Source of the DNA: Deltaproteobacteria bacterium
GTDB lineage: Bacteria > Desulfobacterota > Binatia > UBA9968
DNA length: 56,521 bases
Direction: 5' to 3'
Assembly (NCBI GenBank): GCA_016193465.1
Contig: JACPSE010000156.1
Location: forward strand, 1-56,521
Of the stretch, positions 1 through 56,521 are shown piece after piece (position 1 is the stretch's first letter; the number at the start of each line of letters is the position of its first letter). A program made the position numbers and the translations under genes. The notes under the pieces are model-generated. The model was given only the letters and a program-made list of their open reading frames with translations, made no database searches and was not told the origin of the DNA.

Positions 1-657
1 AAGAAAAAGCGAAAAAACGGCGCCCCGGCAGCAGTCGTAACGGGTGTGGCTGAAATGAAGGAAGCTATCCTCCAGATGGAGTCCTCCATGACGGAGGCGG
101 CGGCGTTGGCAGCCACAGAGATAGGCCAAATCGACGAAATCAGGCGAGGTGTTGAAGAGACGGTGGCGCGCCTCGAGGCTCAAGTCCGAGAGAAAGAAAA
201 TGTGCTGCGGCAGAAGAGTTCCGCCCTGGAGGAGTTGGAGACAAGGTTGACCGCGCTGGGGGCTCAACTAAAGGAGCAAGCGGAGATGCTTCGTCAAAAA
301 GAGTCCGCCTTGGGGGAGTTGCGGGAAAGCTCGGTCGCCCAAAGCCGAGATCTCGAAAACCAGATCAGGCGAAGAGAAGATCTCTTGAAGGGCCGCGAGG
401 CGGAGATCGCGGATTTGCGCTCTCAATTGGATGGGCTCCAGCCCTCGCCGGAAGCCAGTGTCACCCTCAGCGAAGGGAATGCGGCCGCCAATGGTCTTGC
501 GGCAAGCGCGGGAAGCGGCGCGCGGGGTAAGGCGATCGGGCAGTCGATGCGAGACGTGGTTACGAGGCCAGGAAAAACGGTCCAGCGAGAAGCAAGCGCG
601 GACCCGAAGAAGTCTCGCTTAGTAACCTTGCTAGCCCCAATTAACAAGAGGAATTGA
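1..657 (+). CDS. coiled-coil protein, 5' end outside window
   Basis: The frame is open to the left edge (it begins KKKRKNGAPAAV), so the real start lies upstream; GTG at 46 and ATG at 55 are only internal candidates. Most of the product is a long heptad-rich helix (Leu/Ala core, Glu/Lys/Gln outside) followed by an Ala/Gly/Ser-rich tail and a basic end. The block around AAALAATEIGQIDEI and LEAQVREKENVL has the same layout as the products at 1960 and 2903, so the three are paralogues. There is no signal peptide or membrane segment in the visible part. Its place before an ExeA-like ATPase and a GspE ATPase suggests a cytoplasmic structural or adaptor role in that machine; this is inference. No named family was recognised. 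Confidence 0.8.
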   Translation, partial: KKKRKNGAPAAVVTGVAEMKEAILQMESSMTEAAALAATEIGQIDEIRRGVEETVARLEAQVREKENVLRQKSSALEELETRLTALGAQLKEQAEMLRQKESALGELRESSVAQSRDLENQIRRREDLLKGREAEIADLRSQLDGLQPSPEASVTLSEGNAAANGLAASAGSGARGKAIGQSMRDVVTRPGKTVQREASADPKKSRLVTLLAPINKRN

Positions 658-724
658 GGGACTTTCTCGCTTCTTTGCAGGATCGGGGTTTTTGGCTGCC
701 GTCGCAGGCGGCGAAAAAAAGATC

Positions 725-1876
725 ATGAACAAGAGGCCTTTTAGCCTTACAGCAGATCTGGATTTCCTCTACCTCAGCGAGGGGCATATGCGGGTCTTTG
801 GCGAGATCCTCTCTGCTATCGGTCGCCGCGACGGACTTATCTGCGTGACCGGCGATCCCGGCGCCGGCAAAACCATCATCTGCCGGCGTCTCCTGGAGGA
901 ACTGGGTGATGAGTACAACGTCGTGCTCGTTACCACTCCGCCGAAGACTCCCCAGGCCATGACCGAAACCCTCGATGACGCGTTCGGGGAAATGGAGGGT
1001 GATTCCAGGATTCCCGTAGCGGTTTTCGATGAGGCGCAGCACCTGGATTTCCGCTGTCTCGATCACATCAAATTTCTCACCAACCTGGAAAAGGCGGGCG
1101 AGAAGCTTGTCCAGATTGTTCTCGTGGGCCAACCTGAGCTTGCCGAGAAAATAGGCCACAAAAGGTTTACCCAGCTCGAACAGAGGATCGGGGCAAAATT
1201 AAAGCTGGGGACGCTCAAAAAAAAGGAAGTCTTGGCCTATTTGAACCATCGGCTGACTGTGGCCGGGCTTTCGGAGGAGGCCCGCTTTACGAGAAATTCC
1301 GCCAGGTTTCTGTACCGGGAGACTGGGGGTGTGCCGCGTCTTATCAATCGGATCGCAAATATCGCGGTGGAACAAGCCCAGCAGGAACACAAAGGGAAAA
1401 TTGGCGCGGGAGATGTCAAACGCGCCGCGTCCAAGGTTGGCGCCTCGCTGGGCGACTGGAAAGAGAGCGCAAGCCCCCGGAGGTTTTCTCCCCGCCTCGC
1501 TTTTCTGACAATCCTATTGGTTCTATCTGCCGGGTGGTATTTCTATTCCAATCCGGAGTGGCTTATTTTCCCATATGACAGACAGATAGCCGAAATCCAA
1601 GTCAATCCGTCTCGACCTGAGTACGCGTTAAAGTTGGGCGCCTTTCTCACCAGGGAGCAGGCCGAAGAATTGCGCGAGCGACTTGCAAGAGAGGATTTTA
1701 CCGCGACCATTGCGGCAAAAGATTTCGGTGACGGCTGGACTCTATACCAGGTGCGGCTGCCGGGCCCCTATAGTGAGGACGAGGCAACTAACGTTATGGA
1801 TCGACTTGGCAAGATCGGAATACAGAGCATAGAAAAAATTCCTCTGGTCCGCCAACAAGGTGAACTAAAAAAGTGA
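725..1876 (+). CDS. ExeA/GspA-type AAA ATPase with C-terminal SPOR-like domain
   Basis: About 383 aa from ATG 725; an upstream in-frame TTG at 692 is less likely because ExeA-like proteins begin with a PFxLTxDxxFLYLS motif, here PFSLTADLDFLYLS right after this ATG. Walker A GDPGAGKT is at residues 43-50 and Walker B VAVFDEAQ has D102/E103. One membrane helix follows at about residues 258-276, then a periplasmic part with a SPOR-like repeat (YALKLGAFLTREQAEELRER) at about 300-380. ExeA/GspA proteins use ATP and a peptidoglycan-binding end to help place the secretin of type II secretion systems; a SPOR domain would bind denuded glycan instead of the usual PG_binding_1 module. It lies in the same run as the GspE gene at 3443. 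The ATPase call is firm; the SPOR call is from pattern only. Confidence 0.88.
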   Translation: MNKRPFSLTADLDFLYLSEGHMRVFGEILSAIGRRDGLICVTGDPGAGKTIICRRLLEELGDEYNVVLVTTPPKTPQAMTETLDDAFGEMEGDSRIPVAVFDEAQHLDFRCLDHIKFLTNLEKAGEKLVQIVLVGQPELAEKIGHKRFTQLEQRIGAKLKLGTLKKKEVLAYLNHRLTVAGLSEEARFTRNSARFLYRETGGVPRLINRIANIAVEQAQQEHKGKIGAGDVKRAASKVGASLGDWKESASPRRFSPRLAFLTILLVLSAGWYFYSNPEWLIFPYDRQIAEIQVNPSRPEYALKLGAFLTREQAEELRERLAREDFTATIAAKDFGDGWTLYQVRLPGPYSEDEATNVMDRLGKIGIQSIEKIPLVRQQGELKK

Positions 1877-1959
1877 GGCAATCGGCTGTTTGTCTTTTGG
1901 CTACCTATTAGGATATCGATAAATCTTTAGTGAGGAGGATCTAAAGGGCAAGCGCTCCT

Positions 1960-2631
1960 ATGAGTTCCGAGCTTCCAGAGCAGACGCAAGGCGATAGGGG
2001 TTCGCGCCCAGCACTCGATGCGGTGCTGGGGACGCGGGGGCGGCTCGCCCGTATTGAGTCCTTGAGCCGGGAGGCCGCCGCGCTGGCACTCAGAGAAGCC
2101 CGGCGGGCTGACGAGATCCGGAAAAATTTCGCCGCGACAGTAGCTGCATTGGAAGCCCAGTTGCAGGAGAAGGAAGGCGAGCTGCGTCAAAGAGAGTCCG
2201 GCCTTGGGGAGCAGGGTAAGAGCCTGGAAGCTAGAATCGGGGATTTGGAAAATCAGTTGCGGGAAAAAGAGGAATTGCTGCAGATCCGAAATGCGGATCT
2301 GCACGACCTCAAATCGAAGCTGGAAGAGGCGACAACCTCGGCTGCGGCAGAGGCCGAACGAGCCCAGGAAATCCAGGGGAGGTTCGAGGCGACAGTGGCG
2401 GCCCTGAAAGCTGAGCTGGGCGAGAAGGAGGTATTGTTAAAGCAAAACGACATCGCCTGCAAAGATATGGAAGAGAGCCTGGCCCGTTTGGAAGAGAGCC
2501 TAGTCAACCAAATTCGGGTCTTGGAGAGCCAGTTGGAAGAGATGGTTCAGAAAAACACGTCTGAAACGTCGCCTGAGACCGGGAAAACCAAGAGCCCCCG
2601 GAAATCCGGGAGCAAAGCTGAGGAATCGTAG
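1960..2631 (+). CDS. coiled-coil protein with internal repeat
   Basis: 223 aa from ATG 1960; a GAGGAGG-like site lies about 20 nt upstream. After a short polar head the chain is almost entirely heptads. It holds the paralogue motif twice: around EAAALALREARRADEIRKNF..LEAQLQEKEGEL, and again around AAAEAERAQEIQGRFEATV..LKAELGEKEVLL, which points to an internal duplication. The tail is Lys/Ser-rich (KTKSPRKSGSKAEES). There are no cysteines of note, no signal peptide and no membrane helix. Neighbours are the ExeA-like ATPase and a second paralogue, with a transposase remnant in the gap that follows. A scaffold or adaptor for the GspE machine is plausible but unproven. Confidence 0.8.
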   Translation: MSSELPEQTQGDRGSRPALDAVLGTRGRLARIESLSREAAALALREARRADEIRKNFAATVAALEAQLQEKEGELRQRESGLGEQGKSLEARIGDLENQLREKEELLQIRNADLHDLKSKLEEATTSAAAEAERAQEIQGRFEATVAALKAELGEKEVLLKQNDIACKDMEESLARLEESLVNQIRVLESQLEEMVQKNTSETSPETGKTKSPRKSGSKAEES

Positions 2632-2667
2632 GCCCATGGAGGAAGCGTAACATGGCTACACCACCGC

Positions 2668-2841
2668 TTAAGGCAGAGGGGAGTTCCTAGGGATCAGCGT
2701 GACCCCTAACTCCTCTAACGCCCTTCCCACCTGAGTCCTGGGACGCTTGCCCGCCAACTGGCGATCCGAATAGGCAGACTGAGGGAGCCCTTTTTTCTTA
2801 AAGACCCCACAGAAAAGCTTCAGGGTCGTGGCACTTGTCTT
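2668..2841 (-). pseudogene. integrase-core transposase remnant
   Basis: The gap between two coiled-coil genes translates on the minus strand into a stop-bounded 57-codon fragment containing LFCGVFKKKGLPQSAYSDR, then RTQVGRALEELGVTLIP, then NSP. This is the order of the catalytic core in IS481/ISNCY-like transposases (GLPxxLYSDR ... TQFGRALEELGIxLIPxxSPQAKGR). The segment between YSDR and TQVG, normally about 15-20 residues, is shortened, and both ends of the gene are missing. No terminal inverted repeats were found. The fragment is an old, dead insertion left in reverse orientation inside the operon. The family call rests on recognised motifs, not on a search. Confidence 0.7.
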
Positions 2842-2902
2842 TTAAGTGGCTATTGGATAAAATTACTTTTTCCTTGGGAGGAAATTAAGGAGGAGGTGTT
2901 CC

Positions 2903-3403
2903 ATGGGTTCTGAGGCTCCGAAGGAAAAACCGGGGAAAGACAATCCGCGCCTCTTAATCAACGAAGTCACTGAGATGAAGGACCGGATAACCCGGATGGA
3001 ATCCTTCATCAAGCAGGCCGCGGCTTTGGCTGCGATAGAAACTCGGCGGATTGAGGAAATCAAGGGAACCCTGGAGGCAACTGTAACCGAATTAGAGGCT
3101 CAACTTGAGGAAAAGGATGAGCTACTTCACAAAAAGGACTCCGAGACTAAAGAGCGGGAGCTGAGCCTGACAGGCAAGGCACACGATTTAGAAAACCGGG
3201 TCAGGGAGGGAGAGAAGCTCCTTCAGACCCGTGATGCTGAATTGAAGGAGCTGCAGGCTAAGCATAAGGAGCTGGAAGCTCAGCTTAAGGAAAAAGACGA
3301 GCTACTCCAGAAAAGAGACGCTGAGATCAAAGAGTTTGAAGCAACCATGAATGCCGAGATGCGTGAGTTGGAAGAACGGGTCAAAAAGTTGCTTCAAAAG
3401 TAA
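2903..3403 (+). CDS. coiled-coil protein, third paralogue
   Basis: 166 aa from ATG 2903, with a strong AGGAGG site ten bases before it. The product is a near-continuous helix: polar head, then the shared block QAAALAAIETRRIEEIKGTL..LEAQLEEKDELL, then repeated ELEAQLKEKDELLQKRDAE units. It lacks cysteine, signal peptide and membrane segments. It sits 39 nt ahead of the GspE-like gene, whose first 35 residues carry a similar helix, so the two could pair. The start is well supported. The function is unknown. Confidence 0.82.
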   Translation: MGSEAPKEKPGKDNPRLLINEVTEMKDRITRMESFIKQAAALAAIETRRIEEIKGTLEATVTELEAQLEEKDELLHKKDSETKERELSLTGKAHDLENRVREGEKLLQTRDAELKELQAKHKELEAQLKEKDELLQKRDAEIKEFEATMNAEMRELEERVKKLLQK

Positions 3404-3442
3404 GGTCGCTGGAAAATAGGCTGAAGCCTAAGGAGAAAGGAC

Positions 3443-5950
3443 ATGGCTGATCAAAAAGAGTCTGGCATCGGCGAGGTGCGGAAGACCTTGACCTTCAAGC
3501 TGCAGGATCTGGAAGCACTGGTCGAACAAAAAGAGAAGACTGCGGAGACCGCTGCCGCAAAGCCGGCCGAGACTAAACCCAAGACAGGACCTTCACCTTT
3601 ACAGCTAAAAAAAGATGGGGAGGGCCAATCCAAGCCCTCCTCTAATAATAAGGAGAGCATAGAGGAATTAAAGGAACAGATTGCCTACGCCGAGAAAGTA
3701 AAGCAGGTCATGAATAAAATCCACGCGGCGAGTGATCTGGACCAAATATTTGTGGAGTTAAAGGAGGATATCCTTAGCCTCTTCGACGCTGAGCGTATGA
3801 CGCTTTATGCCGTGGATTATGAGAAAAAAGAGATCTTCTCGAAATTTTTGAATCCCGACACAACCCAGGGTGTTGGTGAAATCCGGGTGGCCGTCAATGA
3901 CAAGAGCATTGCGGGGGCTGTTGCCAAGAACCGAACGCTCGCCAATATCGGCGATGTCTACAGCAAGGCCGAGCTCTCCAAAATCCATCCTGCCCTTTCC
4001 TTTGATAGTTCGTGGGACAAGAAAACCGGCTTCAGGACCAAACAGATGCTGACGGTCCCGATATTTTCTACCAGCAACATACTGAACGGTGTTATCCAGC
4101 TCATCAATAAAAAGAGCGGAGAGCGCTTTACCCAGCGGGACGAAGAACAGGTCTTGGAGATCGCAAAAACCCTTGGGATCGCGTTTAGCAATCAATCCCA
4201 GCTTGCCAAGAAGAAACCCACAAAGTTTGACTACCTCATCTCTTCGAGTCTGATCACGGAAAGCGAACTAGAGGCAGTCAGTAAAGAGGCGAGAGAGAAA
4301 CAGAAAGAGATCGAGCTTCTCTTAATGGAGAGGAAGATTGCCAAAAAGGACATTGGGAAATCGCTGAGCCTCTTTTACAAGAGTCCGTTCGTGGAGTTTG
4401 ACGACAGGGTCTTTATCCCGCCGGATATGGTGAAAAATATCAGCCTCAACTATCTCAAAGCCAATTACTGGATCCCGCTGCGCCGCGGCGAGAATACGGT
4501 AGAAGTTTTAATTGACGATCCCTACTCATTTCAAAAGCTGCAGGACGTCAAGCGTCTCTTCCCGGTCAAGGAGGTCAAATTTTTTGTCGGGCTGCGGGAA
4601 GATATCCTCAAGTTTGTCAATTCGGTTGCAACGGATTTGGACCCGAACGCCCCCAAACAGTCGATTGCCGCGATCCTCGGGGAGATGACTACGGAGGATC
4701 AAGCGAAGCCGGAAGAGGCAGCGGCGGCAGGGTCTGTCGTCGACGAGAACGATAGCGCAGTCGTTCGTCTTGCCAACCAGATTGTCATCGATGCCTATAA
4801 AGAGGGCGCCTCAGATATCCACATCGAGCCCAATTCCGACAAAAAAGAGACCCTTATCCGCTTCCGCGTGGACGGGAGTTGTCATGAGTACCAAAAGGTG
4901 CCGCCGAGTTATCGTAGGGCCTTGGCCTCGCGCTTCAAGATCATGGCCCGCTTAGATATCTCGGAACGGCGCAAGCCCCAGGACGGGAAGATCAAGTTTC
5001 GTATGCCGGATCGCGAGATCGAGCTCCGTGTAGCCACCATCCCGACCTCTGGCATTGATAACGAAGATATTGTCATGCGTATCCTGGCTGCCAGCGAACC
5101 GATGCCAATAGATAAGATGGGGATTTCTGAGAGGAACCTCAAAGAGCTTAAGCAGATTCTGGATATACCCTATGGGATTTTTCTCGTTGTCGGACCGACC
5201 GGCTCCGGCAAAACGACCACACTGCATTCCGCCTTGGGCTCCATCAATGAGCCCGAGTGGAAGATTTGGACCGCTGAGGATCCGGTAGAAATAACCCAGT
5301 ACGGCTTGCGTCAGGTGCAAGTCCAGCCGAAGATCGGGTTCGACTTCGCCGCTGCTATGCGCTCATTCCTGCGTGCCGATCCAGACGTCATCATGGTTGG
5401 AGAGATGCGCGATAAGGAGACATGCGAGACCGGTATCGAGGCCTCGCTCACCGGCCATCTGGTCTTCAGCACCCTCCATACCAACAGCGCGGTTGAGACC
5501 ATAACCAGACTTCTCGAGATGGGCATGGACCCCTTTAACTTTGCCGATGCCCTTCTGGGCATCCTGGCCCAGAGGCTAGCGCGGACGATTTGTAAGAACT
5601 GTAAGGAGAAATTCCATCCGCCGAAGGAGCAATATGACGTTCTCGCCAAGGCCTACGGAGAAGAAGAATTTGCCAAGCTAGGGTTCAAGTACGACGATAA
5701 CTTTATGCTCTATCGGGGCAAGGGATGCGATTCCTGCAACAAGACCGGGTATAAAGGCAGGATCGGCCTTCATGAGTTGTTGGTCGCGACCGATGAGCTC
5801 AAGGTGCTCATCCAACGCCGCGCCCCTGTGTCGGAGCTATTGAAGCAGGCGAGGCATGATGGAATGACAACTCTCGTTCAAGACGGGGTTGTAAAGTGCA
5901 CTCAGGGACATACCGACTTCATACAGGTCAAGGCCGTAGCGATGAAATAG
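3443..5950 (+). CDS. GspE/PilB family secretion ATPase with GAF domain
   Basis: 835 aa, much longer than ordinary GspE (about 500-570). Order seen: an N-terminal coiled-coil start (EVRKTLTFKLQDLEALVEQK) and a low-complexity Ala/Pro/Lys linker; a GAF-like sensor at about residues 85-255 (YAEKVKQVMNKIHAASDLDQ, later VPIFSTSNILNGVIQLINKK); an MshEN/T2SSE_N-type domain at about 270-400; and the hexameric ATPase at about 440-830. Walker A GPTGSGKT begins at G584, GEMRDKET and STLHTNSA match the Walker B and His-box regions, and a zinc tetracysteine has C717/C720 and C762/C765. Such ATPases drive pseudopilus or pilus assembly at the inner membrane. The GAF domain could couple activity to a small ligand, which is inference. 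ATG 3443 follows AAGGAGAAAGG. Confidence 0.93.
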   Translation: MADQKESGIGEVRKTLTFKLQDLEALVEQKEKTAETAAAKPAETKPKTGPSPLQLKKDGEGQSKPSSNNKESIEELKEQIAYAEKVKQVMNKIHAASDLDQIFVELKEDILSLFDAERMTLYAVDYEKKEIFSKFLNPDTTQGVGEIRVAVNDKSIAGAVAKNRTLANIGDVYSKAELSKIHPALSFDSSWDKKTGFRTKQMLTVPIFSTSNILNGVIQLINKKSGERFTQRDEEQVLEIAKTLGIAFSNQSQLAKKKPTKFDYLISSSLITESELEAVSKEAREKQKEIELLLMERKIAKKDIGKSLSLFYKSPFVEFDDRVFIPPDMVKNISLNYLKANYWIPLRRGENTVEVLIDDPYSFQKLQDVKRLFPVKEVKFFVGLREDILKFVNSVATDLDPNAPKQSIAAILGEMTTEDQAKPEEAAAAGSVVDENDSAVVRLANQIVIDAYKEGASDIHIEPNSDKKETLIRFRVDGSCHEYQKVPPSYRRALASRFKIMARLDISERRKPQDGKIKFRMPDREIELRVATIPTSGIDNEDIVMRILAASEPMPIDKMGISERNLKELKQILDIPYGIFLVVGPTGSGKTTTLHSALGSINEPEWKIWTAEDPVEITQYGLRQVQVQPKIGFDFAAAMRSFLRADPDVIMVGEMRDKETCETGIEASLTGHLVFSTLHTNSAVETITRLLEMGMDPFNFADALLGILAQRLARTICKNCKEKFHPPKEQYDVLAKAYGEEEFAKLGFKYDDNFMLYRGKGCDSCNKTGYKGRIGLHELLVATDELKVLIQRRAPVSELLKQARHDGMTTLVQDGVVKCTQGHTDFIQVKAVAMK

Positions 5951-5956
5951 CCTCTC

Positions 5957-6892
5957 ATGAGGCTCAGGATCGGCACCTCCGGTTATTCCTACCCGGGATC
6001 TCCACCCAAAGGCTGGTACGGGGTTTTCTATCCCGGGACAAAAGGGCAAAAATTCGATGAGCTCGCGTACTACTCCTCTTTTTTTGATGCCGTGGAGGTC
6101 AATACCACCTTCTACCGGCCTCCCGCCCCTGATATGGCCGCCGCATGGGTGAAAAGGACCCCGGCTGATTTTGAATTCGCGATTAAGGTGTGGCAGAAAT
6201 TCACCCACCCGATGAAGTTGGGGGAAGGGGGTGGAGGGGCGGCAGCGCGCTGGGAGGCCCCCGCCGAGGCCGACGTGGAAGTCTTCAAAAAAAGCATTGG
6301 GGCCTTGTCTCATTCCGGCAAGCTGGGCGTCTTGCTCTTCCAGTATCCTCCCGGGTTTCGCTGCACGGAAGAAAATGTGGAAAAGCTCCAATGGACGCTC
6401 CATTCCTTCAGGGCCTATCCCAAAGCGGTCGAGCTTCGCCACCGAAGCTGGAGTGACAAGGGCGACGAAACCGGAGCGCTGCTGGGCCAATCAGGCGCGA
6501 CCTGGGCTGTCATAGATGAGCCCAAGTTTGCCTCTTCGGTGGCGCAGGAATCTGAGGCCGTCGGAGAGATGTTTTATTTGCGCCTGCACGGGAGGAACCG
6601 GGAAAAATGGTGGAGCCACGGAGAGGCTTGGGAGAGATACGATTATTTCTACGGGCCGGAGGAGATCCGATGCTTCGCGGATAAGATCAGACAAACAGCA
6701 CAGGACTCTCCACAGGCGAAAGTCTATGTCTTCTTTAATAATCATGCGAGGGGACAGGCGGTGGCGGACGCGTTGATGCTCAAGGGTGAGCTGCAGCAGG
6801 AGACGGGTGCGGAACTGCCCCGCACTCTCGTTCAGGCATATCCCCCGCTTGCCAGGCTGGGAAAAGTCGAAGGGCGAGATACACTATTTTAG
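5957..6892 (+). CDS. DUF72 family protein
   Basis: 311 aa, starting 6 nt after the GspE stop, so probably translated by coupling because its own ribosome site is weak. The opening MRLRIGTSGYSYP, then WYGVFYPG, AVEVNTTFYRPP and FEFAIKVWQKFTHP are the standard marks of DUF72 (YecE-like) TIM-barrel proteins, and VYVFFNNHARG is the usual C-terminal motif. Members are common in bacteria and archaea; their reaction is not established. The link with secretion genes may be only positional. Confidence 0.88.
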   Translation: MRLRIGTSGYSYPGSPPKGWYGVFYPGTKGQKFDELAYYSSFFDAVEVNTTFYRPPAPDMAAAWVKRTPADFEFAIKVWQKFTHPMKLGEGGGGAAARWEAPAEADVEVFKKSIGALSHSGKLGVLLFQYPPGFRCTEENVEKLQWTLHSFRAYPKAVELRHRSWSDKGDETGALLGQSGATWAVIDEPKFASSVAQESEAVGEMFYLRLHGRNREKWWSHGEAWERYDYFYGPEEIRCFADKIRQTAQDSPQAKVYVFFNNHARGQAVADALMLKGELQQETGAELPRTLVQAYPPLARLGKVEGRDTLF

Positions 6893-6945
6893 GGCTCAAG
6901 TAACTCCACAGGGTATTGAAAAACTCTGTCCCAAGGCCGGTCAAG

Positions 6946-7212
6946 TCGGCCTCGGCCTCACGATAATAGTTGTGTATTTGCGCAAATACGGCAAGCTTCA
7001 GCCTCCCTTGGGAATGCCAGGGATCGCGTAGGCGGACATCACGCACGGAAAAGCGCACAAGCGGCCGGATCTTTTGGAGCGCGTGAGGAGAAAAATCTGC
7101 CGGGAAAACACGGGGCGTGAATCACGGATCTAGCGGCACGAACCGCGCAGGACGCGGCTGGAGGCGCTCTGCCAAGATTATCTAAAAAGGGACGCCAACC
7201 GTGATACCTCCT
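6946..7212 (+). repeat. direct repeat copy 1, left of toxin-antitoxin pair
   Basis: This stretch aligns by eye to 7876-8150 in the same orientation. The core at 7013-7073 is identical to 7951-8011 over 61 nt, while the flanks have drifted with substitutions and small indels. It fills most of the 373-bp gap between the DUF72 gene and the antitoxin. On the minus strand the core can be read as IRPLVRFSVRDVRLRDPWH in both copies, but that matches no family I know, so a decayed gene, an RNA element or a mobile-element end are all possible. Confidence 0.75.
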
Positions 7213-7265
7213 CAGAAATTGCCCAAACGTCGATGGCGTGCTATTGTACCGGTGAGGCTGAAACG

Positions 7266-7460
7266 ATGAACAAAAAGGAATTAATAGCCAAGGAGATTGA
7301 GCAGGTCCCAGAGCCCTTATTAGAAGAAGTGCTGGACTTTGTCCGATTTCTTAAAAGCAAGCGCATGCAGGAAAAGCTGGAAACCAGCCTGCTAAGCGAA
7401 GCCTGCCTTAAAAGAGATTGGCTGAGACCTGAAGAAGACGAGGCTTGGGGAGATTTGTGA
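7266..7460 (+). CDS. antitoxin, DUF2281-like
   Basis: 64 aa from ATG 7266 (MNKKELIAKEIEQVPE); in-frame codons upstream look non-coding. The pattern IEQVPEPLLEEVLDFVRFLK is typical of DUF2281-type antitoxins, where a short N-terminal helix pair precedes a loose, acidic toxin-binding tail (LRPEEDEAWGDL here). The last codons overlap the toxin start at GTGA (7457-7460), the usual way such pairs are coupled. It should neutralise the endoribonuclease next door and perhaps repress the pair. The family is from pattern; pairing is strongly supported by the overlap. Confidence 0.82.
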   Translation: MNKKELIAKEIEQVPEPLLEEVLDFVRFLKSKRMQEKLETSLLSEACLKRDWLRPEEDEAWGDL

Positions 7461-7777
7461 AAGGCGATGTAGTGGTCGTCCCCTTTCCGTTTTCGGATTT
7501 AACTCAAGCCAAGAGACGTCCAGCCCTGGTGGTAGCTGAATTGGAAGGAGACGATCTACTGCTTTGCCAGATAACCAGTCAACGAGTCAGAGACAGCTAT
7601 GTAATCCCTCTTGAGGATAACGATTTCGAGACCGGCGGTCTCAAGCAAGGAAGCAATATAAGGCCAAACCCTCTGTTTACAGCCGATCAACACATCGTCC
7701 TTTACAAAGCGGGCCATCCAAGAGACGAGAAGGTAAGAGAAGTGATTCGGAAGATCGTAGAGATTGTGCAGCACTGA
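7457..7777 (+). CDS. MazF/PemK-type toxin endoribonuclease
   Basis: 106 aa from GTG 7457, giving a 4-nt overlap with the antitoxin; a TTG at 7445 is also in frame. The start KGDVVVVPFPFSDLTQAKRR and PALVV are the classic MazF/PemK beginning (GDVVLVPFPFTD...KRRPALVV), and ITSQ is the next conserved strand. The conserved arginine and threonine-serine of the RNA-cleaving site are present as KRRPALVV and QITSQ. MazF toxins cut mRNA at short motifs in the cytoplasm. The pair is flanked on both sides by the direct repeat, consistent with a cassette that moved or was duplicated around. Confidence 0.9.
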   Translation: MKGDVVVVPFPFSDLTQAKRRPALVVAELEGDDLLLCQITSQRVRDSYVIPLEDNDFETGGLKQGSNIRPNPLFTADQHIVLYKAGHPRDEKVREVIRKIVEIVQH

Positions 7778-7875
7778 ACGGCGAACCCAGCGATTCCGAC
7801 ACCCCCACACATTCCCCGCGTCCCACGTTGAGCCAACGAAAGACCCGGCCCTGTCGGTTTCCAAAATTCACCGAC

Positions 7876-8150
7876 TCGGCCTCAACTTCACTGCGATAGT
7901 TACGTGTTTGCGCAATTGAGCAAATATGGCAAGCTTCAGCCTCCCTCGGAAATGCCAGGGATCGCGTAGGCGGACATCACGCACGGAAAAGCGCACAAGC
8001 GGCCGGATCTTACAGGGCGCGTGAAGAGAAAAACTTGCTGCGGAAACGCGTGGTATGAATCGCGGATTAGCGGCACTATCCGACTAAGAAGCGAATGGCG
8101 TCGCCCTACAAAGATTGTCTAGAAAGGAAAGCCTGAACCCTGACGCCTCC
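7876..8150 (+). repeat. direct repeat copy 2, right of toxin-antitoxin pair
   Basis: Second copy of the 6946-7212 element, with the identical 61-nt core at 7951-8011. Its right boundary (about 8150) coincides with the point where a LysR-type gene remnant begins at 8151, so insertion of the element probably cut that gene. No clear terminal inverted repeat or target-site duplication was found. Confidence 0.75.
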
Positions 8151-8272
8151 CTATTTCTCAAGCTCTTTAATGCGCATAGAGATCGCCGGCTGACTTAGGC
8201 TGATTCGGCTGCACGTTCAAACCCACCATGCTTTACCACTGCATGAAAAGCTTTGAATTGGTCAAGAAGCAT
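8151..8272 (-). pseudogene. LysR-family regulator, N-terminal remnant
   Basis: From ATG 8272 the minus strand reads MLLDQFKAFHAVVKHGGFER, then AAES, then after a one-base deletion LSQPAISMRIKELEK and a stop. This is the helix-turn-helix start of a LysR regulator (FxxVVxxGSFxxAAExLxLSQPAxSxxIKxLE). Only about 40 of some 300 residues survive, the frame is broken, and homology stops where repeat copy 2 ends. It points away from the solute-binding protein gene at 8410, the usual layout of a LysR gene and its target, so that transporter gene may have lost its regulator. Confidence 0.72.
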
Positions 8273-8307
8273 AACAGCTCCAAATGAATTTTATAAAAAA
8301 GATTTAT

Positions 8308-8348
8308 TTGACTTATAACCTTATGGGGATGTAAGAAGCAAGTTATAA
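8308..8348 (+). promoter_or_regulatory. possible promoter/operator of 8410 gene
   Basis: The AT-rich stretch holds TTGACT at 8308 and an inverted pair TTATAAC (8313-8319) / GTTATAA (8342-8348) about 22 nt apart. It lies between the LysR remnant and the gene it probably controlled. A good -10 box at the right distance is not obvious (TAAGAA at 8332 is the best), so this is a weak call. Confidence 0.35.
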
Positions 8349-8409
8349 AAAGCAGCGTTCCCGAGCAGATCTCTTAAAAATTATGAAATCATCCCAAAGG
8401 AGGCAGGCC

Positions 8410-9537
8410 ATGAGCATTACAATTCTTAATAAAATCATTGCTTCCTTCGCTCTTTTGTTGATGTTGGCCACCACGCATGCGGCTGCAGCTAGTCCTGACC
8501 TGCTGAAAGCCAAGCAGGAAACCGAGGCTAAGGGTTACATCTTCTTTAGCAGTCATGACGAGATTGTGGTTATGGCAAAGAAGGAGGGAAAGCTCAGGGT
8601 AAGTACCGGCCTGGACAAGGAGGGTTTCAAGCCGCTGATTAATGCATTTAAGCAAAAGTATCCTTTTATCACTGATACCCATATTGAGGAGATGGCTGGC
8701 CTCGACGTTCACCAGAGGTTTCTCCTGGAGATGCAGTCAGGACAAGCTATGGGGTGGGACATTGCCATTATACCCCCCGACTTTGCCCAAGAGTATCCGC
8801 CTTATCTGAAGAAGCATGACATCCTGGGCATGGCCAAGCAGGGTGTGCTTAAAATCGATCCACGGATGGTTAATCCCGTTGAGAGGAACATACTAAGCAC
8901 TACAAGTGCCATATCAGCCGTACCTTACAACAGGAAGCTTATTTCGGAAGATAAGGTCCCTGCTAAATGGGAGGATTTTCTGAAACCTGAGTTCAAGGGA
9001 AAAAAATTCGTCTTGGATATTCGGCCCTTGCAATTAGCTGCGCTGGTGCCTGCCTGGGGCTTGGAAAGAGCGTTGGATTTTGCCCGGAAGCTAGCCGCCC
9101 AGCAGCCCGTGTGGGGTAGAGGCGCCCACAGAGTTACCGCCGGCATAGCTGCCGGAGAGTATTCACTCTACTGTGGTTCTAATTTCGCTGTGGTTAAAAG
9201 GGCTATGAGCAAGGACCCCACAGGGAGCCTTAGCTACAAGATCAGTGAGCCTGTCCCTACCAGGACTATTGACCAGTCCAGCGCTATCCTCAATACGGCT
9301 CCTCACCCCCATGCCGGTCTCTTATGGCTTGAGTTTCTCGCCTCTCCCGAGGGTCAGGAGATCATAGATAAATACGAGCCCTTTGGAGCCTCGGTGTATA
9401 CTCCTGGCTCAGTAGTAGCACAGGAGGTACGGGGAAAGGAGCTATCGGTAGTAGACTGGAATCATGCCACCAAGTTTCGGGAATATACCAAGAAAATATT
9501 TGCGGCCTACGGTTTCCCGAAAGCAGATAAAAAATAG
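8410..9537 (+). CDS. ABC solute-binding protein, iron/thiamine type (group A)
   Basis: 375 aa from ATG 8410, chosen because AAAGGAGG lies seven bases upstream; an earlier in-frame ATG at 8383 lacks such a site. The signal peptide runs to about residue 26 (LLLMLATTHAAAA). The mature part has KYPFITDTHIEEMAG, then VPYNRKLISEDKVPAKWEDF and PEFKGKKF, the usual hinge and WEDLLDPxWKGK-like motifs of the SBP_bac_6/SBP_bac_8 group (Fe(III), thiamine, phosphonate binders). The ligand cannot be told. The closest relative in this window is the product at 50511, and neither has a permease beside it. It is followed by a truncated MmgE/PrpD gene in the same direction. Confidence 0.88.
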   Translation: MSITILNKIIASFALLLMLATTHAAAASPDLLKAKQETEAKGYIFFSSHDEIVVMAKKEGKLRVSTGLDKEGFKPLINAFKQKYPFITDTHIEEMAGLDVHQRFLLEMQSGQAMGWDIAIIPPDFAQEYPPYLKKHDILGMAKQGVLKIDPRMVNPVERNILSTTSAISAVPYNRKLISEDKVPAKWEDFLKPEFKGKKFVLDIRPLQLAALVPAWGLERALDFARKLAAQQPVWGRGAHRVTAGIAAGEYSLYCGSNFAVVKRAMSKDPTGSLSYKISEPVPTRTIDQSSAILNTAPHPHAGLLWLEFLASPEGQEIIDKYEPFGASVYTPGSVVAQEVRGKELSVVDWNHATKFREYTKKIFAAYGFPKADKK

Positions 9538-9588
9538 GAGAGAGAAATCGTTTGTGGTGAGGCAATTGAGAAAGAAAGGAGATTAGAA

Positions 9589-10524
9589 GTGCCGAAGACA
9601 ATAGCTGAGCAATTAGCAGCGGAGGCTAAGGGGTTAACCTTCCGTGAGCTGCCACCAGAGGTGGTTCATCAAGTTAAGCGTTCGGTGCTGGATACCGTGG
9701 GTATCGGCTTTGGTGGCTATCTGAGTGAGCCAAGCCGTATCATTCAGAGCCTGATTAAGGAGATGAATGGGCCGGCTGAATCAACGGTTTTCGGCAGCGG
9801 TCTCAAGACCTCTTGTCTGTATGCCACTCTGGCCAATGGCCTTATGGTCCGCCACCTTGACTACATGGACAGATGCCTCCTTAAAAAGGAGGCACGTGAC
9901 CATGTAGGGCACCACTGCGAGTCGATTCCCCCAATCTTAGCTGTGGGCGAGCGGCAGCACTCTAGTGGTCAGGAGGTCATAACGGCGGTCGTTTTGGCCT
10001 ACCAACTTTTAAGTAAAGTCTCTGATTCTACGGGAGGGTACGAGGGGGCCCTATTTAGAAGAGGATGGGCGCACGAGACTATAAGAGTCCCCTGCATAAT
10101 CGCCTTAGTTGCGGGTAGGCTCCTTGGGCTCAACGAGGAGCAAATGGGAAACGGTCTAGCGGTGGCAGGATGCTACAATATGGTGCTGGGCATCGTGAAT
10201 GGGGGAACGGGGCAGGAGGAATTGACCATGGCCCGAGACCTGAAGTTTCCGTCTGGCGCCTATAACGGTATCCTTGGTGCCTTATTGGCGCAGAAAGGTT
10301 TTAAGGGTCCACTCAATGTGTTTGAGGGGCATCACGGCCTTGCTGAGGTTGTCGCGGGCGGAGAAATGGATTTGCAGGGTTGGGGAAGTTCCAGGGTCAG
10401 GCCTGAGTATGGACTTATTCGCCCGGCCACCTTTTCCTATTCACCCCGCCACCAAAAAAGCGACGCTACGGGAAACCAAAGGCATGAGGTACTAGGCACC
10501 AGCAAAAAGATAGAGGATGGATGA
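9589..10524 (+). pseudogene. MmgE/PrpD family gene, C-terminal third lost
   Basis: The frame gives 311 aa from GTG 9589 (AAAGAAAGGAG upstream), but MmgE/PrpD proteins have about 450. Residues 1-275 fit well: VLDTVGIGFGGYLSEPSRII, GLMVRHLDYMD, HHCESIPPILAVGER and MARDLKFPSGAYNG, the last ending at the usual active-site region. After LIRPATFSYSPRHQK the sequence leaves the family and runs into a short GAGGAT-type repeat and stops. This family includes 2-methylcitrate and aconitate-type dehydratases and isomerases. Without the C-terminal lid it is probably inactive, though a short functional form cannot be excluded. Confidence 0.75.
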
Positions 10525-10540
10525 TCGAGGATCGACGAAA
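10513..10540 (+). repeat. imperfect 7-bp tandem repeat
   Basis: Four near-copies of a 7-mer (GAGGATG, GATGATC, GAGGATC, GACGAAA) lie at the broken end of the MmgE/PrpD gene. It is low-complexity intergenic sequence rather than coding, and it marks the join where the gene lost its 3' end. Confidence 0.55.
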
Positions 10541-10569
10541 GAAGAAGAAAAGCGAGAGGTAAACTAATT

Positions 10570-10803
10570 CTAAAGACCGAGGTTCTCCACAAAAAACTCC
10601 CGCACGCTTTGGATGATGATTCCACGAGTAGTGGCAGGCTTGTTGAAGTAGGGGCCAAAATGCTTTTTGTCTCCGGTAAGAAGGTGAGTTGCTCCTCCCG
10701 CAACTGCCGCAGCGAAGATCGCAAGATCCTTCGGCGGCAGATCCAAGGTAACGGGAAAGTGGGCTGGAGCCTGAAAGAAATCCAGGGTCAGGTCTGTTGA
10801 TTC
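10570..10803 (-). pseudogene. PIN-domain (VapC-like) toxin, C-terminal fragment
   Basis: The minus strand has an open frame from a stop at 10804 down to 10570 with no good start codon. It reads LPPKDLAIFAAAVAGGATHL, LTGDKKHFG, then GIIIQSVREFFVENLGL, the second half of a PIN ribonuclease (PPKDxxIlaaAlaagAdyLlTGDkkhFg...). The acidic active-site residues of the C-terminal half are visible (D of PPKD, D of TGDK), but the first half with the initial Asp is absent. It is a decayed toxin. The rest of the gap to 11057 shows only a short minus-strand open stretch (FFYKELTAAGN then stop) that I could not assign. Confidence 0.65.
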
Positions 10804-11057
10804 TTAATTTCCCGCCGCTGTCAGCTCCTTATAAAAGAAACCCGGTTGGGTAGAGCCAGCCCGGGCGATGATGTGGGATCAAAGATGCGACCGGATCGGT
10901 GACCCAGCCGAAGTTAGTTTCGTGTAAAAATAGGCCAAGAAGGCAACAGGCGTTAGGCGGACTTTAGGAGAGTTCTAGTTTCGTGTCTCAGGTTTTGCGT
11001 TGAACTCGAAACTTGTTACTGCAAAAGCGCAGATGGGTCTTTTTCAATGGTCTGACT

Positions 11058-11456
11058 CTAGGCCTGGGATCTCTTCCTCAGATCAATCAGTTCGATTTTA
11101 TAGCCGTTTGGGTCTTCGATGAAGGCGATCTCGGAACCGCCGTGCTTCATCGGCCCCGGCTCGCGTACAATCTTTGCCCCCTTGCCGCGCAGGGTCTCGC
11201 AGGTTTGATAGATGTCCTCCACGCCCAGGGCTATGTGCCCGAAGGCGGTTCCCTGGTCATATTGATGCGTGTCCCAGTTATAAGTAAGTTCGATGACCGC
11301 GGTTTCGGAGACGGGACCGTAGCCGACAAAGGCGAGGGTGAAGCGGCCCGACGGGTAATCTTTTTTCTGGAGCAGTTTCATCCCTAAGACATCGCAATAA
11401 AATCTGATCGATTCGTCCAGGTCGTTGACCCGGATCATGGCATGAAGGATCTTCAT
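11058..11456 (-). CDS. gloA: glyoxalase I (lactoylglutathione lyase)
   Basis: 132 aa from ATG 11456, preceded by GGAGG; the longer frame to 11504 adds unlikely residues. It starts MKILHAMIRVNDLDESIRFY, and its metal ligands fall at H5, E56, H74 and E122, the positions known for E. coli GloA, with the usual RFTLAFVGYG, FGHIALGVEDI and FIEDPNGYKIELI blocks. The enzyme isomerises the hemithioacetal of methylglyoxal and glutathione to S-lactoylglutathione in the cytoplasm. The length is normal for single-domain, Ni-type enzymes. It is divergent from the MFS gene, from whose start it is separated by about 130 bp. Confidence 0.95.
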   Translation of the reverse strand: MKILHAMIRVNDLDESIRFYCDVLGMKLLQKKDYPSGRFTLAFVGYGPVSETAVIELTYNWDTHQYDQGTAFGHIALGVEDIYQTCETLRGKGAKIVREPGPMKHGGSEIAFIEDPNGYKIELIDLRKRSQA

Positions 11457-11587
11457 AGGGAACCTCCAGAATCCCTTTTCACCATACCGCCCGCCACAGG
11501 TCAAGGGGATTGATGTTTGCCTGCGGCTCAGCGTGTTGGAAGAGGGCGCGGATCTGGGATATATATTCGGGCTGTTATAACTTTACC

Positions 11588-13039
11588 GTGAAAACTGCCA
11601 AAAGAAATCGCAATCCCGAGATAGACTGGCTTCTGCTTATCAATGCCACTCTTGGGAACTTTCTCGCTGGGCTCTCTGCGCGGATGTTTACGATCTCGCT
11701 TCCCACCGTGGCCAATGGCCTGGGATCGGATATCTTAGGGATCGCTTGGGCCTTGATCTCTTTTCAAGTCGCGGGAGTAAGCTTTGCGATCGTTTTCGGC
11801 AGGCTGGGAGATATCTATGGGCGGAATACGATTTACAGCCTGGGCTTTGTCATTCTAACCGTCAGCTCTTTTTTATGCGGGGTTTCTCAAAACGTGCTCC
11901 AATTGATTGCATTTCGTTTTCTGCAAGGGGTGGCGGCGGCGATGACCCAGTCCGCCGGTCGGGCATTGGCGATGGATGCAATGCCGGCCGGTTCCGAGGG
12001 AAAGGCGCAAGGGATCATGACCACGGCATTTCACTCCGGCTTTTTTGTCGGACCGCCCCTGGGTGGATTGATGATCGATTACATTCATTGGCGTGGGACC
12101 TTCTTCTTTATCGTTTTCTTCGGCGTGGCAGGAATTGTCCTGAGCGCGCTTGGATCCCGGAGGGGATCCGCGACCGTTGTGGCCGCAGCTCGCCCCTCGG
12201 TTGATTATACGGGGGCGGGACTGCTCATTGCCCTGACGGTTATGCTGACTCTGCTTTTGGACCGTAAGGCGGCAGAGGCTCTCGGTTTGGGACAGAAAGG
12301 TTATCTGGCGGTCGCCTTCGCCGGCGCTCTTTTGGGTTTTTTGGCGCACGAACGCAAGGCCTCGAGTCCGATCGTGAGCCTCCCCCTTTTCAAGATACGG
12401 ATGTTTACTTATAGCGTGATCAGCCTCCTGATCCTTTCCATCAACAGGGGCCTAGTCGGCTTTTTGATGCCTTTCTATCTCCAGGATGTTCTTCGTATGA
12501 CTCCGTCTTTTATGGGGATCATGTTCCTCGCTCCGCCGATCTTTACTGTCACGTTGTCCACGGTTGGCGGGCATCTAACAGACCAGGTGGGCCCGAGGAT
12601 TCCCACGACTATAGGGGTATCGGCTTCTCTCGCCGCGGTTTTGCTTGGCGCGTACCTTAGGGTCGATTCGCACTGGATTCTTCCTACTGCGCTTCTCGGG
12701 TTGACAGGGATCGGGACAGCCTTCTTTAATTCTGCCAACCAGGCTGCCATTATCGGTTCGGTGCCTAAGGAGCATCGGGGATTTGCCAATGGGATGGTTC
12801 ACACGGCGTTCGAACTCGGCCACCTGCTGGGCGTCTCCGTGGGTGGGGTCCTGCTGGCTTTGGCATTCGAATACTATTCCGGCATTCCCGGGCTGACGCC
12901 CAGCACGGAAGAGCCGCAGGCATTCGTTTCTTCTATGAACGCCAGCTACGTGGCGGCTATCGCTCTGACGCTCATCGCGCTGTTTACCTCGCTCATGCGC
13001 GGCAGCGGCAAGATCCAGGCGGCCTCGGCAAAGCACTGA
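11588..13039 (+). CDS. MFS transporter, 14-TM drug-exporter type
   Basis: 483 aa from GTG 11588 (VKTAKRNRNPEIDWLLLINA); the frame is open upstream to 11510 but that part is unlike the family. About 14 hydrophobic helices are visible. Motif A is GRLGDIYGR in the loop after helix 2, and LQGVAAAMTQSAGRALAMDA and GPPLGGLMIDYIHWRGTFFF are typical of the DHA2 proton-antiporter group. These inner-membrane proteins export drugs, dyes or toxic acids. The start codon is the least certain part. The C-terminal end is short and polar. Confidence 0.87.
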   Translation: MKTAKRNRNPEIDWLLLINATLGNFLAGLSARMFTISLPTVANGLGSDILGIAWALISFQVAGVSFAIVFGRLGDIYGRNTIYSLGFVILTVSSFLCGVSQNVLQLIAFRFLQGVAAAMTQSAGRALAMDAMPAGSEGKAQGIMTTAFHSGFFVGPPLGGLMIDYIHWRGTFFFIVFFGVAGIVLSALGSRRGSATVVAAARPSVDYTGAGLLIALTVMLTLLLDRKAAEALGLGQKGYLAVAFAGALLGFLAHERKASSPIVSLPLFKIRMFTYSVISLLILSINRGLVGFLMPFYLQDVLRMTPSFMGIMFLAPPIFTVTLSTVGGHLTDQVGPRIPTTIGVSASLAAVLLGAYLRVDSHWILPTALLGLTGIGTAFFNSANQAAIIGSVPKEHRGFANGMVHTAFELGHLLGVSVGGVLLALAFEYYSGIPGLTPSTEEPQAFVSSMNASYVAAIALTLIALFTSLMRGSGKIQAASAKH

Positions 13040-13128
13040 TCCAGCCTGCTGCTTGACAGCTCAGAAGGGATTCTATATTCAGAAATTGATTACAGTGAGG
13101 GTGAAAGGGATTGGCCGCAGGAGGAGTT

Positions 13129-13875
13129 ATGAGGTTAGAGAGCAAAGTAGCAATCGTGACCGGCGCGGGTCGTAATATCGGCGAGGAGATAGCGAAGACA
13201 TTCGCTCAGGAGGGTGCTCGGGTTGCCGTTGTGGATCTCGACAAGGGGCGGGGTGAAAAAGTGGCTGGCGAGATCAACGCGACACATCCGGACCGCGCCC
13301 TGCCGCTCATTTGCGATGTTTCCTCGGGCGCGGACGTTGAGAAAACGGTGAAGGCGGTGGTCGAGAAGTGGGGTGGGGTGGACATCCTGGTCAACAATGC
13401 CGCCTGGACCGACCGCAAAAGTGTCCTCGATTTGACCGAGGAGGAGTGGGATAAAGTCATGGCGGTTTCGCTCAAGAGCGTCTTTCTCTGCGCCAAGTTT
13501 GCCGCGCGGGTCATGGTGGACCAGAAGCGCAAAGGCCGCATCGTCAACATCTCCTCGACCTCGGGCCACACCGGGAGGAGCGATGCCACCGCCTACACCG
13601 CCGCGAAGGCGGGCATTCTCAATCTTACCCGCTCTCTGGCCGTTCAGCTCGCGCCTTACGGGATCCGGGTGAATTCCGTTACCCCCAACCGCATCGGCTC
13701 TCCCGTCGGAGAGGATGTGGTGCCGGAAAACCGTTTTGTTAGAAATCTTGTCGGCCGGCGCGGAACTCCGAAGGATATTGCCACGGCCGTGCTGTTCCTC
13801 TGCTCTGAGGAATCCGATTTTATCACGGCTGCGGACCTGTTGGTTGATGGTGGGGCGATGGCTTCGAGGATCTAA
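13129..13875 (+). CDS. short-chain dehydrogenase/reductase (SDR)
   Basis: 248 aa from ATG 13129 with GGAGGAG just upstream. It has the Rossmann turn TGAGRNIG at residues 11-18, D37 region VVDLDKGRG (which would favour NAD(H)), NNAA, catalytic Ser in NISS (about 143), Tyr156 and Lys160 (YTAAK), and the C-terminal DGG. The fold and length fit classical FabG-like SDRs, which reduce or oxidise keto/alcohol groups; the substrate is unknown. Its stop codon overlaps that of the convergent Rieske gene by 4 nt. Confidence 0.92.
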   Translation: MRLESKVAIVTGAGRNIGEEIAKTFAQEGARVAVVDLDKGRGEKVAGEINATHPDRALPLICDVSSGADVEKTVKAVVEKWGGVDILVNNAAWTDRKSVLDLTEEEWDKVMAVSLKSVFLCAKFAARVMVDQKRKGRIVNISSTSGHTGRSDATAYTAAKAGILNLTRSLAVQLAPYGIRVNSVTPNRIGSPVGEDVVPENRFVRNLVGRRGTPKDIATAVLFLCSEESDFITAADLLVDGGAMASRI

Positions 13876-15140
13876 AAAAGGTTGGCCCCTTTTATAAACT
13901 CCTTAGCCCCCTCGTCAAACGGTACATTCTTTTTCAGCAGCAGCGCTACCCCGCGGCCGCGGTAAACTTCGCCATGGTAAGCGGCGTAGGGCTCTTGCCC
14001 TTCCTGGAGCGCCCTGGCCAGCTTTATCAGCAGACGGCGTGACGCGATGATGGCTGCGTCGCTTGTCCCTAGATGTTCTTTGGTCCGGTCGATGATCGCC
14101 CCCATACTGGTTGTCAGAGCAATGTCCTGCTCCCTGAACGACTCGATGCCGGTATAGTACCTGGCCCGCTGCAATTCCCTGTTGATGAGGAAGTTGTTAT
14201 CTTTATTTCGCTGGGTCCGCCAGGTGCCGGGGATCAATTCAGGAGTGCCGTTCGCTTTTCCAGATCGCCAGGCCTCTCGCTCCTTATCTGTCAATGCCCT
14301 GTCATATTTGTAGGTGACGCCGAAAACCCAGCAGCTCTCGTCGTCCCTTGGGACATAAACGCGGGCGCCGCCAGGAGGCGTCATGCTATAAAACGGCACT
14401 AAAAACCAGGTGATTCTCCAATAGTAGGTATCCTCGGTCGCATCCCTCCAAGCGCCTATCAGCAGTCCACCCGGCCTCTCCTTTATGTCGAAGCGTGGCA
14501 CGGTGTCTGTTTGTGCATAGATCGCGTTTGGGGCGGGGACGCCCACCTCGGTGGTAACAGGGGGCTCCTCGTCCAGGCGTCTGTGGGTGAATGCGAGGTG
14601 GGAAGAGTCTATCTCACCCTCCAAGCCCTGCATGTAGTTCGACTCCTGTATCCACTTCCAAACATAGACATGATCCGGCGGCACCCGCATCCACTCCAGT
14701 TCCGGTAGTTCGGGTTTACGCTCTTTCGGCCCCATATAGGCCCAGACAAGCCCGGCATGCTCCTTAGTAGCGTAAGACGTTATGTGGATCTTGTGTTTGA
14801 AGTTGCTCTCAGGAGGCTCCGTTGGCAGATCTACGCATTTGCCCTCAGCGTCGAACTTCCAGCCATGATAGGCGCAGCGCAGGCCGCCCTCTTCGTTGCG
14901 TCCGTAAAACAATTCGGCGCGTCGGTGCGGACAATAGGCGTCAACAAGCCCAACCCTGCCTTGGGTGTCACGAAAGGCCACCAGCTCCTCGCCCAGAAGC
15001 TTAACCCGTACAGGCGGGCAATCGGATGTAGGGACCTCTTCAGAGAGCAGAGCAGGTATCCAGAACCTGCGGAACAGTTCTCCCATAGAGGTGCCAGGTC
15101 CAGTCCGGCAAAGCAGTTCATTTTCTTCAAAAGTGAGCAT
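13872..15140 (-). CDS. Rieske ring-hydroxylating oxygenase, large subunit
   Basis: 422 aa. The Rieske [2Fe-2S] ligands are C70-P-H72 and C89-x2-H92 (AYHGWKF), and the mononuclear iron site is in IDSSHLAFTH (Asp/His-x4-His). The layout and length resemble phthalate 4,5-dioxygenase and related one-component-alpha oxygenases, which add oxygen to aromatic rings using electrons from a separate reductase. No reductase or ferredoxin gene is nearby. It is the last gene of an operon with a permease and a solute-binding protein upstream (42-nt gap), suggesting that the imported compound is its substrate. Confidence 0.92.
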   Translation of the reverse strand: MLTFEENELLCRTGPGTSMGELFRRFWIPALLSEEVPTSDCPPVRVKLLGEELVAFRDTQGRVGLVDAYCPHRRAELFYGRNEEGGLRCAYHGWKFDAEGKCVDLPTEPPESNFKHKIHITSYATKEHAGLVWAYMGPKERKPELPELEWMRVPPDHVYVWKWIQESNYMQGLEGEIDSSHLAFTHRRLDEEPPVTTEVGVPAPNAIYAQTDTVPRFDIKERPGGLLIGAWRDATEDTYYWRITWFLVPFYSMTPPGGARVYVPRDDESCWVFGVTYKYDRALTDKEREAWRSGKANGTPELIPGTWRTQRNKDNNFLINRELQRARYYTGIESFREQDIALTTSMGAIIDRTKEHLGTSDAAIIASRRLLIKLARALQEGQEPYAAYHGEVYRGRGVALLLKKNVPFDEGAKEFIKGANLF

Positions 15141-15182
15141 GGCTCAATCCTCTCTTATTGCGATTTCAATTCTCAAATTTGT

Positions 15183-16931
15183 TCATAGCCGTTGACTTAG
15201 GAGCTGCGGTCCATACTTTCGAGCAACAAAAGTCGCCAGGATCAATCCCACGATCATCATGACCCCCAAAGCCGCTGTCCCCGGCACGTCCCCCTCGTTC
15301 CAGCGTTCCCACACCAGGACGGGAAGCACAACGCTCTCAGGGCTGTAGATCATAATCACAGAGCCCATGGCCTTAGCCACCGCAATGGCAGAGAAGATCC
15401 ATCCGTTGAGGAAAGCCGGTATTAATAACGGCAGCGTTATCCTTACAAAGGTCCTGATCCAGGAACCCCCACTGGCATAGGAGGCCTCCTCAAGCTCTCT
15501 ATGCAGTTGCACCATAGCGGCGTTCATGACTCTGGTTCCGAAAGATATGCGGTGAGTCACATACGCAACCAAGAGAATCCATATCGTTCCATAAATGGGA
15601 ATGGGCAGAACCAAATAAGCCCACATCAAGGAAACCCCAATGACGATGCCCGGTATGGCATGGGGCAAAATCGTTATAATATCCAAGGCCTGGCGGCTCT
15701 TCGCTTCACCTTTAACGATGAACCAGGAGATGATCGAACAAAGCGCCATCGTAATAGTTGGGGCCAATAAGACCATCACCAACGTATTTCTAATGGATAA
15801 GCCCACCTTGGGGTAATCGAATAGGCTCCAATAATTGTTCAGCGACAGATTGGACAGCGCCTTCCGGGAGGGGGCTTGATAAAATGGGAGCAAGGATGCC
15901 CAAAGCAGAATGAAAAGCGGCAAGACGACAGTGAGGATAAAATAGCAGAAGAACAGGCCAAGAGCCACATGTTTCCAGCGCCCCAGGTCGATCATTTTAG
16001 GCCGGTATCCCTTTCCAGTAACGGTGGTATATCTCTCTGAGGCGCGGGTTATTTTGCCATAAAAGTAAACCATAAGGGCGCTGATGCTCAGGAGGAGCAC
16101 TGCCAGCGTGCCAACCATTCCATAGTCGGGAGGGATAGCCTCCTTTGCGAGGTATATTTTTAAGGCCAAAACATGAATCCCTGCCCGCATGCCTATGACG
16201 CCAGGGACCTCAAAGGATTCCATGGCCGAGATGAAAATGTAGATCAGCGCTGCAAAGATAGAAGGTCGTAGCACCTTCAAGGTGATTCTTCGCAAGGTGG
16301 CGAAGAGCCCTGCGCCTGCTGTGGCAGAAGCCTCCTCAAGCGCGGGGTCCATGCTCTTAAAGGCCCCCGCCATCATCAAAAACGTCACCGGCGTCAAGTG
16401 CAACCCTTCCAGAAAAATCATGCCGCCAAGGCTGTAGATGTTGATGGGAGGTTGCTCCAGGCCCAGTAGGCCCACAAGGAAAAGGTTGACCACTCCGATA
16501 GTGGGGCTCAGCAGGAGGACCCAGCCAATGGAAAAGAGAACCCCAGGAATCGCCATGGGGACGGGGATCAAGGAGTAGATAAGATCCTTTAAGGGGATGT
16601 TGGTGCGTTCGAGCAGCCAGGCAAAGATGACGCCCAGGAAAATCGCGATGGTCGCAGAGCCGGTCGCAAAGACGATAGTATTTCCGAGCAGAGTATAGGT
16701 CCGTGCATCCCTATATACCTTGAGGTAGTTCTCCAACGTTAGGGGAGAAGAGACCCCGACCGGGGCCGACCTGAAGCTGCTCCACAAGAGAAAAAGGAGA
16801 GGAACAATGACCAGGTATAAGGTCACTGCGATGACTGCGACCATGACAAGGCCCTGGAGGCTTGGCCTGGGGAGAGCGCTCGTGGTTATGGGTATTAACC
16901 TATGCCGTATTGTGTTAGTGGAAGTGCTCAC
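15183..16931 (-). CDS. ABC permease, two fused transmembrane halves
   Basis: 582 aa with about 12 membrane helices in two homologous halves. Each half has an EAA loop: LEEASATAGAGLFATLRRIT in the first and LEEASYASGGSWIRTFVRIT in the second, where the ATPase would dock. Fused permeases of this kind belong to the Fe(III)/thiamine/2-aminoethylphosphonate importer group. The start overlaps the stop of the solute-binding protein gene upstream (ATGA, 16928-16931). No ATPase gene follows; the next gene is the Rieske oxygenase. Confidence 0.92.
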   Translation of the reverse strand: MSTSTNTIRHRLIPITTSALPRPSLQGLVMVAVIAVTLYLVIVPLLFLLWSSFRSAPVGVSSPLTLENYLKVYRDARTYTLLGNTIVFATGSATIAIFLGVIFAWLLERTNIPLKDLIYSLIPVPMAIPGVLFSIGWVLLLSPTIGVVNLFLVGLLGLEQPPINIYSLGGMIFLEGLHLTPVTFLMMAGAFKSMDPALEEASATAGAGLFATLRRITLKVLRPSIFAALIYIFISAMESFEVPGVIGMRAGIHVLALKIYLAKEAIPPDYGMVGTLAVLLLSISALMVYFYGKITRASERYTTVTGKGYRPKMIDLGRWKHVALGLFFCYFILTVVLPLFILLWASLLPFYQAPSRKALSNLSLNNYWSLFDYPKVGLSIRNTLVMVLLAPTITMALCSIISWFIVKGEAKSRQALDIITILPHAIPGIVIGVSLMWAYLVLPIPIYGTIWILLVAYVTHRISFGTRVMNAAMVQLHRELEEASYASGGSWIRTFVRITLPLLIPAFLNGWIFSAIAVAKAMGSVIMIYSPESVVLPVLVWERWNEGDVPGTAALGVMMIVGLILATFVARKYGPQLLSQRL

Positions 16932-17938
16932 TGGATGCCTAGAATTCTACTCAATTCGTTGGCAAACTCGCTGTTCTGATAAACGTACCCATCGTCCCTG
17001 CCTACATACGATAGCCCCTTGATGGCCTCCGCCTGTTGAGTACCGCTTCCCGGAAATGGGTTGCCTTTACCAGTTATCTCATCAACGGCCTTGTTCCCCT
17101 CATCAGAAAAGATCCAGTCGAGCCAGAGATAAGCGGCATTTGGATGGGGTGCGTTTTTACTCAGGATGAAGGCGCTGCCGGTAAAGAGCACCGGATTTAC
17201 CCTGGCCCAGTCAATGGGCGCGCCTTTTTTCATAAGCATCCTCACCCTGTATAGGTAGACTTCTGCGGCGATAGCGAATTCGCCGGCGGCCAGCAGCGCG
17301 ACTGCCTGGGTATGGCCGTTTATGATCTGGGGCTTGTTAGCAACCAATCTTGAGATATATTTCCTGACCTTCTCTTTTTCCCACGCCCCAGGCTGGGCCA
17401 ACACTACCCACGGCTTGACGTCTGTTGTCACTGCCAGCTTCCCCTTCCATTTAGGGTCTAGCAGATCCTCCCAGGAGCGAGGGGCCTGGCTGGAGGGGAC
17501 AAGGGTGGTGTTGTAAGCGGGCACAATGACGTTTCCGCCCATGACGACCCAGTAGCCGTTTGGGTCCTTGCCCTGCTTGTGTACATTGGCCCGCCCGGGG
17601 ACAGACCACTTCTGGAGGATCCCCGCCTTGATCAAATCGGGAAACTTGCGGTTTTCGCCTCCCAAAACGACATCCCAGGTATGTCTTTTGGCATGGAACT
17701 CTGCCCAAATTTTCTCTGCGATGACTTCTCCGGTAGCCCGCCAATGTTCTACGTCGACAAAGGGATACCTCCGATTGAACCTCTTGATGACCTCGTTGGC
17801 TTCGGTGCTCGAGAGCGTAGCCCACCATACGAGTCTCTTTTCCCTTTTGGCGCCCTCAATGCGTGAGTCTGGCGCTGCCGCTTGAGCGGTAGGCAAAATG
17901 AGAAGAAGCAACAACCCAAGTGAGATAAAAATCTTCAT
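16928..17938 (-). CDS. ABC solute-binding protein (group C)
   Basis: 336 aa with a clear signal peptide ending near AQAAA at residues 18-22. It carries the family marks RFNRRYPFVDVEHWRATGE, PSSQAPRSWEDLLDPKWKGK and NAPHPNAAYLWLDWIFSDEG. An AGGAGG site precedes ATG 17938. Such proteins bind the ligand in the periplasm and hand it to the permease, here the directly coupled gene at 15183. The ligand is unknown; its operon partner, the Rieske oxygenase, makes an aromatic acid a fair guess. Confidence 0.9.
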   Translation of the reverse strand: MKIFISLGLLLLLILPTAQAAAPDSRIEGAKREKRLVWWATLSSTEANEVIKRFNRRYPFVDVEHWRATGEVIAEKIWAEFHAKRHTWDVVLGGENRKFPDLIKAGILQKWSVPGRANVHKQGKDPNGYWVVMGGNVIVPAYNTTLVPSSQAPRSWEDLLDPKWKGKLAVTTDVKPWVVLAQPGAWEKEKVRKYISRLVANKPQIINGHTQAVALLAAGEFAIAAEVYLYRVRMLMKKGAPIDWARVNPVLFTGSAFILSKNAPHPNAAYLWLDWIFSDEGNKAVDEITGKGNPFPGSGTQQAEAIKGLSYVGRDDGYVYQNSEFANELSRILGIQ

Positions 17939-18050
17939 CGTGGTCCTCCTTCAGAGACAGCCTTTTACTTTGCTTCGGCGGGCTCCCGGTCCAGCCGAGG
18001 GGTAAATTCAGCAGGGATCTCGCCGATTTCCCTAGTCGCGAATGCCGATG

Positions 18051-19746
18051 CTACGTTTTCTTTTTACCCTCAAACTCACTAGCCAACTCAGCCGATCTCT
18101 TTCTCTCCTGCTCGATCTTTTTGCCCGTTTCATAATACCTTCCCTGAACCGCCAGCTCCGCCTCCACCTCATCCCGGTTGCTCCAGAGGCCCAAAGAGTA
18201 GCCATGCCAGGGGGTGCGCGGCTTAAGCGCTGGCAAGTCCAGGCCTTCCCAGATCTCTTTGGCCCGCTCCATATATTTCCTCGGCGGCAGCGATATCGGG
18301 GGATAAAGAGCGTGGCGCATTCCATTGATGAGCAGAATGGATGCCTCGTGAGTCTTGGTGGCGCATTCCATTGATGAGCAGAATGGATGCCTCGTGAGTC
18401 TTGGCCACCGGCGAGATCATCGGCGCCACAGCGGCCCTCTCTCCTGGAGCGACGGAAGAGTAATCATGGACGTTGGCGAGCTTTTTGACCACACGGAGGT
18501 CTTCGTGCGGGCGTATCGCCGCGCTCATCGCCCAAACAACCAGCTCGGTATTGTAAGGGTCAATATCCTCGTCTACTGCGATGACGATCTTCAGAGAAAG
18601 CCCCTTCCCCTCACCGGTGGCTGCTTCGAGCGCGCGCCAAACCTGTTCGCGCGGAGTTCCGTGCGCCATTCTCAGCACGCACCAGCGCCCGGAGTTGGCC
18701 ATTTCAATAAGCGCTACCTCTTTAAGCTCCTCGATTCCCGCGTCGTAGCGCACCCGCTTGTAAACGATGTTCTCTCGCGCCACCTGTTTGATCTTGCTCG
18801 ATTCGCTCGGGGTGAACTGACTCAAAAAGGAGACCCAAGTGGGGTTCTTTCGATGGGTAATGCACCGGGCGGCAAAGCAGGGCCCCCAGGATCTCACTGC
18901 CATGTACCCATGGGCCTCACCGAAGGGGCCCTCAGGCTCCATGAAGTCCGTGGGTAAAATCCCCTCGATCACGATCTCCGCCGTCGCCGGAACCTCCAAG
19001 TCCACAGTTTTGCAGCGCACCACCTCAATAGGCTCTCCTGCAATTCCTCCGGCCAGCGATAGTTCATCAAAACCGTAAGGCACTTTAGCTACCGCTGCAT
19101 AAGAAACAGCCGGCACTGCTCCGATCACCAGGGCCGTCTCTAAGGGACGTCCCATTTTGCGACACTTGTTCCAGTGAATCGCCAGGTGTGTATCGGGCGA
19201 GACACAGTAGATTCCCAAGCGGTTTGTTGCCTTCACCTGGCCGCGGTAATTTCCCATGTTGCGAACCCCGGTTTCCGGATCTTTGGTGATCCAGTGGGCG
19301 GCTGTGAGGTAGGGGGCATTGTCATACCCAGGAGTGGAGATCGGGATCGGGAACTCGTCCAAACCAGCGCTCTTGATCTCATCTTCTCCATGGATCTCTT
19401 CCTGCACCGGCCCGGAGGCGACCAAGCGCGGCGAGATGGGGTGGAGCTGCGCCTCAGACCACCGCTGGGTGATCTCATGGTGCGCGCAGCGCATGCCCAG
19501 GGCATAGATATCTTTGCTCGCCGCAAGTCCGGCCACGAGCACTGGGATCGAATAACGCCGCCCGCGACCATCGACCACCTTCTCGAAGAGAAAGGCCTTC
19601 CGCTCAGCCTCCTCCAGGCCGCGGAATTGCCAGCGCACCAAGGGATGAAGCTCGGTGTCTTTGTTAATTTCAGCCTGGATGCGCCGCAGCTTGCCTTGGC
19701 TCTCCAGAGTCGCAATATATTCCCTCAGGTCATGATAGTAAGGCAT
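18051..19746 (-). pseudogene. UbiD family decarboxylase, frame broken by 46-bp duplication
   Basis: Read from ATG 19746, residues 1 to about 463 are a normal UbiD-type enzyme: NMGNYRGQ carries the prFMN-site Arg, and EGPFGE has the catalytic glutamates at E272 and E277. A perfect 46-bp tandem duplication (18313-18404) then shifts the frame, giving a 507-aa product with an unrelated end that stops at 18223. If one copy is removed the frame continues through SLPPRKYMERAKEIWEGLDL and RTPWHGYSLG to 18051, giving 549 aa, the length of the long UbiD clade. So the break is recent, or it is an assembly error. It is the last gene of a permease-SBP-UbiD-UbiD operon. Confidence 0.85.
18313..18404. repeat. 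46-bp perfect tandem duplication
   Basis: Positions 18313-18358 and 18359-18404 are identical. The unit is not a multiple of three, and it lies inside the 3' part of the UbiD gene, which it frameshifts. The absence of any difference between copies means the event is young. Confidence 0.95.
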
Positions 19747-19844
19747 ATCAACCCTCGCAATTGCAAAAGAGAAAGTTCAAATTGCGGAGCGCAAAATCAG
19801 TTGTGAATTTTCAATTTGCAATCTGCATTTTTCATTAAGCACTG

Positions 19845-21281
19845 CTATCTCCCAAAGGAGCCTACAAAAGGGGAGGGCGAAATCAGCTTGCCCCATTTTT
19901 CCAGAATGCGCTGTCGCATGTCGCTTGATATCTCTACAGGGATCTTGGCCTGCTTCTTCCACTCCACGGGGGTGCAGGCATCGATGATGCACCGGGAGTT
20001 GTATCCTTTTTCTGCCTCCGGTCTCCCCGCGAAGTGGATAGAGTCCATTTGATCCGTCCAGCAGTAGCGGATGATCTCGATGGCGCGTTGCGGGTCCGAG
20101 CGGAAGAGTATTGCCCAAATCACCTCATCGAGGTTAAAGGGATCGACATCATCATCCACCACTACCACGTAGCGCCCCATAAAACCGCCGCTGTGACATT
20201 GGGATGCCAGCAGGCCTATCTGCCGGGCCTGCCCGGCATAACGCTGCTTGATCGACACCACGATCAGAAAACGTGAGTAGGTGGCGACTGCCTGGACATC
20301 GCGGGCACCGGCTCTTTCGATCTCATCCCAGATCATGCCGCCAAAAAGGAAATCACCTTGCATCTTGGCTTGGGCCGGTCGACTCAATTGACGCGGCAAC
20401 TGCCCCAACAGGATAGGGTTGTGGCGGTGATATATGGCTTTGACACGAATGATCGGCGCCGGCCTTGGCTCGCTGTAACCCGTCCATTCGCCGAAAGGCC
20501 CTTCCATCTGAAACTCACCAGGGGGAACCTCGCCCTCAAGGACAATCTCAGCAGCAGCAGGGATGGGTAAGCCAGTGAGGGGCCCAGGAATGATCTCTAG
20601 CGGGCTTCCTTTGAGCCCCCCGGCAAACTCATATTCGGAAATGCCCCAAGGGACGTGGAGAATGCTGGCCATGAGCAGGGCAGGATCTCCGCCTAACAGC
20701 ACCACCACAGGACACGGTTCAGATCGACTGCGATACTTGTCCAGGATCACATCCCCATGTTTCCCATAGCAGATGTACAATCCCAGGCTCTTGTTATCGT
20801 GCACCTGCAAGCGATAGTTGCCGAAATTGACCCACCCCTCTTCCGGGTCGCGCATGACCACCGCATCCGCGGTGCCGATGTAGCGCCCGCCGTCCAGCTC
20901 ATGCCACAAAGGCACGGGAAATTTGAGCACGTCCGCTTCCGCTCCAACCAACCTGTTCTCCATCACCGGGCCGCCCGCGACTATCTTCGGGGGAATGGGT
21001 TCAAGCCGCTTGAGGCGCTCGCGCCATTCCCGGTTGAGGGCCTTTCCATGGGCTGTGGTGGATAGTCCCACGGTAAAGAGCCATGCCTTAAGGGATTTGG
21101 AGGGATTGGCGAGAATCCGGTAGCCTGGCGGGTACCCCTTGATCTGGTCAAAGAGCACCGGATGGCTGGAGATGTCGGCTGCGGCGCTCACTTCGTGCTT
21201 CCAGTCGGCGCCCTGAATTTGTCTAAGCTCCCCCATCGCCTCCACCTGCTGAATCCAATCCCGCAGGTCTGTGTAACTCAT
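19845..21281 (-). CDS. UbiD family decarboxylase
   Basis: 478 aa from ATG 21281 (MSYTDLRDWIQQVEAMGELR), which has GGAGAGGG upstream; the longer frame to 21308 would overlap the SBP gene. The prFMN-binding region NFGNYRLQV and the catalytic EGPFGEW (E260, E265) are intact, as is the late DDDVDPFNLDEVIWAI metal/oligomer block. UbiD enzymes catalyse reversible decarboxylation of unsaturated or aromatic acids using prenylated FMN supplied by UbiX. By eye it is closest to the product at 45251. It sits 17 nt after an SBP gene and before a second UbiD, which suggests that the imported acid is its substrate. A ~100-bp A/T-rich spacer follows. Confidence 0.93.
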   Translation of the reverse strand: MSYTDLRDWIQQVEAMGELRQIQGADWKHEVSAAADISSHPVLFDQIKGYPPGYRILANPSKSLKAWLFTVGLSTTAHGKALNREWRERLKRLEPIPPKIVAGGPVMENRLVGAEADVLKFPVPLWHELDGGRYIGTADAVVMRDPEEGWVNFGNYRLQVHDNKSLGLYICYGKHGDVILDKYRSRSEPCPVVVLLGGDPALLMASILHVPWGISEYEFAGGLKGSPLEIIPGPLTGLPIPAAAEIVLEGEVPPGEFQMEGPFGEWTGYSEPRPAPIIRVKAIYHRHNPILLGQLPRQLSRPAQAKMQGDFLFGGMIWDEIERAGARDVQAVATYSRFLIVVSIKQRYAGQARQIGLLASQCHSGGFMGRYVVVVDDDVDPFNLDEVIWAILFRSDPQRAIEIIRYCWTDQMDSIHFAGRPEAEKGYNSRCIIDACTPVEWKKQAKIPVEISSDMRQRILEKWGKLISPSPFVGSFGR

Positions 21282-21297
21282 GAGTCCCTCTCCTTTC

Positions 21298-22335
21298 TCA
21301 TTTGGCAAAAAAGATTTGCTCAGTGAACTTACGAATCTTTGCTCCCTGCTTCAGGTCATCTTCGGTGGTCGTTCCAAGCAGTTTTTTCCCCTTGAGCAAA
21401 AGCTCTGGATGCGGCACCGGGACATCGGCTCTTACCGGTGTATTGCCTCTTTCCCCAAGAGCTTTCTGCGCCTCGTCCCCGATTTGAAAATTCGCCCAGA
21501 TCTTGGCCGCGTTGGGGTGGGGGGTGTTCTTGACAAGCCCTTGGCTAATCGCGATGTAAGCAACGCCCTCGCTCGGCGTGATCCACTTGACCGGCGCCCC
21601 CTTGAGCCGGGCAATTGCGCCCGCGAGCGCCGGTAAATACACCGGAAACTCTCCCCGGGCCAGCGATTTCTCGTTCTCGAGATACTGGGGTCTGAACTGG
21701 AGGTTCTGTTTTGCCAGTTCCGCCAGAAAGGGCCCGCCGAGGGTCTTGTAGGTTACAATAAACCAGGTATTTCCTCCACCGGCGCCTCTGGGGTCGTCGG
21801 CGAGGATTCTGCCTTTCCACTTGGGATCGAGCAGATCCTTCCATGATTTTGGCTCTTCGCCTCGCTTGACCAGGCTTGTGTTGACCAATAAGCCGTAGAT
21901 GTTCAAGTAGACCGGGATCAATATATTATCAGGGTCGCGGAACTCCTCAGGGGTGTGTTTGAGGTTGGGCGGGCGGTGGGAAACCAGGACTCCCCTCCAC
22001 TTGAGATCACTCATGGTGGTGGGCCCGGTGGACATGATGTCAGCAACATATCTTCCAGCCCTCTGCTCTGCGAGAATCCGGTCGTAGTTCTCGCGCCCTC
22101 GGCCTCCCGTAAAGTTCATCTCTACCCCATACCGTTGGTTGAATAAATTAAACACGGGCGCAAGGGCGATGCCGAGGTCTGGCGCCCCATAATAGTTGAT
22201 CTTGCCCTCTCGCTTTGCCCCTTTTAGGGTCGCTTCGTCGAATTCTGTCTGGCCGAAGAGCTGGCTTGAAAACGCCGCGATGAAAAAACCCGTGAAAAAA
22301 GCATACCAGCCCTTTTTCCAACGAAGGCTTTTCAT
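21298..22335 (-). CDS. ABC solute-binding protein (group C)
   Basis: 345 aa with a signal peptide (FFTGFFIAAFSSQLFGQ). It begins its mature part with LKGAKREGKINYYGAPD and has FNQRYGVEMNFTGGRG, WKDLLDPKWKGRIL and KNTPHPNAAKIWANFQ, the standard pattern of the Fe(III)/thiamine-type binders. It lies between the fused permease at 22364 and the UbiD gene at 19845. The ligand is unknown. Confidence 0.9.
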   Translation of the reverse strand: MKSLRWKKGWYAFFTGFFIAAFSSQLFGQTEFDEATLKGAKREGKINYYGAPDLGIALAPVFNLFNQRYGVEMNFTGGRGRENYDRILAEQRAGRYVADIMSTGPTTMSDLKWRGVLVSHRPPNLKHTPEEFRDPDNILIPVYLNIYGLLVNTSLVKRGEEPKSWKDLLDPKWKGRILADDPRGAGGGNTWFIVTYKTLGGPFLAELAKQNLQFRPQYLENEKSLARGEFPVYLPALAGAIARLKGAPVKWITPSEGVAYIAISQGLVKNTPHPNAAKIWANFQIGDEAQKALGERGNTPVRADVPVPHPELLLKGKKLLGTTTEDDLKQGAKIRKFTEQIFFAK

Positions 22336-22363
22336 CGCGTTCCTATCCTCCCTGCTTAGCCTG

Positions 22364-24109
22364 TCAAGTCATTGCGACCGACGGCTTAGTTCTGAGAAGC
22401 CAGGTTTCGCCTACCCGGAAGAGCAAAACAACGGCAAGCATGACAAGGGCGATCACGCTCACGACCTCTGACCTGCCTGCTTCCCAGTATTTGAGTATGG
22501 TGACCGAAAGCACCTCATTCCCAGGTGAGTAGAGGAGCACGGAGGCGCTCAACTCCCGCATGAAGAGAAAAAACAATAGCATGAGGCCCGCGGTAAAGCC
22601 AGGTCGCAACAAGGCTAGATAAATTCTAACGAAGGTTTGCCACCAGGTAGCGCCATGGACCAAAGAGCATTCTTCCAAATCCGGGCTGATTTGAACGATC
22701 GTGCCTGCCATGCTCCGAACCCCGATGGGCAGCCCCAGAGTGAGGTAGGCGATCAACAGAATCCAAAAAGTCCCGTAGAGAACGACCGGCCCCGGCAGCA
22801 AGATATAGGCCCATAACATTCCGAGAGCCAACACCATGCCAGGCACGGTCCACGGCACCCAAGAACAATGGTCCAGAACGGCTCTGCCCCAGAATTTTGT
22901 CTTGAAGGTGATGTAGGCGATGATCGCTGAAAGGAACATGCACAGCCCCGCTCCTCCTATGGCCAGAAGCAGGCTGTTTCTTAGCGCACGCCAGAACGTC
23001 GGGTCGGAGAATGCCTGCTGATAGTTGGCAAGCGTTATCATCTTCAGGTCGTAGAGGCCGAAGATCATAAAGAACGAGCTCAGGATAAGCTGAGAAATGG
23101 GAAGCACGACGGCAACGGTGAAGTACGCCAGACAAAACCCAAAGGTGGTCCATTTCCAAAGGCCAAGCTTGACGACCTGGGGACGGTAACCTTTCCCGGT
23201 AATCGTGAAATACTCTTTTCCACCCATCATGCGCCGCTGGGTGAGAACCAGGATAAACGTGATCGCCATCAGGGTCACTGCTAGCGCCATGGCCCGGGCG
23301 TAGTCGGGCGGAGTGCGATGAACAAGCGAAGAATATATCTCGGTTGTGAAGACGAATATCTTGGCGGGTAGACCGAAAAAGAGCGCGCTCTCAAAGGCCT
23401 CCACCCCTCGGATAAACGTCAGGATTGCCGCTCCCATGAACGCTGGAAGCATAAGCGGCAGCGTTATGCGAAAAAACGTTTTCAGCCCGCTTGCCCCCGA
23501 TGCGTGCGATGCCTCTTCCAGGGAAGGGTCCATGGCGCGAAAAGCGCCAATGATTAGCAGAAATACGAAGGCAGTGGAATAGTGCGTCATATGCCAAACA
23601 ATTCCGCCGTAAGAATAAATATTAAAAGGCGGGCTCTCAAGGCCGAAGAGAGACATCAGAAATTTATTAATGATCCCCGTGGTCGGGTTTGCCAGCATGG
23701 CCCAAGCCACGGCGGTCAGGATTGGCGGGATGAAGAAAGGCAGAGTGATCAGAACTTCAAGGAGGCGAGGGTAGGGAGTATCGGTCCGGGTGACAACCCA
23801 AGCGAAAAATCCTCCCAAGAGTAGAGCGAGGATAGTTTTTACGCAGGAGATAACGAGGCTGTTCAGCAGGATGGTATAGGTGGAATAGTCGCTGTAGGCT
23901 TCGGTATAGGCCTCTAAAGTGAAATTCCCAGCGTCGCCTGGCGGGGCGCTTCTCACGCTTCCGAACAGGAGCATCATGACTGGGTAAAGTGTCAAAAAAC
24001 CTACGATCAATAAGGTGAAAGTCATTAACGAATGGGACAAATTAATTGTTTGTAGCAAGCGGAGGATTTTCCAGCTCTGATCCGCTGGAGGAGGGAGAGG
24101 TTTGATCAT
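22364..24109 (-). CDS. ABC permease, two fused transmembrane halves
   Basis: About 581 aa from ATG 24109; the frame is open to 24289 but those 60 residues are basic and unlike the family, and the neighbouring permeases are 580-589 aa. It has two six-helix halves, each with an EAA loop (LEEASHASGASGLKTFFRIT and LEECSLVHGATWWQTFVRIY). It should form the channel for the SBP encoded next (28-nt gap). No ATPase gene is in the operon. Confidence 0.9.
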   Translation of the reverse strand: MIKPLPPPADQSWKILRLLQTINLSHSLMTFTLLIVGFLTLYPVMMLLFGSVRSAPPGDAGNFTLEAYTEAYSDYSTYTILLNSLVISCVKTILALLLGGFFAWVVTRTDTPYPRLLEVLITLPFFIPPILTAVAWAMLANPTTGIINKFLMSLFGLESPPFNIYSYGGIVWHMTHYSTAFVFLLIIGAFRAMDPSLEEASHASGASGLKTFFRITLPLMLPAFMGAAILTFIRGVEAFESALFFGLPAKIFVFTTEIYSSLVHRTPPDYARAMALAVTLMAITFILVLTQRRMMGGKEYFTITGKGYRPQVVKLGLWKWTTFGFCLAYFTVAVVLPISQLILSSFFMIFGLYDLKMITLANYQQAFSDPTFWRALRNSLLLAIGGAGLCMFLSAIIAYITFKTKFWGRAVLDHCSWVPWTVPGMVLALGMLWAYILLPGPVVLYGTFWILLIAYLTLGLPIGVRSMAGTIVQISPDLEECSLVHGATWWQTFVRIYLALLRPGFTAGLMLLFFLFMRELSASVLLYSPGNEVLSVTILKYWEAGRSEVVSVIALVMLAVVLLFRVGETWLLRTKPSVAMT

Positions 24110-24490
24110 TTCCTGGTGCCTGCAAAGAGGTAGCCGACTTTTATGGAGAATTTGCCGTGTGAGTGCAGCAAGATATGTGCCAGGGGAGGCTCGTCGTTTA
24201 TTAGTAGATGCGGAGTTGGGAAGCGGCTTCCTCAAGGGGCAAACAGGAGACGCATTAAAGGGTTTTCTTAAATATGAGAAGAATGACACCTGTAATTCTT
24301 ATTTCTTCGAGGGATCCGTTCTAAACCTCGGCTCTTTTGTGTTTTTGTGCCCTAACCGCTGCCTTTTTCTCCCCCAAAGAAGGCTTTTGGCTGGCATGGA
24401 TTATGCAGAACGCCAGTCGCAGTTCCATGACAGCGGCCGCTGTTCTTATCTGTAAAATTTAGAGTATCGTTTGCACTTGGAGGTCAGCCT
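24110..24490. other. gene-free divergent promoter region
   Basis: About 380 bp lie between the minus-strand permease operon and the plus-strand UbiD operon. I see no conserved reading frame in it. TAAAATTT at 24453 and the GGAGGTC ribosome site before 24491 belong to the rightward operon. No clear operator or terminator was found. Confidence 0.5.
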
Positions 24491-25882
24491 ATGATGAATC
24501 TTCAGAGTTTTATTGGCGAGTATGAAAAAGCCCATCCCGAGGAAGTCATCCACATAGAGCAAGAGATCAACTCGCGCTATGAAATCACAGCCCTCGTGAT
24601 TCAAGGAGACGAATACTGGAAAGATCCTCCGGTTTTCATCTTTCATCGGGTGAAGGGCTCCAACGGGAACGTTTCACCCCATCCCGCTATTGTCAACCTC
24701 TTTGCCAGTCGCCCTCGGTGCGCGCGAATCATCGGCACCGACGTGCCTCACTTCGCCCGCGAGCTGCAGCGGCGTTGCACAGAAGAAAAACGCAAACCTG
24801 TTGTTGTAAAAAAGGGAGAGGCGCCGGTAAAAGAGGTCATCAATAAAGGCAAGGATGTTGATCTGTTTGAATTTCCTATCGTCACGCACCATTACCTGGA
24901 TGCCGGACCCTACTGCTCATCGGGTTTTGCCACTACCTATGATCCCGACAGTGGTGTTGATAACTGCGGCATCCAGAGGGGTTTTGTCAAGGCAAAGGAC
25001 GAGATCCGTTTCTGGCCCTGCCTCGGCACTCATAACAACTTTAACCTGGAGAAACACTGGGAGCGCGGTCAGGATATGCGCTTTGCATATTGGGTAGGAC
25101 ACCACCCGGCAGTCATCTTGGGGGCAGAGGTGCGGTTGGGTTATCCGGAAAGCCACTATGAGGCTGCGGGCGGCGTCATCGGAGAGCCGCTGCGTCTGGT
25201 TCCTTCGGAGAGCCTCGGCGACGATTTTCTTGTGCCCGCGGATGCTGAGGTGGTGATTGAAGGAATCGCTAAGGTGGGAGAGCGGAAGGCCGAAGGGCCG
25301 TTCGGGGAGGCTTGGGGGCATACCGGCGCGCAGCGGCTCAACCCGGTCATTCGGGTTACTGCGCTAACCCACCGCCGTGACGCCTATTGGATATCGAACA
25401 TGGTCAGCCACAAAGACATGCAGGTGTTTAATTCGTGGCGCGAGGTCATCATCTTAGAGGCAGCTAAAAGAGCTGTGCCCACCACTCAAAACGTTTATAT
25501 ACCTGTTCCAGGGATGGTTTTCTTGCAGATCAAGCAGACCCGCCGGAATCAGGGGAGAGAAGCAGGGCTGGCCGCTCTCGCCTCGGTGGAGGGGGCAAAA
25601 CATATCTTTGTTGTGGATGACGATATCGATATCTACAATATGCATGATATTCTCACCGCCATTGGCAGCCGTACCCAGTGGGACAAGGATGTGATCATCG
25701 TTCCTCGAGGTCGCGGGATCGGCACGGATCCTTCCATCTCCGAGGAAGCGACAACCGCCAAGGCGGTGATCGATTGCACGAAGCCAGTGCCGCCCCAGCC
25801 TTTTGAACCGAGGAACAGCGTGCCTGAAGAGGTGATGAAGCGGGTTCGACTTGAGGATTGGGTTGCTAAAAAATATCTCTGA
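24491..25882 (+). CDS. UbiD family decarboxylase
   Basis: 463 aa from ATG 24491 with GGAGG seven bases upstream. It has the UbiD core: GEAPVKEVINKGKDVDLFEF, GIQRGFVKAK with the prFMN-site Arg, EGPFGEAWGH with E268/E273, and VDDDIDIYNMHDILTAI. The residue after the motif is His where most paralogues have Tyr (GHT against GY), which may tune the substrate pocket. It opens a seven-gene operon containing two zinc-ribbon proteins, a bicupin, another UbiD, an SBP and an NMT1-like protein. Confidence 0.93.
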   Translation: MMNLQSFIGEYEKAHPEEVIHIEQEINSRYEITALVIQGDEYWKDPPVFIFHRVKGSNGNVSPHPAIVNLFASRPRCARIIGTDVPHFARELQRRCTEEKRKPVVVKKGEAPVKEVINKGKDVDLFEFPIVTHHYLDAGPYCSSGFATTYDPDSGVDNCGIQRGFVKAKDEIRFWPCLGTHNNFNLEKHWERGQDMRFAYWVGHHPAVILGAEVRLGYPESHYEAAGGVIGEPLRLVPSESLGDDFLVPADAEVVIEGIAKVGERKAEGPFGEAWGHTGAQRLNPVIRVTALTHRRDAYWISNMVSHKDMQVFNSWREVIILEAAKRAVPTTQNVYIPVPGMVFLQIKQTRRNQGREAGLAALASVEGAKHIFVVDDDIDIYNMHDILTAIGSRTQWDKDVIIVPRGRGIGTDPSISEEATTAKAVIDCTKPVPPQPFEPRNSVPEEVMKRVRLEDWVAKKYL

Positions 25883-25893
25883 GAGGAGTGGTC

Positions 25894-26064
25894 ATGCCGA
25901 AAATCAGTCTCGTAACATGTCCTGCGTGTCAGCAAAAATTTCCCGTCAACCGTTCAGATTTTATCGAGTGGGAAGGCGACTGCCGCTGTCCCTTCTGCGC
26001 CCAAGAGTTTCCTCCTGAGAAGGGGAAGCCCTATCCTCCACTTCACGCGGGAGCTGAGGAGTGA
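25894..26064 (+). CDS. small zinc-ribbon protein
   Basis: 56 aa from ATG 25894 (GAGAGGAG upstream). Two cysteine pairs, C9-P-A-C12 and C32-P-F-C35 with a further C30, form a zinc-ribbon pattern. It starts 12 nt after the UbiD stop, and its own stop overlaps the next start at GTGA (26061-26064). The position after a UbiD gene parallels the VdcD-like gene at 28378, so it may be a small partner subunit of this decarboxylase. That role is inference; the sequence itself is not clearly VdcD. Confidence 0.72.
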   Translation: MPKISLVTCPACQQKFPVNRSDFIEWEGDCRCPFCAQEFPPEKGKPYPPLHAGAEE

Positions 26065-26984
26065 TCATCGTAGATCACGATGAGGTAGAGAGAGTAGGAA
26101 CAAGGGTCTACGAGGGGAGCTTTGTCACAGATGTAAAAAGCTTTCCGGTGGAGCCCTGGCCGGAGCAGGGAAACCACGCCGCCCACTTCAATTTGTCCGG
26201 TAACCGGCTGCTCCGCGCCCATATTATGGCGGTTCCACCCGGCGAGAGAAAACCCACCCACCGCCACGTCAACGAAGCAGTCATTTACATTCCGACGGGG
26301 CACGGCTATAGCATCGTGCAGCAAGAGGGCAAGCTCGAACGGCGCCTGGATTTTCAGGAAGGCAGCCTCTTCTCTCCGCCTCTGAACGCCTACCACGGTC
26401 ACTACAACGGCGACGCCCAGCAATGGGTCAGGTACTTTGTAGTGACTAACATGCCTTTGAACCAGGTTGTTTACGGCGTCGGAGAGCGCAAAATCTACGA
26501 AAGATTTGTCTTTGGCAGCCCCTTTCTTTTTACCGAGAGGTATAACGGGGAGGAGAACTATTTCAGCGTGAATGAGCGGTTGGGCCCGTGTCGCTGGAAG
26601 GTCAATTATGTGAAGGACATTAACGAGATCCCTCTAGACCCTTCGCCAGAGAGGGGAGCGGGTGCCCGCACGATGCACCTTGAGATGGTGGGCAATACGA
26701 CGGTCGACGTGCAGATCTCGGAGATCCCTCCGGGTGGGTGTCAGGTGGCCCACCAGCATATTCACGAAGAGATTATTCATTTCTTTCAGGGTGAAGGCTA
26801 CACAGTGATTCGCCGAGCAGGAGAACGGGAGAGAAGGAAATACCTCTGGCATGCCGGCAGCCTTCTCTCGCCGCCGCGCAACTCCGTCCACCAGCATTTC
26901 TGCACCAGCCGTGAGCCCGCCCGTTATCTTTCGATCCAGACTGAAAAGCTCATGAAAGCCATGGGCATTGAGGCGCGACAGTGA
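26061..26984 (+). CDS. bicupin protein
   Basis: 307 aa from GTG 26061, coupled to the zinc-ribbon gene. It holds two cupin domains: the first has THRHVNEAVIY (H67, H69) and SPPLNAYHGHYN, the second HQHIHEEIIHFFQGEGY (from H231) and SPPRNSVHQHF. The His-rich turns would bind a metal, as in gentisate- or hydroxynaphthoate-type ring-cleaving dioxygenases and related bicupins. It has no signal peptide and so is cytoplasmic. Between two UbiD genes, a ring-opening or hydrolytic step after decarboxylation is a reasonable guess. Its stop overlaps the next start (GTGA, 26981-26984). Confidence 0.85.
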   Translation: MIIVDHDEVERVGTRVYEGSFVTDVKSFPVEPWPEQGNHAAHFNLSGNRLLRAHIMAVPPGERKPTHRHVNEAVIYIPTGHGYSIVQQEGKLERRLDFQEGSLFSPPLNAYHGHYNGDAQQWVRYFVVTNMPLNQVVYGVGERKIYERFVFGSPFLFTERYNGEENYFSVNERLGPCRWKVNYVKDINEIPLDPSPERGAGARTMHLEMVGNTTVDVQISEIPPGGCQVAHQHIHEEIIHFFQGEGYTVIRRAGERERRKYLWHAGSLLSPPRNSVHQHFCTSREPARYLSIQTEKLMKAMGIEARQ

Positions 26985-28381
26985 CTTTTAGAGATCTGAG
27001 GGGATGGATCCGTTTCCTGGAAGAAGAAGGTGAGCTCCTTCGCATCAATGACGAGGTGAAATTGGAGCCGGATGTGGCGGCCATCGGTAAAGCGATCTGT
27101 GAGAGTGAGGGTCCGGGGGTCTTTCTGGAAAAGATCGCCGGCTACACCACTCCTCTCACCATCGGCCTTCATGCCTCGTGGAGGAGAGCGGCGTTGGCCT
27201 TGGGACTCAAAAAAGATGCCACGCGGGAGGAGCAACTGGCTGCCTGGCACCGGGGATGGAAGAGATTTCCCGTCGCGCGTGTAGAGGTCGGCAAAGCCCC
27301 CTGCAAGGAAAACAAGATGGTAGGCGGGGAAGTGAATCTTTTCGCATTTCCCATTCCCCGGGTCAACCAGCAGGACGGCTCTTTTTATATCTGCAAGCCC
27401 TGCTGTATTACGCGCGATCCGGATACCGGCGTGGTCAATATCGGAATGTATCGCATGATGATTCTGGACCGGGCCAAAACCGGGATTTTGATTCCCAGTC
27501 ATCAGGACGCCGGCCGGAGCTATGCTAAGTATCTCCGTCGCGGCCAAACAATGGAGATGGCTGTGGCCCTGGGAACGGAACCGATTCTTCCTATGGTCGC
27601 TGGGACACGCATTCCTCCGGACTGGAGCGAGTACGACTTTGCCGGCGCCTTAAAGGGTGAGCCTGTAGAAGTGGTTCGAGGCGAAACTGTGGATCTTCCG
27701 GTTCCGGCTGGCGCGGAGATTGTTTTGGAAGGAGAGGTCGGACCGGAAAAGGCCTTTGAGGGGCCATTTGGGGAATATCACGGCGCCTACTCGGGTTATC
27801 TGCGACTGCCGGTCTTCAGCATCCGCGCCGTGAGCCATCGGAATCATCCCATCTTCGACACTCTCTACATTGGCCGCCCAAACAGCGAAAATCATTATAT
27901 GACCCTTTTTGGCAAGCTGGTGGGGGCTGAGGAAGAAATGAAAAGGTTCGTCCCCAGCATCACCCGGATGGCCTATTTGGGTCCGTACGGGATGAACGCG
28001 GTGATCCAAGGTCGGTGGCGCCACAGCGGGGAGCCGCGCCGGGCGATGAATGCCTGGTGGGGATCTTCCTTTGGACCCCATGCCAAATTGCTGGTTTGCG
28101 TGGATGAGGATGTGGATCCGTGGAACCCTTTCGACGTGATGTGGGCGATAGCAACCCGCGTCCAGGGAGAGCGGGATATCGTTCTCATGCCTCATTCCGA
28201 AGGGGTCCTGGATCCTACCTCGAATCGCGAAGGCTTGAGTTGCAAAATCGGCATCGATGCCACCAAGCCGCGCTATCCGGCGTATTCCTACGATCCTGTC
28301 GATTGGGTCACTGAGCCTCCTGGAACTGCTCAGTGGAAGGAAAAAATTTTGCAGCAGTGGAACCGGGGGCGGAATCCATGA
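26981..28381 (+). CDS. UbiD family decarboxylase
   Basis: 466 aa from GTG 26981, overlapping the bicupin stop by 4 nt. The prFMN-site Arg is R158 (NIGMYRMMI) and the glutamates are E260/E265 in EGPFGEYHG. The late block CVDEDVDPWNPFDVMWAI is complete. The 3' end overlaps the VdcD-like gene (ATGA, 28378-28381). That pairing is known from non-oxidative hydroxyarylate decarboxylases (VdcC-VdcD, BsdC-BsdD), so this is the best candidate here for a vanillate- or 4-hydroxybenzoate-like decarboxylase. Confidence 0.94.
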   Translation: MTFRDLRGWIRFLEEEGELLRINDEVKLEPDVAAIGKAICESEGPGVFLEKIAGYTTPLTIGLHASWRRAALALGLKKDATREEQLAAWHRGWKRFPVARVEVGKAPCKENKMVGGEVNLFAFPIPRVNQQDGSFYICKPCCITRDPDTGVVNIGMYRMMILDRAKTGILIPSHQDAGRSYAKYLRRGQTMEMAVALGTEPILPMVAGTRIPPDWSEYDFAGALKGEPVEVVRGETVDLPVPAGAEIVLEGEVGPEKAFEGPFGEYHGAYSGYLRLPVFSIRAVSHRNHPIFDTLYIGRPNSENHYMTLFGKLVGAEEEMKRFVPSITRMAYLGPYGMNAVIQGRWRHSGEPRRAMNAWWGSSFGPHAKLLVCVDEDVDPWNPFDVMWAIATRVQGERDIVLMPHSEGVLDPTSNREGLSCKIGIDATKPRYPAYSYDPVDWVTEPPGTAQWKEKILQQWNRGRNP

Positions 28382-28575
28382 AAGAATGTCCACGCTGCGG
28401 AGAATCCAATCCCCATAAGCTTGCCGATTCACCAGTGGCCGGGGTCTTCACTATCTGGGGCTGCCGCGAGTGCAACTATGTCTGGCGCTCCACGGAAGAT
28501 CTGTCAGGGCTAAAGAAGCTCACCAAAGAGGCGAGGGAAAGAGCTGTCGATTTGAAGTACCTGACTGAGCGGTAA
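28378..28575 (+). CDS. VdcD/BsdD-like hydroxyarylate decarboxylase small subunit
   Basis: 65 aa from ATG 28378. CPRCGESNPHK, then SPVAGVFTIWGC and CNYVWRSTEDL, closely follow the known VdcD/BsdD pattern (CPRC...SPVxGVWTxYxCxxCxYxWRxTE). Two CxxC pairs would bind zinc. It overlaps the UbiD gene at 26981 by 4 nt, the arrangement expected for a C-D subunit pair. The exact role of the D subunit is not settled in the literature I know. Confidence 0.88.
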   Translation: MKECPRCGESNPHKLADSPVAGVFTIWGCRECNYVWRSTEDLSGLKKLTKEARERAVDLKYLTER

Positions 28576-28678
28576 GATCTTTCCCGTTTTGCATAGCAGC
28601 CATGGAGAGGAACGGTGCGGGTTTTTTTGAACTAGACGCGCGTGCCGGGCTTACCCAAGCACTGGCTGGAGGAGGTAG

Positions 28679-29791
28679 ATGACTGTGCGAAAACGTAGAG
28701 AACAAGGCCCTCCTTTATTAACAATGGTACTCATTTTTTGCGGAGGTTTGGTCTATTCTCCTCTTCCTTCGCTAGCTCAGAGCAATCTATTGAACCGACT
28801 GGTGGAGGCCTCTAAGGCGGAGATGGCAGTGAAAGGAGGCAAACTACACGTCGCTACGGAATGGACCAAGACGACGGAAGGGATACCTATACTTAAAGCC
28901 TTCCAGAAAGATTTTCCTTTCATAAAGGAACTGGACTTCACCCGCGAGAGGGGAGTGGACAACATGCAGCGAATCCTCATTGAGGTTCAAGCGGGGAGAG
29001 TCCCAAAATATGACATCTTGAAAGTCTCATCGGAGCTCTGGCCTGAATACGCAAAGGCAGGGCTATTTGTAAAACCCCCCTTTGACTACCACAAGTTAGC
29101 AAAGTCCCTTCCACCCGACTGGGGAGAAATAGACCCGCGGGCGATCGATCCGGAAGGCATGTTCATAGCCACGACGGCCAGGGCTATGGGCAACGTCTGG
29201 AACATTCAGCTCGCCCCAAAAGGAAAGGAGCCCACGAGTTGGGAAGCCTGTCTCGACCCCATGTGGAAGGGAAAGTTTTTATACGATCCCCGTCCCAAGA
29301 TGAACGGCCTCTGGTACGATGCCAAAACAAGAGAGAAGCACCTCAAATGGCTCAGGGGAATAGTAGAGAATGGGGTTGTGCTCAGCCGTGGACAGACGGA
29401 AAATGTCGAGAAAGTGGTTTCGGGTGAATTTCCCCTCGTTTGTGGGGTTCAATACGAAAGCGCCGCCAGAATAATCGACCAGGGAGCCCCTCTCAGGTTT
29501 GCCTTTCCCGATCCGTTCCCCATGCACTTTTCGACCCAATTCCATGTGGTCAAGTGGTCGAAGACACCGGCCACGACACAACTCTTTGCTTTATGGGCAG
29601 CGAGCACAGGACAAGAAGCTATAGATAAACATGCCTATCTCGGCTTCCCATGGGATCCCAGGACTAGAAAGTATCTGCTGGCCAAAGGGAAGTACGTTGC
29701 CATCTGTGACGCGCAGTGCATCCTCCGGTCTGATGAGTATGACGGGTTGCATGCAAGCATCCTCAAATTACCCGGAGCGAGATCAAAATAA
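28679..29791 (+). CDS. ABC solute-binding protein (group B)
   Basis: 370 aa from ATG 28679 with GGAGG at 28671. After an N-terminal signal peptide ending near SLAQ come the group B marks: EASKAEMAVKGGKLHVATEW, KDFPFIKELDFTRERG and CLDPMWKGKFLYDPR. Near the C terminus is a CX3C pair, C343 and C347 (ICDAQC), conserved in all group B members here. It follows the decarboxylase block and has no adjacent permease in its own operon; the convergent operon at 30909-33771 carries one. Confidence 0.9.
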   Translation: MTVRKRREQGPPLLTMVLIFCGGLVYSPLPSLAQSNLLNRLVEASKAEMAVKGGKLHVATEWTKTTEGIPILKAFQKDFPFIKELDFTRERGVDNMQRILIEVQAGRVPKYDILKVSSELWPEYAKAGLFVKPPFDYHKLAKSLPPDWGEIDPRAIDPEGMFIATTARAMGNVWNIQLAPKGKEPTSWEACLDPMWKGKFLYDPRPKMNGLWYDAKTREKHLKWLRGIVENGVVLSRGQTENVEKVVSGEFPLVCGVQYESAARIIDQGAPLRFAFPDPFPMHFSTQFHVVKWSKTPATTQLFALWAASTGQEAIDKHAYLGFPWDPRTRKYLLAKGKYVAICDAQCILRSDEYDGLHASILKLPGARSK

Positions 29792-29812
29792 GACATTTTC
29801 AGGAGGGAGAAT

Positions 29813-30874
29813 ATGCCATTTCGAATAGCGACTTCTCACTACCACGTCGGCCACATCATCCCCGCCATGGTCGCTAAGGAGATGACCTACTTTGAAGAGG
29901 AGGGACTCGATGACTATGAGGTTGTCACCGGTGGCCTGGTCCCAGCGATCGTAGAGAGGGTTGCCCTTAGACGGGCGATGAAGGAGAAGGGGATCGATAT
30001 CGTGGCTGACCCTAAACCCTCTTCTGTTTTCACTTTACGTGGCCAGGGTGAGGATATCTACATCGTTGGCTGCTGGCGCAATCAGCACGACTTTCAGTTC
30101 CTAGGAGCGCGAGGTTTGAAGGGTCTGAAAGACCTCAAAGGGAAACGCATCGGCGTGCGCGACTATTGGGCCATCGATCATGCCGTGATGCGAGTTTATT
30201 TAGGGCGGCAAGGGATCGATCCGGAAAAGGATGTCACTTGGCTCAGAGGCGCCCATTTTCATCTCGCCAGAGAGGTGGCGGCGGATTCGCTGCGCAAGGG
30301 AATGGCTGACTGTGTCCCGGTTCCGCCATCAACCGTGCCTGGACTCCTTGCCGAGGGGTACCCGCTGCTGCTGGACACCCGTCAGCTTTACCCCAATGGT
30401 ATGCCAGTCCGGGTAATTGCCACGACGCGCCGCGTTTTGGAAGAGAAATCCGAGGCCCTGGAGGCGTACCTTAGGGCTACCATAAGAGCCTACTGGTTCA
30501 TTATGGACGAGGAGAAGAATCGGGGGTATATCAATGCCCTAAACCGGAGGCTAAGGCGACAGAGCCCGGATGAAGAGGAACAGAAGTTAGGTTACCTTGA
30601 AGGGAGCAGTAGCGCGACTGTTCTACCCTTAGATGGGGCCCCTTCTATCGAAGGTTTACAATCGATGCTGGCAGAAGCCAAAGAGATGGGAGATGTGCGA
30701 CCGGATTTCTCTCTAGAGGATGTCTTGAAGCTGGATCCTGTACGGCGGGCGTATGAAACCCTTCGCCGGAAGGAAGATCTTGCATCTGCCCTCAAGAGGG
30801 CGCAGGAGCTTTTTCACAACAGCCGAAGACCGCTCCTATCAACGGCGAGCCAGGAAAAGAGTGCAGAGAGATGA
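29813..30874 (+). CDS. NMT1/SBP-fold cytoplasmic protein, subgroup II
   Basis: 353 aa from ATG 29813 (AGGAGGG upstream), with no signal peptide. It has the periplasmic-binding-protein type II fold marks of NMT1/THI5-like proteins: YFEEEGLDDYEVVTGG, LKGLKDLKGKRIGVRDY and LRATIRAYWFIMD. The N-terminal motif SHYHVGH gives an HxxH pair at H11/H14 shared with all relatives here. The same fold is used by 4,5-dihydroxyphthalate decarboxylase, so an enzyme rather than a binding protein is possible. It ends an operon of two UbiDs, a VdcD-like subunit and an SBP. Confidence 0.85.
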   Translation: MPFRIATSHYHVGHIIPAMVAKEMTYFEEEGLDDYEVVTGGLVPAIVERVALRRAMKEKGIDIVADPKPSSVFTLRGQGEDIYIVGCWRNQHDFQFLGARGLKGLKDLKGKRIGVRDYWAIDHAVMRVYLGRQGIDPEKDVTWLRGAHFHLAREVAADSLRKGMADCVPVPPSTVPGLLAEGYPLLLDTRQLYPNGMPVRVIATTRRVLEEKSEALEAYLRATIRAYWFIMDEEKNRGYINALNRRLRRQSPDEEEQKLGYLEGSSSATVLPLDGAPSIEGLQSMLAEAKEMGDVRPDFSLEDVLKLDPVRRAYETLRRKEDLASALKRAQELFHNSRRPLLSTASQEKSAER

Positions 30875-30908
30875 GTCAAGGGCAGAAGAGAAACTCTTCT
30901 GTGGAGGG

Positions 30909-32651
30909 TCAGGTAGTCTCCTGACGGCTTAAACGGCTGACCAGCCACCTGCCCGTAGTCGTAAGCGCCGCTAGGGCCAGTATGAGCACAACTCCCAGAG
31001 CGCAGCTCTGTCCTATCTTCCCCTGAGTCCATAGATCCCACATCACTACCGAAAGCACCCAGCTTTCGCTGGTCGTAAGCATCAGCGGTATGGAAAAGGA
31101 GCGCAGAGAGTGAGAGGCGACCCAGATACAGCCGCCGACAAAGGCCGGCAGCAAAAGGGGAAGCACAATGGTGCGCAGCACAGTAGTCCCTTGGGCTCCT
31201 GCGACCTGAGCTGCCTCCTCCAACTCCTGGTGGATCTGGGCCACAGCCCCGTTCATCGTCCGGCTGCCAAACGCTATATAGCTGGCAGTCAGCCCCATGA
31301 CGATAACCCAAATGGTCCCATAGAGCGGGAGATAATTGAGAGGAGGCTGAAGGTAGAGGATCACCAGGGCTATGCCAATGATCACCCCCGGAATCGCATG
31401 GGGTAAGAAAGTGAGCGCGTCCAGTAAGACTCGCCCTCTGAACCTGCCTCTCGCCCCCACCCAGGCTGTGATGAGAGAGAGAGACATGGTCAGGAACGCA
31501 GTGGCCAGCCCTACGATGATGGTGTTGAAGGCCGCTTCAAGGACGCGCTCCTCCCCCAGGGCGTCCCAATAATTTTCGAGCGTGAGCCGCGGAAGCGCGG
31601 ACCAGGACGGCATGACGTAGAAACGCAGCAAAGAGCGCCAGAGGAGAATAAAGGTTGGGGCTGCAATCGTGAGGATGAAGTAGATGAGGAAGAGGGCGAG
31701 TGCAAGGTAGCGCCATTTTCCCAGAGAGACTATGCGCGGTCGATATCCTTTGCCTGTAACAGTGGTGTAACGCTCCCCCTGTCCAATGAGGCGTCGATAC
31801 CAATAGACCAAAAGGATGCTGACAACCAGGAAGATGGCTCCCAGGGCGGCGGAGAGGCCGTAGCGCGGGGGCGCAAATCTCTGGGCGGTAAAATAGATAT
31901 AGGTCGGAAAGACGTAGATCCCAGCCTGGAAGCCGATGACAAGGGGTATTTCCAGGGATTCAAGATGGGTCATGAAGTTATACATTCCGGCAGCGAAGAG
32001 GGCTGGCGTTAAGAGAGGGATGAATATGCGGAAGAAGGTTGCCCGGTTTGACGCCCCGGCGACCCGGGAGGCCTCCTCGAGACTTGGGTCCATAGCGCGG
32101 AAGGCTCCGACCACCATAAGAAAGATAGTCGTGACCCCTCTCAAGCCTTCGAGGAAGACCATGCCCCAGAGGCTGTAAATATTGAGCGGGCCATCGCTCA
32201 GCTCCGCCCCAAAAAGGGATACGAGCCAGCGCAGCCACACATTGAAAAGGCCGATCTTAGGCGAGAGCAGCAGGGTCCAGGAAATGGCGAACAGGATGCC
32301 CGGCACAGCCATAGGGATGAGCATCAATCCCCAGGCCACATTTCTGAAGGGCATGTCGGTCCGTTCGGTGAGAAAGGCAAATAAGACCGCGATACCGACG
32401 GAGAGGAGGGTGCTTGTCATGGCCAGGATAGCGGTGTTTAGAAACATGGTGTAAACTTGGGGATCGGAATAGGCAACAAGATAATTTTCCAGGGTAAAAC
32501 TTCCCGGCTGCCAGGGAGTCCCCAGGCGAAAGCTAAAGCTGATGAGCAGGACGAGGGGGACTATGATGAGCCAGGCCGTGAGGCCAACAGCCAAAACGGA
32601 AAGAAAATTACCCCTTATTCGGGGCAGAAAAGCCCACTGACGAAGGGACAT
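30909..32651 (-). CDS. ABC permease, two fused transmembrane halves
   Basis: 580 aa, two halves of about six helices. The EAA loops are LEEASRVAGASNRATFFRIF and LEEAAQVAGAQGTTVLRTIV. It is very close to the permease at 39355, including long identical stretches such as RTDMPFRNVAWGLMLIPMA, so the two arose by a recent duplication. It follows the SBP gene at 32683 by 31 nt. Its 3' end faces the NMT1-like gene at 29813 with a 34-nt gap. Confidence 0.93.
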   Translation of the reverse strand: MSLRQWAFLPRIRGNFLSVLAVGLTAWLIIVPLVLLISFSFRLGTPWQPGSFTLENYLVAYSDPQVYTMFLNTAILAMTSTLLSVGIAVLFAFLTERTDMPFRNVAWGLMLIPMAVPGILFAISWTLLLSPKIGLFNVWLRWLVSLFGAELSDGPLNIYSLWGMVFLEGLRGVTTIFLMVVGAFRAMDPSLEEASRVAGASNRATFFRIFIPLLTPALFAAGMYNFMTHLESLEIPLVIGFQAGIYVFPTYIYFTAQRFAPPRYGLSAALGAIFLVVSILLVYWYRRLIGQGERYTTVTGKGYRPRIVSLGKWRYLALALFLIYFILTIAAPTFILLWRSLLRFYVMPSWSALPRLTLENYWDALGEERVLEAAFNTIIVGLATAFLTMSLSLITAWVGARGRFRGRVLLDALTFLPHAIPGVIIGIALVILYLQPPLNYLPLYGTIWVIVMGLTASYIAFGSRTMNGAVAQIHQELEEAAQVAGAQGTTVLRTIVLPLLLPAFVGGCIWVASHSLRSFSIPLMLTTSESWVLSVVMWDLWTQGKIGQSCALGVVLILALAALTTTGRWLVSRLSRQETT

Positions 32652-32682
32652 GGTTACCCCAATGCTCAGTGTCCGGGGGCTA

Positions 32683-33771
32683 CTATTTCGCCCCCGGCAT
32701 CCCTAGGATTCTAGCGTGCTCGGCGTCGTAATCCGGTGATTTTTTCAGACACTCCACGTCGCAGACGGCTGCGTATTTACCCCTGGCCATAGGATATTTT
32801 CTGGAATTGGGATCCCAGGGGAAGCCGCGGTAGGCGTATTTTTCCACCAGCGGCTGTGCCTTCGTGGCTAGCCAGGTGATAAAGAGTTGCGCTGTGGCGG
32901 GGGTCTGGGACCACTTAACAATGTGGATCTGGGTACCAAATTCCAAGGGGAAAGGGTCAGGGAAAAGGAAGACCAGCGGGGCCCCCCTGTCGATTGCCGT
33001 CATAGCGCTCGTGTAGTTGACCCCACAGAAAAGGGGATGTTCCCCAGCGGCCACCTTTTCCACATTCTCTGATTGGCCCCGGCCGAGGACCACCTTGTTC
33101 TCTACAATTCCTTTCAACCATTTCAGGTGGGCCTCTCTGGTCTTAGGGTCGTGCTGAAGGGCAGTTAGTTTGGGGCGAGGATCATAGAAGAATTGTCCCC
33201 GCCAGGTGGGATCGAGACAGTCCTCCCACTTTTTGGGCGCCTTATTCGGCGAGACTGAATCCTTGTTATAGACGATCCCCCGGGCAAGGCCGGCGGTGGC
33301 AATAAAGTAGCCCTCTCGGTCCACAGCCCTTGGATCTGGCGCTGGCCAGTCGCGAGGAAGAGAACGGACCAGCTCCGTGTAAGGGACAGGCGGCTTCACA
33401 AACACCCCTGCATCTCGATAGCTGGGCCAAGCCTCAAAGGAGACATGAACGATATCGTATTTGGGGATCCGTCCGGCCCGGTATTCTACCAAAATGCGTT
33501 GCATCTGGTCCGTGGTTCTCACACGCTCGAAGCTGGCCTCTTTGATCGCTGGAAGCTCCTTTTTAAAGGCCTCTACGATCTGCTTCCCGCCCGCCTCCCA
33601 TTCCAGCGCTACCAGGAGCTTTCCCCCTTTCTTGGCCATCTCGGCCTTGGAGGCTTCCATAAGCTGGCTAAAGGGATTGGCCTGAGCCGATACCGCGATC
33701 GGGAAAGCTGTTTGCCAGAGAACCATCGCCATTCCCGAGAGAAAAGAAAACCAATATTTGCTTGTACCCAT
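32683..33771 (-). CDS. ABC solute-binding protein (group B)
   Basis: 362 aa from ATG 33771, supported by AAAGGAGGG upstream; the frame is open to 33873 but without signal-peptide logic. The signal peptide is GMAMVLWQTAFPIAVSAQ. The mature protein carries EASKAEMAKKGGKLLVALEW, WEDCLDPTWRGQFFYDPR and the C-terminal CX3C pair C337/C341 (VCDVEC). It is the first gene of a two-gene operon with the permease at 30909. Confidence 0.92.
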   Translation of the reverse strand: MGTSKYWFSFLSGMAMVLWQTAFPIAVSAQANPFSQLMEASKAEMAKKGGKLLVALEWEAGGKQIVEAFKKELPAIKEASFERVRTTDQMQRILVEYRAGRIPKYDIVHVSFEAWPSYRDAGVFVKPPVPYTELVRSLPRDWPAPDPRAVDREGYFIATAGLARGIVYNKDSVSPNKAPKKWEDCLDPTWRGQFFYDPRPKLTALQHDPKTREAHLKWLKGIVENKVVLGRGQSENVEKVAAGEHPLFCGVNYTSAMTAIDRGAPLVFLFPDPFPLEFGTQIHIVKWSQTPATAQLFITWLATKAQPLVEKYAYRGFPWDPNSRKYPMARGKYAAVCDVECLKKSPDYDAEHARILGMPGAK

Positions 33772-33878
33772 GGGATCTCCCTCCTTTTGTGGAGTCTTGT
33801 ATATCTGTTCTTTTGTCATCGCAAGACCATTAGTCCTATTCCGTAGAGTGGCGACCCGCCGCGCCAATCCCACCGCGC

Positions 33879-33903
33879 CCCTTTTTTTAGTTACTAAAAA
33901 GGG
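33879..33903. promoter_or_regulatory. inverted repeat in divergent upstream region
   Basis: CCCTTTTT and AAAAAGGG face each other around TAGTTACTA, which is itself nearly palindromic. It lies between the divergent SBP (32683) and CbbQ-like (34019) genes, so an operator is as likely as a stem-loop. No T-run follows on either strand that would make it a standard terminator. Confidence 0.4.
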
Positions 33904-34018
33904 TTAAAAAGCACTTTGGGCCAGAGAACAGTCACAATAAATATTCCAAGAGCTTAGTAAGGACGTTGTCCCTTGGCCACGAATGGGTAATCCGGTGGTA
34001 GACTGAGAGGAGTTGGAT

Positions 34019-34849
34019 ATGCGGCACGGTGACTATCAAGAGTTTGCATTTGAGGAATACGTCATAAAAGAAGAGCCTTTTTATCTCCCGCTTGGCCACG
34101 AAGTTGAGATCTTTGAGGCTGCCTATGCCAAGAAGCTGCCAGTTCTCTTAAAAGGCCCAACTGGCTGCGGGAAAACCCGTTTCGTCGAGCACATGTCGTA
34201 TCGGCTCGGCAGCGTTCCCTTGGTCACCGTTGCTTGCCATGAGGACCTGACGGCCACCGATCTGGTCGGTCGTTATCTTCTCGATGGTCAGGAGACGCGA
34301 TGGCTGGATGGTCCGCTAAGCCGAGCCGTGAAAGTAGGGGCCATCTGCTATCTGGACGAAATTGTGGAAGCGCGGAAAGACACGACGGTGCTGATTCACC
34401 CTCTCAGCGATCACCGCCGGATTCTCCCGGTCGAACGTCGGGGCAAGGTCCTGAGCGCGAACGAAGGTTTTATGCTTGTGATTTCCTACAACCCCGGTTA
34501 CCAGACTGTTCTCAAGGATCTGAAGCACAGCACCCGGCAACGTTTTCTTGCCATTGAGTTCGACTATCCCCCCGAGGAGATCGAACGCCAAATTGTGCGC
34601 CACGAAAGTGGTGTGTCAGATGAGTGCGCGACGCAGCTAGCGCGCTTGGGGGCGAAAATACGGAATCTGCGCGAGCACGGCCTGCAAGAGGGAGCGAGCA
34701 CGCGTCTGCTCATCTACGCAGGGGGGCTGATCTGCGCCGGGGTGGCTCCGAGGCTGTCCTGTCAGGTTGCTGTGGTGCAAGCACTGACCGATGACAGGGA
34801 AGTGAAACAAAGCCTGCAAGAAGTGGTCGACGCGATCTTTCCGGAGTGA
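34019..34849 (+). CDS. CbbQ/NirQ/NorQ-type MoxR AAA+ ATPase
   Basis: 276 aa from ATG 34019, with GAGAGGAG upstream (a TTG at 34013 is also in frame). It is highly typical of Cbb[20 protein letters not shown] (Walker A), [33 protein letters not shown] (Walker B), [20 protein letters not shown] and [12 protein letters not shown]. These ATPases work with a von Willebrand-type partner (CbbO/NorD) to remodel enzymes such as Rubisco or nitric oxide reductase. No partner gene is in the window, and it stands alone between two minus-strand operons, so its target is unknown. Confidence 0.92.
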
Positions 34850-34873
34850 GCGGCTAGGCTCAAGAGTTCCTGG

Positions 34874-35935
34874 TCAAAACCCAAAGCGCTCGATCAGAGG
34901 TTGGATCCTCTCCAAGTTCCGCTTGGTTTCGTCCCTTTGGCATAGCTCTTCCCAGGCCTCCTGGACCAACTCAAGCCTTAGCATAGTTTGGAGCTGCTCG
35001 AAGGTGAAAGATTCCGGCACCTTGCCGGTTTCCTTCGATTCCTGAAAGTGATCCGCAAGGCCCTGCATACTCGGCTGCCCATTCATCGAACCATGCCATG
35101 ATTCATACATTGACATGGGACGCAGGTTGCGCTGCATCTCATTTTCATCGGGGTTGTTCGTGCGCAGCTTGGCCTCGCAGTAACGCAGGAAGGGGTAGTG
35201 ATCGGGGACGATGCGGATGAAGTGATAAGCCCGAATTGCCGCCTTCCAATACCGCTTGATGATTTCCGGATTACGGTCGATGAAACTCTGGCGGGCCACT
35301 GTTGATCGCGCCGGTCGTCCATGCGGGTAGACCTGCATGAAGTCAACCAATTTGTTAAACCCGTCTTCTTGTAGCTGTGGCACCCAGTCCAGCCGGACGA
35401 TGGCTGCGTCGGTCTTGCCTTCACGTAGCGGCCCGGCTGCCTCTCTGTTAGAGCCGAATTTGTAACCCACTACCCATTCGACATCCCTCGATGGGTCGAG
35501 GCCGGCCTTCTGGAGCTGGAGCTCGATAAGCCGGCTAACCTCGGTTCCTTTGACCCAGACCCCGATGCGCTTACCTTTGAGGTCTCTCAGCGACTTCACG
35601 TGGGGAGCGCTCATCAGAGTAGCAACCAATCGGTTTCTCCATACCCCGATAAGCCGCAACTCATCCCGCCCGCTGATTTTATCGAGGCAGACGGTGGCTA
35701 GCTCGACATCGGTGACGATGTCGATGTTAAAACGAATCATGTCTCGCAGCACATACGGCGACTCGTCATAGCGGTAGTCGCCCGGCCGGCTGGCCTTGAT
35801 TCCCTCATTATAAATGCAGCCTGACACGACCTCAGCGTCCAGTCCCTCTTCCGCGAAGAAACCGGCCTCTTGAGCTACGAAGACATCCGTCACATGGCCT
35901 GCGTGCCAGCACGCGTTGCCAACTCTAACCTTCAC
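34874..35935 (-). CDS. NMT1/SBP-fold cytoplasmic protein, subgroup I
   Basis: 353 aa from GTG 35935, chosen because GGAGG lies just upstream and the product then matches its paralogues exactly (VKVRVGNACWHAGHV). It has no signal peptide. C9-W-H11-x2-H14 is the shared motif. Further marks are EAGFFAEEGLDAEVVSG, LRDLKGKRIGVWVKGTE and TVARQSFIDRNPEIIKRYWK-like text (here from S). It is closest to the product at 38268. It is last in a long minus-strand operon with UbiDs and transporters. Confidence 0.87.
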   Translation of the reverse strand: MKVRVGNACWHAGHVTDVFVAQEAGFFAEEGLDAEVVSGCIYNEGIKASRPGDYRYDESPYVLRDMIRFNIDIVTDVELATVCLDKISGRDELRLIGVWRNRLVATLMSAPHVKSLRDLKGKRIGVWVKGTEVSRLIELQLQKAGLDPSRDVEWVVGYKFGSNREAAGPLREGKTDAAIVRLDWVPQLQEDGFNKLVDFMQVYPHGRPARSTVARQSFIDRNPEIIKRYWKAAIRAYHFIRIVPDHYPFLRYCEAKLRTNNPDENEMQRNLRPMSMYESWHGSMNGQPSMQGLADHFQESKETGKVPESFTFEQLQTMLRLELVQEAWEELCQRDETKRNLERIQPLIERFGF

Positions 35936-36015
35936 GCAATACCTCCATCCCGTTTCCCACAAGCGTCAGCTCCCGCAGGAACACCACCAACTTCCAAGTT
36001 TTTGTTATTGACGCG

Positions 36016-37077
36016 CTAGAACCCATACCTCTCAATGACGGGCGCCAGACGCTCTAAGTTGCGCTTGATCTCGTCGCGCGGTTGCAGTTCCTCCCACGCC
36101 TCCCAGACAAACTCTAAACGCAGGACCGCTTGCACGTCGTCCAGCGTTACTGTTGGGAGAAGCTTGCCAGTGCCCTTGACCTCGTCGAGGTGCTGCTCCA
36201 GCCCCTCTATCGTTGGCTGGCCGTTCATCGAGCCGTGATAGTACTCCCACATCTTCATGGGTTTTAGTTGCCGCATCCTTTCATGCTGGTCGGGGTTGTT
36301 GATGCGCAGCTTGGCCTCGCAGTAACGCAGGAAGGGGTAATGCTCCGGCACGATCCGCATGTACTGGAAGGCCCGGATGGCGGCCTTCCAGTACCGCTTG
36401 ATGATCTCCGGATTACGGTCGATGAAACTCTGGCGGGCCACGGTCAGTCGCGCTGGCCGGCCATGCGGGTAGCCTTCCAGGAAGTTGAACAGTTGATGGA
36501 AACCCTCTTCTAGTAGGGCGGGCACCCAATCCAGGCTTACGATAGCCGCGTCCGTTTTTCCTTCCCGTAGCGGGTTGGCGGCCTCACGAGCCGAGCCGTA
36601 CTGGTAGCCCACTACCCACTGGACGTCGCTTTGCGGGTTCAATCCGGCCTTGCGCACGGTCCACTCCAGCCATAGCGATTTCTCGGTGCCGGGCACCCAG
36701 ACACCGATTCGCTTTCCCTTTAGCTTGTCCATGCTGTTGAAGCCGGGGGCAGCGACAAAGGCCGACGTTTCCTGATTGCGCCACACCCCGATGATCCGTA
36801 GCTCGTCTCTACCCTCCAGGTGGTCGAGTAGGATGGTTGCCAGCTCCACGTCTGTGACGATGTCAATATTATGCCGCGTCATGTCCTGCAACACGTATGG
36901 CGATTCGTCGTACCTCCCGCCACCGGGGCGGCTGGCATTTAGCCCTTGTGGATAGATGCGGGCAGTGACCACGTCACCATCGATTCCCTCCTGGGCGAAG
37001 AAGTTGGCCTCTGAGGCCACCACGCTATCCTGTACGTGGGCTGCGTGCCAGCACGCATTGCCAACTCTAACCTTCAT
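36016..37077 (-). CDS. NMT1/SBP-fold cytoplasmic protein, subgroup I
   Basis: 353 aa from ATG 37077, lacking a signal peptide. The N-terminal NACWHAAH has C9, W10, H11 and H14. Mid-protein LKGKRIGVWVPGTEKSLWLE and the conserved SFIDRNPEIIKRYWKAAIRA follow. It is the more divergent of the three subgroup I copies (for example a Trp-rich SLWLEWTVRK stretch), yet shares a 53-bp DNA stretch identical to the 38268 gene. Function is unknown; a decarboxylase or ligand-sensing role is discussed in the findings. Confidence 0.87.
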   Translation of the reverse strand: MKVRVGNACWHAAHVQDSVVASEANFFAQEGIDGDVVTARIYPQGLNASRPGGGRYDESPYVLQDMTRHNIDIVTDVELATILLDHLEGRDELRIIGVWRNQETSAFVAAPGFNSMDKLKGKRIGVWVPGTEKSLWLEWTVRKAGLNPQSDVQWVVGYQYGSAREAANPLREGKTDAAIVSLDWVPALLEEGFHQLFNFLEGYPHGRPARLTVARQSFIDRNPEIIKRYWKAAIRAFQYMRIVPEHYPFLRYCEAKLRINNPDQHERMRQLKPMKMWEYYHGSMNGQPTIEGLEQHLDEVKGTGKLLPTVTLDDVQAVLRLEFVWEAWEELQPRDEIKRNLERLAPVIERYGF

Positions 37078-37108
37078 ACATGATGAGCGATAAGGCTCCT
37101 CCCACTAT

Positions 37109-38218
37109 TTATTTTTTCTTGGGACTGTAGCCCACCTTGGGCAACCCCCAAGCCTCCACAGCGATACGAGCTATGAGATTGTCTTCCTGATCCCGGCAAC
37201 CGCCACCGCAAATGGACAAGTTGCGGCCACCGACGAGTCCGTTGCTGATCGTGCCCTCAACAAGGAACGAGGCCTTTCCCGGGTCCTCAGCATCGGCGAT
37301 ATCCTGCGCCTCCCTGGAGGCGAGAAACTCAATCCACAACAACCCCGCATGGGGATTCTTTGCGTTGGCATAGATCCCCTCGGGTTCGTGGAAGGCTATA
37401 GCTAAGGGATCAGGCACCACGAGTTTGACCGGGAGGGCGGGATCTTTCTTAAGGCTTCTCAGGGTGGTGTGCAAATACATGCTGCAATTCAAGGGATACT
37501 CACCCGTGCCAAGCCTCAACAGGTGACCCGTCTGCCCTCGGACCCAGATCGGGTCGTTCTCTTTAAGCTTTCTGGCGTACGCCAGGGCCTTCTCTTCTCC
37601 CCAGAGGGGAACCAGCCAACTCAAAGTATTGGGCTTCGTGTCCACGGCGATCTTCCCCTTCCACTGCGGATCGATACAACTCTCCCAACCCGTTGGTGCT
37701 TTATCAAGAGGGACCAGCTTGAAATTGTAGGCGATCACAGCCATGTTGCTGCCGAGCCACACCACGACACCCGAGTCATCAATCATCTTGAGAGGCATCT
37801 TGAGATGGCCAGCCTTGGCCATGGCTTTGAAGTCGTACCTCTTGATGAGATTCTGCCTAAAGTAGTCACTCCACTGAGAGCTGTGAGGGCTGAAGGCGTC
37901 CAAAGAGGATTTCCCAGCAGCCATCTCGAAGAGCTGCCTCTGGGCCGCCGTGATGCCGGTGACCATATCCCAAGAGGCATCAATAAACGGGTACCTCTTC
38001 CGGAAGGCCTTAACCAAATGGGGGATAGCGCTTTGGTCGTAGCCCGGAGAGAGAGAGACTTTGCCCTCTTTCTTAGCTCCAGCGATGATCTCATCCCGTG
38101 TAAGACTGATCATCCCTTCCTGCGCATGAACGGGGCCTGAGAAGGGGAAAGTCGCAGACACAACAACCGCAGCAAAGAGAACGATCTGGGCCGCTTTTTT
38201 TAAAACTTCTCGCTTCAT
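37109..38218 (-). CDS. ABC solute-binding protein (group A, with CX3C)
   Basis: 369 aa from ATG 38218, preceded by GAGGAGG. The signal peptide is hydrophobic (IVLFAAVVVSATFPFSGPVHAQ). It has RKRYPFIDASWDMVTGITAA, APTGWESCIDPQWKGKIAVD and NPHAGLLWIEFLASREAQ. Near the end is CGGGC, giving C337 and C341, at a place like that of the group B CX3C pair though the core resembles group A. It lies between two NMT1-like genes (gaps of 31 and 49 nt). Confidence 0.9.
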   Translation of the reverse strand: MKREVLKKAAQIVLFAAVVVSATFPFSGPVHAQEGMISLTRDEIIAGAKKEGKVSLSPGYDQSAIPHLVKAFRKRYPFIDASWDMVTGITAAQRQLFEMAAGKSSLDAFSPHSSQWSDYFRQNLIKRYDFKAMAKAGHLKMPLKMIDDSGVVVWLGSNMAVIAYNFKLVPLDKAPTGWESCIDPQWKGKIAVDTKPNTLSWLVPLWGEEKALAYARKLKENDPIWVRGQTGHLLRLGTGEYPLNCSMYLHTTLRSLKKDPALPVKLVVPDPLAIAFHEPEGIYANAKNPHAGLLWIEFLASREAQDIADAEDPGKASFLVEGTISNGLVGGRNLSICGGGCRDQEDNLIARIAVEAWGLPKVGYSPKKK

Positions 38219-38267
38219 AGACTTCCTCCTCGTAAGGGTAATTTCAACAGGCACATTTTAGGGCCGA

Positions 38268-39329
38268 TCAAAATCCGAAGCGCTCGATCAGCGGCTGGAT
38301 CCTCTCTAAGTTTTGCTTGGTTTCGTCCCTTTGGCATAGCTCTTCCCAGGCCTCCTGGACCAACTCAAGCCGCAACATGCTCTGAAGCTGCTCGAAGGTG
38401 AAAGATGCCGGCACCTTGCCCGTTTCCTTCGACTCCTGAAGGTGATCCGCCAGACCCTGCATGCTCGGCTGCCCGTTCATCGAACTATGCCACGATTCAT
38501 ACATTGACATCGGCATCAAGTTGCGCTGCATCTCGTTTTCGTCGGGGTTGTTAGTGCGTTGTTTGGCTTCACAGTAGCGCAAGAAGGGGTAGTGCTCCGG
38601 GACGATGCGGATGAAGTGGTGCGCCCGAATAGCTGCTTTCCAATACCGCTTGATGATCTCCGGATTACGGTCGATGAAACTCTGGCGGGCCACGGTTAGC
38701 CTGGCAGGTCGCCCATGGGGGTAGACCTCCAAGAAGTCGACCAGCTTAGTAAAGCCTTCCTCCTGAAGTTTTGACGCCCAGTCGATGCGCACGATAGCTG
38801 CATCCGTCTTGCCTTCGCACAGCGGCCCGGCAGCCTCTCTGTTAGAGCCGAACTTGTAGCCCACTACCCACTCGACGTCTGTGGCTGGGTCCAGACCGCC
38901 CTTGCGGAGCTGAAGCTCGATGAGCCGGCCCACCTCGGTTCCTTTGACCCAAATGCCGATGCGCTTCCCCTTAAGGTCGGCTAGGGTCTTGACGTGGGGA
39001 GCACCCATCATCGCGGCGACTAGCCGATTGCGCCAGACACCGATGATCCGCAATTCTCCTTGGCTCCGGATCTTGTCAAGGCAAACGGTTGCCAACTCGA
39101 CATCGGTGACGATGTCGATGTTAAAACGAATCATATCTCGCAACACGTACGGTGACTCGTCATAGCGATAGTCGCCGGGCCGGCTGGCCTTGATGCCCTC
39201 GGTATAGATAGAGCCCGAGACAATCTCGGTGTCCAGCCCCTCCTCGGCGAAAAAGCCAGCCTCCTGGGCCACGTATGCGTCCGTCACGTGGGCAGCGTGC
39301 CAGCACGCATTGCCAACCCTAACCTTCAT
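38268..39329 (-). CDS. NMT1/SBP-fold cytoplasmic protein, subgroup I
   Basis: 353 aa from ATG 39329, without signal peptide. It starts MKVRVGNACWHAAHVTDAYV, with the C9/H11/H14 motif, and ends ERIQPLIERFGF like its sister at 34874, to which it is very similar throughout. It is 25 nt from the permease upstream and followed by an SBP gene. The gene order NMT1-like then SBP is the same as that implied by the deletion scar at 46786-46929. Confidence 0.87.
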   Translation of the reverse strand: MKVRVGNACWHAAHVTDAYVAQEAGFFAEEGLDTEIVSGSIYTEGIKASRPGDYRYDESPYVLRDMIRFNIDIVTDVELATVCLDKIRSQGELRIIGVWRNRLVAAMMGAPHVKTLADLKGKRIGIWVKGTEVGRLIELQLRKGGLDPATDVEWVVGYKFGSNREAAGPLCEGKTDAAIVRIDWASKLQEEGFTKLVDFLEVYPHGRPARLTVARQSFIDRNPEIIKRYWKAAIRAHHFIRIVPEHYPFLRYCEAKQRTNNPDENEMQRNLMPMSMYESWHSSMNGQPSMQGLADHLQESKETGKVPASFTFEQLQSMLRLELVQEAWEELCQRDETKQNLERIQPLIERFGF

Positions 39330-39354
39330 ACAATTTCCCGTATTCTTGAGGCCT

Positions 39355-41124
39355 TTATCCAGAGCCCTCCTGGCGGCTTACGCGGCTGACCAGCCACCGG
39401 CCTGTGGTCGAAAAGACGGCCAGGGCCACTATGATCAAGACTCCTAGCGCGGCCGTCGGGCCCGCTCTTCCTTGATCCCATAAGTCCCACATAACAACCG
39501 AAAGCACCTGGGTCTCTCTCGTCGATAACATGAGCGGGATAGAGAACGAGCGCAGAGAGTGGGAGGCCACCCAGATCCAGCCGCTGACAAAGGCCGGCAG
39601 CAGCAAGGGAAACACAACGGTACGCAGCACCGTGGTCCTTTGGGCTCCAGCGGCCAGAGCTGCTTCCTCCAGCTCGACGTGAAGCTGGGCTACGGCCCCG
39701 TTCATGGTCCGGCTGCCAAAGGCTATATAGCTTGCGCTCATGCCGAGAACGATGATCCAGAGGGTACCATACAGCGGCAGGTAGCTTAGAGGGGGTTGGA
39801 GGTAGAGGATAATGAGCGATATTCCGATGACGACGCCGGGGATCGCGTGCGGCAGAAAAGTCAGCCCGTCCAGTAAAACTCGCCATTTGACCCGGCTTCT
39901 TATCACTACCCAGGATGTGACGAGAGAGAGAAACATCGTTAGGAACGCGGTGGCCAGGCCCACGATAGCGGTATTGAACAGCGCGTGAAGGGTAAACTCG
40001 TTGTTCAAGACGGTCCAGTAGTTTGCGAGACTGATTTGAGCCAGGGCAGACCAGGAGGGCGCGACATAGAACCGGATCAGAGAGCGCCAGAGGAGAACGA
40101 AAGTTGGGGCTGCAATCGTGACAGTAAAATAGATGAGGAAGAGCGCGAAAGCCGGATAACGCCATTTGCCTAGGGAGATTATGCGAGGCCGGTAGCCCTT
40201 TCCCGTGACCGTCGTAAAACTCTCCCCACGTCCGATCAACCGTCGATACCAATAGACTAAAATCAGGCTCGCCACCAGGAAGGTTGCGCCTAAAGCGGCG
40301 GATAGACCGTAGCGGGGGGGCGCGAATCTCTGGGCCGCAAAATAGATGTACGTTGGTAAGACGTAGATCCCCGCTGGGAAGCCAATGACAATGGGTATCT
40401 CTAATGACTCAAGGTGGGTCATAAAACTATACATTCCGGCGGCAAATAAGGCGGGCATCAACATCGGAATGAATATGCGGAAGAAAGTCATGCGATTCGA
40501 AGCCCCGCATACCCGCGATGCCTCCTCGAAGTTTGGGTCCATCGCGCGGAAGGCGCCGACGACCATGAGAAAGATGGTTGTCACACCTCTTATTCCTTCG
40601 AGGAAGACCATGCCCCATAGGCTATAGATATTGAGGGGGCCTTCGTGCATCTCCATGCCAAAGAGAGATGCGATAGAGCGCAGCCATACATTGAAAAGGC
40701 CGATCTTGGGGGAGAGCAGAAGGGTCCAAGAGATGGCGAAGAGAATGCCGGGCATAGCCATGGGAACAAGCATTAAACCCCAAGCGACATTTCTAAAAGG
40801 CATGTCCGTGCGCTCTGTGAGGAAGGCGAATAAAACAGCTATAGCAAGGGCGAGGAGAGTGCTGCCCGCTGCCAGGAGGGCTGTATTTAGGAACATGATG
40901 TAGACCTGCGGGTCAGAGTAGGCAGTGATGTAATGCTGGACGGTGAAGTTACCTGGTTGCCAGGGGGTACCCTCGCGAAAGCTGAACGTGATCAGCAAAA
41001 AAAGGGGAGCTATGATGAGCCAGAGGACAAAGCCAACGGCCAGCAAAGAAACGGCATTGCCTCTGATTTGTGGCCAGAGACTAAACCAGCGAAGCGGACC
41101 GGCCTCCCCTCTACTGTTAGCCAT
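39355..41124 (-). CDS. ABC permease, two fused transmembrane halves
   Basis: 589 aa with two homologous membrane halves. EAA loops are FEEASRVCGASNRMTFFRIF and LEEAALAAGAQRTTVLRTVV. It is a near twin of the permease at 30909. It starts 7 nt after the SBP gene at 41132 and should be its partner. No ATPase gene is linked. Confidence 0.93.
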   Translation of the reverse strand: MANSRGEAGPLRWFSLWPQIRGNAVSLLAVGFVLWLIIAPLFLLITFSFREGTPWQPGNFTVQHYITAYSDPQVYIMFLNTALLAAGSTLLALAIAVLFAFLTERTDMPFRNVAWGLMLVPMAMPGILFAISWTLLLSPKIGLFNVWLRSIASLFGMEMHEGPLNIYSLWGMVFLEGIRGVTTIFLMVVGAFRAMDPNFEEASRVCGASNRMTFFRIFIPMLMPALFAAGMYSFMTHLESLEIPIVIGFPAGIYVLPTYIYFAAQRFAPPRYGLSAALGATFLVASLILVYWYRRLIGRGESFTTVTGKGYRPRIISLGKWRYPAFALFLIYFTVTIAAPTFVLLWRSLIRFYVAPSWSALAQISLANYWTVLNNEFTLHALFNTAIVGLATAFLTMFLSLVTSWVVIRSRVKWRVLLDGLTFLPHAIPGVVIGISLIILYLQPPLSYLPLYGTLWIIVLGMSASYIAFGSRTMNGAVAQLHVELEEAALAAGAQRTTVLRTVVFPLLLPAFVSGWIWVASHSLRSFSIPLMLSTRETQVLSVVMWDLWDQGRAGPTAALGVLIIVALAVFSTTGRWLVSRVSRQEGSG

Positions 41125-41131
41125 GCGCTTC

Positions 41132-42214
41132 TTACTTGGCCCCTGGGAGCTTCAGGATTCTGGCGTGTTCAGCGTCATATTCCTCCGACCGTTTCAAGCA
41201 CTCAACATCACAAACAGCTGCATATTTACCTTTGACCAAAGGGGCTTTTCTGGAGCCGGGATTCCAAGGAAATTCCCGGTAGGCAGGTTGCTCCCCTTTT
41301 GTCGCCACCCATAGACCGAAAAGCTGGCTTGTAGCCTGGGTCTTGGACCACTTAACGATACGCATCTGGCTGCCAAATTCCATCGGATAGGGGTCAGGAA
41401 CAACGAAAATAACAGGGGCTCCTTGATCCATCTCTCTGGTAGCACTGTGGTAGTTGACTCCACAAACGAGGGGATATTCTCCTGACGCTACCTTTTGCAC
41501 ATTCTCGGTCTGCCCTCGCCCAAGAACCACTTTGTTCTCAACGATCCCCTTGAGCCACTTGAGATGAGGCTCCCTGGTTTTAGGGTCATGTTGGAGGGCG
41601 GTTAGTTTGGAGCGAGGATCATAGAGGAATTTCCCCCTCCACATAGGATCAAGACAATCCTCCCACCTTTTGGGCGCCTTATCAGGCGGGACTATATTCT
41701 TGTTATAGGCAATGCCGCGAACAAGACCGGTGGTAGCAATATATTCTCCCTTAGGATCAACGGACCTTGGATCAGGCGTTGGCCAGTCTGAGGGAAGAGA
41801 TTTAACTAGCTCCTTATAGGAGAAGGGGGGCTTTGGAAAGGCTCCGGCCTCCTGATAAGCGGGCCAGGCCTCCATGGAGACGTGCATGATATCGTATTTC
41901 AGACTGCGTCCAGCTTTGAATTCCAGGAGGACGCGCTGCATCGCGTCAACTGTTCTTGTCCGCTCGTAGGCTATCTCTTTAATGAAAGGAAAATCCTTCT
42001 TGAACGCGTTGAGGACAGCCTTCCCCTCGTCCTCGGGCCATTCTAATGTTACCGTTAGAATTCCTCCCTTCTTGGCCATTTCAGCCTTGGATGTCTCCAG
42101 GAGCTGGTTAAATAGATTGGCTTGGGCCGATATTGCCGGGGAGGCATAAGCGATTCCCCAGAAAACAAGCCCAATCGTTAGCAAAAGAGAAGCTGGTTTT
42201 TTGCGTATGTGCAT
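41132..42214 (-). CDS. ABC solute-binding protein (group B)
   Basis: 360 aa with a signal peptide (LLLTIGLVFWGIAYASPAISAQ) and GGAGG before ATG 42214. Group B marks are ETSKAEMAKKGGILTVTLEW, WEDCLDPMWRGKFLYDPRSK and KGKYAAVCDVECLKRSEEYD, with the CX3C pair C335/C339. Relative to its sister at 42309 about six residues are missing before REFPWNPGSRK. It is directly followed by its permease. Confidence 0.92.
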   Translation of the reverse strand: MHIRKKPASLLLTIGLVFWGIAYASPAISAQANLFNQLLETSKAEMAKKGGILTVTLEWPEDEGKAVLNAFKKDFPFIKEIAYERTRTVDAMQRVLLEFKAGRSLKYDIMHVSMEAWPAYQEAGAFPKPPFSYKELVKSLPSDWPTPDPRSVDPKGEYIATTGLVRGIAYNKNIVPPDKAPKRWEDCLDPMWRGKFLYDPRSKLTALQHDPKTREPHLKWLKGIVENKVVLGRGQTENVQKVASGEYPLVCGVNYHSATREMDQGAPVIFVVPDPYPMEFGSQMRIVKWSKTQATSQLFGLWVATKGEQPAYREFPWNPGSRKAPLVKGKYAAVCDVECLKRSEEYDAEHARILKLPGAK

Positions 42215-42308
42215 CTCGTTATCCTCCTTACTAAATTTGATCGAAATAACCCTTCAGAACAAACCTTTTGCGCTATTACTTCATTCTTCCGCCCCGCCCA
42301 TGCTGCTC

Positions 42309-43409
42309 TTATTTCGCCCCCGGGAGGCCGAGGATCTTGGCGTGTTCGGCGTCGTACTCCTCGGACTTTTTCAGGCACTCCACATCACAAACCGCTATGT
42401 ACTTGCCTTTGGCCAGAAGGTATTTCCTGGAATGGGTATCCCAGGGGAAGCCACGGTAACTGTACTTTTCAACCATAGATTGTCCTTTGATAGCCGACCA
42501 CAGGATAAAAAGCTGGGTTGTAGCCGGGGTCTTGGACCACTTGAGGATATGGATTTGTGTTCCGAACTCCAGGGGGAAAGGGTCAGGGAAGATAAAGTTC
42601 AAAGGAGCCCCGTCGTCAATCTGTCTTATGGCGCTGTGATAGTTGACCCCGCAGAAGAGAGGATATTCACTCGCGGCCACTTTCTCCACATTTGCAGTTT
42701 GCGCTCCGGCAACCCCCAGAATCACTTTGTTCTCAACGATCCCCTTGAGCCACCTGAGATGAGCCTCCCGGGTTTTGGGGTCGTGCTGAAGGGCAGTGAG
42801 TTTGGGACGAGGATCATAGAGAAATTTTCCCCTCCACATAGGATCAAGACAATCCTCCCACCCTTTGGGCGCCTTATCAGGCGAGACTATGTTCTTATTA
42901 TAGACAATGCCCCGGGCCAGGCCGGCGATGGCCAGGAAATAGCCGTTAGGGTCAATGGCTCTTGGATCTGGGGGTGTCCAGTCCGGGGGAAGAGATTTCA
43001 TCAACTCCTTGTAAGAGAAGGGTGGTCTTACGAAAGCTCCAGCATCCCGATAAGTAGGCCAGGCCTCGAACGAGACATGCATGATGTCGTACTTCGGGGT
43101 GCGGCCGGCTTTATATTCCATAAAAGTGCGCTGCATCAACTCTGTTCCCCTCACCCGGCTGAAGCTCGTCTCCTTAATAAAGGGGAAGTCCTTTTTGAAG
43201 CTCTCCAGAAGGGGCTTTGCCTCTTCATCGGTCCACTCCAGCGCCACCGATAGAGATCCTCCCTTCTTTGCCATTTCGGAGTTGGAGGACTCCACGAGTT
43301 GGTGCAATAGATTGCCCTGCGCCGCTATCAGCGGGCGGGCGTCGGCGATTGCGATGAAAATGGCGGCAATCGCTGACGCAACAAAAACCCGCGTTTTTCG
43401 GTCATCCAT
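42309..43409 (-). CDS. ABC solute-binding protein (group B)
   Basis: 366 aa from ATG 43409 with GGAGG upstream; the longer frame to 43436 would run into the permease remnant. It has a signal peptide (IAAIFIAIADARPLIAAQ), then SNSEMAKKGGSLSVALEW, WEDCLDPMWRGKFLYDPRPK and VCDVEC with C341/C345. It is a tandem paralogue of the 41132 product. Upstream lies the stump of a permease gene, suggesting that this SBP once had its own channel and may now share the one at 39355. Confidence 0.91.
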   Translation of the reverse strand: MDDRKTRVFVASAIAAIFIAIADARPLIAAQGNLLHQLVESSNSEMAKKGGSLSVALEWTDEEAKPLLESFKKDFPFIKETSFSRVRGTELMQRTFMEYKAGRTPKYDIMHVSFEAWPTYRDAGAFVRPPFSYKELMKSLPPDWTPPDPRAIDPNGYFLAIAGLARGIVYNKNIVSPDKAPKGWEDCLDPMWRGKFLYDPRPKLTALQHDPKTREAHLRWLKGIVENKVILGVAGAQTANVEKVAASEYPLFCGVNYHSAIRQIDDGAPLNFIFPDPFPLEFGTQIHILKWSKTPATTQLFILWSAIKGQSMVEKYSYRGFPWDTHSRKYLLAKGKYIAVCDVECLKKSEEYDAEHAKILGLPGAK

Positions 43410-43432
43410 GCCCTTCCTCCAGACTCCCTCTA

Positions 43433-43711
43433 TCATCCAGCGCTATAGCGGTCAATGCCGCCAAAGACACTACCGAATTTAAAAAAGGCCACGGAGATAA
43501 CGCCCATGGCTGCTAGTTCCGAGTATTGCCCTCCCTCCCACAGATCCCAAATGAGCACTGGGATAATCACGTTATGCTTCTGACCCAGCAGAATAGGGGT
43601 GGAGAGCGCTCTAAACGGTATGGTAAACACGTAGATCCAACCGGCAAAAAGAGCTGGAGATAACAGTGGCAGGATGATTCGTTTGGACGAGAAGAACGAG
43701 AAAGTGATTTA
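43433..43711 (-). pseudogene. fused ABC permease, C-terminal remnant
   Basis: An open frame from just after a stop at 43712 encodes KRIILPLLSPALFAGWIYVF, then LSTPILLGQKHNVIIPVLIW and DLWEGGQYSELAAMGVISV. This matches the last two helices and the end of the EAA loop of the fused permeases here (RITLPLLIPAFLNGW...). About 500 N-terminal residues are missing. It lies between a UbiD gene and an SBP gene, so a permease was deleted from this operon. Confidence 0.8.
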
Positions 43712-43729
43712 GCAGGCATGATCGGTTTA

Positions 43730-45208
43730 TCATGAAGACCTCCTACTGACCCTCTCTATGTAGGTGGCCGGGTCCATCTTCTTTTTGAGCTCTTCGGAGA
43801 CGGTGGCGTGAAGCGAGAAGGGCTGCTTAAAAGGCCTGGTGGCATCGATCCCAAGACGGGTTGAGACCTCCTCCAGATGTGAAGCGCCAAGCGCCTCAGG
43901 ATCGCAGCCACCACCGGGGAGAGCCGGGATGATAATAAAATCCTCAGCAGTGGTTCTGGAGGCCACAGCCCACCATACCTCTTGCTCGTCGAAAACATCC
44001 ACGTCATCATCCACCGCCACCACATATTTGTTGTGACCTCTCTCCATGGCCATAATGGTGAGAATGGCGGCGCGGGCGTCCCCTTTTTGCCGGTGTTTGA
44101 GGGAGACGAAGGTCCAATAAGACCCTCCACCGGAGACCGGACAATAGATCGCCTTTACAAGTGGGGCGACCAGTCTGACCCTCTCGTAGAGGGCGGCCGC
44201 TTTGCCTGTTAGCAAATTGACGCAGGAGTTTCCCCATGCGGCGTGAGGGACGAACCAAGCGTCCCGCCGGTGGGTGATGGCTTTGACGTGAAGGACAGGG
44301 TAATTGCGGGGCATAGGGTAACCGTAAGGCCCATCCGGCCAAACCCCCTTGAATCCCTTGTAATAGCCGAAATGCTCCACAAAAGGGCCCTCTTCCCCCC
44401 ACTCCCCGGGCAGGGCTTCGGCTTCGATAATAATCTCAGCATCGGCTGGCACTAAAAAATCTTCACCCCAAGTCTCCGACGGTACCAGGCGAAGAGGCTC
44501 CTGTAAGAGGGCCGTTATATCGGCATACTCATCCTCCCCGTAGGGGCCTGCCCACTGCGTCGCCATATAAGTCGCCAGATGATGGCCGCTCACAATCACC
44601 ACCGGGCAAGGCCGGTTGAGCCTTTGATATTCGTTGTAAACCAGGCGGCTGTGGGTGCCTGGCGTGACTCCATACATAATTGTGGCGGGGTCCTTGACGT
44701 GGAAGCGGTTAATCGAGATGTTGTAGTGCCCGTTGGAAGGGATTCTGGTGATGACAGGCATCCCAGTGATGTAGTAACCGCCGTCATGCTCGTAGTATTT
44801 TGGAATAGGAAATTCAAAGAGGTCTACGTCTCCTCTCACCTTTCTCACCTCTTTGACCGGAGCCTCGCCCCGCGCCACTGTTGCTGTCCCGATATTGCGG
44901 TTTTGGGTAAGGAGCTGCTGCATTTTCAAGGTCAGTTCCATGCGCCATTGGTCTGGGGGCAGGCCGATGGCTACAGCCATTCGCTGCCGTGAACCAGCCA
45001 TATTCATGCACAGGGGGAAACTGGATCTCTTTCCGTGCATATTTTTGACATTGTCAAAAAGAACTAAAGGATATCTTCCTTTAGCCTCAAGGTTGTGAAT
45101 GAGGGCCGCTGCCTCAAGGCAGGGGTCTACTTCTCTGGTGACCCGAACCGTATCCTCAGGCACAACTTCAGTCAATTGAGCCAAGAAGTAGCGAAAGTCT
45201 TTGGCCAT
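43730..45208 (-). CDS. UbiD family decarboxylase
   Basis: 492 aa from ATG 45208, with GAGGAGA upstream; the frame is open to 45250 but without a ribosome site. The prFMN-site Arg is in YNISINRFHVKD. The catalytic pair is E273/E278 in EGPFVE, where Val replaces the Gly seen in all other copies here. The late block VAVDDDVDVFDEQEVWWAV is present. The extended PDGPYGYPMPRNYPVLHVKA insert and the altered motif make it the most divergent UbiD in the window. Confidence 0.92.
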   Translation of the reverse strand: MAKDFRYFLAQLTEVVPEDTVRVTREVDPCLEAAALIHNLEAKGRYPLVLFDNVKNMHGKRSSFPLCMNMAGSRQRMAVAIGLPPDQWRMELTLKMQQLLTQNRNIGTATVARGEAPVKEVRKVRGDVDLFEFPIPKYYEHDGGYYITGMPVITRIPSNGHYNISINRFHVKDPATIMYGVTPGTHSRLVYNEYQRLNRPCPVVIVSGHHLATYMATQWAGPYGEDEYADITALLQEPLRLVPSETWGEDFLVPADAEIIIEAEALPGEWGEEGPFVEHFGYYKGFKGVWPDGPYGYPMPRNYPVLHVKAITHRRDAWFVPHAAWGNSCVNLLTGKAAALYERVRLVAPLVKAIYCPVSGGGSYWTFVSLKHRQKGDARAAILTIMAMERGHNKYVVAVDDDVDVFDEQEVWWAVASRTTAEDFIIIPALPGGGCDPEALGASHLEEVSTRLGIDATRPFKQPFSLHATVSEELKKKMDPATYIERVSRRSS

Positions 45209-45250
45209 AGTCTTTCTCCTCGGGTAAGTTTCAGAGATATGGCTGTCCAT

Positions 45251-46696
45251 TTAGGAGGGAAAAATCTCCTTCCATTTTTCCATGACCTGTCTTTTGAGGT
45301 TTTCCTCGACGTCCACCGTGTCCGGAAATTCGTCTCGCCATTCATAGGGACGGCAAGCATCAATGATCGCTCGAGAATTAAAACCCTTTCGGCTTTTTGG
45401 AATGATGGGATCCAGAGGGCCGCTCCAGCAGCGACGGATGATCTCGATCGAGGATTCCGGGTCAGAACGGGTGCAAACCGCCCACATAACGTCATTCAGA
45501 TCACTCACATCAATATCGTCGTCCACGACGATTACATAGCGTCCCAGATAAGCCGAGCCGCGGCAGAAAGAGGCGATCATCCCTGCCTGGCGTGCGTGGC
45601 CTGGATAGCGCTGACGAATGGAGACGACAATCATCAGCCGGTGACCTCCCACCTCGTGAGACCAGACCCCAACAACATCCGGCACACCGGCCTTTTCCAA
45701 CTCTACCTTGATCTGGCCGGCGCGAGCGAAGCAAGAGGCCATGGTGCCCTGGGCGTGTGGTGGGCGGCCAGGAGGGTTGCCCAGGATAATCGGGTTGTTC
45801 CGATGGTAGATTGCCTTGACCACAAAGAGATTCTCTCCCCGCACCGAGCTGCCATAATAGCCAGTCCACTCGCCGAACGGACCCTCGGGCACGCTCTTAT
45901 CAGGGAGGACTTCGCCCTCGATGGCAATTTCGGAGTCGGCTGGAATCGGGAGGCCAGTAAACTCTCCGCGAATAACCTCGATGGCTTTGCCGCGCATGCC
46001 TCCGGCCCAGTCGTACTCCGACTCACCATAAGGGATGGCCTGAAAGCCCGCAAGAAAGAGGAGCGGATCATGCCCGACGCTAATCACCATTGGGCACGGC
46101 TTGCCCTTGTCGAAGTATTTTGTGCGATGGATGCGCCCATCTTTGCCTGGCGAGATGTAGCAAGTGACGTGGGTGCGATCCACAATCATGGTGCGGTAAA
46201 CGCCAAAGTTGACCCACCCGCCGTCCGGATCGCGAGTGATCGTGATGCTGCCGGTGCCAATATAACGGCCGCCGTCCTTAAAGTGCCATATAGGCGTGGG
46301 AAACTTCAGTAAGTCTACCGCGTCTCCTTTGAGGACGTTTTCTGTAACGGGACCATGCGGGACCTCAACGGGGGGGGTCGGCCGCAGGGAAATGTGCTTC
46401 TCACGCCATGCATCCACGTATTGGAGTTTAGTCAGTCCCAACGGAAGGCGGGCTGCAAGCGCTACACGGTTGAGGGAATTTAGGGCGTTGCTTAGAACCC
46501 GAAAGCCGGGACGATAATCTTGAATCTCATCAAAAAGGAGGGCAGGGGCGTGCGGTTGCCTTCGGCTGCACTCGGTGATAGCGCCGATTTCTTGATTCCA
46601 GTGGGCGCCCTTCAACTGCTTGAGCTCGCCCATCGCTTCAACCTGTTCGAGCCAGTCGCGCAGGTCGCGGTAAGTCGTTACAGCATCTCGTTCCAT
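45251..46696 (-). CDS. UbiD family decarboxylase
   Basis: 481 aa from ATG 46696 (AGGTG site upstream). It begins TTYRDLRDWLEQVEAMGELK, close to the product at 19845. NFGVYRTMIVD bears the prFMN-site Arg, and EGPFGEWTGYYG has E271/E276. VVDDDIDVSDLNDVMWAVCT completes the family pattern. It precedes the UbiD at 43730 by 42 nt. Upstream of it lies the scar of a deleted NMT1-like/SBP pair. Confidence 0.93.
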   Translation of the reverse strand: MERDAVTTYRDLRDWLEQVEAMGELKQLKGAHWNQEIGAITECSRRQPHAPALLFDEIQDYRPGFRVLSNALNSLNRVALAARLPLGLTKLQYVDAWREKHISLRPTPPVEVPHGPVTENVLKGDAVDLLKFPTPIWHFKDGGRYIGTGSITITRDPDGGWVNFGVYRTMIVDRTHVTCYISPGKDGRIHRTKYFDKGKPCPMVISVGHDPLLFLAGFQAIPYGESEYDWAGGMRGKAIEVIRGEFTGLPIPADSEIAIEGEVLPDKSVPEGPFGEWTGYYGSSVRGENLFVVKAIYHRNNPIILGNPPGRPPHAQGTMASCFARAGQIKVELEKAGVPDVVGVWSHEVGGHRLMIVVSIRQRYPGHARQAGMIASFCRGSAYLGRYVIVVDDDIDVSDLNDVMWAVCTRSDPESSIEIIRRCWSGPLDPIIPKSRKGFNSRAIIDACRPYEWRDEFPDTVDVEENLKRQVMEKWKEIFPS

Positions 46697-46785
46697 GTAA
46701 ACACCTCAACCAGAGCCTTATTCGGGATCTCCACCCTTGGCTCTTGGAATTCTATCCTTAATCTTTTGGAGCCGCTTTAAATTGG

Positions 46786-46836
46786 CTACTTCATGTCGGC
46801 CCTGGGGAACCCGAAGGCAGCGATCACTTTTCTCCT
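46786..46836 (-). pseudogene. solute-binding protein, last 16 codons
   Basis: In the same frame as the NMT1-like stub just before it, this strip reads RRKVIAAFGFPRADMK then stop. It matches the C-terminal ends of group A binding proteins here (IIEAFGFPRA, KIFAAYGFPKA). It is the downstream half of a deletion join. The ~90 bp from here to the UbiD start hold nothing recognisable. Confidence 0.65.
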
Positions 46837-46929
46837 CTACTCTTGAGCGAAGAAACCGGCGTCGTTAGCCACCACTGTATCTTGTACGTGAGCCGCGTGC
46901 CAGCATGCGTTGCCAGCCCGGATTTTCAT
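46837..46929 (-). pseudogene. NMT1-like protein, N-terminal 30 codons
   Basis: From ATG 46929 it reads MKIRAGNACWHAAHVQDTVV then ANDAGFFAQE and stop, the start of a subgroup I NMT1-like protein with the C9/H11/H14 motif intact. The stop falls at the join with a solute-binding protein remnant. Everything in between has been deleted. Confidence 0.8.
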
Positions 46930-47027
46930 GCTGCCAGTTTACCTCGGATCTCAGAAGTATCTAACAGTGATGGCAGGATCGCAAACCCTCATTGACACAC
47001 CTTTTGAGAACCCTGAGGCCGGCGATG

Positions 47028-48056
47028 TCATCCCGCGGGCGGCTTGTTCACGCGCTGATAGATCTCCTGAGCGCGCTTGAGAGAAGGGGCCAGTTCCTCT
47101 CGGCGGCAGAGGGCTTCGTAGGCACGCTTAACCGCTCCCAGTTCTACGGCATCTTCCACTCTCGTTCCATCCGGCACCTCGTCCATCTCCCTCGCCTCCT
47201 CCAACATGATCTTTAGCCCTTCCATAGAGGGCGCCCCGTCCAAAGGCAGCACACTGCCGCTGCTCGCCCCTTCAAGCACGCCCATCTTCTGTTCTTCCTC
47301 ATCCGGGCTCTGCTTTCGCAGGCGGCGGTTCAGGGCGTTGATGTAGTCTCGGCTTTTCTCCGAGTCCATGATGAACCAATAGGCCCTGATGGTAGCCCTG
47401 AGATAGGCCTCCAAGGCGTCCAGCTTCTCATCAAGGACCCTGCGCGTGGTGGCTATGAGCCGCACCGGAACCCCGTGCGGATAGAGCTTGCGAGTGTCCA
47501 AGAGGCAAGGGTAGCCTTCGGCCAGAAGCTGCTCAGCGGCCTTCAGGGGGACTGGGACACAGTCCACATCCCCTTCGCGCAGCGCCTCAGCGGTTGTCAT
47601 CCTGGCTATGTGGTAGCGGCTGCCTCGCACCCACTCTACGTCTCGGTCTGGGTCAAGCCCGGAGCGCTTCAGGTGCAACCGCATCACCACATTGCTGATG
47701 CCGCCGTAGTCGCGGGTGCCGATGCGCTTGCCCTTGAGGTCTCGGAGGTTGTTGAGACCTTTTTTGGCAAAGAAGCGGAAATTTTGGTGATTTCTCCAGC
47801 ATCCGACGATGAAGAGATCTTCGCCCCGGTTACGGTGGGAGAATATGGTTACAGGTTTAGGGTCAGCTACGACATCGACCCCTTTTTCCTTCATTGCCCT
47901 TCTGAGAGCGATCTTCTCCGCCAGGCCCGGGACCAGCCCCCCGGTTACGATGTTGTAATCCTCAAGTCCTTCCTCCTCAAAGTAGGTCATCTCCTTGGCC
48001 ACTATGGCGGGGACGATGTGAGCCACGTGATAATGAGCTGTCGCAATACGTAGCAT
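47028..48056 (-). CDS. NMT1/SBP-fold cytoplasmic protein, subgroup II
   Basis: 342 aa from ATG 48056, supported by GGAGGG; the frame is open to 48086 inside the upstream cupin gene. It has no signal peptide. The motif AHYHVAH gives H10/H13. YFEEEGLEDYNIVTGG, LRDLKGKRIGTRDYGG and ATIRAYWFIMD are shared with the products at 29813 and 51626. It directly follows two bicupin genes (the stop of one abuts its start) and precedes the deletion scar and two UbiDs. Confidence 0.86.
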   Translation of the reverse strand: MLRIATAHYHVAHIVPAIVAKEMTYFEEEGLEDYNIVTGGLVPGLAEKIALRRAMKEKGVDVVADPKPVTIFSHRNRGEDLFIVGCWRNHQNFRFFAKKGLNNLRDLKGKRIGTRDYGGISNVVMRLHLKRSGLDPDRDVEWVRGSRYHIARMTTAEALREGDVDCVPVPLKAAEQLLAEGYPCLLDTRKLYPHGVPVRLIATTRRVLDEKLDALEAYLRATIRAYWFIMDSEKSRDYINALNRRLRKQSPDEEEQKMGVLEGASSGSVLPLDGAPSMEGLKIMLEEAREMDEVPDGTRVEDAVELGAVKRAYEALCRREELAPSLKRAQEIYQRVNKPPAG

Positions 48057-48057
48057 G

Positions 48058-49032
48058 TTACCCTCCGATGCTGTCTTTAAATACAAAGCCTGTATCCATC
48101 ATCTTTTCCATGATAGGCCTGCTGTTCATTTCCAGGTAGCGGGCAGGCTCTTTGCCACTGCGATGACCGTGTTCGTGCCATGTGTTGACGGGTATGGCGA
48201 TGAGATCTCCGGCTCCCCATTCATACCTTTCCTCAGCCGTTTTCTCGCTCCAGACCCTCGTGTACCCGGCACCGCTTAGTATATAAAGGAAACTCTCGTA
48301 GTAGTGCCGGTGAGGTTTGCGTGTTGTGCCTGGGGGTAGCTCCACCACATGAGCGCCGATGGTGGTGTTGGCAGATAATTCAAGCCCGATTCCCAGTCCA
48401 CCCCGTTCAGGCCATGGGGAGAGGGGAAGGGAACCGAGGTCCTCGACCCAAACGCCCTTATAAGTGGCGGGAAAGTCATCACCACGTTTCTCAATCACCA
48501 CTTTCTCAGGGTCATAGGGAATGGATCGGGCGTAGTTTCGCAGAGGGTGGCCGGTGGTAAGGTCGAAGCCCCGTGCCTGGTCCCTCCCGATCAGTCTTCC
48601 CATCAGGGGGACATTGATAATGGCAAGGTAACGAATGAAACTACCTTTGTCCGGGAAATGATCATGGTGCCAGTTCAATGGCGGGGAAAGTACGCTTCCC
48701 TCATGATACGGGAACCGGTAGCGTTGGCTCCCCTCCTCTTTCCATAGCTCGATTGTGCCCTTTCCGCTCACCACATAGACGAAGGCCTCGTAATAGTGCT
48801 TGTGCCGCCCGGGGATGTCACGGTGTCCTCCGTATGGGACTTCCGCCAGAAATGGCTTGATCGCTTCGAGGCCCGTATCGAAGGAAGTCCGACTACACTC
48901 CCAACCCTCGAGGTTCACAGGGTGAACCGGATGGGTCTTGAGATCCTTGAAACACTTTCCCGCGTAAATGTAGTGAACCCGCTCTTCATCCGCGGTCCAG
49001 CGCTCCTTCACAACTTGATAGTTCGTCGACAT
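48058..49032 (-). CDS. bicupin protein
   Basis: 324 aa. Cupin 1 has HKHYYEAFVYVVSGKGT and SPPLNWHHDHF; cupin 2 has HRHYYESFLYILSGAGY and IPVNTWHEHGH. Both His-x-His...Glu...His sets look complete, so each domain could bind a metal. It is cytoplasmic. It is a paralogue of the product at 49048, and both are more alike than either is to the bicupin at 26061. Ring cleavage or hydroxy-acid isomerisation are possible; nothing fixes the reaction. Confidence 0.87.
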   Translation of the reverse strand: MSTNYQVVKERWTADEERVHYIYAGKCFKDLKTHPVHPVNLEGWECSRTSFDTGLEAIKPFLAEVPYGGHRDIPGRHKHYYEAFVYVVSGKGTIELWKEEGSQRYRFPYHEGSVLSPPLNWHHDHFPDKGSFIRYLAIINVPLMGRLIGRDQARGFDLTTGHPLRNYARSIPYDPEKVVIEKRGDDFPATYKGVWVEDLGSLPLSPWPERGGLGIGLELSANTTIGAHVVELPPGTTRKPHRHYYESFLYILSGAGYTRVWSEKTAEERYEWGAGDLIAIPVNTWHEHGHRSGKEPARYLEMNSRPIMEKMMDTGFVFKDSIGG

Positions 49033-49047
49033 GAATCTCCTCCTCTG

Positions 49048-50043
49048 TTAGTTGTCTTTAAAGATAAAGCCCGGATCAAAAAGCTTCTCCATCATTGGAC
49101 GATTGTTGGCCTCAAAGTAGCGGACAGGCTTGTCAGTGCTGGAGTTAAAATGTTGATGCCAGTGGTTTAGGGGGATACTTAGAAAGTCTCCTTCAGCCCA
49201 ATCGTATCTCTTTTTGCTCTCATCTCCCTTGCCTATGAGCGTGTATCCCTGCCCGCTCAAGATATAGACAAAGGATTCGTAATAATGGCGGTGTGCCTTT
49301 TTCTCGCTTGCGCCGGGAGGAATTTCCGCCACATGCGTGGCGATCGTACGGTTTTCTGCGAGGTCGAGGAAGAGGGCCGAGCCTCCTTGCTCAGGCCAGG
49401 GCTTCAACGGCAGGCTCCTGATATCGGAAAAACAAATCCCGCGCGCGGCCGCAGGGAACCCATATCTCTTTCCACGAAGAGTCTGGGTCTTCTTGGGATC
49501 ATAGGGCACCTCCCTCTCATAGTCCTTGGGGACGTCACTGTGATCGCTATGGCGAACAATGCCGCCGCCGACGTGCAGATCCATGAAATGCTCGTTGATG
49601 ATCGCCAAATAACGCGCCGGCTTATCCGGGCTCGTGTTGTAGTGATCGTGGTGCCAGTTGAATGGCGGAGACCAGATGCTTCCCTCTTGCCAACGGAATT
49701 TGTATTTTCGCCCGCCTTCACGCCATATTTCACTGTAGCCCTCGCCGCAAGGTATATAGATGACCGCTTCCATATAGTGGCGATGCATGCCCGTCACTTT
49801 TCTCTTTCCCCCCGGTGGGATCTCCACAATGAAGGCCTTTATGGCTGTGTTGAAGGGACCGAAGCGGGTCTGAGTGAAGGCGGTGAGATCTTTGCCCGCC
49901 ATTCCCGGAGCAAAAGTGGGCAAGGTTTTTAGGTTTCGTGCTAGTAAGTCTTTATGGTAATGAACGTCGATTGTGGCCCCTTCTTTATAGAACCAGGGCT
50001 CGGTTTTGAAGATATATTCGTCACTCGATGGTATGCCGCTCAT
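49048..50043 (-). CDS. bicupin protein
   Basis: 331 aa, first gene of the long minus-strand operon that runs to 34874. Cupin 1 shows HRHYMEAVIYIPCGEGY and SPPFNWHHDHYN; cupin 2 shows HRHYYESFVYILSGQGY and IPLNHWHQHFN. The aromatic-rich SPPFNWHHDH turn is shared by the family. GGAGG lies before ATG 50043. It has no signal peptide. Confidence 0.87.
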   Translation of the reverse strand: MSGIPSSDEYIFKTEPWFYKEGATIDVHYHKDLLARNLKTLPTFAPGMAGKDLTAFTQTRFGPFNTAIKAFIVEIPPGGKRKVTGMHRHYMEAVIYIPCGEGYSEIWREGGRKYKFRWQEGSIWSPPFNWHHDHYNTSPDKPARYLAIINEHFMDLHVGGGIVRHSDHSDVPKDYEREVPYDPKKTQTLRGKRYGFPAAARGICFSDIRSLPLKPWPEQGGSALFLDLAENRTIATHVAEIPPGASEKKAHRHYYESFVYILSGQGYTLIGKGDESKKRYDWAEGDFLSIPLNHWHQHFNSSTDKPVRYFEANNRPMMEKLFDPGFIFKDN

Positions 50044-50510
50044 TGTTTTCCTCCTTGGAGTCTATATTTACTTACGGTCACTTAAAAAAAATCTCGGTTG
50101 CCTTCTGCACATAAAAGGGCCTATTGCGGGCTTTCTCTTTGGACTGCAAAGGCATAATTCTGATTTCTTTGAGGTTACTCTCTTGCGTCCTTCTAGGTGC
50201 GAATAAGTGAATCTTGTTGGAAGGAGCAAAATATGTGCCACGCCTGTTGAGAAACGCTTTAAGTCTCAGGTCATAGAAAATAAGATTGAGTTAGTTCGCC
50301 GCCCTTTCCGAACTTTGGAAAAAGGGAGGGGATAATTCTTACTTATAGGAATATTCGCCTCTCCTGTTTCATGGTCCATGCTTGGATGTTTTGTTATTTG
50401 AGACTTCCGGGGGAGCCACATTTTTTGTAGCTGTTTGCCTACTTTTCTTCTTCGGTTCCATTGGCATGACTCTTGCGGTTATTGTTGAAGCTCGGAAATG
50501 GAGGAGCAAA
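50044..50510. other. gene-free divergent region with a stem-loop
   Basis: These 467 bp separate the minus-strand bicupin operon from the plus-strand SBP gene. An imperfect inverted repeat CCCTTTCC (50302-50309) / GGAAAAAGGG (50317-50326) is the only clear structure, followed by AT-rich sequence that may hold the rightward promoter. I found no conserved coding frame. Confidence 0.45.
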
Positions 50511-51581
50511 ATGAGAATTTTTAAGATGGCCGCTCTGCTTGCTATTTTAGAACTATGGGCTCTGGGTTCCATTGCTTTTGCTGCTGCAGCAAGTCCCGAT
50601 TTGCTCAACGCCAAGAAGGAAGCCGAGGCCAAGGGCTACACTTTCATCACCGCCCACGACGAAATTCTGGCTAAGGCCAAGGATGAGAGAAGGCTACGCG
50701 TCCTCAGCTCCCTCCAACCGGACGCCCTCAAGGAGATGGCGAAAGCCTTTATGCAGAAATACCCCTTTATTGATGTCCACGCAGAAGAGAGTACCGGAAC
50801 GGAAGCCGCCCAACGTCTCCTGTTGGGGTTGGAAGCAGGTATGGTGAGAGATTGGGATACCTTTAATTTGTCTGCAGATTTTTATGACCAGCTCGCTCCT
50901 CATACCAGAAAATTTGACATTCTGGGCATGGCCAAGCATGGAGTGTTATCCATTCCAACGGGAATGATCGATCCCCATAACCGTAATATTATAGCCTGGG
51001 GAAGCAGTGTTAGCGCTATTGCATATAACAGGACGCTTATCCCGCTGGATAAGGTCCCAAATAAATGGGAGGACTTTCTAAAGCCGGAGTTCAAGGGAAG
51101 AAAGCTCCTGGTGGACATTCGTCCCACAGGCATGGTTAGTTTGGTGCAAGCAATGGGAGAGCAGTGGGTCATCAATTATGCTCGCGGGCTTAAGGAGCAA
51201 GAACCCATATGGGTCCGCGGTCATAGTCGGTCGCTTACCGCCATGGTTGCTGGAGAATATGGTCTTTTCCAACTCACTAACTACAATTCTTGCATGCGGC
51301 GGCTCGTGGGGACAGAAGCGGTATTCAGCCCTGCTCCCCGTCCCTACGCTGCTTTGCTCTGGCTAGAGTTCCAAGCTAGCCCAGAAGGGCAGAAGATCAT
51401 TGACGAACACGACATGCTTACCTCTTCCATGTATGCCCCGGGCTCGGCAGTAGAGGAGTTAACCAGGGAAAAGAAAGTATCGGTTAATGACTGGGATACC
51501 TACTCCTTGACCTCAAAGTGGATGAAGATGATCATCGAGGCCTTCGGTTTTCCGCGAGCGGCAGGGCCGAAGAAGAAATAG
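50511..51581 (+). CDS. ABC solute-binding protein (group A)
   Basis: 356 aa from ATG 50511, right after GGAGGAGCAAA; the frame is open upstream to 50382 but that start lacks a ribosome site. Signal peptide: MAALLAILELWALGSIAFAA. The mature part is close to the product at 8410 throughout: SPDLLNAKKEAEAKGYTF, KYPFIDVHAEESTGTEAAQ, IPLDKVPNKWEDFLKPEFKG. It ends FGFPRAAGPKKK. It stands alone, without permease. It is convergent with the NMT1-like gene at 51626. Confidence 0.9.
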   Translation: MRIFKMAALLAILELWALGSIAFAAAASPDLLNAKKEAEAKGYTFITAHDEILAKAKDERRLRVLSSLQPDALKEMAKAFMQKYPFIDVHAEESTGTEAAQRLLLGLEAGMVRDWDTFNLSADFYDQLAPHTRKFDILGMAKHGVLSIPTGMIDPHNRNIIAWGSSVSAIAYNRTLIPLDKVPNKWEDFLKPEFKGRKLLVDIRPTGMVSLVQAMGEQWVINYARGLKEQEPIWVRGHSRSLTAMVAGEYGLFQLTNYNSCMRRLVGTEAVFSPAPRPYAALLWLEFQASPEGQKIIDEHDMLTSSMYAPGSAVEELTREKKVSVNDWDTYSLTSKWMKMIIEAFGFPRAAGPKKK

Positions 51582-51625
51582 GAGAACGACTGGATAGGAA
51601 GGAGTTTTGATCTTCGCGCCGCGCA

Positions 51626-52645
51626 CTAGTGCCCCCTCTGACAGATCTCCTGAGCGCGCTTCAGATAAGGGGCTAATTCTTCCCGGCGCCGCAGGATTTC
51701 GTAGGCGCGCTTGGCCGGCTCAAGCTCTATGGCCTCCTCAACCGTGGCTTCCGACGGCACCTCGCCCATCTCCTTCGCCTCCTCCAGCACGGTCTTTAAC
51801 CCTTCCACTGAAGGGAAACCATCGAAGGTCAAGACATTGCTGAGTTCGGCGGGACCTAATTTCTGCTCTTCCTCATCTGGGCTCTGCCTTCGCAGCCTGC
51901 GGTTTAGGGCCTCGAGGTAGCCCTGGTTTTTTTCCCAGTCCATGATGAACCAGTAAGCCCTAATGGTGGCCCGAAGATAGGCTTCCAGCGCCTCGCCCTT
52001 CTCCTCCAGAACCCTGCGTGTGGTTGCTATGAGCCGCACCGGAACCCCTTTGGGATATAGCTGGCTGGTGTCCAGCACGCAGGAGTAGCCCTCGGCCAGA
52101 AGTTGCTCAGCCGCCAATTTGGGCACTGGCACGCAATCCACGTCTCCTTCGCGCAGCGCCTCAGCGGCGGTCATCCTGGCCAGGTGGTAGCGGCTGCCCC
52201 GTACCCATTGCACATCTCTATCCGGATCCAGGCCGGTACGCTTTAGGTGGAGACGCATCGCCACATAGCTGATGCCGCCGATGTCGCGAGTTCCGATGCG
52301 CTTGCCTTTGAGCTCTTTGAGGCTCTTCAGTCCCTTCCTGGCGAAATAGCGAAAGTGTTGGTGGTTTCTCCAACTGGCTACGATAAAGAGATCCTCGCCC
52401 CGGCGGCGGTGGCTGAAAACCGTGACCGGCTTGGCGTCGGCAACGATATCGATCCCTTTCTCTTTCATGGCCCTTCTGAGGGCGATCTTTTCCACCATGC
52501 CCGGCAGCAGGCCGCCGGTTACGACCTCGTAGTCCTCGAGCCCCTCCTCCTCGAAGTAGGTCCTCTCTTTGGCCACCATCGCCGGCATGATATGGCCAAC
52601 ATGATAGTGTGAGGTGGCGATACGCAAGATAGGCTTCGTCTGCAT
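51626..52645 (-). CDS. NMT1/SBP-fold cytoplasmic protein, subgroup II
   Basis: 339 aa from ATG 52645 with GGGAGG upstream and no signal peptide. The HxxH pair is H15/H18 (SHYHVGH). It carries YFEEEGLEDYEVVTGG, LKELKGKRIGTRDIGG and ATIRAYWFIMDWEKNQ. It follows the UbiD gene at 52661 by only 15 nt, the tightest UbiD-NMT1 pairing in the window, which argues for a shared pathway step. Confidence 0.87.
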   Translation of the reverse strand: MQTKPILRIATSHYHVGHIMPAMVAKERTYFEEEGLEDYEVVTGGLLPGMVEKIALRRAMKEKGIDIVADAKPVTVFSHRRRGEDLFIVASWRNHQHFRYFARKGLKSLKELKGKRIGTRDIGGISYVAMRLHLKRTGLDPDRDVQWVRGSRYHLARMTAAEALREGDVDCVPVPKLAAEQLLAEGYSCVLDTSQLYPKGVPVRLIATTRRVLEEKGEALEAYLRATIRAYWFIMDWEKNQGYLEALNRRLRRQSPDEEEQKLGPAELSNVLTFDGFPSVEGLKTVLEEAKEMGEVPSEATVEEAIELEPAKRAYEILRRREELAPYLKRAQEICQRGH

Positions 52646-52660
52646 GTTTTTCCTCCCTTT

Positions 52661-54103
52661 TCAGCGAAGAGTCGAAGGATCACCGGGCAGCCCCAGCTCT
52701 TTCCATCGCGCTATGGTTTTTTTCTTCAATTCGGGATCGGGCATGTTCCTCTTGGGGAATTGATCAATCCACTTGTGAGGTTTGCAGGCGTTGATGAGAG
52801 CGGTCGAGCTGTAGGGTCGGTCTTCCACGGGCCAGATCGAAGGCTCCAAGTAAGTTCCCCAGGTATCCCTGATAAGATCGATATCGTTTTTCAGATCGAC
52901 CCGGGTAGTCAAAGCCCACATCACCTCGCCCAGGCTAAAGATGTTGATGTCGTCGTCCACTACGATGACATACTTGTTGTGATAAGCCGCTTGCGGGACT
53001 TGGGCGGCCAGGCAAGCTACCTGTTTAGCGTGGCCGGCGTGCAACTGCTTTATGGAAACCACTGTCATCATGCCGCCGCTCGCCTGAGGATGGTTCCACA
53101 CCCCGGTTATGCCTTTCACACCGACCCGTTCAAGATCCTCCCAGATCCCCGCGGCCCTGCCGATGGTCCCCATCAAGCCCTGTGAGTCGCTCGGATAGCT
53201 CGCCATCTGCGCGCCACACAGTATGGGGTTGTTGCGGTAGTAGAGCCTCTTCACCTCAATATAAGGGATCTTTTCTTTCGGTTTTGAGTAATAGCCCTGA
53301 GATTCACCGAAAGGTCCTTCTTCCATTGTGGCATTGGGATAAGAATAGCCTTCTATGGCGATCTCGGCATGTGCGGGGATGGGGAGGCCGGTTTCTTCTC
53401 CCTCGATGACCTCAACGGCTTCACCCCTCAGGCCGCCTACATAGTCAAGTTCAGATTCGCCCACCGGGAAGGCGCGGCCGCTGATCAAAATAAATGCCGG
53501 TTCCTGGCCAAATGTAATAGCAACTGGGCAGGGCTTGCCTTTCGCCCACCACCTTTCCCGAATGATGCGAGCATGGTGGCCATGGGAGACCCAGAACCCC
53601 AATTTGTTCTTGTCCAGAATCATCGCTCTATAGGTTCCCAGATTGACCCAATCAGAATCCGCGTCTTTGGTGATGACCACATCGTGCGTGCCAAGATACC
53701 GGCCACCGTCGAAAGGCCACCACTTAGGGGCCGGCAAGCAATTGAGATCGATCTCGTTATCGCGGAAAATATTTTCCTTGATCGGGCCGGTGGTGACTTT
53801 TTTTGGCGGGACCTTTTTCTTGACCCGTTCTCTCCAGCCCTGCATCAATGCCGGGATATCCGAATCTACGGGCAGGTAAGTGGTCACAGCGTAACGTTTT
53901 GTGCTCATACCGATCGGAGCCGCCAGCACCCGAGAGCCGGGCAGAGAATCCTTCACATTCTCGAATAAGAGGGCAGGGCCTGAGAGTTCAAAGTTCAAGC
54001 GGACAATCGTAGACAGTTCCAGATTCCAATCCACCTCTTTGCCCACCCGATGCAGTTCCCCTATCTTCTCGACTTTCTCTATCCACTCTCTAAGATCGCG
54101 CAT
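52661..54103 (-). CDS. UbiD family decarboxylase
   Basis: 480 aa from ATG 54103 (CGGAGG upstream); the frame is open to 54178 but that part overlaps the thiolase remnant. NLGTYRAMILDKNKLGF holds the prFMN-site Arg, EGPFGESQGYY has E262/E267, and VVDDDINIFSLGEVMWAL is complete. The short operon pairs it with an NMT1-like protein. Its substrate is unknown. Confidence 0.93.
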   Translation of the reverse strand: MRDLREWIEKVEKIGELHRVGKEVDWNLELSTIVRLNFELSGPALLFENVKDSLPGSRVLAAPIGMSTKRYAVTTYLPVDSDIPALMQGWRERVKKKVPPKKVTTGPIKENIFRDNEIDLNCLPAPKWWPFDGGRYLGTHDVVITKDADSDWVNLGTYRAMILDKNKLGFWVSHGHHARIIRERWWAKGKPCPVAITFGQEPAFILISGRAFPVGESELDYVGGLRGEAVEVIEGEETGLPIPAHAEIAIEGYSYPNATMEEGPFGESQGYYSKPKEKIPYIEVKRLYYRNNPILCGAQMASYPSDSQGLMGTIGRAAGIWEDLERVGVKGITGVWNHPQASGGMMTVVSIKQLHAGHAKQVACLAAQVPQAAYHNKYVIVVDDDINIFSLGEVMWALTTRVDLKNDIDLIRDTWGTYLEPSIWPVEDRPYSSTALINACKPHKWIDQFPKRNMPDPELKKKTIARWKELGLPGDPSTLR

Positions 54104-54116
54104 ACAATTACCTCCG

Positions 54117-54422
54117 TTAGTTTTTTCTCTGGAATATCTCTGCCGCGCCCACGCCTCCGCCAACGCGCATGCGGTCAATCACATAAACGGTCTGGGAGGC
54201 AGAGGCCTCGTTTAACTCGATGAGGTCCACCTGCCGAAGCCTGATTCCGGTATGGCGTAGAACTTTAGGAATAGCGACCATTGGACCCGTTCCTACGATT
54301 TCAGGAGGGACTCCTCCCGCAGCATACCCTCTGAACATGCCCAAGGGCTTCACTTCAAGGGAACGGGCCCTCTCTCTGGATGACGCGCCAAGACGTGCAG
54401 CAATATGTATGCCAACAAGATC
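54117..54422 (-). pseudogene. thiolase remnant with internal deletions
   Basis: The frame reads GGVPPEIVGTGPMVAIPKVL and RQVDLIELNEASASQ, clear thiolase (acetyl-CoA acyltransferase) sequence, then jumps directly to VGGGVGAAEIFQ, the enzyme's last strand. About 65 residues with the catalytic GHPxGxxG and Cys-near-GGG region are gone. Upstream, LVGIHIAARLGASSRERARS looks like another shortened join. No good start codon exists. It once may have served CoA-thioester breakdown of ring-cleavage products. Confidence 0.75.
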
Positions 54423-54523
54423 CGGATTGAGATGATAGGCGAAGCGGCGAGTTTTGAGACAAGTCTTCTCAAGGCTGAGAAGAGAACAGATGAATTTTCC
54501 TAATTATTGGAGATTAGATTGCG

Positions 54524-54680
54524 GGTTATTCCTGTAAGTCAGTGATTCTTACGTTAGTCCCAAGGGATTTTCTCGCCTTCAGGCCCAAAATTCGCTCGGC
54601 GTTGGCGTGAAAGCAGGTATCTACCACCTGGTAAACATCAGGTCCCATCCCAAGTAGCCCTTGATAAGTCCCCTAAGCGA
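54524..54680 (-). pseudogene. amidohydrolase C-terminal remnant
   Basis: A frame preceded by a stop reads GLLGMGPDVYQVV, then DTCFHANAERILGLKARK, and ends shortly after ITDLQE. The HANAERILGL ending is typical of metal-dependent amidohydrolases (ACMSD-like and related, NAxRLLGL). Only about 50 residues remain. The right-hand boundary is good to a few bases only. The ~100 bp on either side hold nothing I can assign. Confidence 0.55.
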
Positions 54681-54761
54681 GCTGCATCGGTCGATCCGAG
54701 TTTGAAGGGACGCTGAAAGGAAAAGAAGCGATTCAACGGCAGTTTGTAGAAGAGGAGAGAT

Positions 54762-55175
54762 CTAGCCTCTTTTGTTCGGGCCTACCCTCTCGATGTGGAT
54801 GCGGATCACAACCCGCTGCTCCTCTTTCATTTTCTCGCGGTACTCGTCCCAATTCGGGTGCTCCCCCTTCACCCGGCGGTGCCAGTAGATTAGCAGATCC
54901 ATCGCCTCAGGCTGCGAGATGATTTCCGCAGTGCCGTGGATCTGCATATACTTCGAGCCGTGGAACTGCTCGCCCATGACCAACATCGAGACCCGCGGGT
55001 CGCGCCGGATATTCTTGACTTTGTATGTCGTTCCGCGCGAGGTAATGATCACGCGGCCTTGCGCATCGATTCCCGGTGTGACCAGCGTTATCTGCGGCCA
55101 GCCATCCCGCTTCCGGGCCACCAACACGCCGCGGTGATTATCCGCCAAAAACTTCTGGACGTCGGTAATTTCCAT
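54762..55175 (-). CDS. PPOX-fold (pyridoxamine oxidase-like) protein
   Basis: 137 aa from ATG 55175, supported by GGGAGG; the upstream in-frame ATG at 55196 is weaker. It has GVLVARKRDGWPQITLV, VIITSRGTTYKVKNIRRDPR and YMQIHGTAEI, the split-barrel marks of the PPOX class that binds FMN or F420. Members reduce diverse substrates or bind cofactors; F420 or flavin cannot be told apart here. It lies upstream of, and divergent from, the dienelactone hydrolase gene. Confidence 0.85.
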   Translation of the reverse strand: MEITDVQKFLADNHRGVLVARKRDGWPQITLVTPGIDAQGRVIITSRGTTYKVKNIRRDPRVSMLVMGEQFHGSKYMQIHGTAEIISQPEAMDLLIYWHRRVKGEHPNWDEYREKMKEEQRVVIRIHIERVGPNKRG

Positions 55176-55373
55176 AACGCCTCCCGAATAGGACAATTTG
55201 TCCGTGTATCCTATCTGACTTGGCGGTCTTCATACAAGAAGAAGCGGGTGAGAGAAAGGGCTCGCTCTTGGCTCTTTAGAGAGTTTCGAGTTTGGCGCGC
55301 TAAACTCTTTGCCCCTTTCCTATGAACGTGTTAGGTTCCGGGGTCGTCAACCAAAAGCGAGAGGACAAGGCCC

Positions 55374-56111
55374 ATGCAGATCATAGAGCGTTCACTGAGC
55401 AGCAAGAGCGACGGCATGGCCGGCTATCTGGCTTATCCGGAGCGCACAACTCCGGGACCCGGCCTGCTACTGATCCACCCGAAGTCCGGGGTCACCGACT
55501 GCATTAAGATCGAGGCACGCAAGTTTGCCAGGCTGGGCTATAGCACGTTTGCAGTCAATGTTTTCGAGCTTCTCGGGTACCCGGCCGCGACCCATATCGA
55601 AACCGGATCGCAGATTCAGGCCAAGACCTCTGATGCCGAGTTTACGCGGGTCCTCACCGAGAGTTGGCGTCACTTGCTTTCCCAGCCTTATGTGGACGCG
55701 AAAAGAGTCGCGGTGTGCGGCTATTGCATGGGCGGGCGCATCGCCATTCACCTCGTTGCCGCCACGCCGGAGGTGCGCGCCTTTGTCGGTTACTATCCAA
55801 CGGTGCGCGACGAACCGCCAACGCCGATGAGGCCGGTTCACCCGTCGGAGGCAGCAAAAAAGATTTGCTGCCCATCTATCATTCTTTACGGTGCCAACGA
55901 TGTGACTACGAGGGTCCCGGTTCAGGAGAAGATGTGGGATGCTTTCAAGGCCAACGGCCAATCCCTGGAATGGCACTTCTTTCCGTTCGGCGGTCACGGT
56001 TATGTCGACCCCGGCGCCCCGGGGTACCATGCGCACGCCGCTGAGCTGTCATGGCCGTTGGTGGTGGATTTCATGGAGCGCGAGCTCCAGTGGAGTTCGC
56101 CGTCTTCTTAA
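55374..56111 (+). CDS. dienelactone hydrolase family protein
   Basis: 245 aa from ATG 55374. The alpha/beta-hydrolase triad fits C118 (GYCMGG), D176 (GANDV) and H208 (GGHGY); Cys as nucleophile is the hallmark of dienelactone hydrolase, which opens dienelactone to maleylacetate in chlorocatechol breakdown. The opening LLLIHPKSGVTDCIKIEARK holds the oxyanion region. It is cytoplasmic. Together with Rieske oxygenase and UbiD enzymes it suits an aromatic-degradation region, though family members act on many esters. Confidence 0.9.
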   Translation: MQIIERSLSSKSDGMAGYLAYPERTTPGPGLLLIHPKSGVTDCIKIEARKFARLGYSTFAVNVFELLGYPAATHIETGSQIQAKTSDAEFTRVLTESWRHLLSQPYVDAKRVAVCGYCMGGRIAIHLVAATPEVRAFVGYYPTVRDEPPTPMRPVHPSEAAKKICCPSIILYGANDVTTRVPVQEKMWDAFKANGQSLEWHFFPFGGHGYVDPGAPGYHAHAAELSWPLVVDFMERELQWSSPSS

Positions 56112-56123
56112 CCTTTTGCCTTT

Positions 56124-56521
56124 TTACTTGCCCGCGCGAGTCGCCTTCCACTTGCCGTTATTTCCGCCGGATTTGACGGTTCCCTCAATGGCGTTGCCGC
56201 TCACGCGACCGGTATATTGAGCGCCGCCGGCAGTGAAAGTGATCTGATCCCCGAGCAGCCTGCCATCCGTGATCGGCGTGGTATTCCTGCCGGACTTAAG
56301 CGTGCCGGAAAGCATCTGGAACTTCTGCTTGAGCGTGAGTTCGCCTTGCGGCAGTTGCCAGGCGCCTTCCGCTTTTGCCGGCACGATCCAGAGAAGGGCG
56401 GTGCACCAGTTGGTGCAGCCGTCGCTTATCGTGGCGGTCTCGTCGGCCGTCCATTCTTCCATCGTGAAGGAATTCGACACGATACGAGTGCCGGGCTTGA
56501 GATCGAGGATCCTCGGGCGCA
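56124..56521 (-). CDS. probable SAM-dependent methyltransferase, 5' end outside window
   Basis: The frame stays open to the right edge, so the N-terminal part is outside; the GTG at 56480 is not the start. The first visible residues RILDLKPGTRIVSNSFTMEE match the end of a class I methyltransferase core (LLDLKPGTRIVSxxFxMGDW). A beta-rich extension follows (KQKFQMLSGTLKSGRNTTPI, then ITFTAGGAQYTGRVSGNAIE). The SAM-binding motifs would lie beyond the window. It is convergent with the dienelactone hydrolase gene at a 12-nt distance. Confidence 0.7.
   Translation of the reverse strand, partial: RPRILDLKPGTRIVSNSFTMEEWTADETATISDGCTNWCTALLWIVPAKAEGAWQLPQGELTLKQKFQMLSGTLKSGRNTTPITDGRLLGDQITFTAGGAQYTGRVSGNAIEGTVKSGGNNGKWKATRAGK

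Follow-up and report, generated by a model that had tools for sequence, protein, structure and literature searches.

Do two neighbouring UbiD-family genes, separated by a bicupin gene and each preceding a gene for a small CxxC-pair protein, encode one composite decarboxylase or two separate ones? The question is raised by a locus of a Deltaproteobacteria bacterium (Binatia; UBA9968; assembly GCA_016193465.1), of which contig JACPSE010000156.1 (positions 1-56,521, forward strand) was analyzed; this whole stretch of 56,521 nucleotides is hereafter referred to as the window. The reading we prefer, with a probability of about 0.72, is that the locus encodes two UbiD (de)carboxylases with ribbon subunits of their own, UbiD1 with a 56-aa protein and UbiD2 with a VdcD-like one, the bicupin likely serving the same pathway.

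Gene coupling and gene order

All seven frames between positions 24491 and 30874 are open and complete and lie on the + strand (the evidence for each assignment is given in brackets):

24491..25882, + strand: UbiD1, 463 aa (Pfam UbiD/UbiD_N/UbiD_C, PDB alignment, clade placement)
25894..26064, + strand: 56-aa zinc-ribbon protein, proposed small subunit of UbiD1, start ATG (conservation, fusions, pN/pS)
26061..26984, + strand: bicupin, 307 aa, start GTG (Pfam Cupin_2, alignment, structure model, VIA-align)
26981..28381, + strand: UbiD2, 466 aa, VdcC/ShdC-like (de)carboxylase, start GTG (PDB match, tree, catalytic residues)
28378..28575, + strand: VdcD/ShdD-like zinc-ribbon small subunit, 65 aa, start ATG (NF041205, ShdD match)
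28679..29791, + strand: extracellular solute-binding protein, SBP (Pfam SBP_bac_8, BLASTP)
29813..30874, + strand: NMT1-like protein (Pfam NMT1)

The 4-nt start/stop overlaps reported in the initial annotation are real (GTGA at 26061 and 26981, ATGA at 28378), but such overlaps indicate translational coupling and not the fixed stoichiometry that had been read from them. UbiD1 and the 56-aa ribbon gene are separated by 11 nt carrying the ribosome-binding-like GAGAGGAG. The tightly coupled operon, originally drawn with seven genes, holds from UbiD1 through the VdcD gene, which is its last gene, and does not extend to the SBP and NMT1-like genes, since 103 nt separate the SBP from the VdcD gene. 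The SBP is 59% identical (BLASTP) to another SBP encoded at 32683-33873 on the - strand, and the NMT1-like protein, which matches PDB 3qsl weakly, has no signal peptide recognisable by eye at its N-terminus. No UbiX gene was found within 24491-30874.

The five-gene order UbiD-ribbon-bicupin-UbiD-VdcD, which was expected to recur, was seen in no other genome searched; the recurring modules were UbiD-ribbon-bicupin and UbiD-ribbon-UbiD. VdcD scored above the cut-off in only 2 of the 35 genomes of the order, and its second copy (genome G010, locus L173) stands in the order UbiD-VdcD-two unclassified genes-UbiD, with neither ribbon nor bicupin beside it. The earlier idea of a single multi-subunit decarboxylase with an embedded bicupin is not supported, and the evidence favours two UbiD holoenzymes.

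The two UbiD proteins, their small partners and the bicupin

Both UbiD proteins gave the three-domain match (PF01977/20695/20696) above gathering scores, with 164 bits for UbiD1 and 224 bits for UbiD2 in Pfam (cut-off 23), and neither passed the NCBIfam cut-offs for phenyl_P_alpha or phenyl_P_beta. The best PDB match of UbiD2 is ShdC (7ae4, 309 bits), to which it is sister in the tree (SH-aLRT 99), and, aligned with ShdC, 6h6v and E. coli UbiD, it shows a full catalytic set, comprising the prFMN/metal-binding residues and Glu-Arg-Glu (ERE). Against the VdcC model NF041204 it scored 377 bits, below the cut-off of 650, yet this is its top-scoring NCBIfam subgroup. The 65-aa protein passed the VdcD model NF041205 (55.5 bits, cut-off 30), matched ShdD (7ae7/7ae4) with E 2e-9 and shares with it the two CxxC knuckles C4/C7/C29/C32. 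As judged from sequence, UbiD2 and the 65-aa protein are a pair of the VdcCD/ShdCD type.

UbiD1 belongs to another branch than UbiD2, namely to the ribbon-linked clade described below. The solved chain nearest to it is PDB 6h6v (176 bits), which we take to be the furan-dicarboxylate decarboxylase HmfF. In the same alignment UbiD1 keeps Asn and Arg (N..R) and the EGPFGE motif, and a His occupies the place of the metal-ligand Glu (SHYEAAG), a substitution conserved across the UbiD1 subclade. Because this Glu is otherwise conserved, the cofactor chemistry of UbiD1 may differ from that of the usual UbiD.

A small CxxC-pair protein does follow each UbiD, one VdcD-like and the other not, as was noticed at the outset. 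The 56-aa protein, with the knuckles C9-x2-C12 and C32-x2-C35, gave no match to NF041205, and its homology with VdcD was rejected at the sequence level (hhalign probability 7.8% against the VdcD profile). It passed no Pfam or NCBIfam model, its family having no describing model in either library, and the nearest models are the generic Zn_ribbon_4 (17.0 bits, cut-off 30.3), MJ0042 (15.2 bits, cut-off 20.9) and YnfU, for which the window member stays below the cut-off, as it does for Zn_ribbon_5 (17.2 bits, cut-off 29.3). The structure was predicted with low confidence (pLDDT 68), and the fold search with it returned no significant match. Small zinc-ribbon proteins often bind nucleic acids, and the generic nature of the nearest models would suit a ribbon that controls how the decarboxylase genes are transcribed or translated while making no contact with the enzyme; such a role seems very improbable for a gene placed behind its UbiD gene, not ahead of it, and for a ribbon that is elsewhere fused directly to either end of the UbiD chain.

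The bicupin carries a 3-His site in its C-terminal cupin (H231/H233/H277), invariant in the alignment, and further His residues in the N-terminal one (H67/H69/H112/H114). Its predicted structure (pLDDT 85.5) superposed on salicylate/gentisate 1,2-dioxygenases (4fbf, 2phd, 3bu7, 2d40) with VIA-align Z of 22-23, at 2.9-3.2 Å over 243-253 residues. According to this model, the bicupin resembles these dioxygenases in fold, with putative metal-binding His. It reached neither equivalog cut-off (18.6 bits against 442 for TIGR02272, 34.8 bits against 650 for NF049978), and no ortholog was found in 97 genomes, relatives being identical by ~42% at most. Probably it takes part in the same pathway, e.g., as a ring-cleaving dioxygenase for a product or substrate of the decarboxylases; both this reaction and the substrate we infer.

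The 56-aa ribbon family and its UbiD clade

The 35 genomes of the order were searched with a sequence-only profile built from relatives of the 56-aa protein in its own genome, and gene neighbourhoods were judged on fetched stretches around the matches. The profile matched in 35 of 35 genomes, and the family so delimited consists of CxxC-x16-20-CxxC ribbons whose genes immediately follow that of a UbiD, or which are fused to one: this was the position of 62 of the 63 matches with a judgeable upstream side, the remaining one standing behind a UbiD gene remnant. Since all genomes of the order have ribbon relatives located behind UbiDs, the adjacency goes beyond chance. Long-frame matches in the relatives (350-540 aa, E above 1e-5) turned out to be other proteins with generic ribbons and were not counted. 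With pN/pS of 0.12-0.16 in three subtypes, purifying selection acts on the ribbon frame. The 56-aa frame is a genuine gene, and its conservation in relatives as a UbiD neighbour bears out the initial annotation.

The UbiDs linked to ribbons form one clade (56 rows, SH-aLRT 96, 4 members unlinked), and ribbon and UbiD are inherited together within it, the ribbon subtypes mapping onto UbiD subclades, for which the tree needs at least 4 state changes. Natural fusions place the ribbon on the UbiD C-terminus (L167, L218) or on the N-terminus (L229); locus L218 holds the best UbiD1 relative of the cross-phylum scan, and its ribbon closely resembles that of the window. The apparent fusion at L209 exists in tables only, the ribbon there lying in a different frame 8 nt past the UbiD. 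In the cross-phylum scan, ribbons were present behind UbiD1 relatives in several phyla. About 40% of the relatives (33 of 80, a few of them at contig ends) had neither an adjacent nor a fused ribbon, as was the case for four clade members in the source genome itself, and from these counts the ribbon is not universally required. A plasmid collection for cultured hosts yielded UbiD relatives at 30-33% identity; of three plasmid records inspected, two are without annotation, and the annotated one, of Natrinema versiforme, has no annotated ribbon directly behind UbiD.

The relatives devoid of an adjacent ribbon would be compatible with a maturation factor of UbiD1 (a prFMN chaperone, metal donor or redox helper) in place of a stable subunit. 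Accessory factors of this kind are known for other UbiDs, namely LpdD, a prFMNH2-binding chaperone with a proteasome-chaperone-like fold (PMC10865409), and PhdC/YclD, a flavin-binding maturase (PMC13040415), and the unusual His ligand of UbiD1 could demand special metal loading. We nevertheless consider this unlikely, as the fusions and the one-to-one matching of subtypes are more easily reconciled with a stoichiometric subunit than with a shared chaperone, and the CxxC-pair architecture resembles that of VdcD.

Another arrangement that we regard as improbable is a single hetero-oligomer of UbiD1 and UbiD2, comparable to phenylphosphate carboxylase, with both ribbons accessory and the bicupin physically attached. 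Besides the overlapping starts in the window, it is favoured by the recurrence of UbiD-ribbon-UbiD, a second UbiD standing no more than 900 nt past the ribbon at 16 listed loci (a few being the same place twice), and by the MASSM-type ribbon-linked UbiDs, which have lost the ERE residues and often have a second UbiD alongside, as would be expected for a non-catalytic subunit. However, Arg and EGPFGE are retained in both window UbiDs, each of which has a different ribbon, no second UbiD stands immediately past the ribbon in those MGQ- and GNT-type loci that were examined, and the five-gene order was seen in none of the other genomes searched.

In the preferred reading, two separate prFMN-dependent (de)carboxylases would each have a zinc-ribbon small subunit to themselves. 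By analogy with VdcD, the two CxxC knuckles of the 56-aa ribbon would hold zinc, and the ribbon would dock on its cognate UbiD, keeping it in the active conformation. Stabilization of ERE residues is impossible as a role for all members, because the MASSM-type linked UbiDs have no such residues. The family is probably an overlooked UbiD subunit and, on its sequences and their distribution, apparently an undescribed, second ribbon family restricted to one UbiD clade; no paper on a UbiD-associated zinc ribbon besides VdcD was found in the open-access literature, which misses most subscription papers. The odds are about even for the broader proposal that the 56-aa protein founds an unnamed cross-phylum UbiD zinc-ribbon family independent of VdcD, so that ribbon activation would have arisen at least twice, and that the triad-less MASSM UbiD is a non-catalytic partner of the neighbouring active UbiD.

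Comparison with known UbiD systems

Several UbiD enzymes show no activity when produced on their own, for which the lack of a partner protein is an acknowledged cause. With a length of about 50 codons and no model for its family, the ribbon is easily omitted from constructs or annotation; should it be a subunit, it would offer a concrete recipe to activate a whole UbiD clade, present in MAGs holding up to ~60 UbiD genes, and the reason why certain aromatic UbiDs depend on a zinc ribbon could be tested by comparing two apparently unrelated solutions.

Phenylphosphate carboxylase, PpcAB(C)(D), combines two UbiD-type subunits with small accessory subunits encoded together; its phosphatase and gamma subunit are both absent from this locus. 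PpcGamma is unrelated in sequence to VdcD, an obligate subunit of the zinc-ribbon type, which touches the ERE loops of VdcC and without which VdcC is inactive (PMC8379154). VdcD was found to be required constantly, in a ratio of about 1:1. LpdD and PhdC/YclD are, like the proposed ribbon, small UbiD helper proteins, but a zinc ribbon is described for neither. The salicylate/gentisate 1,2-dioxygenases share with the window bicupin the bicupin architecture and the 3-His site, at an identity of only 13-18%. HmfF (6h6v) has the UbiD fold and EGPFGE motif of UbiD1, but is distant, falls outside the ribbon-linked clade and differs from UbiD1 in the metal ligand, where UbiD1 has His for Glu. The closest counterpart is vanillate-4-hydroxybenzoate decarboxylase, VdcCD/ShdCD/BsdCD (7ae4, 7ae5, 7ae7), which UbiD2 and the 65-aa protein match both in sequence and in adjacency. 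The UbiD1-ribbon pair follows the VdcCD plan, in which a small two-CxxC protein is encoded behind a UbiD, whereas the partner UbiDs belong to different clades and the detectable sequence likeness between the ribbons is limited to one CxxC knuckle, with 21 residues between the knuckles in ShVdcD and 19 in the 56-aa protein.

Layout and surroundings of the operon

The operon and the further UbiD and bicupin genes of the window comprise:
24491-25882 (+), UbiD1
25894-26064 (+), 56-aa zinc ribbon
26061-26984 (+), bicupin
26981-28381 (+), UbiD2
28378-28575 (+), 65-aa VdcD-like protein
28679-29791 (+), SBP
29813-30874 (+), NMT1-like protein
18223-21308, 43730-46696 and 52661-54178 (-), five further UbiD genes
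48058-50043 (-), tandem bicupin pair

A sequence check of the window confirmed that the seven operon frames (7/7) are open and complete at these coordinates, and the three 4-nt overlaps noticed in the initial annotation were recovered (GTGA at 26061, GTGA at 26981, ATGA at 28378). The ribbon gene starts at ATG 25894, 11 nt past the end of UbiD1, and is preceded by GAGAGGAG. Because a 103-nt gap separates the VdcD-like gene from the SBP gene, the five genes at 24491-28575 form the tightly coupled unit. UbiD1, UbiD2, the bicupin and the VdcD-like protein were confirmed with Pfam and NCBIfam; the 56-aa protein reached no cut-off in either.

The NMT1-like protein displays, by eye, no recognisable signal peptide at its N-terminus and may be a cytosolic enzyme, not a transporter component. 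The SBP is 59% identical to another one encoded on the opposite strand (32683-33873 (-)), which adjoins an ABC permease gene; the two likely arose by duplication. Two of the three further UbiD sets are adjacent pairs. UbiDs are very strongly expanded here, the genome carrying 61 UbiD domain hits in 4.5 Mb; across the order (this genome and 34 relatives) the number varies from 16 to at least 64, with 34 in one single-contig genome.

Linkage of the 56-aa ribbon to the UbiD1 clade

The 61 domain hits yielded 57 near-full-length UbiD genes in the fetched stretches, nine of which constitute the UbiD1 clade (support 99/97). A small CPxC...CP[FY]C protein lies directly 3' of UbiD in five of these nine, and none was found behind the own-genome UbiDs outside the clade. 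The profile of these five ribbons, searched by sequence alone, found matches in all 35 genomes of the order, with 66 hits kept, all in short or fused frames. When three loci (L142, L144, L166) with contig ends preceding the upstream gene were left out, 62 of the 63 judgeable ribbons were fused to a UbiD or located on the same strand directly 3' of a complete or truncated one (~0-250 nt). The exception (locus L141, contig C69 of the same genome, ~1090-1350 (-)) lies behind a leftover UbiD 3' end and is nearly identical to an intact ribbon on contig C154, being a partial duplication of that copy with the ribbon retained. As VdcD exceeded the cut-off in only 2 of 35 genomes, the 56-aa type is the common ribbon in this lineage.

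In the tree of 108 UbiDs, one clade of 56 rows (SH-aLRT 96) takes in the ribbon-linked UbiDs along with four unlinked ones; linkage changed at least four times, and UbiD subclades match ribbon subtypes. The pN/pS of the ribbon gene was 0.12-0.16 in three subtypes, with synonymous sites near saturation.

A cross-phylum scan took a single genome for each species. Of its best 80 UbiD1 relatives, 46 show a ribbon no more than 350 nt away or joined to the C-terminus, a 47th (L229) is a natural fusion with the ribbon at the UbiD N-terminus, and 33 have no ribbon nearby. The carriers are labelled Chloroflexota, Bacillota, Thermodesulfobacteriota, Acidobacteriota, Tectimicrobiota, Fidelibacterota, Myxococcota/Deltaproteobacteria, Pseudomonadota and an archaeon, a spread that rests on MAG labels and binning, both fallible, so that single-phylum cases need care. 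Outside the order, within the same phylum, the strong short-frame matches opened (E < 1e-8) adjoin UbiDs. C-terminal fusions occur naturally in L167 and L218; the latter, the best UbiD1 relative (46% identity), carries a ribbon (VTCPSC...ERSDY...CYCLFCEHEFP...YPPL) closely resembling that of the window (VTCPAC...NRSDF...CRCPFCAQEFP...YPPL). Taken together, fusion, adjacency and co-inheritance provide strong genomic support for the 56-aa protein as a putative subunit of UbiD1.

Active sites, bicupin and proposed composition of the system

In alignment, UbiD2 has the complete set of active-site residues; UbiD1 keeps Asn, Arg and the EGPFGE motif, with His in place of the Glu that aligns to the ligand of the cofactor metal, a replacement conserved throughout its subclade (24491-25882; relatives L100, L104, L149-L152). 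The MASSM-type, another subtype of ribbon-linked UbiDs, has lost the catalytic Glu-Arg-Glu triad (Arg->Thr, Glu->His, Glu->Asp), which suggests non-catalytic UbiD subunits. These triad-less proteins (L103, L109-L112, L114) are conserved nonetheless.

The structures nearest to the bicupin model (pLDDT 85.5) are salicylate and gentisate 1,2-dioxygenases (Z 22-23), followed by oxalate decarboxylases (Z 20). H231, H233 and H277 of the C-terminal cupin are invariant among ten aligned bicupins; a ring-cleaving function is plausible. Bicupins recur alongside ribbon and UbiD in the following modules:
L150/L233, UbiD-ribbon-bicupin
L152/L242 and L221, UbiD-ribbon-UbiD-bicupin
L244, SBP-ribbon-bicupin-UbiD
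L103, UbiD-bicupin-UbiD-ribbon

The initial annotation had proposed a multi-subunit decarboxylase system with a bicupin embedded in it. The five products may conceivably form a single complex, but this is unsupported. The five-gene order was found in none of the other genomes searched, which argues against a fixed machine. We think that the products would instead make up a pair of UbiD holoenzymes, each UbiD having a dedicated zinc ribbon, plus a bicupin of the pathway.

Comparison with known UbiD helpers

Profile comparison of the 56-aa family with VdcD gave 7.8% probability over one 10-residue knuckle only, and its identification as VdcD was rejected at the sequence level. Searches of 26 members against NCBIfam and Pfam returned scattered matches to generic zinc-ribbon families only; on these comparisons the ribbon is not a described family. 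Its predicted structure, of low confidence and with no significant match, neither supports nor excludes a fold shared with VdcD. The UbiD helpers met in the open-access literature are VdcD, LpdD and PhdC/YclD, with no second UbiD-associated zinc ribbon found there besides VdcD.

Among solved structures, UbiD2 has its best relative in ShdC from Sedimentibacter hydroxybenzoicus (7ae4, 309 bits), with which it groups in the tree of 108 UbiDs, and ShdD, the small subunit of ShdC, matches the 65-aa protein; UbiD2 and the 65-aa protein are an ordinary VdcCD-type pair. In that system VdcD is an obligate zinc-ribbon subunit decorating the VdcC hexamer, which it contacts at the loops holding the Glu-Arg-Glu triad (PMC8379154).
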